Of a stretch of DNA of 27,612 nt, positions 1 through 27,612 are shown piece after piece. Source of the DNA: a virus; IMG/VR virus record IMGVR_UViG_3300034120_002861, positions 1-27,612 of that record; one strand, given 5' to 3'. A program made the position numbers and the translations under genes. A model generated the notes under the pieces. It saw only the letters and a program-made list of their open reading frames with translations. It ran no database searches and was not told the origin of the DNA. Numbering within the stretch: position 1 is the first letter of the stretch; the number at the start of each line of letters is the position of its first letter.

Positions 1-1
1 C

Positions 2-58
2 GCGCCCGCGTGGTACATCGCGCGGTACTGCGACGACGACGCCGTCTCCAAGTTCTGA
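2..58 (+). CDS. C-terminal end of an unidentified gene (5' cut)
   Basis: An open frame runs from the window edge to a TGA at 56-58 and gives the 18-residue tail APAWYIARYCDDDAVSKF. It sits 13 bp before the next start on the same strand, so it is probably the upstream member of the recombination operon. Too little remains to name it. Confidence 0.5.
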   Translation, partial: APAWYIARYCDDDAVSKF

Positions 59-71
59 ACGGGGGTGCAAC

Positions 72-1337
72 ATGACGATGACGACTGAGGCCGCAACCGG
101 CACGATCAGGTTGCTGGCGTTCGAGATCAGCCAGTTTCAAGGGATTCGGTTCGCCGCAGGTGACGTGACGGGGCCGCTGGTGGAACTCCGCGGGGCGAAC
201 GGATCCGGCAAGAGCAGCATCATTCACGCGCTCACGTGGGGCCTCACCGGCGGGCGAGCCCTGCCGGAGATGCCGGTGCGTCGCGGTGCCGACGCCGCGA
301 CGGTGATCATCCAGACCGACCGGTACCGCATCGAGCGGAAGGTCACGAAGGCGGGCACCGCCTCGATGACGCTGCACGACGCGACCGGAAACAAGGTCAG
401 CAAGCCCGCCGAACTGATGGCGGCGTGGCTGTCGGACATGGCCGCCGATCCGCTGGCGTTTGCGGAACTGCCTGAACGCGAGCAGGCGACCGCGCTGGCC
501 AAGGTGGCGGGCATGGCGGACACGCTGGACACGCTGGCCCGCCGGCGGGCCGACGCGTACGACCAGCGAACCGCCGCGAACCGGCAGGTCACGCGGGCCA
601 AGGCGCTGCTGGCCGCCACCCCGCTGGTGGACGGGCCCGACGAGGAGCAGTCGGCGAGCGAACTCATTGAAAGGATCCGCGACGCCGAGCATCGCAACGG
701 GCTGGTCGCCAAGGGCCACCAGTGGGTGGCGGCGACGGAGGCCAAGATTTCGCAGGCTGACGCCGAGGTCGAGGCCCTGCGGGCCCGGATCCGCGAGGTG
801 GAGACGCAGCGGGCGGCGTTGGCGGCGGAACTGGAAATGGGCAAGGCACGGCTGGCGACCATTGAGCCCGTCGACGTCGAGCCCCTGCACCAGCACCTGC
901 GGGATCTGGAGCGGCTGAACCAAGCCGCCCGGCGACGCAGGGCTCACCACGACGCGGCGGAAGCGGTCCGTGCGGCCGTGGCCGAAACGGATGGGCTGGA
1001 GCGTGCCATTGAGGACATCGACACCGAGCGGCGCGCGTTGATGCGCTCCGCCCGGCTGCCCATCGAGGGCGTCGAGATCACGGACGACGGCGTGCGGCTC
1101 AACGGGATCCCGCTGGCGCAGGCGTCGACGGCCCAGCGGATCCGGCTGGGCGTGGCGGCGGTGCTGGCGGCCAAGCCGCAGATGCGGCTGGTGTTCATCG
1201 AGCGTGGGGAGTCGTTGGACGCCGCCAGCAAGGCGGCGTTGGTCGAGGCTCTGAACGAGTACGGCGGCGTGGCGGTCATGGAGCGGGTCGTAAGCGACCG
1301 GTCCGCGGCCGAGGGCGTGGAAATCGTGTGCGAGTAA
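72..1337 (+). CDS. SMC/RecF/SbcC-like ATPase, phage recombination
   Basis: 421 residues. An N-terminal ABC-type half has a Walker A at residues 41-48 (GANGSGKS). A long charged, coiled-coil-like segment follows at about 145-320, rich in Glu, Arg and Ala. The C-terminal half has a signature-like segment (ASTAQRIRLG, about 350) and a Walker B/D-loop-like segment reading LVFIERGESLD near 375-384. This layout is that of RecF/SbcC-type DNA repair ATPases, which bind DNA ends or pair with a nuclease. The Walker B is odd: the usual Asp-Glu pair reads Glu-Arg. As I recall, small phage ATPases of this type often have such a degenerate site. No SbcD-type nuclease is visible nearby, though one could lie before the window. 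The next gene starts 12 bp downstream. Confidence 0.8.
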   Translation: MTMTTEAATGTIRLLAFEISQFQGIRFAAGDVTGPLVELRGANGSGKSSIIHALTWGLTGGRALPEMPVRRGADAATVIIQTDRYRIERKVTKAGTASMTLHDATGNKVSKPAELMAAWLSDMAADPLAFAELPEREQATALAKVAGMADTLDTLARRRADAYDQRTAANRQVTRAKALLAATPLVDGPDEEQSASELIERIRDAEHRNGLVAKGHQWVAATEAKISQADAEVEALRARIREVETQRAALAAELEMGKARLATIEPVDVEPLHQHLRDLERLNQAARRRRAHHDAAEAVRAAVAETDGLERAIEDIDTERRALMRSARLPIEGVEITDDGVRLNGIPLAQASTAQRIRLGVAAVLAAKPQMRLVFIERGESLDAASKAALVEALNEYGGVAVMERVVSDRSAAEGVEIVCE

Positions 1338-1349
1338 CAAGGAGGCAGC

Positions 1350-2294
1350 ATGGAAAACGGATTGAGCGTCATCGAGCAGGATCAGGAAACGGCGGGGGAG
1401 TTGGCGACCCCGTCGGCGGTGGAGGCGTTGAGCCGCGCCGAGATCGACATGCAGATTCAGACCGCGAAGCGTTACCCGAGGAGCATGACCAAGTTCCAGC
1501 AGGAGGCGATGGCGGCGGTGTCGCTGTCGGAGAGCGTGGCGGCGGCGTGCATCTACGCCATCCCGCGGGACGGCAAGACCATCGAGGGGCCGACGGCCCG
1601 CTTCGCGGAGATCGTCGCCGCGTCGTGGGGCAACATTCGGGTCGACTGTCGCTTGGTCGACATCGGGCCGGACGCCATCACGGTCCGGGCCATGTGCATC
1701 GACCTTGAACGCAACAACGGCCAGGCGGTGGAGGTGAGGGCCCGCATCACCAACAAGCAGGGCAAGCGGTTCAACGAGGACATGATCGGCGTGACGGCGG
1801 CGGCGGCGATGAGCAAGGCCCGCCGCAACGCCATCTTCTCGGTGATCCCGCGGGCGTTCGTCATTCCCGTGTTGGAGCAGGCCCGCAAGGTGGCGGTGGG
1901 CGACGCGCAGACGCTGGCCGCCCGGCGGAGCGCGATGCTCAAGCACTTCCAGCAGATGGGCGTGCTGCCCGCCCGGGTGTTTGCGTCCATCGGCGTGGCG
2001 GGCGAGGTGGACATCACCTTGGACCATCTGGCCGTCCTCAAGGGCTACGCGCAGGCGATCAAGGACGGGGAGGCCAACATCGAGACGTGCTTCCCTGAAG
2101 CCAACGACGCGAACGCCAGGATCGACGCGCTCAAGGTGCAGCCGGTGATTCCGGCGATGGTGGTGGAGCCTCCGAAGCAGGTGGAGGCTCCCAAGCCCCC
2201 GCGAGTCGGGGCACGGGGCAAGAGCCCTGCGGTGGTGGCGGAGGATCTCTCGTTCCTCGACCAGCCGGTCGGCAGCGACACGCCTCCGTTCTGA
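1350..2294 (+). CDS. Conserved phage recombination-associated protein
   Basis: 314 residues, preceded by a strong AAGGAGG ribosome site. Residues about 30-180 carry the pattern of a widespread phage family I recognise but cannot name by function. Its marks are AKRYPRS, the segment GKTIEGPTARFAEI, ITNKQGKRFNEDMI and a run of small residues ending SKARRNAIFSVIPRAF. Family members usually sit with recombination or replication genes. From context it could be a single-strand annealing or ssDNA-handling protein, but that is inference. A Pro-rich linker (about 255-290) leads to a C-terminal tail ending DQPVGSDTPPF. This recalls the acidic, Pro-Phe-ending tip of bacterial SSB that recruits repair enzymes. 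Translation is probably linked to the ATPase gene upstream, and a terminator follows about 90 bp downstream. Confidence 0.6.
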   Translation: MENGLSVIEQDQETAGELATPSAVEALSRAEIDMQIQTAKRYPRSMTKFQQEAMAAVSLSESVAAACIYAIPRDGKTIEGPTARFAEIVAASWGNIRVDCRLVDIGPDAITVRAMCIDLERNNGQAVEVRARITNKQGKRFNEDMIGVTAAAAMSKARRNAIFSVIPRAFVIPVLEQARKVAVGDAQTLAARRSAMLKHFQQMGVLPARVFASIGVAGEVDITLDHLAVLKGYAQAIKDGEANIETCFPEANDANARIDALKVQPVIPAMVVEPPKQVEAPKPPRVGARGKSPAVVAEDLSFLDQPVGSDTPPF

Positions 2295-2381
2295 CTCGGA
2301 CCGACGGCGAGCGCACGCAGGGCTTACACCCCCGCGGCCGGTGCGACTCCGGCACGTCGGTTTCTCTCTCCTCCCCTCTCG

Positions 2382-2412
2382 CCCGGCAAGGCAGCGTGTC
2401 TTGCCGGGTTTT
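2382..2412 (+). terminator. Rho-independent terminator after recombination genes
   Basis: A perfect 9-bp stem, CCCGGCAAG (2382-2390) with CTTGCCGGG (2400-2408), has a 9-nt loop and is followed at once by TTTT (2409-2412). It separates the recombination genes from the replication operon, which should therefore have its own promoter or depend on antitermination. Confidence 0.8.
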
Positions 2413-2449
2413 CGGGGTTGCGGGCCTCGATCACCCGCGGCATCACCCC

Positions 2450-2530
2450 AGTGGCTTGCATGGTGGGCTTCGCGCGGTTTCGACTGTCCGCCGCGGCGAA
2501 GTAGCAGGTTCGAGTCCTGCCAAGTCACTT
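2450..2530 (+). other. tRNA-like element with atypical middle
   Basis: The 3' half looks like a tRNA. It has a T-arm with stem GCAGG/CCTGC (2504-2508, 2516-2520) and loop TTCGAGT, followed directly by CAAGTCA (2521-2527) and a C as discriminator. The 3' strand pairs over 7 bp (one G-T) with TGGCTTG at 2452-2458, and two outer pairs (A-T, G-C) extend this to 9. The span of 77 nt suits a tRNA. The middle (2459-2503) does not give standard D and anticodon arms. Instead GCTTCGC (2467-2473) pairs with GCGAAGT (2496-2502), enclosing GCGG/CCGC. It may be a decayed phage tRNA, an unusual tRNA, or a copy of a host tRNA end used as an attachment site. No CCA is encoded. Confidence 0.4.
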
Positions 2531-2602
2531 TCGCACTCGCGCTAGGCGTCGCCGGTGTAGGCGGCGTCTGGCTTCCTGACTCGTCACGTCACGGACGACT
2601 TT

Positions 2603-3544
2603 GTGGCAACGTCACTCCCCTTCATCAAGTTCTTCCCCTCCGACTGGCTCGGCTCCGCCAAACTGCGGGCGGTGTCGCTGGTCGCGCGTGGCGTCTGGAT
2701 CGAGGTGATCTGCGTGGCCTGGTCGTGCGACGAGCCCGGCGTGCTGGCCAGCAACGGGAAGGCGTGGAGCCTTGAGGACGTCGCGAGACGGGTCAACGGG
2801 CCGCAACCGGTCGTGGTCAAGGCGTTGCAGGAGTTGCTGGAGGCGGGCGTGGCGCAGCGTCGGGACGACGGGGCGCTGTACTGCCCGCGGACCGTCAGGG
2901 ACCGCGCGGTGTCGCAGGTGAGGGCCGAAGCGGGTCGTCGCGGCGCGGCCGTGACCAACGGTTTGCCGGGGAGTTTGCCGCGGCACTTGCCGGGGCATTT
3001 GCCGCAGCACTTGCCGGGGCATTTGCCGCGGCAAACCGATGATTTTGCCGCGGCAAAACACCCGGCACCTGCCGAGATTTTGCCGCCCCCCAGAAGCCAG
3101 AAGCCAGACGCCAAAAGCCCAGAAACCCCCCCAACCCCCCCGGGGGGGGGCGGGGGCCGCAAGAAGCCGGAATCGCTCTCGGTGGCGGTCTGGATCGAAA
3201 TGCTCTTGGCCGCTGGCCTGCCTACGACCGTTCAGGAGGCCGCCGAGGGGTACCACGCCCACCGCCGGACCATGGGGAAGCCCATAACGCGTCTGGCGGC
3301 CTCTGCGTTGATCCGCAAACTGGTCGCCGCGGGGCCCGACGCGGCGGCTCAGGCGATGCTCGACTCGGTCGCGAACGGGTGGCAAGGGTGCTTCCCAGAC
3401 CGGTCCGCGACCCGTTCCGGAGCCCGTCCGGCGACCCGTCCGGAAGGGGCTCACCGGACCCTCAAAATCGAGGCCGAATACACCGAGCCGGACGCCTCCG
3501 AAACCGTGGCCGCGCTCATGGGGCGGAAGGGGGGACAACAGTGA
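2603..3544 (+). CDS. Phage replication initiator, winged-helix N-terminus
   Basis: 313 residues from a GTG start. Residues 5-105 match the N-terminal winged-helix pattern of phage replication proteins (LPFIKFFPSDWLGSAKLRAV, then SLVARGVWIEV, a SLEDVARRV helix and a basic recognition segment up to RTVRDRAVSQ). A Pro/His/Leu-rich linker (about 119-180) follows, in which LPGHLP/LPRHLP units repeat because the DNA carries 12-bp repeats. A C-terminal helical part (about 185-290) may contact the helicase loader. Its stop overlaps the GTG of the DnaC-like gene as GTGA, a classic initiator-loader pair like lambda O/P. The likely role is to bind the phage origin and recruit the loader and host helicase. 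No strong ribosome site precedes the GTG, so the start is slightly uncertain. Confidence 0.72.
   Translation: MATSLPFIKFFPSDWLGSAKLRAVSLVARGVWIEVICVAWSCDEPGVLASNGKAWSLEDVARRVNGPQPVVVKALQELLEAGVAQRRDDGALYCPRTVRDRAVSQVRAEAGRRGAAVTNGLPGSLPRHLPGHLPQHLPGHLPRQTDDFAAAKHPAPAEILPPPRSQKPDAKSPETPPTPPGGGGGRKKPESLSVAVWIEMLLAAGLPTTVQEAAEGYHAHRRTMGKPITRLAASALIRKLVAAGPDAAAQAMLDSVANGWQGCFPDRSATRSGARPATRPEGAHRTLKIEAEYTEPDASETVAALMGRKGGQQ
2962..3058 (+). repeat. 12-bp iterons and palindromes, likely origin
   Basis: TTGCCG begins at 2963, 2975, 2987, 2999, 3011 and 3023, exactly 12 bp apart, and again at 3045. The unit is close to TTGCCGSGGCAY. The last two units become perfect palindromes: TTTGCCGCGGCAAA at 3022-3035 and TTTTGCCGCGGCAAAA at 3043-3058. 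Iterons inside the initiator gene are the arrangement of lambda ori within gene O, so this is a good candidate for the phage origin. The alternative is a simple coding repeat for a Pro-rich linker. Confidence 0.6.
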
Positions 3545-4101
3545 AACAGGATCCGCGTGACGGCTTTTCCGCATCGGGCGTTCCCTTGCGTCACCGCCAA
3601 GCGGTTGAGGCGCAGTTCGACCCGGAAGTCGTCGCCAAGGTAAAGGAAGGACTGTTCGAGCGGCACGGCTTGGTCGCGCTGGTCGGCCCCCGGGGCACGG
3701 GCAAGACGCTGCTGGCCGCGCACGCCGTGCGTCATTCGTTGTTCACGCATGCCCGCGAAGCCAAATACATCCGCGCCGCCGACATGTTTGCCCGCATGCG
3801 GGCGGAGATGGACGAGTCCAAGGCTGGCATCATGCTGGCGCAACTGAGCCGGGTGTGGCTGCTGGTGATCGACGAACTGCAAGAAGCGTTCGGCACGGCG
3901 TGGGAGGACAAGCAACTGGTCCGCCTGCTAGACAAGCGGTACGGCGAAATGCAGCCCACGCTGCTGATCGCGAACCTTCGGCCCGAGGCGATGGTCAAGG
4001 CGCTGGGTGCCTCCATCGTCGACCGGATGATGGAGACGGGCGGGCTGGTCGAGATGGCCGGGCCCTCGCACCGTCGCGTCACCACGGAGTGCAAGGCATG
4101 A
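3541..4101 (+). CDS. DnaC-like helicase loader ATPase
   Basis: 186 residues from the GTG at 3541, which overlaps the initiator stop. The same frame is open further upstream, but that part overlaps the initiator gene and is low complexity. It is an AAA+ ATPase of the DnaC/IstB kind. Walker A is GPRGTGKT at 49-56 and Walker B is LLVIDE at 107-112. A sensor-1 segment reads TLLIANLRPEA (N145), and an arginine-finger-like SIVDRMME lies at 159-166. Length and motif spacing fit phage DnaC homologues, which load the replicative helicase onto single-stranded DNA at the origin with the help of the initiator. The next gene overlaps the stop as ATGA, so expression is translationally coupled. Confidence 0.85.
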   Translation: MKQDPRDGFSASGVPLRHRQAVEAQFDPEVVAKVKEGLFERHGLVALVGPRGTGKTLLAAHAVRHSLFTHAREAKYIRAADMFARMRAEMDESKAGIMLAQLSRVWLLVIDELQEAFGTAWEDKQLVRLLDKRYGEMQPTLLIANLRPEAMVKALGASIVDRMMETGGLVEMAGPSHRRVTTECKA

Positions 4102-4382
4102 CCAACGTGTGGGAGAACCCCGTCGCGAGCAAGGCGGTCGTGGCGTGCGCCACTGTCGTGCAATCGGCCTTGCAGGTGTCGGCGGTGCTGACGGCGGAAA
4201 GCCGGGACCACTGGATTTTGTTCCGGATCAGCGAACTGCGTCGCGGCATGCGGGATGCCAGCGGCGCGCTCGACATGCTGGAGAAGCAAGTAAGGGCTAG
4301 GAAGCACGTGCCGACCGCGGAGGAAAGGCAACTGGTGCGCAAGGTCAAGGCGGGCCTGCGGGCTCAGGGAGGAACGGCATGA
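4098..4382 (+). CDS. Unknown protein in replication operon
   Basis: 94 residues. The ATG at 4098 overlaps the DnaC-like stop and its own stop overlaps the RuvC start, both as ATGA, which fixes both ends. The N-terminal half is Ala/Val-rich and helical. The rest is charged and helical with many Arg and Lys (ISELRRGMRDASGALDMLEK, then EERQLVRKVKAGLR). No family is recognised. Its place between the loader and the resolvase suggests a small accessory replication or recombination factor, but nothing in the sequence shows this. Confidence 0.75.
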   Translation: MTNVWENPVASKAVVACATVVQSALQVSAVLTAESRDHWILFRISELRRGMRDASGALDMLEKQVRARKHVPTAEERQLVRKVKAGLRAQGGTA

Positions 4383-4897
4383 TCGTCTTAGGCGTGGATC
4401 CAAGCGTCACGGCCGCGGGCATCGCGTTGATCGCCGCCGAACCGGGCGAAGCGCGTCTGGTGCTGGGCGAGTGCCTGACGCAGTCCAGGGGCACCGCCCT
4501 TGAGCGGGCCATCGCCCTGGGCCAGTACGTGCAGTCGCTCGCCGCCCAGTGGCGGCCAGCGGTAATCGTCGTCGAAACCCCGTTCGAGCGGGCAAGGGGC
4601 GGCCCCAAGGCGACGCGTTCGGCCATGACGCTGCCGGCGTACGGCATGGCCGTCGGCGCGGTGGGCATGGCGTTGGCCGGGCAGCGGGTGCGGTTCGTCG
4701 CGGCGGACGCATGGTCGCGGGGGCTGCCTGGCACGGCGCGGGATCCGCACAAGACAAATCGCGTGCGGCTGGCGGCGGCGATTGTCGGCGTGGACGAGGC
4801 CCTATTCGGCTCCAAGACGACGGCGGGCAACGTAGCCGACGCGGTGCTGATGGCGTGGTGGGCGGCGGGGCGCGAGGAGGTGCCGCATGGAGAGTGA
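4379..4897 (+). CDS. RuvC-like Holliday junction resolvase
   Basis: 172 residues, close to the usual RuvC length. It begins with MIVLGVDPSVTAAGIALI, an RNase H-fold first strand with Asp7. Then come VIVVETPF with Glu66 and, near the C-terminus, GNVADAVLMAWW with Asp154. These are the expected acidic metal ligands. Such phage enzymes cut branched DNA made by recombination and replication before packaging. The start overlaps the previous stop (ATGA), and the following gene begins inside its 3' end, so the operon is tightly coupled. The fold assignment is firm; the exact substrate is inferred from the family. Confidence 0.87.
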   Translation: MIVLGVDPSVTAAGIALIAAEPGEARLVLGECLTQSRGTALERAIALGQYVQSLAAQWRPAVIVVETPFERARGGPKATRSAMTLPAYGMAVGAVGMALAGQRVRFVAADAWSRGLPGTARDPHKTNRVRLAAAIVGVDEALFGSKTTAGNVADAVLMAWWAAGREEVPHGE

Positions 4898-5270
4898 TGA
4901 CCTTGAGGCGTACGGCCGGCTGATGGACGAGGTCGCCAAGGCGTGCCGCGGGACCGCGTGCGTGAGCGCGACGGACCTGCGCGAGTGTTTGGACGACTGC
5001 CGTCGGCATCTGGTTCAGGTGAGCAGCGACAACCAGACGTTGCGGGAAGTTGCCAACGCCATGGCGATGGATCACGCGCGCAAGGACCGGATGCTCGAGG
5101 TTATGGCGGCGGAACTGCTGATCGTCCGCCGCATGGTGTTTCACAGCGACAACGCGGCGGCGTCGGCGGTCGTGCGGGAATGGCAGCGTGCGGCCAAGCG
5201 CACGCACCGGGTGGTTGACAACGAGACGTTTGCTCGGTTGGCGGAAGCAGGCGACAGGAGTGCCGAATGA
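4887..5270 (+). CDS. Unknown helical protein in replication operon
   Basis: 127 residues with a strong ribosome site (GAGGAGG) ending inside the RuvC-like gene, and an 11-bp overlap with it. It is predicted mostly helical, with four cysteines in the first half (ACRGTAC, RECLDDC) and a charged C-terminus. No known family is recognised. Its stop overlaps the methyltransferase start within ATGA. Confidence 0.75.
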   Translation: MESDDLEAYGRLMDEVAKACRGTACVSATDLRECLDDCRRHLVQVSSDNQTLREVANAMAMDHARKDRMLEVMAAELLIVRRMVFHSDNAAASAVVREWQRAAKRTHRVVDNETFARLAEAGDRSAE

Positions 5271-6562
5271 ATGTGGTTGCTGGTCCCTTCAACATCTTGT
5301 CTCTCTGTGCCGGGTACGGCGGCCTCGACCTCGGACTTGACCTCGCCACAGGCGGAGCGACTCGGGTCGTGTGCCACGTTGAGCGGGAAGTCTTTGCCGC
5401 CGCGATCTTGGCTTCGCGCATGGCGGAAGCGTCCATCCCTGCATCGCCTATCTGGAGTGACCTGCGAACCTTTGACGGCACAGCATGGCGTGGTGCGGTG
5501 GATCTTGTCACTGGTGGCTACCCGTGCCAGCCGTTCAGCCAAGCCGGTCGAAGGCTTGGCGAGCGTGATGAGCGGCATCTATGGCCGGAGATTGCTCGCA
5601 TCATTGCGGAAGTGGAGCCCGGCGTCGTGTTCCTTGAGAACGTGCCAGGGCACCTATCGCTCGGCTTCGACGCTGTTTGCGACGACCTTCACGGAATGGG
5701 CTTTTGCGTTGCGGCAGGACTGTTCTCTGCGTCAGAAGTCGGCGCGCCGCATCGCCGCGAACGCCTGTTCATCCTCGGCATCGTGGCCGATGGCGACGGC
5801 GGGCGACGCGAAGTCGTCGGGCGCGGCGGGCTACGGCCCGACGGCGACGCACCACGTCGGCACGACGTTGACCGACGCGACGGAGCGGCTGCTGACCTGG
5901 CCGACGCCGAACGCGGCATCGGACAGAAGGAACCGCGGCACGGGCGTCGATCCGAAGATACGTGCGGAGCAGGGTCGACAGATCATGCTTCAGGATGTCG
6001 TGAAGGTCTGGCCGACGCCGCGGACGATCACGGGTGGGGGGGAATCGACGCAACGGAAGCAGGAGTTGGGCCGGACGGCAAGTGGAGGCGGGGACTTGCA
6101 GGCGGCGAGCCAGACGTGGCCGACCCCGGGAGCGAACGACCACAAGAGGTCGGCCCGGGAAGGACAGCGGATGGGCCAACTGGACGAGGCGGCGGAGCAG
6201 TTGTGGCCGACCCCGCAGGGTTCGATGACCGCCGGCGAGGATCTGCGGGCGACGTGGACTCCGGGCGAGAAGCCGGTGCGGGAGGACGGCCGGGTGCTGC
6301 AAACGGCCCTGACGACCTGCACTCAGATTTGGGACCGTTCCCGCCCGGGCCCGCCGACACCATCGCCTGGCGGCGGATCCTCGTCGCGAGGCCCGACCTC
6401 GCGCCCGCGGTTGAATCCGACATTCGTCGAGTGGCTGATGGGGCTGCCCCTCGGCTGGACCGACTTCGCGCCCTCGGCAACGGAGTGGTCCCGCTGGTCG
6501 CTGCTTATGCGTTCGTGTCTCTTTGGGCTTGTCTCGGCGCGAGTGGCGACGAGTTGAAGTAG
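5267..6562 (+). CDS. DNA cytosine-5 methyltransferase
   Basis: 431 residues. Motif I is ILSLCAGYGGLDLGL (10-24). Motif IV is GGYPCQPFSQAG (83-94) with catalytic Cys87. Motif VI is LENVPGHL (123-130), motif VIII is APHRRERLFILG (160-171), and a C-terminal motif X reads ALGNGVVP near 402-409. It would use S-adenosylmethionine to methylate cytosine in DNA, for example to protect phage DNA from host restriction. From about 172 to 385 the protein is Asp/Gly/Arg/Ala-rich with repeated VADA/LADA-like units instead of an obvious target-recognition domain. A second frame covers the same DNA (see 5271-6557). My hand count of 100 codons from 5898 gives about 58% G/C at the third position in this frame against about 81% in the other, so the 3' half may really be read in the other frame. 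The catalytic assignment is firm. Confidence 0.88.
   Translation: MNVVAGPFNILSLCAGYGGLDLGLDLATGGATRVVCHVEREVFAAAILASRMAEASIPASPIWSDLRTFDGTAWRGAVDLVTGGYPCQPFSQAGRRLGERDERHLWPEIARIIAEVEPGVVFLENVPGHLSLGFDAVCDDLHGMGFCVAAGLFSASEVGAPHRRERLFILGIVADGDGGRREVVGRGGLRPDGDAPRRHDVDRRDGAAADLADAERGIGQKEPRHGRRSEDTCGAGSTDHASGCREGLADAADDHGWGGIDATEAGVGPDGKWRRGLAGGEPDVADPGSERPQEVGPGRTADGPTGRGGGAVVADPAGFDDRRRGSAGDVDSGREAGAGGRPGAANGPDDLHSDLGPFPPGPADTIAWRRILVARPDLAPAVESDIRRVADGAAPRLDRLRALGNGVVPLVAAYAFVSLWACLGASGDELK
5271..6557 (+). CDS. Overlapping WPTP-repeat frame within methyltransferase
   Basis: An open frame of 428 codons, +1 to the methyltransferase, starts at an ATG one base after the other's first codon (ATGAATG), so one ribosome site (AGGAG) could serve both. 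Its second half has WPTP at 5898, 6009, 6117 and 6204, and a C-terminus reading RLNPTFVEWLMGLPLGWTDF. I recognise WPTP repeats plus LNPxFVEWLMGxPxGWT from phage proteins linked to cytosine methyltransferases. Third-position G/C over 100 codons from 5898 is about 81%, typical of real genes here. It may be made as a separate protein, or as a C-terminus reached by +1 frameshift from the methyltransferase. It could also be a shadow kept open because gtGGCCGACGCC codes VADA in one frame and WPTP in the other. Confidence 0.42.
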   Translation: MWLLVPSTSCLSVPGTAASTSDLTSPQAERLGSCATLSGKSLPPRSWLRAWRKRPSLHRLSGVTCEPLTAQHGVVRWILSLVATRASRSAKPVEGLASVMSGIYGRRLLASLRKWSPASCSLRTCQGTYRSASTLFATTFTEWAFALRQDCSLRQKSARRIAANACSSSASWPMATAGDAKSSGAAGYGPTATHHVGTTLTDATERLLTWPTPNAASDRRNRGTGVDPKIRAEQGRQIMLQDVVKVWPTPRTITGGGESTQRKQELGRTASGGGDLQAASQTWPTPGANDHKRSAREGQRMGQLDEAAEQLWPTPQGSMTAGEDLRATWTPGEKPVREDGRVLQTALTTCTQIWDRSRPGPPTPSPGGGSSSRGPTSRPRLNPTFVEWLMGLPLGWTDFAPSATEWSRWSLLMRSCLFGLVSARVATS

Positions 6563-6586
6563 GAGCAGTTTACGAAAGGAAGCAGG

Positions 6587-7189
6587 ATGAAAACGGTGAC
6601 GGCAACGATTTGGGGTACGCGTCCGCTCTTGAGCCACAGGTTCGGGGAGGCGGCGGAAGGCGAGTTGGCGGCGACGACTCGACGCGTCAAGGTCATGGTG
6701 ACGCAGGAGACGCCCCGCTCGCAGGCGGAGAAGGCGGTGTACCGGCTGCCCGACGGGCGCTTCTGGGTGCCGGGAGCGGCGTTCGCGAGGTTGATGCGGG
6801 AGGCGGGCAGCGGCATCAAGATCAAGGGCACCCGCAAGTACGCCAAGCATGGCGTTCCCGCGGCGGTCACTGTGATGGATGACGCCGTCGTGCTGTTGGA
6901 CCCCAAGACCAACGAGCCCCTGACCAACTACGAGGTCGATTCCAGACCGGTGGTGATCCCCAGCACGAAGGGCCGCATCATGCGGCATCGGCCCCGGTTC
7001 GATTCGTGGGCGGCAAAGGTCACGATCCGCGTGAACGACGCGCTTATGGCCGAGGACTTCATCTTCAAGTTGATGGCCGACGGCGGCGAGCAGTTGGGCA
7101 TTGGCGACTTCCGGCCGGAAAAGGGCGGGCCGTTCGGCACGTTCCGCGTGGTCGGCTGGGAGGTCGCGGACGGCGTCGCGCCAGAGTAA
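6587..7189 (+). CDS. Conserved phage protein of unknown function
   Basis: 200 residues with a GGAAG ribosome site. It starts MKTVTATIWGTRPLLSHRFG. The middle has RLPDGRFWVPGAAFARLMRE, then YEVDSRPVVIPSTKGRIMR. The C-terminal signature is LGIGDFRPEKGGPFGTF. I recognise a family seen in phages and archaeal viruses with the order RPVVI, RARPRFD and GIGDFRP-FGxF, but know no proven function. The beta-alpha pattern with a VPG segment before a helix faintly recalls RAMP-type RNA-binding folds; that is speculation. It follows the methyltransferase by 24 bp and ends just before the pentanucleotide repeat tract. Confidence 0.75.
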   Translation: MKTVTATIWGTRPLLSHRFGEAAEGELAATTRRVKVMVTQETPRSQAEKAVYRLPDGRFWVPGAAFARLMREAGSGIKIKGTRKYAKHGVPAAVTVMDDAVVLLDPKTNEPLTNYEVDSRPVVIPSTKGRIMRHRPRFDSWAAKVTIRVNDALMAEDFIFKLMADGGEQLGIGDFRPEKGGPFGTFRVVGWEVADGVAPE

Positions 7190-7210
7190 TGGCGGCGAGA
7201 GAGAGGTGAT

Positions 7211-7456
7211 GGCAGGGCGAGGCGAGGCCCGGCAAGGCGAGGCCGGGCTTGGCGAGGCGAGGCGGGGCGTGGCATGGCAGGGCGGGGCAGGGCGGGGCAA
7301 GGCGGGGCGGGGCGTGGCAAGTCTGGGCAGGGCCCGGCTAGGCGAGGCACGGAACATCCATCGCGGCGACAGCGGCGGTGGGTGGTTTGGCGGCAGGGCG
7401 CGGCTTGGCAGGGCGCGGCTTGGCAGGGCGCGGCTTGGCAGGGCGAGGCTTGGCGA
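7211..7456 (+). repeat. GGCNN pentanucleotide repeat tract
   Basis: From 7211 to 7350 there are 28 consecutive 5-bp units in exact register. All but one (GTCTG at 7321) read GGCNN, with NN varying (AG, GA, CC, AA, TT, GT and so on). After a 41-bp break the pattern resumes at 7392-7456 with 13 units, including three perfect copies of the 15-mer GGCAGGGCGCGGCTT (7392-7436). Purines, chiefly G, dominate the plus strand. All three forward frames stay open through it, giving GRARxGxAR-type peptides, so an open frame here means little. It fills the interval between the 6587 and 7492 genes, and I judge it non-coding. Fixed GGC with a drifting NN suggests selection on the GGC phase or repeated slippage and exchange. 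Confidence 0.9.
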
Positions 7457-7491
7457 CGGCAGGCGATGCGAGGAAAGGCAAGGAGCAGTTG

Positions 7492-8016
7492 ATGAACCAC
7501 GCGACGCTTCCATTCCCGATCTACGTGAACGTCTCGAATCAGATGCTGGGCATGCAAACGCCTGGCGTCACCCGCGGCATGTGGCATGGCGTCCATTCTC
7601 GCCTGTCGCAGGTCGTCATGTGCCACGTCATGCTCGAGTCGGGCGCCCACTGGTCTGGGTTGCCGATTCACGCGATAAGCGCAACACACACGTTTTGCTC
7701 GCCGGAGGAGGCATGTCGTTGGGGGGCGATGGGCGAACGAATCACGGTGACGCACCTGCCCATGCTGGCGGGGACACGCGCCGAAACAAAGGATGGCGCG
7801 GACGGCACCCACACCGGGCTGGTGATTGACTGGACCGATCACTGGGCCACGGTGCCCGCGGAACACAAACCGCTGAATGTGATCGCGATGGCGACCGGTC
7901 CATACCGGTTGCTTCCCAACAACGAGATGCGGGTTTGGGATCCGCACTTGCTGGACGAAGCCAGGATCCACGACGTCAAGGAGTATCGGAGGATTCGGAC
8001 CGTCTATTGGCGGTGA
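7492..8016 (+). CDS. Unknown protein after repeat tract
   Basis: 174 residues. The ATG at 7492 follows an AAGGAGC ribosome site by 6 bp. The frame extends upstream into the repeat tract, but that part is repeat-derived and was left out. It is a soluble, mixed-composition protein with many His and Trp (MWHGVHSRL, WTDHWATVP), three Cys and no clear metal cluster. It ends with basic residues (VKEYRRIRTVYWR). No family is recognised. It begins a close-packed run of small genes extending to 9735. Confidence 0.7.
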   Translation: MNHATLPFPIYVNVSNQMLGMQTPGVTRGMWHGVHSRLSQVVMCHVMLESGAHWSGLPIHAISATHTFCSPEEACRWGAMGERITVTHLPMLAGTRAETKDGADGTHTGLVIDWTDHWATVPAEHKPLNVIAMATGPYRLLPNNEMRVWDPHLLDEARIHDVKEYRRIRTVYWR

Positions 8017-8031
8017 ACGAAAGGCCAACCC

Positions 8032-8295
8032 ATGGATCCATTGCAAACGCTTATCCGCAAGTCCACGCGAGACATGTCACGCAACGAACTGACGCACCAC
8101 GTCACGCAGTTGCGTGAAGCCCTCCGCGACGTGCTTGCGGCGGAGGTCAGGGCGTGGCGAGATGCCGACACTTGGCATGAACTGCTTGAAGTCATGGATA
8201 TGTGCGACGACTACAGCCACCGCCATGACGTCGAGAACGCCCAGAAAGAGGTTGACGTCAGCAAGGCCCGCTTGCGGGCAAAGGAGATCGAATGA
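8032..8295 (+). CDS. Small helical unknown protein
   Basis: 87 residues, highly charged and probably all helical (RNELTHHVTQLREALRDV, then a C-terminal EVDVSKARLRAKEIE segment suited to coiled coil). Its stop overlaps the next ATG as ATGA, supporting its reality. The ribosome site is weak (AAAGG, 7 bp from the ATG). No family is recognised. Confidence 0.65.
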   Translation: MDPLQTLIRKSTRDMSRNELTHHVTQLREALRDVLAAEVRAWRDADTWHELLEVMDMCDDYSHRHDVENAQKEVDVSKARLRAKEIE

Positions 8296-8573
8296 GCAAC
8301 AACGAACCAGCGTTCCCTGTTCACACGTACGTCAACGCTGACGGAGAGACATTCACAAGTGAACCAACCGGAATGACGCTCCGCGACTACTTCGCGGCCA
8401 AGGCGATGGCGGCGTTTCAAATCTCCGAGGTGCTTGAGGCGTTTCGACGCAATGACTACGACGGGCTGCAAAGCCACAATACCTACATCCCACTAGGTCG
8501 CTGTGAGGAATACGCCCAAGCGGCATATCGGATGGCCGATGCGATGATCCGCGAGCGGGTCACCAAGGGGTAA
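8292..8573 (+). CDS. Phage protein, TLRDYFAAKAM family
   Basis: 93 residues. It has EPAFPV near the N-terminus, GMTLRDYFAAKAMAAF at about 27-42, and a C-terminal YAQAAYRMADAMIRER helix. This is a very common small phage family that I recognise by the LRDYFAAKAM core followed by a YxxADAMI helix. Its function is unknown. It is translationally coupled to the gene before it. The family is found mainly in phages and prophages, which supports the phage nature of this stretch. Confidence 0.8.
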   Translation: MSNNEPAFPVHTYVNADGETFTSEPTGMTLRDYFAAKAMAAFQISEVLEAFRRNDYDGLQSHNTYIPLGRCEEYAQAAYRMADAMIRERVTKG

Positions 8574-8575
8574 GC

Positions 8576-8818
8576 ATGAAAGACCCAACCGATCGGGCCG
8601 AGGCCGACCGTGACGAAGCAAGGCGGTTGCTGGCCGTCACCGGGCAGGCGTTGGCCGTGATGGCCGCCGACTTTGTCAAACTGTCACGCTGCTATGGACG
8701 GGCTCAAGGCAAGCCCGACGAGCGGGCAACTTACTGGATGGAGGCGGCGGTGCTGGCAAACTACATCGCGTATGAGGCGATTCGGAGAGCCGAACGAGGT
8801 ACCAAGGGCAAGCCATGA
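8576..8818 (+). CDS. Small unknown protein
   Basis: 80 residues, helical and charged, with an AAGGGG ribosome site lying over the previous stop. An N-terminal segment (DRAEADRDEARRLLAVTGQA) leads to a central Ala-rich helix and a basic end. Its stop overlaps the following ATG (ATGA). No family is recognised. Confidence 0.65.
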   Translation: MKDPTDRAEADRDEARRLLAVTGQALAVMAADFVKLSRCYGRAQGKPDERATYWMEAAVLANYIAYEAIRRAERGTKGKP

Positions 8819-9195
8819 ACGACAGTCGTCTTTTGTGGGACACGCGGTCCGCAGACCAGAAACTGATCGACGCGTACGAGCGGCTGCGGACGCTGCGGCC
8901 CAAGGCCCCCCTGATCGGCGCGGGCCACCCCATCACGTCGCAGGCGGTAGCCGCGGCCCTCTCTCGGTCCGACCGGATGCAGCACCGGGCGGAGCGGCTG
9001 CTGCACGCGGTCCACCAAGCAGGCGACCGCGGGGTGATCGACGATGAGTTGATCGTCCAGTTCCAGCACTGGCCGCACTCGAGCGTGACGGCGACCATGG
9101 CGTTCCTGCGGCGCCATGAGTTGGTGCGGGCCGGGCCCGACACGCGGCCGACGCGGTACGGAAACATGGCTCTGGTCAACAGGATGGGGGCGTGA
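8815..9195 (+). CDS. Putative winged-helix DNA-binding protein
   Basis: 126 residues. The C-terminal half fits a winged helix: GDRGVIDDELIVQFQ, then HSSVTATMAFLRRHELV as the recognition part, and a wing with TRPTRYGNMALVNR. The pattern resembles phage winged-helix proteins that read G-x-T-x-x-E-L followed by R-x-T-x-x-G-x-x-A. It may act as a transcription regulator of early genes, although no operator can be tied to it. It overlaps its neighbours on both sides in the same operon. The fold is inferred from pattern only. Confidence 0.6.
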   Translation: MNDSRLLWDTRSADQKLIDAYERLRTLRPKAPLIGAGHPITSQAVAAALSRSDRMQHRAERLLHAVHQAGDRGVIDDELIVQFQHWPHSSVTATMAFLRRHELVRAGPDTRPTRYGNMALVNRMGA

Positions 9196-9452
9196 TGCGA
9201 AAATACACCAAGTCGCGGATGGCTCTGGGGTTCGACGGCGGGAGTCAACAGCCAGGCACCTACATCAGGTTCGACGCGACCCCCCACGGGGTCGAAGTCG
9301 TCGCGTCCTGCATGGACGGGGACATCGTCCTCACCGCTGAGAACGTGGCCGCGATGGTGGAATGGCTCCGTCGGGCGTGCCGCCGACGCGAGCGAACAAA
9401 AACGCGGCCGGGGCGACCCCGTAGGGTTGACGAGGCACTTCGGCGGCGGTAA
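9195..9452 (+). CDS. Small unknown protein with basic C-terminus
   Basis: 85 residues from the ATG at 9195, which shares its A with the previous TGA. A GTG three bases upstream (9192) is also possible. The first 60 residues look beta-rich (GTYIRFDATPHGVEVVAS, GDIVLTAENVAAMVEWL). The last 25 are mostly Arg, Lys and Pro and could bind nucleic acid. No family is recognised. Confidence 0.6.
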   Translation: MRKYTKSRMALGFDGGSQQPGTYIRFDATPHGVEVVASCMDGDIVLTAENVAAMVEWLRRACRRRERTKTRPGRPRRVDEALRRR

Positions 9453-9501
9453 CGTGGCGGTATGGGCGGCGTGGTGCCGTCCGAGCGACACAGGAGACAA
9501 C

Positions 9502-9735
9502 ATGGAAGTGTGGCTAGTGATCGGAGCCCTCATCGGCGCGGTGGCAGGTGCCGCCAGGGGCTGGAGCGTCATCGTCGGCGCGGTCGTGGGTGCCCTGCTG
9601 GGGCCCCTCGCGTTTGCGCTGTTCCTTGTATCGTCGGTGGCGGGCGGGCGGCGGTGCCCTGAGTGCGCAGGCAACTGCCACAAGGCGGCGCGCGTGTGCC
9701 AGTGGTGCCGGGCGGAACTTGGGGGGGGCCGATGA
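9502..9735 (+). CDS. Small membrane protein with zinc ribbon
   Basis: 77 residues with a CAGGAG ribosome site. Two hydrophobic helices (about 2-18 and 22-47, rich in Gly, Ala and Val) are joined by a short basic turn. They are followed by CPECAGNCHKAARVCQWC (52-69), a CxxC-x10-CxxC zinc-ribbon pattern. It is probably an inner-membrane protein with the ribbon in the cytoplasm. Such proteins occur in both bacteria and phages, and the role here is unknown. The frame is open further upstream, but this ATG has the ribosome site. Confidence 0.7.
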   Translation: MEVWLVIGALIGAVAGAARGWSVIVGAVVGALLGPLAFALFLVSSVAGGRRCPECAGNCHKAARVCQWCRAELGGGR

Positions 9736-9788
9736 AGCGGCGGCGACCGGACACGCCTCCCCGAAAAACTAAAGTCGGCTTGCAGTAG
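9732..9788 (+). CDS. Possible 18-residue basic peptide
   Basis: The ATG overlaps the previous stop (ATGA) and the frame ends TAG at 9786-9788. The peptide MKRRRPDTPPRKTKVGLQ is strongly basic. It runs into the promoter at 9780. The overlap is suggestive, but the frame is too short to defend on composition. Confidence 0.22.
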   Translation: MKRRRPDTPPRKTKVGLQ

Positions 9789-9808
9789 TGCCGATGTAGG
9801 GGTACAAT
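9780..9808 (+). promoter_or_regulatory. Sigma70-type promoter, island 1
   Basis: TTGCAG (9780-9785), a 17-bp spacer, then TACAAT (9803-9808). Downstream a 6-bp hairpin (GCGGGC, loop GTGT, GCCCGC) lies in the leader before the first gene. A near-twin with the same TTGCAGTA -35 region and the same spacer length lies at 14309. Confidence 0.75.
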
Positions 9809-9847
9809 GGTTCTACGCGGGCGTGTGCCCGCGACATCAACCCCTCA

Positions 9848-9862
9848 ATGGAGCGACCCATG
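9848..9862 (+). promoter_or_regulatory. Leader element ATGGAGCGACCCATG, copy 1
   Basis: This identical 15-mer also occurs at 10350, 11279 and 14380. GGAG lies 6 bases before the final ATG, the right spacing for a ribosome site, so I take the second ATG as the true start and the first as part of the element. Conservation beyond GGAG suggests shared translational control or recent spread of a cassette. Confidence 0.75.
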
Positions 9863-10261
9863 AGTGAAGTTTTGAACGGTGCCAACCGGCGCGGCGACGC
9901 GCAACTGTTGGCGGACATTCAGGCAGCCAAGGCGGCACAGTTGACGTTTCCGCCCCGCTGGGGCATCGACCGCGACACGCTCGAGTGGACCGTGGCGTGG
10001 GACGCGCTCAACGCCGTGCTGAAGGCCGGCGGCTGGGGCGACCGCAGCGACGAGTGCCCTTTGTCGGGCGACTGCTGGCAGTACATGGGCTCGGGCGGCG
10101 ACGCGCACGAGTTCCGCCACCGCATGAGCCCTGTCACCGGCTACCACACCTACGTGCGGCTCGGTGTCGGCGTTGCCGTGGTCGTGATTCGCAAGCGCGA
10201 CGTGGCGGTGGAGTTTTACGTCTTGCGCCACCGCGACGGGTGGCGGGTGGCGGAGTTCTGA
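9860..10261 (+). CDS. Unknown protein, first gene of island 1
   Basis: 133 residues from the second ATG of the leader element. An N-terminal helical part (NRRGDAQLLADIQAAKAAQL) precedes a Trp-rich centre and a beta-rich C-terminal half (TYVRLGVGVAVVVIRKRDVA, then FYVLRHRDGWRVAEF). No family is recognised. It is the first gene after the promoter at 9780 and is followed by a strong hairpin. Confidence 0.7.
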   Translation: MSEVLNGANRRGDAQLLADIQAAKAAQLTFPPRWGIDRDTLEWTVAWDALNAVLKAGGWGDRSDECPLSGDCWQYMGSGGDAHEFRHRMSPVTGYHTYVRLGVGVAVVVIRKRDVAVEFYVLRHRDGWRVAEF

Positions 10262-10280
10262 GCCCGTTGGCATCGGTCGT

Positions 10281-10311
10281 GCCCCCGCTCGCCTACCGGC
10301 GTGTCGGGGGC
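10281..10311 (+). terminator. Hairpin between island genes, no T-run
   Basis: GCCCCCG (10281-10287) pairs with CGGGGGC (10305-10311), and CGCC (10290-10293) with GGCG (10298-10301). No T-run follows, so it may attenuate transcription or block 3' decay rather than terminate fully. A similar hairpin precedes the third leader element at 11211. Confidence 0.45.
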
Positions 10312-10349
10312 GTTCGGGGATTTCAACCCGCCCGCGTCCCCCGGGCAAC

Positions 10350-10364
10350 ATGGAGCGACCCATG
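10350..10364 (+). promoter_or_regulatory. Leader element ATGGAGCGACCCATG, copy 2
   Basis: Identical to the copy at 9848. It is preceded by a CCCCCGGGCAAC segment that resembles the sequence before copies 3 and 4 (CCGGGC). No promoter was seen directly upstream, so this copy probably works within the island 1 transcript. Confidence 0.7.
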
Positions 10365-10637
10365 AGCAGCAGCAAGAAGGACAGTCTGCGGGCCCTCATC
10401 GAGGGCATCATCCCCGGCGACATTGCCGAACTCGGCACGTTGTCCGGCGACAACGTGCTGGTAGCGGCACGAATCCCCAACCCCCGCGGCGTTATTCGCT
10501 ACGCCCTCGCCGTGATGCGGTACGGCGTGGTGGCGGGCGAGTGGGTGCGGTTCCCTTCGCCAGACGCAGCGGCGACCGATGCCGCGACCATGCTGGAGGC
10601 CGCTACGCGGTTGGCCGCCGAAGGGGGGGCCAAGTGA
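10362..10637 (+). CDS. Unknown island protein ending EGGAK
   Basis: 91 residues. It is probably a small alpha/beta protein (LRALIEGIIPGDIAEL, VLVAARIPNPRGVIRYALAV, then a helical end). The C-terminus AAEGGAK is shared with two other island genes (LEGGAK, AEGGAK), where the DNA also supplies the next gene's ribosome site and GTG. No family is recognised. Confidence 0.65.
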   Translation: MSSSKKDSLRALIEGIIPGDIAELGTLSGDNVLVAARIPNPRGVIRYALAVMRYGVVAGEWVRFPSPDAAATDAATMLEAATRLAAEGGAK

Positions 10638-10969
10638 GCATGTACGGCATCGACGTAGACGCTCGCAGCATCGCGAGCGGCGTGTATTCCATGATGGACA
10701 CCAGCGCACGCGCCGGGCTGGCGGTCGGGCTGGTGCCCTTGGTGTGGAAGCAGCGAATCGACGACGCCCTGCGCCATTGGTTCGAGTCGCACGCCATTCG
10801 GCAGGCGGCGAACCGGATCGGCGTGACCGCTGAGCAGGTGCGGGCGTGCCTCAAGGAGCCGGTGCGGGGGTGCGCCAACCGCGAGATGCGCGAGGCATGG
10901 GTGGAGGCAACGTCTCGCGACATTGTTGTCGCGTTGCTTGACGCCGCACTGAAGGAGGTGAGCAAGTGA
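10634..10969 (+). CDS. Unknown helical island protein
   Basis: 111 residues from a GTG that overlaps the previous stop as GTGA; an ATG two codons later is an alternative. It is helical, with a Trp/Arg-rich centre (VWKQRIDDALRHWFESHAIR) and AANRIGVTAEQVRACLKEP, which could be a helix-turn-helix. It ends DAALKEVSK, where GAAGGAGGTGAG gives a strong ribosome site for the next gene. Function unknown. Confidence 0.6.
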   Translation: MSMYGIDVDARSIASGVYSMMDTSARAGLAVGLVPLVWKQRIDDALRHWFESHAIRQAANRIGVTAEQVRACLKEPVRGCANREMREAWVEATSRDIVVALLDAALKEVSK

Positions 10970-11205
10970 GCCGCCAACGCCCACGGAGCCGTCCGATCTA
11001 TGAAGCGGAGTGGTGCGCGGACTTCCACGCGTGCCCCGAGACGGGCGGCGAGTACGTGCTGCGCCGCGCCGACGGCACCAACTGGTACAGCCCTGACGGC
11101 ATCATGTGGACCGCGGACACGGGCAAGGCGGTGCAGACCGCCGAACTCGACGCCATCCGCATCTATTTCGCAGGCGGTCCCCGCGAGGGCCAGCACGGCA
11201 ACTAA
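10966..11205 (+). CDS. Small unknown island protein
   Basis: 79 residues from a GTG overlapping the previous TGA (GTGA), with AAGGAGG eleven bases upstream. The start is basic (SRQRPRSRP). A Trp/Tyr-rich centre (GTNWYSPDGIMWTADTGKA) follows. No family is recognised. A terminator-like hairpin follows the stop by 5 bp. Confidence 0.6.
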   Translation: MSRQRPRSRPIYEAEWCADFHACPETGGEYVLRRADGTNWYSPDGIMWTADTGKAVQTAELDAIRIYFAGGPREGQHGN

Positions 11206-11210
11206 GCCCT

Positions 11211-11242
11211 CCCGCCATGCCCACCGGCGTGGCGGGGGTTTT
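11211..11242 (+). terminator. Terminator-like hairpin within island 1
   Basis: CCCGCCA (11211-11217) pairs with TGGCGGG (11230-11236), with an inner GCC/GGC pair. GG then TTTT (11239-11242) follow. It is probably an intrinsic terminator or attenuator, placed just before the third leader element. Confidence 0.6.
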
Positions 11243-11278
11243 CCGGGCCTTGCGGCGCGTGGCCGAAACCCGGGCACC

Positions 11279-11293
11279 ATGGAGCGACCCATG
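11279..11293 (+). promoter_or_regulatory. Leader element ATGGAGCGACCCATG, copy 3
   Basis: Identical to the copy at 9848, directly after the hairpin at 11211. I see no convincing promoter between the hairpin and this element. Confidence 0.7.
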
Positions 11294-11482
11294 AAACTCA
11301 GCATCGTGATCGAGTGCGACAATGCGGCGTTTGCGGACGACTTCGTTGGGCAGGTGGCCGACCTGTTGGACGACTGCCGCGACACCATCGAGGCCAAGGG
11401 CGAGACGTTCACGGAGAAGCCGCTATTCGACTTCAACGGCAACAAGGTTGGGCGCATGACGCTGGAAGGGGGTGCCAAGTGA
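11291..11482 (+). CDS. Small acidic unknown protein ending EGGAK
   Basis: 63 residues from the leader-element ATG. It is acidic (IECDNAAFADDF, LLDDCRDTIEA) and ends MTLEGGAK. The pattern beta strand, helix, beta hairpin suggests a compact fold. No family is recognised, and a small acidic protein could mimic DNA, but that is only a thought. Its stop overlaps the following GTG. Confidence 0.62.
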   Translation: MKLSIVIECDNAAFADDFVGQVADLLDDCRDTIEAKGETFTEKPLFDFNGNKVGRMTLEGGAK

Positions 11483-12114
11483 ACGACGACAACAAGCGGA
11501 CCCGGTTCGACTGGGCGGGCAAGTCCGACGCAGTCGCCTCGCTCGCTATCGCGGCGCACTACTGCGCGAATCTTGAGCGGGACGCGGGCCACCGGATGGG
11601 TGAGCCCCGCCGCAACGCCCACGGCATGGACAACGCGGGCACATGGATCGGCGGCGCGGTGTGGGGCGCGGCTCAGGCGTTGGACGAGTCACCAGCGGCG
11701 ACGCTCACGGCGTTGGAATGGGTGCGAGCCGCCACCGTGCTGGACATGGCGGTAGCCACGTGCGACGGCACCGAGGGCGACGGCTGTTGTCGGTCCCATG
11801 ACGTGGTGGATGCGAACGTGTGCATGTTGGATGCGTGCGACACGCTGGGGTGGGCGCACCCGTATCTCGACGGCATCACCGAAGCCGGTTGGCCCGGCGA
11901 GCAGTGGGGCGGCGAGCAAAGGCACGCGTTCGCGGCGGCCGCGATGGACCGGGCGTGGCTGTTTGCCCGGGCGAGCGGCTACGACCGCAAGGCCCTTGCG
12001 CTGGCCGCCTTGGCGGCAGACTCCGAGGGGATGGGGGTCGAGTTGACCGTGAAGCAGGTGGCGGACTTGCAGTGGTTGGCCGATGTCCCGGGCGCGGAAG
12101 GGGGTGCCAAGTGA
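11479..12114 (+). CDS. Unknown island protein, DTLGWA paralog 1
   Basis: 211 residues from a GTG overlapping the previous stop (GTGA). It is rich in Ala, Trp and Cys. A stretch with DANVCMLDACDTLGWAHP at about 115-132 and DRAWLFARASGYDRK at about 157-171 is matched in the next gene by DADEVMLAAFDTLGWA and ARAWLYWRG, so the two look like diverged duplicates. It ends AEGGAK like two other island genes. No family is recognised. Confidence 0.62.
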   Translation: MNDDNKRTRFDWAGKSDAVASLAIAAHYCANLERDAGHRMGEPRRNAHGMDNAGTWIGGAVWGAAQALDESPAATLTALEWVRAATVLDMAVATCDGTEGDGCCRSHDVVDANVCMLDACDTLGWAHPYLDGITEAGWPGEQWGGEQRHAFAAAAMDRAWLFARASGYDRKALALAALAADSEGMGVELTVKQVADLQWLADVPGAEGGAK

Positions 12115-12602
12115 GCATCATTGTGACCAACAGTCCCGGCAACGCCCTTGCGCTCGCGGCGGTGTTCGCACAGCACCTGAAAGACGGGCACCCCGAGGAA
12201 CGGTGGGAGACGGTCCGCGCCATGCAGATGAACGCCAACGCCATCGGCGCGGGCTACAGCATTTCCCATGAGTGGTGCGATGCCGACGAAGTGATGCTCG
12301 CCGCGTTTGACACGCTGGGTTGGGCAAGTTTCATGGACAAGCAGTTTTCGCGAGACGGCGACCACACGGCGGCATGGGACGGCGAGCCCGGCAAACTTCA
12401 GCGGCGGGCGTGGTCCCTTGCCGACGGCTGCGCGTGGGATGCGCCGCTGCTGGCGAGGGCGTGGCTCTACTGGCGAGGGCCAGAACGCGGCGACCCGGCG
12501 GATGATGCGTTTGCTGGCACCGCTGCCCTCATGCGTGAGATTGCGGGCTACCCCCCGGCCAGCGGCCCGTACCCCCACGACGGTGCTACCGTTCAGCCAT
12601 GA
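12111..12602 (+). CDS. Unknown island protein, DTLGWA paralog 2
   Basis: 163 residues from a GTG overlapping the previous stop. It shares the DTLGWA and RAWLYW segments with the gene before it. The first 50 residues are helical (NALALAAVFAQHLKDG). It lacks the EGGAK end and instead finishes with a Pro-rich tail. Its stop overlaps the next ATG (ATGA). Function unknown. Confidence 0.62.
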   Translation: MSIIVTNSPGNALALAAVFAQHLKDGHPEERWETVRAMQMNANAIGAGYSISHEWCDADEVMLAAFDTLGWASFMDKQFSRDGDHTAAWDGEPGKLQRRAWSLADGCAWDAPLLARAWLYWRGPERGDPADDAFAGTAALMREIAGYPPASGPYPHDGATVQP

Positions 12603-12814
12603 GCAAGCGACCCCCCAAGAAGGCAAGCAAGGTTGCACCCCGGCAAGAGAAGATCGGGGCGAGGCTTGGCACGTGGGCGATGGTGCAGGCCATCGCCGCG
12701 CACATCTCCGAGCAGACCGGCGTACCTGTTTCGGGCGCGGTCGCGCTCGAAATCGCGGTGCGAGAAGCCCTCGAACGCCGCCAAGGCAAGCGCGGCAAGA
12801 CCGATCAAGGGTGA
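12599..12814 (+). CDS. Small basic protein, possible DNA binder
   Basis: 71 residues. The N-terminus is very basic (SKRPPKKASKVAPRQEK). It is followed by a helix, TGVPVSGAVALEIAVREALERR and another basic tail. The VPVSxAVALExAVREALERR segment resembles the C-terminal helices of ribbon-helix-helix or small helical DNA-binding proteins. It is the last gene of island 1 and lies 33 bp before a good terminator. Confidence 0.6.
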   Translation: MSKRPPKKASKVAPRQEKIGARLGTWAMVQAIAAHISEQTGVPVSGAVALEIAVREALERRQGKRGKTDQG

Positions 12815-12847
12815 CGGTCACCCCCCGGAGCATCCCCCCCCCAGCAC

Positions 12848-12884
12848 GCCGCCCAGCCCTCACCGGTTGGGCGGCTTGCGTTTT
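12848..12884 (+). terminator. Rho-independent terminator, end of island 1
   Basis: GCCGCCCA (12848-12855) pairs perfectly with TGGGCGGC (12868-12875), with a 12-nt loop. TTGCGTTTT follows. It closes the transcript from the promoter at 9780. Confidence 0.8.
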
Positions 12885-13201
12885 GGGCGGCGACGGCCCC
12901 CGCCAGCAGGGCGCGGACCCGCCCCAGCCCGTGCCCGGTCGCGTCGGCGGCTCGGGATCCCCGGCGGGCACCGGGGGAGGACCACGCCCACCCCCGGGCG
13001 GCGGGTCGCCCCCGGTCGTGCATGAGGACGACAGGCGGGGCCGCGTGCGCCCTCCTCGCGCCGCCACGGTCGGCCCAGGGTCTTGACCCCGCGGGGCAGC
13101 GTCTCGCCCGCGTTGCCCGGCTCCGCAGCCCCGCCAGCAGCGACGCGCGACCAGGCACGCGACTGCGCCGCCCCTCCCCCGCCTCCCCCCCTCGGGCGCG
13201 C
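12885..13201 (+). other. GC-rich stretch without a defensible gene
   Basis: The composition is Pro/Gly/Arg-codon-like on every frame, with long C-runs on the plus strand. A minus-strand frame starts with an ATG overlapping the stop of the minus-strand gene at 13202 (ATGA) and stays open leftward past island 1. Its product is low complexity and I do not call it. No RNA gene is seen. Confidence 0.4.
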
Positions 13202-13882
13202 TCATCGCCCCCCAGCGCCCTCGCTCTTGGGGGGTGTCGGGGGACGCTCGCCACCCCCCCCCTCCCCCCCGCCGGCGGACCGATCAACGCTCTTGGGTCC
13301 GGATCCCTCCCCACGCGCGAGACGCGCGGCGACACGCTCGACGCCACCAGCACGCCACCCAGCCCGCAACAGTTCCTCCGGCGTGGCCCTCAGCATGGCC
13401 TGCGCGGCCTCCACCTGCGCCACGGACGTGACCACGCGACCACGGGCACGGGCAGCCGCAGACAAGAAGGGGGCAAGCGGCACCGGGATCAGGTCGGGCA
13501 CACCATCGACCCCGCCGGGGGCGGGCGGATCCCGCCGCCGCGGCGGCTTCGCGGGCGCCCGCTTGGGCAACTTCCCGCGCGCTCGGTCGTGCGCGGCGTC
13601 CCCCTCGGCCAGCGTTCTGCCCAGCAGGGCGCAGGGGCGGATGGCGACGTGCAGCACCACCCCCGCCGCGGTCGCCAGACGGACCAGTGAAGGCCAGTCC
13701 CTGCACCGCTGGCACCGGCGGCGGAACCGCGCCGGGTTGGGCCCGAGCCCCAGCCGCGCCGCCGCCCGACTCGCCAGACGCTGCGACTCGACCCACGCCA
13801 GCAGCGCGACGGCGACCACCTGCACGCCGTCACGTATCTGGCGAGGACTTGCTGCGGCGTACTGCCGAGTTCGATCAGGCAC
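13202..13882 (-). CDS. Minus-strand gene of unknown function
   Basis: 226 residues from a GTG at 13882; the frame is open further upstream to 14080, so the start is uncertain. Codon structure in this frame is good: third positions are mostly G or C while second positions are mixed. Plus-strand frames give low-complexity Pro/Arg products. The N-terminal part has RDGVQVVAVALLAWVESQRL and, after a CQRC pair, LVRLATAAGVVLHVAIRPC. The middle is Arg/Pro-rich. SVAQVEAAQAMLRATPEELL follows, and then a Gly-rich end. No family is recognised. It points against both islands and lies between them, so it may be a separately transcribed cargo or regulatory gene. Confidence 0.55.
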   Translation of the reverse strand: MPDRTRQYAAASPRQIRDGVQVVAVALLAWVESQRLASRAAARLGLGPNPARFRRRCQRCRDWPSLVRLATAAGVVLHVAIRPCALLGRTLAEGDAAHDRARGKLPKRAPAKPPRRRDPPAPGGVDGVPDLIPVPLAPFLSAAARARGRVVTSVAQVEAAQAMLRATPEELLRAGWRAGGVERVAARLARGEGSGPKSVDRSAGGGEGGGGERPPTPPKSEGAGGR

Positions 13883-13902
13883 CCTCGAGCGTAGTGGGAT
13901 CC

Positions 13903-13956
13903 GTGGTAGCCGTGGAAGCCGTGGAAGCCGTGGGAACGGTGGTAGCCGTGGAAGCC
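13903..13956 (+). repeat. Six 9-bp repeats, consensus GTGGWAGCC
   Basis: Units start at 13903, 13912, 13921, 13930, 13939 and 13948. Five read GTGGWAGCC and the fourth reads GTGGGAACG. They lie just upstream of the proposed start of the minus-strand gene. They could be operator-like sites, a slippage tract, or the coding start of a longer minus-strand protein. Confidence 0.8.
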
Positions 13957-14071
13957 GCCCACTGCGTGGAGTCGGCGTACGCTGCCGAAGCGGGTGAACC
14001 GCACCCCGGCCCACGCACGCGACATCGTGGGGGCCGGTTGGATGGCTCAGCGGCCCGCGGCGAGGTGTTCC

Positions 14072-14287
14072 ATGCGGCACGACAATCGAGAATGGTCGCT
14101 CCGGCTCGACCGCCCGACGTACTCAGCGGTTCGGCGTGTGCAGGCGCGGCTTGTCCTGCTCGACGGCGTGGCGATGCCGTTGGCGGACGTGGTCCAAGAG
14201 GCGGTCCGGGTGTATGAGCGCGAAGTCACGGCCCGCGCCAGTCAAGCGACCGCGCTACGCGGCGATGCTGCTCCCCGGGCGAAGTGA
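14072..14287 (+). CDS. Putative ribbon-helix-helix DNA-binding protein
   Basis: 71 residues from the ATG at 14072, which has a GAGGTG ribosome site 6 bp upstream. The frame is open further upstream, but the earlier GTG lacks a site. The sequence EWSLRLDRPTYSAVRRVQAR, then MPLADVVQEAVRVYEREV, fits the strand-helix-helix pattern of Arc/CopG-type repressors. These dimerise and place a beta ribbon in the major groove. It lies just before the second TTGCAG promoter and could control one or both island promoters. The fold is inferred from pattern only. Confidence 0.65.
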   Translation: MRHDNREWSLRLDRPTYSAVRRVQARLVLLDGVAMPLADVVQEAVRVYEREVTARASQATALRGDAAPRAK

Positions 14288-14308
14288 ACCGAAACTGATG
14301 TGCGACGC

Positions 14309-14337
14309 TTGCAGTACCGATACCATGGTGGTACACT
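14309..14337 (+). promoter_or_regulatory. Sigma70-type promoter, island 2
   Basis: TTGCAG (14309-14314), a 17-bp spacer, TACACT (14332-14337). The -35 region GCTTGCAGTA and the GGTACA around the -10 are shared with the promoter at 9780. The leader has a GGTGG/CCACC hairpin before the leader element. Confidence 0.72.
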
Positions 14338-14379
14338 CTGGTGGGGGCAACCACCTGCCCGCATCCCCCCGGGCTCAAG

Positions 14380-14394
14380 ATGGAGCGACCCATG
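14380..14394 (+). promoter_or_regulatory. Leader element ATGGAGCGACCCATG, copy 4
   Basis: Identical to the copy at 9848, about 4.5 kb away. Like copy 1 it follows a TTGCAG promoter, so promoter, leader hairpin and element form one repeated unit. Confidence 0.75.
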
Positions 14395-14799
14395 GTGTTG
14401 ACGCAGTTGGAAGGACATGCGGGGCGGCTCGACCCCGACACACGGTGCGCCGTGCAGCAGGTGAGTGCGGTTCTCGACTCGCTAGACCAGTGGCCCAGCG
14501 TGACGCTCGACGAGGCGGAGCGCAGCATCCGCACGTGGCTTTCCGGTTGGTTCATCTACCGAGGCGGCAGCCATGTTGCCATCCACACGCGGAGCGGCGG
14601 GCCCCGCCTCGGGCTGGTGACGGAGGCGACGGTGCAGCAGGCCCAAGAGGCCGCGTACGCGGTGCTGATGGCGTGGCTGCTGCGCGAGGAGGGCATGGAG
14701 CCGAGGTCGGCGGCCAAGGCCGTGGCCGAGTCCTACGGGCTGCCTGAGTTCGTCGGCTGGGCCCTCGACCGCATCGAGCGAGAAGGGGGGGCGGCGTGA
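14392..14799 (+). CDS. Unknown island 2 protein
   Basis: 135 residues from the leader-element ATG. It appears to have two parts. An alpha/beta region includes WLSGWFIYRGGSHVAIHTR, and a helical region has QQAQEAAYAVLMAWLLREEG followed by a charged end. It finishes IEREGGAA, close to the EGGAK ends of island 1, and its stop overlaps the next GTG (GTGA). No family is recognised. Confidence 0.65.
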   Translation: MVLTQLEGHAGRLDPDTRCAVQQVSAVLDSLDQWPSVTLDEAERSIRTWLSGWFIYRGGSHVAIHTRSGGPRLGLVTEATVQQAQEAAYAVLMAWLLREEGMEPRSAAKAVAESYGLPEFVGWALDRIEREGGAA

Positions 14800-15026
14800 C
14801 ACCCGAGCAACAACGCGACATGCTGCTGGAAGCCGCCATCAAGGTGCGGGACGCGCTCGACCGGGGCGACCACCCGGGCCCGCTTGCGTCGATCCTCGAC
14901 TCTGCCATCGCCGCGGCGCAGGCCGCCGAGTGGCGAGACCGTGCCGAGCGCGGCGAGCATCCCGGCCGCGGCTTCTGTCTGGAGCAGGCGCGACGGTGGG
15001 AACGCCACGCCGCCGCGACCCGCTGA
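14796..15026 (+). CDS. Small helical unknown protein, island 2
   Basis: 76 residues from a GTG overlapping the previous stop. It is entirely helical by eye and rich in Ala, Arg and Glu (PEQQRDMLLEAAIKVRDAL, then AEWRDRAERGEHPGR). The ribosome site is the G-run in GAAGGGGGGG. A terminator follows 29 bp after the stop. No family is recognised. Confidence 0.6.
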   Translation: MTPEQQRDMLLEAAIKVRDALDRGDHPGPLASILDSAIAAAQAAEWRDRAERGEHPGRGFCLEQARRWERHAAATR

Positions 15027-15054
15027 CCCGCCTCCAACAGCCCAGCAGCACGCC

Positions 15055-15079
15055 AAGCCCCCGCCGCCGGGGGCTTTTT
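15055..15079 (+). terminator. Rho-independent terminator, end of island 2
   Basis: AAGCCCCC (15055-15062) pairs with GGGGGCTT (15069-15076) around a 6-nt loop, with a T-run at 15075-15079. It is the strongest terminator in the window. Confidence 0.88.
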
Positions 15080-15838
15080 CGTGCGCCCGCCCCGGGGGAA
15101 ACCGCCGGAAGTCGCCCCCGACGTCGCCCGGCGCAGCCCTCGGAGTCGCTTCTGCGCCCGGTTGAAGCCGACAACCGCCGTTGTCAGGCTGATCAACCAC
15201 GCCGCGACCCGCCGCCGCCGCCGCGAGCCCGCCGCCGCCGCCCTCATCGAGTCGCCGCGGCCCGCCGGCGAGGGGCCAGGCCCCCCCAAGCACGCCGCCG
15301 CGGCCGCCGTCCTCCTCCTGGTCGCCGCCTGGGCGACGCCTGAGCGCCGCCTGAGCGACGCCGGACGCGACGCCAAGCCCGTGCCGCCGCCGAGGCCGGA
15401 TCCCGTCGCCGCCGCCACCCGTCGCCCGCTGCTGGCGATGGGATGGGGTCGCTTGCTCCGCCCCGTCGCCCTCCTCCTCCTCCTCGACCCCGTCGCCGTG
15501 CCGACCGCCCCGCCCGCCCCGCCCGCCACGACCACGCGACGACCGCCGCGAGGGGGACGCGACGCCGCCGACGCCCGCGCCGACCGGCCGCGCGGGCCCA
15601 ACGACGCGACGCCGCGGGGCCGACCGGGGGGTGGGGGGTGGCCGTCATCCCCGCTGGTTCCATCGCGCGGGGTGGGGGGGGGGGAATCCTGCCACGCCAT
15701 CACGATGTCCCCCCCGACGTCGTTGCGTTGTCACGGCGGGTTGTCCGGGGTTGTTGTGCGTGCCCCCTCCCCCCTCCCCGTCATTCGACTTGGTTCCATG
15801 CAGGGGAGGTGTCTGGTACCGTGGTGTGCGACCGGTTT
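15080..15838 (+). other. GC-rich, homopolymer-rich gap
   Basis: No gene is convincing here. Frames are open on both strands because stops are rare in this composition, and the products are Ala/Arg/Pro/Gly-rich. GCC runs fill 15160-15540. G-runs on the plus strand at 15626-15690 and C-runs at 15760-15780 could form G-quadruplexes on opposite strands. A perfect GACAAC/GTTGTC inverted repeat with a 4-nt loop lies near 15170. Confidence 0.4.
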
Positions 15839-15866
15839 TTGCGGATGCCGTTGTTGGCCCTACAGT
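15839..15866 (+). promoter_or_regulatory. Possible promoter of late region
   Basis: TTGCGG (15839-15844), a 16-bp spacer and TACAGT (15861-15866) lie 30 bp before the ATG at 15896. Both boxes are imperfect and the call rests on spacing and position. Confidence 0.35.
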
Positions 15867-15895
15867 GAGTCGCGAGTGCGGTTGAGGGCAGCCGC

Positions 15896-16498
15896 ATGTC
15901 TTACACGTCGTCCACCGAAGAACCAGCGATCCAGACTGTTGACCGGCGCCTTGTGGAGACTGTCCGCGAGCGTGCGGACCTTCGCGCCATTGTGACGGTG
16001 TTGGGTGAGGTGTGGGATAGTCGCGGGGCGATGGCGTTCGTGCCTGGGAAGGCGTTGATTGAACTGTGCCAGCAGCGGTGGGGCGTTCAGATTTGGGACG
16101 GGCACTCGTACTTGTGGCGGACGTTGTTGTTGCTGGAACACAAGCCGTCGGAGACGACGACGTTCCACGACGCGTACCGGCTGACGGCGTTGGGGCTGGC
16201 GGTGTGGCGTGCGTTGCAGATGTCGGTGCAGACGCAGGGGGAGACTGGCGTGATTCCGCGGTTCACGAACAAGCGTGGGCGGCAGGTTGGGAACGTGGAG
16301 GTGGAGGTTCCTGAGGAGGAGGAGGAGCGTGACGACGGGCTACGTCGGGACGCGGAGCCAGCGGATCACTACGACGACGACGAGCATCAGGAGCCGCCGG
16401 CGGAGAAGAAGCCGGTCGAGAAGCCGGATGCGGGGAAGGACGAGGGCGGCAATGTCGAGGTTCGGCCGACGCGGCGAGGGAAACGCGCTGGGGGGTGA
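15896..16498 (+). CDS. Putative wHTH protein with acidic tail
   Basis: 200 residues. Residues about 10-110 look like a helical, winged-helix-type domain (RLVETVRERADLRAIVTVL, ALIELCQQRWGVQ, then AYRLTALGLAVWRALQ). The rest is disordered and acidic (a five-Glu run followed by RDDG, then DHYDDDEHQEPP) and ends with a basic stretch RPTRRGKRAGG. It opens the late region and precedes a LuxR-type helix-turn-helix gene by 3 bp. It could be a late regulator or a terminase-associated DNA-binding protein. The ribosome site is weak (GAGGG). Confidence 0.65.
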   Translation: MSYTSSTEEPAIQTVDRRLVETVRERADLRAIVTVLGEVWDSRGAMAFVPGKALIELCQQRWGVQIWDGHSYLWRTLLLLEHKPSETTTFHDAYRLTALGLAVWRALQMSVQTQGETGVIPRFTNKRGRQVGNVEVEVPEEEEERDDGLRRDAEPADHYDDDEHQEPPAEKKPVEKPDAGKDEGGNVEVRPTRRGKRAGG

Positions 16499-16501
16499 GT
16501 C

Positions 16502-16789
16502 GTGGTCACGCTGGACCAGCGGAGAGCGTCTCGGATGCTTCGGCGGCTGACGCCTGGTCAGGCGTGGACTGTGCAGTTGTCGTTGAACGGGCTGACGTAC
16601 AAGCAGATTGCGGCGACGACGGCGGCAAGCGGGCCGGTGGTGGTGTCGCAGATCATGCGGCGAGCGAGGATCCGGCTAGGGCTCAGGACGACGACGCAGT
16701 TGATTGCGGTGGCGGTGGTGGCGGGGATGCGTCCATTTGACCGGACGATTGAGGCCAGAGTTGATCTTGGTTCACGTCTCCGGTCGTGA
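16502..16789 (+). CDS. LuxR/GerE-type helix-turn-helix protein
   Basis: 95 residues from a GTG. LTPGQAWTVQLSLNGLTYKQ (16-35), then IAATTAASGPVVVSQIMRRA and RIRLGLRTTTQLIAVAV, match the four-helix GerE/LuxR DNA-binding domain or sigma-4-like pattern (LTPxE, GxxxKxIA, KLGxxxRxQ). It has no sensor domain. A stand-alone protein of this kind at the head of the virion genes is a natural candidate for a late-gene activator. Its 3' end overlaps a minus-strand gene by 107 bp. Confidence 0.7.
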   Translation: MVTLDQRRASRMLRRLTPGQAWTVQLSLNGLTYKQIAATTAASGPVVVSQIMRRARIRLGLRTTTQLIAVAVVAGMRPFDRTIEARVDLGSRLRS

Positions 16790-17102
16790 GGGTTCGGACG
16801 GACCAGAGGACGCCTTCGTCGTTGCGGTTGGTGGGCCAGACGATGACGGTTCGGACGCGACCGCGTTCGACGTGGGTGACGCGGGCGACTGCGCCGGGCC
16901 AGAGGGCGTTGGGGCCGGAATGGAGCCAGGCGCCGCCGATGACGGAGATGATGGCCCCTTCGGCCAAGGCGGTGGCAAGCCACGGGGTGTCTGGGGCACG
17001 CTCGATGATGCTTGGAATGGCGTGTTCTGCCAGAGCCTGCTCGACGACCGACCGCATGCGGATGGCGGCGGAAGTCTTGACGCGAATGGGAGGCGTCGGC
17101 AT
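16683..17102 (-). CDS. Minus-strand gene of unknown function
   Basis: 139 residues. The minus-strand frame has strong codon bias toward C-ending codons and a protein-like sequence: an N-terminal helical part (AAIRMRSVVEQALAEHAIPS), a hydrophobic centre (LAEGAIISVIGGAWLHSGPN), strands (VARVTHVERGRVRTVIVWP) and a Pro-rich end. It may be a small virion or adaptor-type protein, but no family is recognised. It faces the other late genes and overlaps the LuxR-type gene tail to tail. The opposite strand reads as poor protein. No strong ribosome site is seen. Confidence 0.65.
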   Translation of the reverse strand: MPTPPIRVKTSAAIRMRSVVEQALAEHAIPSIIERAPDTPWLATALAEGAIISVIGGAWLHSGPNALWPGAVARVTHVERGRVRTVIVWPTNRNDEGVLWSVRTLTTGDVNQDQLWPQSSGQMDASPPPPPPQSTASSS

Positions 17103-17116
17103 GTTGGCCTATTGTT

Positions 17117-17140
17117 GGGCGGGACATTCCGCCCGGGCTT
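17117..17140 (+). repeat. Late-region repeat, copy 1
   Basis: The 23-bp sequence at 17118-17140 is identical to 21957-21979. It contains a hairpin: GGGCGG (17117-17122), loop GACATT, CCGCCC. It lies 24 bp before the first virion-type gene, between that gene and the divergent minus-strand gene. A near copy in inverted orientation is at 27393-27418. Confidence 0.85.
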
Positions 17141-17164
17141 GGTTCAAGAGCCGGAGCGTCTGTC

Positions 17165-17821
17165 ATGCCCATTGAACCACGGATTGTCGTTCCGCCGCAC
17201 GTAGCGATCACGTCGCTGCGGTCGCCGTTTATGCCCATTGGCGGCCCGCACATTATGACCAGCACGACGGCGTTGGCGTCGTACGCGACGTACGAGCATG
17301 CTCGAGACGAGTGGGGCAACACGGCGGCGATTCGGGTGGGCGACATTGCGGACGGCGCGAACGTGGCGTTGGCGTTCATCGTGCATGCGTTGAACGGGAG
17401 CGACGCGAACAACCTGGTGGCGTCGGCCCGGGTGTGGATTGCGATGAAGGCCGGTTCCGGCGTGGCAAACTCCAACCCCGGAGCCAAGCCGCGGGCCAAC
17501 CGGCTGGCGGTTCCGGTGCTGGACTTGGCGATCACGGCGGGCAACCTGGCTGTTGACGTGTCGGTCGACAATCCGGATGACCTGTTCCAGATGCCCGTGC
17601 CGGTCAACGCGGCGTCGCGGAAGTTTGCGGACACGATCAGCGCGGCCGCGGGCGATTGGACGCTCAACGGGGCCAAGGTGGTCGGTCCCAGCGCGGCTGA
17701 CGGCTTGGTGATGCTGGTGTTTGACCGCGCCAACGCCGACAAGATCATCGTGAACACGGTCGTCAACGACGGTGGCACCAACACGGCGCGTGGCATCACG
17801 TGCCTGATGGCGACGTTCTGA
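17165..17821 (+). CDS. Putative virion protein
   Basis: 218 residues, beta-rich with many Ala, Val and Asn and few charged clusters, as in capsid-associated or fibre proteins (AIRVGDIADGANVALAFIVH, PVLDLAITAGNLAVDVSVDN). It has a GGAG ribosome site and lies 20 bp before the large SGNH-like gene. No family is recognised. A structural role is inferred from composition and place. Confidence 0.6.
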   Translation: MPIEPRIVVPPHVAITSLRSPFMPIGGPHIMTSTTALASYATYEHARDEWGNTAAIRVGDIADGANVALAFIVHALNGSDANNLVASARVWIAMKAGSGVANSNPGAKPRANRLAVPVLDLAITAGNLAVDVSVDNPDDLFQMPVPVNAASRKFADTISAAAGDWTLNGAKVVGPSAADGLVMLVFDRANADKIIVNTVVNDGGTNTARGITCLMATF

Positions 17822-17841
17822 GCCCGCGAAAGGGGTGGCCC

Positions 17842-20025
17842 ATGAGCATTGGTCTGATCAATGAGGCTCCGCTGGCTCGATTCGTGAGCGCGATGCGGGC
17901 ACAGCGCACGTTCATTACCGGGTTCCTCAACTCGAACGGGGAGAAGGACGGGTACGGACTCATTGACGCCATCCAGTGGAGCCTTGCGCAAAGCGGGATC
18001 AAGTTGTACGGCTGCACGCCGATCACGCCGATGTGCAAGGACGAAGTTACCGGCGTGCAGAGCGTGTCGGAAACCATGGGGGGCACCGTGCGGGGCTTGA
18101 ACGGCCATTATCGCGTGCCGGTCAGCACGGCCACAGGCGGGTACGCCAATCCGAGCAACGTGTCGGAGGCTGTCGCAACCATCACCAGCATCCCGACGGT
18201 GACGGCGGGCAATGCTCACACCATTACGGTCAACAACACGTACGCGGTTGGCAATTGGGTCATGCTCACCGCCACCAACTCGACGCCCGCCATCAACAGC
18301 GTGGTGCAAGTGACGGCGGCCACCGCAACGACGTTCACGTACACGGCGACAGTCACGGTCACGGTCGCCGGCACGGCTGGCAACGCTCAGCGTCACTATC
18401 GGTCAGTCGTGCCCAATCTGGCCGTGTTCTACGAGCATGGCGAAGGGCGGAATCCGGAGAACTATTCCGGAGCCTACAGCCCCCTGCTGACGGTCAACGC
18501 GTACTCGTACGGTGCCGCGCAAGGCGGCAATGGCGTCGAAATTTCGGCTACGCCACCGAATCCGATGTGTTTCAACCCCGCCAACGCCATTACCGTCGAC
18601 TACTGGTACGGAAACGCAACGCCGTCCGGCGGGACGTTTACGCCCAAGGCGACGCAGGGCAGCGTGCCCAACATCGACGTTCCGTTCACGGACACGTCGG
18701 CCATCACGGTTGCGTCGGGCACGCCGTCCAAGATGCTGCGGGCGACCAAAACGCTCAGCGCGCTTGGCACTGTCAACACCAAACTCCGGATTGGGTATGG
18801 GACCGGATCCGTACCGCCGACAGGTCAGGTGTTTTTGGGCTACATGCTTGCGTGGGAAACCAACGCCACCACGGGCGCGGTCGTGTCGCGGTTCTGGGCG
18901 AGGGGCGGGCAATCGGTTCACGATTTTGCCTTTGCCATTCGCCGCACGGACGGCGAGCAGATCACCCCCCAAACGCTCATTCACTTTTTCCAGATGATGG
19001 CGAGGCCCGCGCAGGCGGCCAATCAAAAGCCCATCTGCCTGTTCGTGATCAACGACGGGTCCAACTACACCACGGAAACGTCCAACAGCGTCAACGCCGA
19101 CGAGACGGCCTCCAGCACCAACGCCTACATCGACGACGCAAGCCTGGTAATCGGGTTTGTCATTGCCGCGTGGCTGCAATGCGGGTTTGACGCCGAAAAC
19201 ATCGTGTTTGTCGTGCATCCCGACCATCCCAACACAGTGGGGACGTCGGAACCCAAGCAGGCCGACTACCGATCCATCGCGATCCCGACGCTGGCCAACC
19301 GGTTCCCTCGCAACGTGACCGGCATCAACGCCAACAGCCTTTGGACGACGGCGGCCTTGATTAACGCCGGGGCTGGCAACGTGTCCTATTACGCAAGCAG
19401 CCGCGTCGCCAACGCGATTTCGGCGGTGGCCGTGTCAAGTGGCGGGACGTCGACCATCACGACCATTGGAGCCTTGGCTGGCATCGCCAACGGCTCGTTT
19501 GTGACCATCACCGCTACCAACAGCACGCCCAACGTGAACGGTACGTGGCAGGTGTCAAACGTAGCCAGCAACACGTTTACCATCCCGGTGTCCACCGTGA
19601 CCGTGGCGGGAACTAGCGGCTGGGCCAGCATCGCCAACGTCAGCAGCGTGGCCGTGTCGGCCGGTGGGACTTCCACCATCACGACCACCAGCGCGTTGGG
19701 ATTGACCAACGGCGACCACGTGATCATCAACGGCACCAACAGCACGCCCAACGTCAACGGCACGTGGCAGGTGTCAAACGTCAGCGGAAGCACGTTCCGG
19801 ATTCCCGTTGCCAACGTCACGGTCGCTGGAACGACCGGACAGGCGTGGACGTTGGACCCATACCACTTGGCCGTGCCCACGACCACGGGCGGCAGCGGAG
19901 ACGTGAACGGGTACCGGACGTACTGGGCCGCGATTTGGACGCAGTTGCTGGCCGCCAACCGATTCATCGGAGTGGGGCGGGACTTGGATCGTCAGGTCAT
20001 TCGCGGGCGCGGCAACACGCGGTAA
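17842..20025 (+). CDS. SGNH-hydrolase-like virion protein with beta repeats
   Basis: 727 residues, with an AAAGGGG ribosome site. The core resembles SGNH/GDSL hydrolases: a block I-like TGFLNSNG (Ser31, with LNS in place of GDS), GGQSVHDFAF near 356-365, INDGSN near 402-408, and HPDHPN near 457-462. These would give the Ser, Gly, Asn and Asp-His set. Into it are inserted a beta repeat at about 110-185 and two more at about 525-672. Each of the last two contains TNSTPNVNGTWQVSNV and ends in TVAGT. They resemble the small beta domain often seen in phage tail and fibre proteins. A carbohydrate deacetylase or tailspike role is plausible. The catalytic call is moderate because block I is altered. 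No signal peptide is seen. Confidence 0.6.
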   Translation: MSIGLINEAPLARFVSAMRAQRTFITGFLNSNGEKDGYGLIDAIQWSLAQSGIKLYGCTPITPMCKDEVTGVQSVSETMGGTVRGLNGHYRVPVSTATGGYANPSNVSEAVATITSIPTVTAGNAHTITVNNTYAVGNWVMLTATNSTPAINSVVQVTAATATTFTYTATVTVTVAGTAGNAQRHYRSVVPNLAVFYEHGEGRNPENYSGAYSPLLTVNAYSYGAAQGGNGVEISATPPNPMCFNPANAITVDYWYGNATPSGGTFTPKATQGSVPNIDVPFTDTSAITVASGTPSKMLRATKTLSALGTVNTKLRIGYGTGSVPPTGQVFLGYMLAWETNATTGAVVSRFWARGGQSVHDFAFAIRRTDGEQITPQTLIHFFQMMARPAQAANQKPICLFVINDGSNYTTETSNSVNADETASSTNAYIDDASLVIGFVIAAWLQCGFDAENIVFVVHPDHPNTVGTSEPKQADYRSIAIPTLANRFPRNVTGINANSLWTTAALINAGAGNVSYYASSRVANAISAVAVSSGGTSTITTIGALAGIANGSFVTITATNSTPNVNGTWQVSNVASNTFTIPVSTVTVAGTSGWASIANVSSVAVSAGGTSTITTTSALGLTNGDHVIINGTNSTPNVNGTWQVSNVSGSTFRIPVANVTVAGTTGQAWTLDPYHLAVPTTTGGSGDVNGYRTYWAAIWTQLLAANRFIGVGRDLDRQVIRGRGNTR

Positions 20026-20034
20026 GGAGCGGAC

Positions 20035-20388
20035 ATGGAAGCGTTGCACCGAAAGCAGGTCGGTGACGACGAGACGCAGGTCAAGCGCGTGGGACGCCCC
20101 AACTCCGGGCTCAACACGCTCATTGGCATCCTGAGTCAGTCGCCGGCGGACTTGGAGATCGGCAAGGACACGCGGCCCATCATTCAGCAGGCCGTGCAAA
20201 CCATCGTCAAGTCGTTGAACGCCACCGACGCCGTCGGAAACCCAACGCCGACGGCGTCCAACGTGGCGCTCAAGATTGTGGCTCACATGTACGGCGAGCC
20301 GTCGTCACGCCAGCAGAACGAGGGCCAGGTGTCAATCACACTGGTGTATCCCGATGGCCGCCCAGCCAACTGCGATCACCGCGATTGA
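20035..20388 (+). CDS. Candidate terminase small subunit
   Basis: 117 residues, with an excellent ribosome site (AAGGAGCGGAC). It has a basic, polar N-terminus (QVKRVGRPNSGLNTLIGILS), then helices (PIIQQAVQTIVKSLNAT, ASNVALKIVAHMYGE) and a final strand. It overlaps the large terminase start by 35 bp, where small terminase subunits usually lie. I cannot match a known small-terminase family, so the role rests on position and size. Confidence 0.5.
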   Translation: MEALHRKQVGDDETQVKRVGRPNSGLNTLIGILSQSPADLEIGKDTRPIIQQAVQTIVKSLNATDAVGNPTPTASNVALKIVAHMYGEPSSRQQNEGQVSITLVYPDGRPANCDHRD

Positions 20389-21940
20389 GCCGCACAAGGG
20401 CCAGCGGAACATCTGGAGCGACACGACGCGACACCGCATTGTCCGGTGTGGGCGGCGCTTCGGAAAGTCGACGCTGGGCATCATTGAAACCATCGGGGAC
20501 TTGGCTCGCCCGGGGGTCGCCTCGCGCAACAACTACCACGTCGGCTGGTTCACGCCCGAGTACAAGTACCTCGACGTCGTGTGGGAAACGCTGACAAGGA
20601 CGCTGGCTCCCGCCATCAAACGGGTCAACAACGCCAAGTTCCGCATGGAACTGGTCAACGGCAGCACCGTGGAGGCGTGGACGCTCAACAACAACCTCGA
20701 CGCGGGCCGCAGCCGCAAGTACCACAAGATCATCGTGGATGAGGCGGGCCTGATTCCCAACCTCCGGCGGTGGTGGGACGCGTCCGCCAGCGCGACACTG
20801 ATCGACTTTGAAGGGCGGGCGTTGTTCCTTGGCACGCCCAACCCCATCGGTCCGGACTTTGACTCGTTCTTTGACGCCGCCTCCGACGACCCGGACTGGG
20901 CGGGCATTACCGCCACCACATTTGACAACAACTTTCTGCCGGAGCAGGAGTTGGAGCGGATTCGCGACCGTCGTTCCAAGATGCCTGACTGGCTGTGGTT
21001 GCAGGAATACATGGCCGAGCCGTGCGACGCCGCGGCGGGGTTCTTTCCCCGGGCGTTGGTGTCGCGGCTCATGGCCCAGACCATCGCACCCATCTACGAG
21101 GGCGACTTGGACCTGCCAGACGTCAGCGCGTCGTTCAAGGACCACCTGCTTATCAGCCGAGACGTCAAACTGGCCGAGTGGAAGCAGCAGGACGGGCGTG
21201 GAAAGTGGAAACTGTGGTTCCACCCCGATGACGTTGACGCAATCCGCCAGTTCACGTACGTTGCCGGCTGCGACATCGGTGCGGGTGTCGGATCCAGCAA
21301 CACCGTGTTTTCCGTGTTCAGCCCCGACCAAGGAGCCAAGATTGCCGAATACTCCAGCCCGCTGGTCGGTCCGGAGGTGGCCGCCCGCGAAATGGCCGTC
21401 TTTGGCTTGTGGCTTCAAGGAGCCACTAAAGCCGTCCGGGTGTGCCCGGAAACCAACGGCGGTGCAGGCCAGGCGTTTGTCAAGGCCATGATGGACATTC
21501 AATACCCGGCTCTGTTCACGACGAGGATTGGCGGGGCCAAGAAGGACGCCGCAATAACCAAGACGTCGCTGGAAGTCGGCTGGCGTTCGTCCCAGCCGGG
21601 CAAGATTGCCATGTTGACGGCCTACCAGACCGCCCTGTCCAACGGGTCGTTCTACAACCCGTCCGCGGCGGCCTTGACCGAGTGCATGACCTACGCCTTT
21701 GACAAGCGGGGCAGTCTGGTGTCCATCAAGAGAGACATGGACCCGACGGACGACATTGCACGGGTGCCGCACGGCGACAAAGTCATTGCCGACGGGCTTG
21801 CGTGGCACGCCGCGGCGCACGCGCCGGAGCCCCCCGAGCCGCCCAAGCCCGAGCATGATCCGACGACGTTTGCGTACCGCAAGGCGCAACGGCAAGCAGC
21901 CCAGACACGCCAAGGGCGTGGCTGCTACGGGTACGTCTAG
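20354..21940 (+). CDS. terL: Terminase large subunit
   Basis: 528 residues. The packaging ATPase has Walker A GRRFGKST (33-40), Walker B KIIVDE (125-130) and motif III ALFLGTPNP (156-164). The nuclease domain has YVAGCDIGAG with Asp307, VCPETNGG with Glu366, and HGDKVIADG with Asp475 and Asp480. These are the expected motor and RNase H-like nuclease parts of TerL, which cuts concatemeric DNA and drives it through the portal. The start at 20354 is chosen because residues upstream belong to the overlapping gene's other frame. The protein ends with a Pro/Gln/Arg-rich tail. Confidence 0.95.
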   Translation: MAAQPTAITAIEPHKGQRNIWSDTTRHRIVRCGRRFGKSTLGIIETIGDLARPGVASRNNYHVGWFTPEYKYLDVVWETLTRTLAPAIKRVNNAKFRMELVNGSTVEAWTLNNNLDAGRSRKYHKIIVDEAGLIPNLRRWWDASASATLIDFEGRALFLGTPNPIGPDFDSFFDAASDDPDWAGITATTFDNNFLPEQELERIRDRRSKMPDWLWLQEYMAEPCDAAAGFFPRALVSRLMAQTIAPIYEGDLDLPDVSASFKDHLLISRDVKLAEWKQQDGRGKWKLWFHPDDVDAIRQFTYVAGCDIGAGVGSSNTVFSVFSPDQGAKIAEYSSPLVGPEVAAREMAVFGLWLQGATKAVRVCPETNGGAGQAFVKAMMDIQYPALFTTRIGGAKKDAAITKTSLEVGWRSSQPGKIAMLTAYQTALSNGSFYNPSAAALTECMTYAFDKRGSLVSIKRDMDPTDDIARVPHGDKVIADGLAWHAAAHAPEPPEPPKPEHDPTTFAYRKAQRQAAQTRQGRGCYGYV

Positions 21941-21956
21941 GCCGGACCTATCATGC

Positions 21957-21979
21957 GGCGGGACATTCCGCCCGGGCTT
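21957..21979 (+). repeat. Late-region repeat, copy 2
   Basis: Identical over 23 bp to 17118-17140. GGCGG, loop GACATT, CCGCC form the hairpin, followed by CGGGCTTT. It lies 16 bp after the large terminase stop and 20 bp before the portal ATG, so it could attenuate or reset transcription between them. Confidence 0.85.
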
Positions 21980-21999
21980 TGCACACGCGAGGTCCGGTC

Positions 22000-23826
22000 A
22001 TGGCACGCATCGAGCCCAAGCGAATCGTCACGGCAGCCCGCCACGGGTGGTACCGACGAGACTGGATTCGCCACAATCAACTGCTGGCAGAGCAGCAACT
22101 GGCCGGACCCTACTTCCGGACCATGATCAATCCGGAAGCCCAGAAGATCGGCTCGACGCAGCCAATCAGCGTGCTGGGCTCGATGATCGACGCGTACTTG
22201 CCCCAACTGGTGTCGTCCCGGTGGACGGTGGACTGCACGTCCAAGTTGACCGGGTTCCAGGGTGAAGCCGCCATGCGAGGGCTTCGGCTGACCCACTTGT
22301 GCGAGGAACTGAAGATCCCCGCGCAGGACCGGCTGGTGACGCTCGACACGCTGCTGTGCGGCGAGGGCATGTGGCGGTGCGGGCTCAAGGACGGACCCGA
22401 CTGGGTGCGGGTCGATTCCGCGACGTACGACCCGGGCCAGCCGTTTGCCATTCGCGTGCCGCCGGGCAATCTGACGACCGACCCGATTGCCAGACACCCC
22501 GACGAGCGTCGCTTTATTGGCGACCGGTTCATTGCCGACAGGCAAGTGCTGCTCGAGGCGGGCATTGGGGATCCCGACTACATCTCGACCCTGCCCAACA
22601 TCACCAACCAGCAGGTTCACTTGGATCCGTCGGCCCCGCAGCGGTACGCCGGACTGACGTCCGACGCGTTGCTGAGCGACGACTTGATCGAACTGTGGTA
22701 CATGATGGTGTGGGATGGCAACCGGCGACTGGAAATGGTCGTGGCCAACCTTGATCAGACGGACCGGTTCATCATCGAACCACGCGAGTACGAAGGCTAC
22801 GAACTGGGCCCCTACGAGTCTGTCCGGATCTACGAGCATCCCAACGACGCCAACGGCATCAGTCTGGCCATGCGGCTCATGGACCTGCACCTCGCGGTCC
22901 AGCGGGTTGCGGAACGCACCATTCGGCACGTCCTCAAGACCAAACGCAACCCCGTGTACAGCGAGGAGATCGGCAAGGAAACGGCCATGGCCATCAACGA
23001 GGCCGCGGACGACGAGCCGATCCCGGGCGACCCCAACAGCGTCAAGGAGATGGTCACTGGCGGCATGATTGACCAGTTCCAGCGCGGCATGACCGTTCTG
23101 TTGAACCTGGCAGACAACGCCGGAGCCAGTTTGCAGCAGTCGGCCGGACGCAGCGGCGTTGCGGACACCGCAACCGAGGCGAGCATCATTGCTGGCAAGG
23201 CCAACAACCTCATCCAGATGATCCGTGGCCCGCTTCAGCAGGCCCGCCGCAACATCATCAAGCGGCTGTCGTGGTACGAGGACACGGCTCCGGTGCGAGA
23301 GCAGTTGTACTCGATCACCGTAGGACCGGGCCTCAAGTCCAACGTGGTGTACGACCCCGCGACCCGCGAAGGCGACTTCAGCGACTTCACGTACGACTGC
23401 GGCATCGAGTTTGCGACCAGCATGGATCAGGCCACGCGGCTGGTGCGGTTGCAGCAGATCGTGGCGGTCCTGCCCAACTTTGTGCAAATGACGGCCATGT
23501 TTGGCGGCGACATTCGGGCCGCCCTCAACCTGTTCACAAAGGAATACCCGGAACTGGCGGACATCTTCCCGACTGGCGTCGAGGAGACGCTGAAGATGCT
23601 GATGACTCCGGGCATGATGCCGCCCAACGGCCAAGTGCCGGTCACGTTGCAGCAACAGATGATGCAGATGATGCAGGCCCAAATGATCGCGCCGGCTGGC
23701 GCGTCGCCCGCAGGCGCTCGCAACCCCGGAACCAACTCGCAAGGGATGCAACTGGCCCAGATGGCCAGGGACGCATCAGGAACCAACCAGAGAGCCAGCA
23801 TGGCCCCCGGCCGGACGCTTGGGTGA
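22000..23826 (+). CDS. Portal protein
   Basis: 608 residues, straight after the large terminase. The N-terminal part is typical (YRRDWIRHNQLLAEQQLAGP, PISVLGSMIDAYLPQLVS). A long helical stretch near 350-440 includes VADTATEASIIAGKANNLIQ followed by GPLQQARRNIIKRLSWY, which fits the portal stem and its late helices. The C-terminus is Met/Gln-rich (QQQMMQMMQAQM) and ends in a low-complexity tail. Portals form the dodecameric ring through which TerL packages DNA and to which the neck attaches. Assignment rests on order, size and these segments. Confidence 0.8.
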   Translation: MARIEPKRIVTAARHGWYRRDWIRHNQLLAEQQLAGPYFRTMINPEAQKIGSTQPISVLGSMIDAYLPQLVSSRWTVDCTSKLTGFQGEAAMRGLRLTHLCEELKIPAQDRLVTLDTLLCGEGMWRCGLKDGPDWVRVDSATYDPGQPFAIRVPPGNLTTDPIARHPDERRFIGDRFIADRQVLLEAGIGDPDYISTLPNITNQQVHLDPSAPQRYAGLTSDALLSDDLIELWYMMVWDGNRRLEMVVANLDQTDRFIIEPREYEGYELGPYESVRIYEHPNDANGISLAMRLMDLHLAVQRVAERTIRHVLKTKRNPVYSEEIGKETAMAINEAADDEPIPGDPNSVKEMVTGGMIDQFQRGMTVLLNLADNAGASLQQSAGRSGVADTATEASIIAGKANNLIQMIRGPLQQARRNIIKRLSWYEDTAPVREQLYSITVGPGLKSNVVYDPATREGDFSDFTYDCGIEFATSMDQATRLVRLQQIVAVLPNFVQMTAMFGGDIRAALNLFTKEYPELADIFPTGVEETLKMLMTPGMMPPNGQVPVTLQQQMMQMMQAQMIAPAGASPAGARNPGTNSQGMQLAQMARDASGTNQRASMAPGRTLG

Positions 23827-23832
23827 TTACCT

Positions 23833-24306
23833 ATGCCAATGTACCCCCGTCGTTGCGTTTCGTGCAATCACACGTTTGAGGACTACGTGTCCGCATCCGT
23901 GGCCAAGCGGGCCAAGTCCATGTCGACGCTCCTCAAGTGCCCGCAGTGCGACTCGCCCACGGAGCCGCAGTTTGAACGTCTTGACATCAAGCAAGGCTTT
24001 CGCACGTTCATCGGCAAGCAGTCCATGTCGCTCACGGAAGGGTGCGGACCCGGCGGCGTTGCCACGTTTCGGCAGCGAATGGGTGGCGACTTGGCCAACT
24101 GCATCCAAAGCGATGGCCGCGTGATGTTCGACGACTCGCGGCAGCGAGAACAGTGGGATCGCCGCAAGGAACAACTGGAAACCGATGATTGGCGGCGGCT
24201 GGAGAACGAAGGCAAACTCAAGCCCACGCCATCGCCCCTGACAACCGCGCAACGCGAGGAAGTTCTGTCGACCATCTACCGCGAGGCCAACCGATTGTCG
24301 GAGTAA
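23833..24306 (+). CDS. Zinc-ribbon protein, FmdB-like N-terminus
   Basis: 157 residues. MPMYPRRCVSCNHTFED, then KCPQCDSP, gives a CxxC...CxxC zinc ribbon (Cys8, 11, 36, 39) like FmdB-type ribbons. A charged helical half follows, with EQWDRRKEQLETDDWRRLEN and a C-terminal EEVLSTIYREANRLSE. It lies between the portal and scaffold genes, where phages often carry small head-assembly or regulatory proteins. The function is not shown. Confidence 0.7.
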   Translation: MPMYPRRCVSCNHTFEDYVSASVAKRAKSMSTLLKCPQCDSPTEPQFERLDIKQGFRTFIGKQSMSLTEGCGPGGVATFRQRMGGDLANCIQSDGRVMFDDSRQREQWDRRKEQLETDDWRRLENEGKLKPTPSPLTTAQREEVLSTIYREANRLSE

Positions 24307-24329
24307 ACGTGTCACAAGTATGACACGTT
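24306..24329 (+). promoter_or_regulatory. Perfect inverted repeat, operator or hairpin
   Basis: AACGTGTCA (24306-24314) and TGACACGTT (24321-24329) are perfectly complementary, with a 6-nt spacer CAAGTA. There is no T-run. It lies between the zinc-ribbon gene's stop and the promoter at 24328, so a dimeric regulator's operator is as likely as an RNA hairpin. Confidence 0.7.
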
Positions 24330-24354
24330 ACAACACCACGGAGTGTGGTATAAA
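24328..24354 (+). promoter_or_regulatory. Extended -10 promoter for head genes
   Basis: TGGTATAAAT (24346-24355) gives a TGn extended -10 with TATAAA at 24349-24354. A weak TTACAA lies 15 bp upstream. It is among the few AT-rich spots in the window and lies 65 bp before the scaffold gene, with the inverted repeat at 24306 next to it. Confidence 0.55.
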
Positions 24355-24419
24355 TCGTCCGCATGCAATCGTGATGCGCGTCATGCACCGCGCACAGCAG
24401 GAATCACGGAGCGGACACA

Positions 24420-25439
24420 ATGGACGAAACAACGGTCGACAACTCCCAGCAGGAGCCCGGTGAACCCAATGCGGCGGTTCAAGAAACCGTTGCGCCTACG
24501 CCTGCGGATTATGCACGCGACGGCGCGACCGCTATCTCCGCAGCGTTTGACGCGCTGGACAGCGGCGGGGAGGCGGAAGCGTCAGATGCGGACAAGACGC
24601 TTCAGGAACACGGAATCACGCCGGACCAGGTTGCTCAGCCTGCACCGGCAGGCGAGAAAGTTTCGGTTCCTGCGGCGGAGGCACCGGCCGCAACCAATGA
24701 CGCAGCCTTGGACAAGTTGCTTGCGGCTTTGGGCGTGACCAACGCGCCCGCACCAACGGCGGCCCAGCCAACTGACGCCAAGTCGCCCGCGACGACGGCG
24801 GCTGCGACTGATCCCAAGGCGGCCCCGGACGCGAAAGCGTCGTTGGACGACCACGCCAACTCGTTCGTCAAGTTCATGCGGGACGAGTTTGGCGAGGATG
24901 CGGCCAAGGCGGCCACGGCGTTTGCCGAGGGCATCACGGCCAAGAACAAGCAGATCGCTTCGTCGCTGGAACGAATGGAGTCGCTGACCCGCGACGTGGC
25001 CCTCCAGCACGACCCAATGAACGTCGCCATTGACGGCAAGGCGTCTGGCGACACAACCAACAAGACCCTGTACGGCGATTCGTGGATGAAGGCGACGCCG
25101 GACCAGAGAAGCAACAGAGAACTGGTCGCACAGACCATGGTCAAGATGGCTCAGAGTGCCATCAGCAAGGGGCAGACGATCACGCCCGATCTGGAGCAGG
25201 TGTTGTTCAACGCCGCCACGCATCACGTGGCAAAGAACACGCCGGCCGGAAAGTCCGCACGGACCGAAGTGATCAACCGCTCGGCTGCACAGCGTCAGGG
25301 ACAACGCGTTGCGGTTCCGGGCAGGGCCACGGCATCTGGACTTCCCATGTCGCGGTCCGAGGCAAACAAGAGCGGGAGGCAGAGTTTGGCGGACGTCGGG
25401 TCTGCGGCCATTGCGGCCGCACTCGGCCAACTTGGGTGA
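24420..25439 (+). CDS. Putative scaffolding protein
   Basis: 339 residues, acidic and Ala/Pro/Thr-rich in the first 150, with no globular fold apparent. A more ordered helical part follows (DDHANSFVKFMRDEFGEDAA, IASSLERMESL), then a basic C-terminus (GRATASGLPMSRSEANKSGR). Position just before the major capsid gene, low complexity and the acidic-to-basic layout are typical of head scaffolds, which guide capsid assembly and then leave. The ribosome site is GGAGCGGAC, nearly the same as before the small terminase candidate. Confidence 0.65.
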   Translation: MDETTVDNSQQEPGEPNAAVQETVAPTPADYARDGATAISAAFDALDSGGEAEASDADKTLQEHGITPDQVAQPAPAGEKVSVPAAEAPAATNDAALDKLLAALGVTNAPAPTAAQPTDAKSPATTAAATDPKAAPDAKASLDDHANSFVKFMRDEFGEDAAKAATAFAEGITAKNKQIASSLERMESLTRDVALQHDPMNVAIDGKASGDTTNKTLYGDSWMKATPDQRSNRELVAQTMVKMAQSAISKGQTITPDLEQVLFNAATHHVAKNTPAGKSARTEVINRSAAQRQGQRVAVPGRATASGLPMSRSEANKSGRQSLADVGSAAIAAALGQLG

Positions 25440-25472
25440 TCCGGAGCAGGCGGAGCCCGGAAGGACTAAGCA

Positions 25473-26609
25473 ATGTCGACGTTTTCTACTGGTGTGGCGC
25501 TCAGTGCGCTGTCGGGGGTCGTGAACGCGGCCCTGCCGACGATTGACAAGGACATTCAGGAAACCCAGCGTTTCAACCGGATGCCCGGCAACATGCTGCT
25601 CATCGACGGGGCAGAGGAGCAGGACACGACCGGCAACATCTACGGCTGGAACATTCGCGTTCGCGAGGCCGCCGGCTCGACGCAAGCCCTGCGTGCCTTC
25701 CAAGCCACGCAGTACCAGGTCGGCTACTACACGGAACGGTTCACCGTCCCGTTCCGCGACAAGACCAACACGGCGTTTGCGTTCGACCGGCTGGAAATCA
25801 GCCGCAACCGGGCAGCCCCCAACCGCATCTACGACCTGCTCAAGGAGCGTCGGTCGGCGCAGTTGGAGAACATCGCCAACGTCAACGAGATCGAGGTCTT
25901 TGGCGCGCCGTTCGACCAGAACGACGACTCCGCCATTTTCGGCCTTGAGTGCTGGCTTCGCCGGTCCATGGCGTCCGACGGCTCGTTTGTCGCTCTGCCG
26001 GACGGGGGCTACAACGGCACCTACTGGCGAGGCACCGGCAACGCCACTCCCATTGCCATCCTTGGCGGACAGGACACCTCGCAGTTGGCCCTTGAGCGTG
26101 CCCGCAACTACGTGATGACCGTGGGCAACACCTACGTCGACACGACCCTTCTCGATGCCGTCAAGCGGTGCATCAACGAGACGATGTTCGAGATGGTCCC
26201 GGGCCTGACCGGCAAGTCCGGCCCCAGCATGGGCGGCGACGACGCATTGATCTTCTGGGATCCCGAGTACGACGATCAGTACGACTCGTTCCTGGCGGCC
26301 GGTCCCGACCCCCGGTACCGCTCCGGCGGCGGCGACTACTACCCGGGCAAGAAGCGCACCCTGTGGGGCGCGCAACTCGTCCGTACCCCCGCGCTCCGCA
26401 ACAAGGCCGACCGCCCCATCTTCGGCCTGCGCCGCTCGATGCTTCAGGTCATCAAGGGCCGCGGCATGTGGATGGTTGACGGCGACGGCGTCGTTCCCGG
26501 CGCACACAACGTCGTCTACAAGCCGCGCGACTACACGTGGCAGATGATCTGCCGCGATTTCCGCAAGGGCGGTTTCCGCATCCACTCCACGTTCACCACC
26601 GGCTCCTAA
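25473..26609 (+). CDS. Putative major capsid protein
   Basis: 378 residues, with a GGAAGGAC ribosome site. It follows the scaffold gene by 33 bp. The N-terminal arm is polar. The core mixes strands and helices (NIYGWNIRVREA, YYTERFTVPFRDKTNTAFAF) with Trp/Tyr-rich loops, and the end is basic (TWQMICRDFRKGGFRIHSTF). A HK97-type fold is expected from size and context, but I cannot match a specific capsid family. A strong hairpin follows the gene. Confidence 0.7.
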   Translation: MSTFSTGVALSALSGVVNAALPTIDKDIQETQRFNRMPGNMLLIDGAEEQDTTGNIYGWNIRVREAAGSTQALRAFQATQYQVGYYTERFTVPFRDKTNTAFAFDRLEISRNRAAPNRIYDLLKERRSAQLENIANVNEIEVFGAPFDQNDDSAIFGLECWLRRSMASDGSFVALPDGGYNGTYWRGTGNATPIAILGGQDTSQLALERARNYVMTVGNTYVDTTLLDAVKRCINETMFEMVPGLTGKSGPSMGGDDALIFWDPEYDDQYDSFLAAGPDPRYRSGGGDYYPGKKRTLWGAQLVRTPALRNKADRPIFGLRRSMLQVIKGRGMWMVDGDGVVPGAHNVVYKPRDYTWQMICRDFRKGGFRIHSTFTTGS

Positions 26610-26647
26610 CGCGCACCGTCGCGCGTTGGTGCTTCTGACATTCACGT

Positions 26648-26669
26648 CCCCGCGTCCGCAGACGCGGGG
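26648..26669 (+). terminator. Strong hairpin after capsid gene, no T-run
   Basis: CCCCGCGTC (26648-26656) pairs perfectly with GACGCGGGG (26661-26669) around CGCA. No T-run follows. It may protect the 3' end of the capsid message or partly stop transcription, giving the next gene a lower level. Confidence 0.55.
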
Positions 26670-26695
26670 GCGGTCACAGATCAAAGGGCACAGAC

Positions 26696-27346
26696 ATGAA
26701 CCAACTTCCCGGCCATCAGATTCAGTTTCCTCGCATTGCTCATTACTCAGGCTACAACATCAACGCCACCGCGGGCTCCCGCACGGCGCGCAACGCCGAT
26801 CTCCGGCGCGGCGACGTGTTGCAGTTCGACCCCTTCAACCACGAACGCGTGGCCGCCAGCGCGTCCTACACCGGCTCCTACGGCTCGCCCAGCGTCAGCG
26901 ACACGCTCAACCTCGGCATGGACTACGTCGTGTCTGTGTCGACGACATCGTTCAACACGCCGATTGGCGTCGTGGTTGAGACTCCTGACACGGCCATCAA
27001 CGACCTCGACCCGTTGGTGGCCAACAAGCGTCGCGGCGGCATTGTCCGTGTCGCAACCACCGGGCTGGTCCAGGCTCGCGTCCGGTTGGGCGTGGCTACT
27101 GGCTCGCAGTCCACCGTAAAGGGCCAGACGCGTCTGTCGCTCAAGGCGGGCGAAGTGGCGTTCCAACTGTTCAACACGTCGGCCACTGTCGACACCTCCA
27201 ACTTGGTGTGCGGCGCGGCGTCCGGCACGCCGGAAGTCGTGGCAGCGCGTGTTCACGCCATCGCGATGGAAAGCGTCACCGACTCCGGTTCCGCCAGCGG
27301 CACCGAGTACCTGATGTGGGTGCAGTTGATCCAGCCGCTGCACTGA
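26696..27346 (+). CDS. Putative head decoration or minor virion protein
   Basis: 216 residues directly downstream of the capsid gene. It is beta-rich, with small residues and few Cys (SVSDTLNLGMDYVVSVSTTS, RGGIVRVATTGLVQARVRLG, GTEYLMWVQLIQPLH). This is common for capsid decoration proteins or fibres encoded after the major capsid gene. No family is recognised. The ribosome site is an AAAGGG, 7 bp from the ATG. Confidence 0.6.
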   Translation: MNQLPGHQIQFPRIAHYSGYNINATAGSRTARNADLRRGDVLQFDPFNHERVAASASYTGSYGSPSVSDTLNLGMDYVVSVSTTSFNTPIGVVVETPDTAINDLDPLVANKRRGGIVRVATTGLVQARVRLGVATGSQSTVKGQTRLSLKAGEVAFQLFNTSATVDTSNLVCGAASGTPEVVAARVHAIAMESVTDSGSASGTEYLMWVQLIQPLH

Positions 27347-27392
27347 CGTCGGCGGGCTAACGCCTGCACCACGAGCCTGCTACGCCGGTTCA

Positions 27393-27418
27393 GAACCAAG
27401 CCCAGGGCGGAATGTTCC
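27393..27418 (-). repeat. Late-region repeat, copy 3 (inverted)
   Basis: Read on the minus strand, this matches 17118-17140 in the ACATTCCGCCC core and GGGCTT, with one extra T between them. It also shares the next bases GGTTC with copy 1 only. Its orientation is opposite to copies 1 and 2. It lies between the last complete head gene and the next gene. Confidence 0.7.
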
Positions 27419-27472
27419 CACTGACCCCCACAAGCAATCTGGACCGGCGCTTTGTTTGAAGTTTCCGACACC

Positions 27473-27612
27473 ATGTCGTTCCGCGACATCCAGATCCGCG
27501 TGGCGGAACTGGCCGGTGTCGCGTCGTACGACTCCGCGGGTTTGGCCGTGCCGCCAACCAACGCGTACAACCTTGACCGACTGAAGCGGGCGATCACCGA
27601 CGCCGTTCGGCA
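27473..27612 (+). CDS. Start of neck or head-completion type gene (3' cut)
   Basis: 46 residues are visible before the window ends. The start MSFRDIQIRVAELAGVASYD, then VPPTNAYNLDRLKRAITDAV, resembles a phage virion family I have seen after capsid genes (TFRDLQIRVAEYLGVA, PPT, then a helix). The exact role is uncertain; an adaptor or tail-completion protein is likely from position. No strong ribosome site precedes this ATG, and an in-frame TTG lies seven codons upstream. Confidence 0.65.
   Translation, partial: MSFRDIQIRVAELAGVASYDSAGLAVPPTNAYNLDRLKRAITDAVR

Follow-up and report, generated by a model that had tools for sequence, protein, structure and literature searches.

The phage protein P0001 belongs, on the evidence of sequence profiles, to a family that it shares with a marine phage protein (P0002) and with proteins from bacterial genomes, and this family is related to the GDSL/SGNH lipases and acylhydrolases. 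P0001 is most likely a sugar O-acetyl esterase associated with adsorption; we infer its activity, substrate and virion location by analogy with those SGNH-bearing receptor-binding proteins which take acetyl groups off surface sugars, helped by the position of the P0002 gene beside a tail-fibre gene. Throughout, the window is the whole stretch of DNA that was analysed, a 27,612-base virus record with 66.6% GC.

The gene and its neighbourhood

The open frame of P0001 occupies 17842-20025 on the plus strand and gives 727 aa from its ATG (an alternative GTG start at 17800 adds 14 aa), which bears out the gene position given in an earlier sequence-only reading. That reading also placed the gene before the terminase, as is true here: just after it comes a 117-aa ORF, in the small terminase gene's place and without a match, and then the large terminase gene. 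The order of genes is as follows.

17165..17821, plus strand: upstream neighbour gene, 218 aa
17842..20025, plus strand: P0001 gene, encoding a divergent 727-aa SGNH-type protein interrupted by three beta repeats
20276..21940, plus strand: large terminase gene (phrog_2, E 1.2e-28)
21979..23826, plus strand: portal gene, SU10-portal-like (PF23899, E 8.3e-6; its 24.9 bits fall short of the curated cut-off of 30)

The 218-aa upstream protein has no family match and is unlike all six late proteins with which it was compared. The P0001 gene is the first in the run ahead of the terminase and does not adjoin any recognised fibre gene.

Two contigs from metagenome 3300044626 correspond to parts of the window. 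L002 is identical to window positions 13598-24850, and L003, a 53.7 kb record that agrees with positions 24854-27612 at all but one of 2759 bases, is probably a continuation of the same phage. When the terminase, the portal and the protein at 25473-26606 were searched in viral contigs, only these two were recovered. L003 also carries a fibre candidate, away from the P0001 gene: a tail-fibre start at L003:10264-10578, with Mtd_N (E 3.6e-15), collagen-like GxT repeats and Pfam and many PHROG fibre matches.

Several other features of the window can be listed. An AAA/SMC-like ATPase at 72-1337 matches phrog_1499 (E 2.9e-70), a phrog of unknown function. Two long frames of 431 and 428 aa overlap on the same strand at 5267-6562 and 5271-6557, the first being a C-5 cytosine methylase, and 15-base G-rich tandem repeats form two arrays at 7210-7464. 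The three kilobases at 13001-16000 have 70-76% GC, ahead of late genes at about 63%, and GC skew is negative at 13-14 and 15-16 kb.

Relatives and family placement

The core of P0001 matches no family of Pfam, NCBIfam or PHROG, and no solved structure in any way worth the name; what the protein does give are weak matches in its repeats or matches at chance level. Searches with tblastn of 50,697 phage records (at E 0.01 and E 10) and of 72,556 plasmid records (E 10) returned no relative, nor did a direct search of genome contigs; in viral contigs, the direct search returned only L002, the same sequence as the window. Core and repeat pieces searched separately against phages gave two chance-level matches for one and none for the other. 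In 29 of the 392 genomes from the phylum of genome G003 there is a match at E <= 1, and the two best of these (7.9e-5 and 1.6e-4) lie within the P0001 repeats only.

In viral contigs, a degenerate DNA pattern that covers blocks II and III hits five loci. One is the phage itself (L154) and another is a relative carrying P0002 (L152); the remaining three (L151, L153 and L155) hold no such protein and were rejected as relatives. A second DNA pattern recovered only L152, and neither the P0002 query nor the alignment query found anything further.

L152:2493-3953, minus strand: P0002, marine phage protein, 487 aa

BLASTP aligns P0001 with P0002 at E 3e-15 (28% identity over 265 aa), and P0002 in turn matches PF13472 at E 1.5e-6, with 29.3 bits, just under the 32.9-bit cut-off. 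Unlike the P0001 gene before the terminase, the P0002 gene directly follows a tail-fibre gene (many PHROG tail-fibre matches), and an endolysin-type gene is nearby. Searches with P0002 against phages and against the PDB found nothing. In the class of genome G401, P0002 has relatives in 7 of 397 genomes at E <= 0.01; three matches at the same threshold in the 392 genomes of G003's phylum were short and weak, and were left out of the family. Merging pieces of the same ORF leaves nine distinct bacterial-genome proteins, which together with P0002 make up a ten-member alignment (A3).

The members of A3 have a GDS-type block I, an ND-type block III and a D-x-x-H-type block V, with Glu at the Asp position in P0002. 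At E <= 0.01, four of the ten match PF13472, three match PF00657 and one matches PF19040. The A3 profile finds a solved SGNH protein (PDB 2hsj, E 3.8e-4, aligned at block V), and it finds P0001 both with hmmsearch (E 1.1e-22, residues 227-503) and with hhalign (probability 98.2, residues 226-500). Since the profile reaches P0001 at this E-value and four of ten members match PF13472, the SGNH homology of P0001 follows by way of the family. The sequence-only reading had called the protein an SGNH-like enzyme; this relationship is supported through the profile and the relatives, with P0001's own core matching no curated family. As a query, P0001 itself finds six relatives besides P0002 at E <= 1e-3 (L162, L161, L164, L163, L168 and L166). 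Judged from these sequences, the proteins form an unnamed SGNH-type family common to phages and bacterial genomes. The family is probably mainly from Planctomycetota, and the host of the P0001 phage may possibly belong there too.

That P0001 is not an SGNH protein, and that its blocks are a chance resemblance, is very improbable. Such a reading would fit the lack of matches for the core and an AlphaFold model of P0001 alone that gave nothing usable (pLDDT 33.5, very low confidence), but it is largely refuted by the match to P0002, by the profile match and by the family's own matches to PF13472 and PF00657. A second model, of P0002 with pieces of P0001, was also of very low confidence (pLDDT 39.3), and at these values both were set aside as evidence on Ser-His geometry. 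Foldseek with the second model gives as best match, and as the one match at E <= 0.001, the CE2 enzyme 4xvh (E 7.5e-4). Among the best 50 matches we count eight that we take to be SGNH-type enzymes, and the first have TM-scores of about 0.25-0.30. The resemblance of this low-confidence P0002 model to SGNH-type enzymes would lend weak support at most. In trees, P0001 falls beside P0002 with support of 0.82 (FastTree) and 59 (ultrafast bootstrap); its branch is very long, at 1.76 to 1.78 substitutions per site, and the grouping is not relied on.

Most of the bacterial-genome relatives look secreted in our own reading of the sequences, having a hydrophobic N-terminus and a C-terminal tail, and several of the tails appear dockerin-like or PEP-CTERM-like, which is one ground for taking the family to be probably from Planctomycetota. 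P0001 could likewise be a secreted or lysis-stage enzyme that acts outside the virion, as the signal-bearing cellular relatives with dockerin-like tails would, and the place of its gene, first in the run before the terminase and away from the L003 fibre candidate, would suit this. We regard it as unlikely: neither P0001 nor P0002 has an evident signal peptide at its start (read by eye), and a tail-fibre gene lies next to P0002.

One bacterial-genome relative stands out by its length (748 aa, L161:354-2597, also seen as L172:360-2600). Its block I reads SDSN and it has a long C-terminal extension. We do not claim it as a prophage protein; its six neighbours are without a PHROG match.

Catalytic blocks and inserted repeats

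The elements of P0001, in order along the plus strand, are given below.

17926..17937, plus strand: block I, LNSN (residues 29-32, Ser31), placed by profile and MAFFT
18163..18393, plus strand: repeat R1 (about residues 108-184), beta module of FCCH-like type
18520..19350, plus strand: core, residues 227-503, found by the family profile: a beta-rich part followed by blocks II and III and an HP motif
18904..18915, plus strand: block II candidate GGQS (residues 355-358), aligned with the GG[QKR]-type block of relatives
19048..19065, plus strand: block III candidate INDGSN (residues 403-408), candidate oxyanion Asn being Asn408
19411..19632, plus strand: repeat R2 (residues 524-597), FCCH-like, from DNA and protein comparison
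19633..19854, plus strand: repeat R3 (residues 598-671), FCCH-like, 49 of 69 residues identical to R2
19855..19869, plus strand: block V candidate DPYHL (residues 672-676; Asp672, His675), the only D-x-x-H in the protein

Block I does read LNSN rather than GDSN, with its Ser at residue 31, as had been noticed from the sequence. The family's block I profile, placed on P0001 residues 6-39, gives a best-domain score of 2.8, where the highest of 1000 shuffles reaches 2.7, and MAFFT puts S31-N32 beneath the SN of all eight relatives supplied; Ser31 thus aligns, weakly, with the family's GDS serine. All 12 relatives (the ten of A3, L175 and L176) have [GS]DS where P0001 has LNS, so that among 13 family proteins the block I Asp is missing from P0001 alone; the block I Gly is gone too.

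The Gly and Asn blocks, which the sequence-only reading had described as kept, do align with the family. In block II the Gly is retained as Gly355/356 (RGGQS, residues 354-358), and in block III G406 and N408 fall in family-invariant columns, where the next invariant Asp is replaced by Tyr409 (NY for ND). Four of six family-invariant columns in the core are kept (G345, G406, N408 and W444) and two are changed (L336 for Arg, Y409 for Asp).

The same reading had an Asp-His block with its catalytic His at 461. A D-x-x-H pair does exist, at 672-675, and not at 461: residue 461 is not a His, the His residues after 400 being 459, 462, 626 and 675, and His462 lies within an HP motif shared by most of the family. 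As block V, Asp672-His675 is a candidate that rests on lying where block V should be and on a shuffle count, D..HL arising in the last 60 residues in 3 of 5000 shuffles of residues 513-727. The family's block V profile gives -2.0 bits on the DPYHL region, against up to 6.4 in shuffles.

The changes in the blocks raise the question of activity. The block I Gly and Asp and the block III Asp, all gone in P0001, are kept in the relatives aligned, which possibly argues against an active enzyme. P0001 might then be a catalytically retired SGNH protein turned binding protein, its blocks I and III decayed and its FCCH-like modules doing the binding. The loss of a block I Asp in P0001 alone among the 13 proteins, the loss of the invariant block III Asp, the very long branch and the crowding of the active-site loops by three extra modules all favour this; against it, candidates exist for all four name-giving residues (Ser31, Gly355/356, Asn408 and His675) and for Asp672, which a retired enzyme need not keep. 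Moreover, AlgX and AlgJ have block I as GTSYS, without the Asp, and are active according to PMC9487903, and so the loss of this Asp is not proof of a dead enzyme. On balance, we consider the retired enzyme rather unlikely.

The three beta repeats are related, as the sequence-only reading had it. Identities are 30/64 for R1-R2 and 28/70 for R1-R3, and none of 1000 shuffles scores as high as either of these pairs or as R2-R3. R2 and R3, in tandem, are 75% identical in DNA over 133 nt, and the window contains exactly two copies of the 20-mer that had been quoted for them, one at 19543 and one at 19762. The repeats also interrupt the enzyme as proposed: profile and alignment place R1 between block I and the profile-matched core, and R2-R3 between the core and DPYHL. 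The proposal of a recent duplication does not hold, because dS between R2 and R3 is 0.90 and dN 0.30; moreover, 21 of the 49 identical residues use a different codon. By these sequence measures the tandem pair is old and under constraint, and the suggestion that the duplication reflects a change of host range is not supported. As to repeat number among related phages, a comparison suggested earlier, no differing phage was found, only the one identical contig (L002).

R3 matches Pfam E1_FCCH (PF16190) weakly, at E 0.0027 and 0.015. P0001 scores 18.2 bits against this family, below the curated cut-off of 29.5, and the repeats are therefore called FCCH-like rather than filed as members; no role in ubiquitin activation is implied. 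A 784-aa late protein at L003:4200-6554 has two E1_FCCH-like modules, with 36.2 bits, above the same cut-off, and R1-R3 are related to them, each of ten pairs scoring above 1000 shuffles. The kind of module in P0001 is thus, to judge by these comparisons, probably also present in another gene of the same virus.

None of the ten aligned relatives matches E1_FCCH at E <= 0.01, a weak test in that P0001's own match is also weak. In the A3 alignment R1-R3 are absent from all ten, and a long insertion is found only in L161, where a different beta-like stretch sits near the R1 site. This unrelated insert may hint that beta modules dock repeatedly in the loop.

Proposed function and comparison with known systems

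Taken as a whole, the reading of P0001 as a divergent SGNH-family phage protein, a sugar O-acetyl esterase acting in adsorption, is one that we favour with moderate confidence. The protein would follow the family layout, in which block I, the first strand, carries the nucleophile, a beta-rich domain comes next and blocks II, III and V come last; its putative active site would comprise Ser31, Asn408, a block II Gly (355 or 356) and Asp672-His675. It is predicted to remove O-acetyl or similar ester groups from host-envelope polysaccharide, as G7C gp63.1 and Possum gp66 do, and to take part in adsorption, within the virion or a fibre. The three FCCH-like modules would occupy loops that follow block I and immediately precede block V, and may serve as binding or spacer modules round the active site. 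A tentative variant is a remodelled site, suggested by the modules wedged in and by the loss of the block I Gly-Asp and the block III Asp: catalysis would be gated or aimed by modules in the protein's own catalytic loops, or the protein would possibly be a retired esterase turned sugar-binding head.

Compared with the GDSL-like lipases/acylhydrolases of PF13472 and PF00657 (SGNH superfamily, Pfam clan CL0264), P0001 has its candidate blocks in the same order (Ser, Gly, Asn, Asp-His) and its relatives match these families. P0001 differs in that it has no direct match, in its block I (LNSN) and block III (NY), and in having about 200 or more residues between blocks I and II, plus the three repeat modules.

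According to PMC13123978 and PMC9569702, the SGNH domains of phage receptor-binding proteins function as esterases or deacetylases. G7C gp63.1, gp66 of Pectobacterium phage Possum and the receptor-binding proteins of Klebsiella prophages share with P0001 a phage-encoded SGNH domain and the likely O-deacetylation of envelope sugars (same papers). Unlike these, P0001 has no recognised fibre or chaperone part, and its gene lies before the terminase; in 50,697 phage records P0001 has no sequence match up to E 10. NmApe1 and the CE2 enzymes, as described in PMC9487903, have a carbohydrate-binding domain inserted within or before the SGNH domain, and would resemble P0001 in having a beta domain inside or beside the SGNH fold; the extra modules of P0001, in contrast, are FCCH-like repeats and not known CBMs. 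In the open-licence PMC literature, searched by title and abstract start, we found no paper on the P0001 family or on a phage SGNH protein with FCCH-like insertions. We see in P0001 an unusual form of a tool already known from phages, rather than a new kind of system.

According to PMC13123978, SGNH deacetylases are widespread in phage receptor-binding proteins as an alternative to depolymerases. To the SGNH-type proteins P0001 adds an unnamed family found in phages and bacterial genomes, and it offers a test of how far block I may drift and of whether catalytic loops may host binding modules. Divergent phage enzymes can go unseen by Pfam, PHROG and NCBIfam and still find their place by way of one intermediate relative, here P0002.
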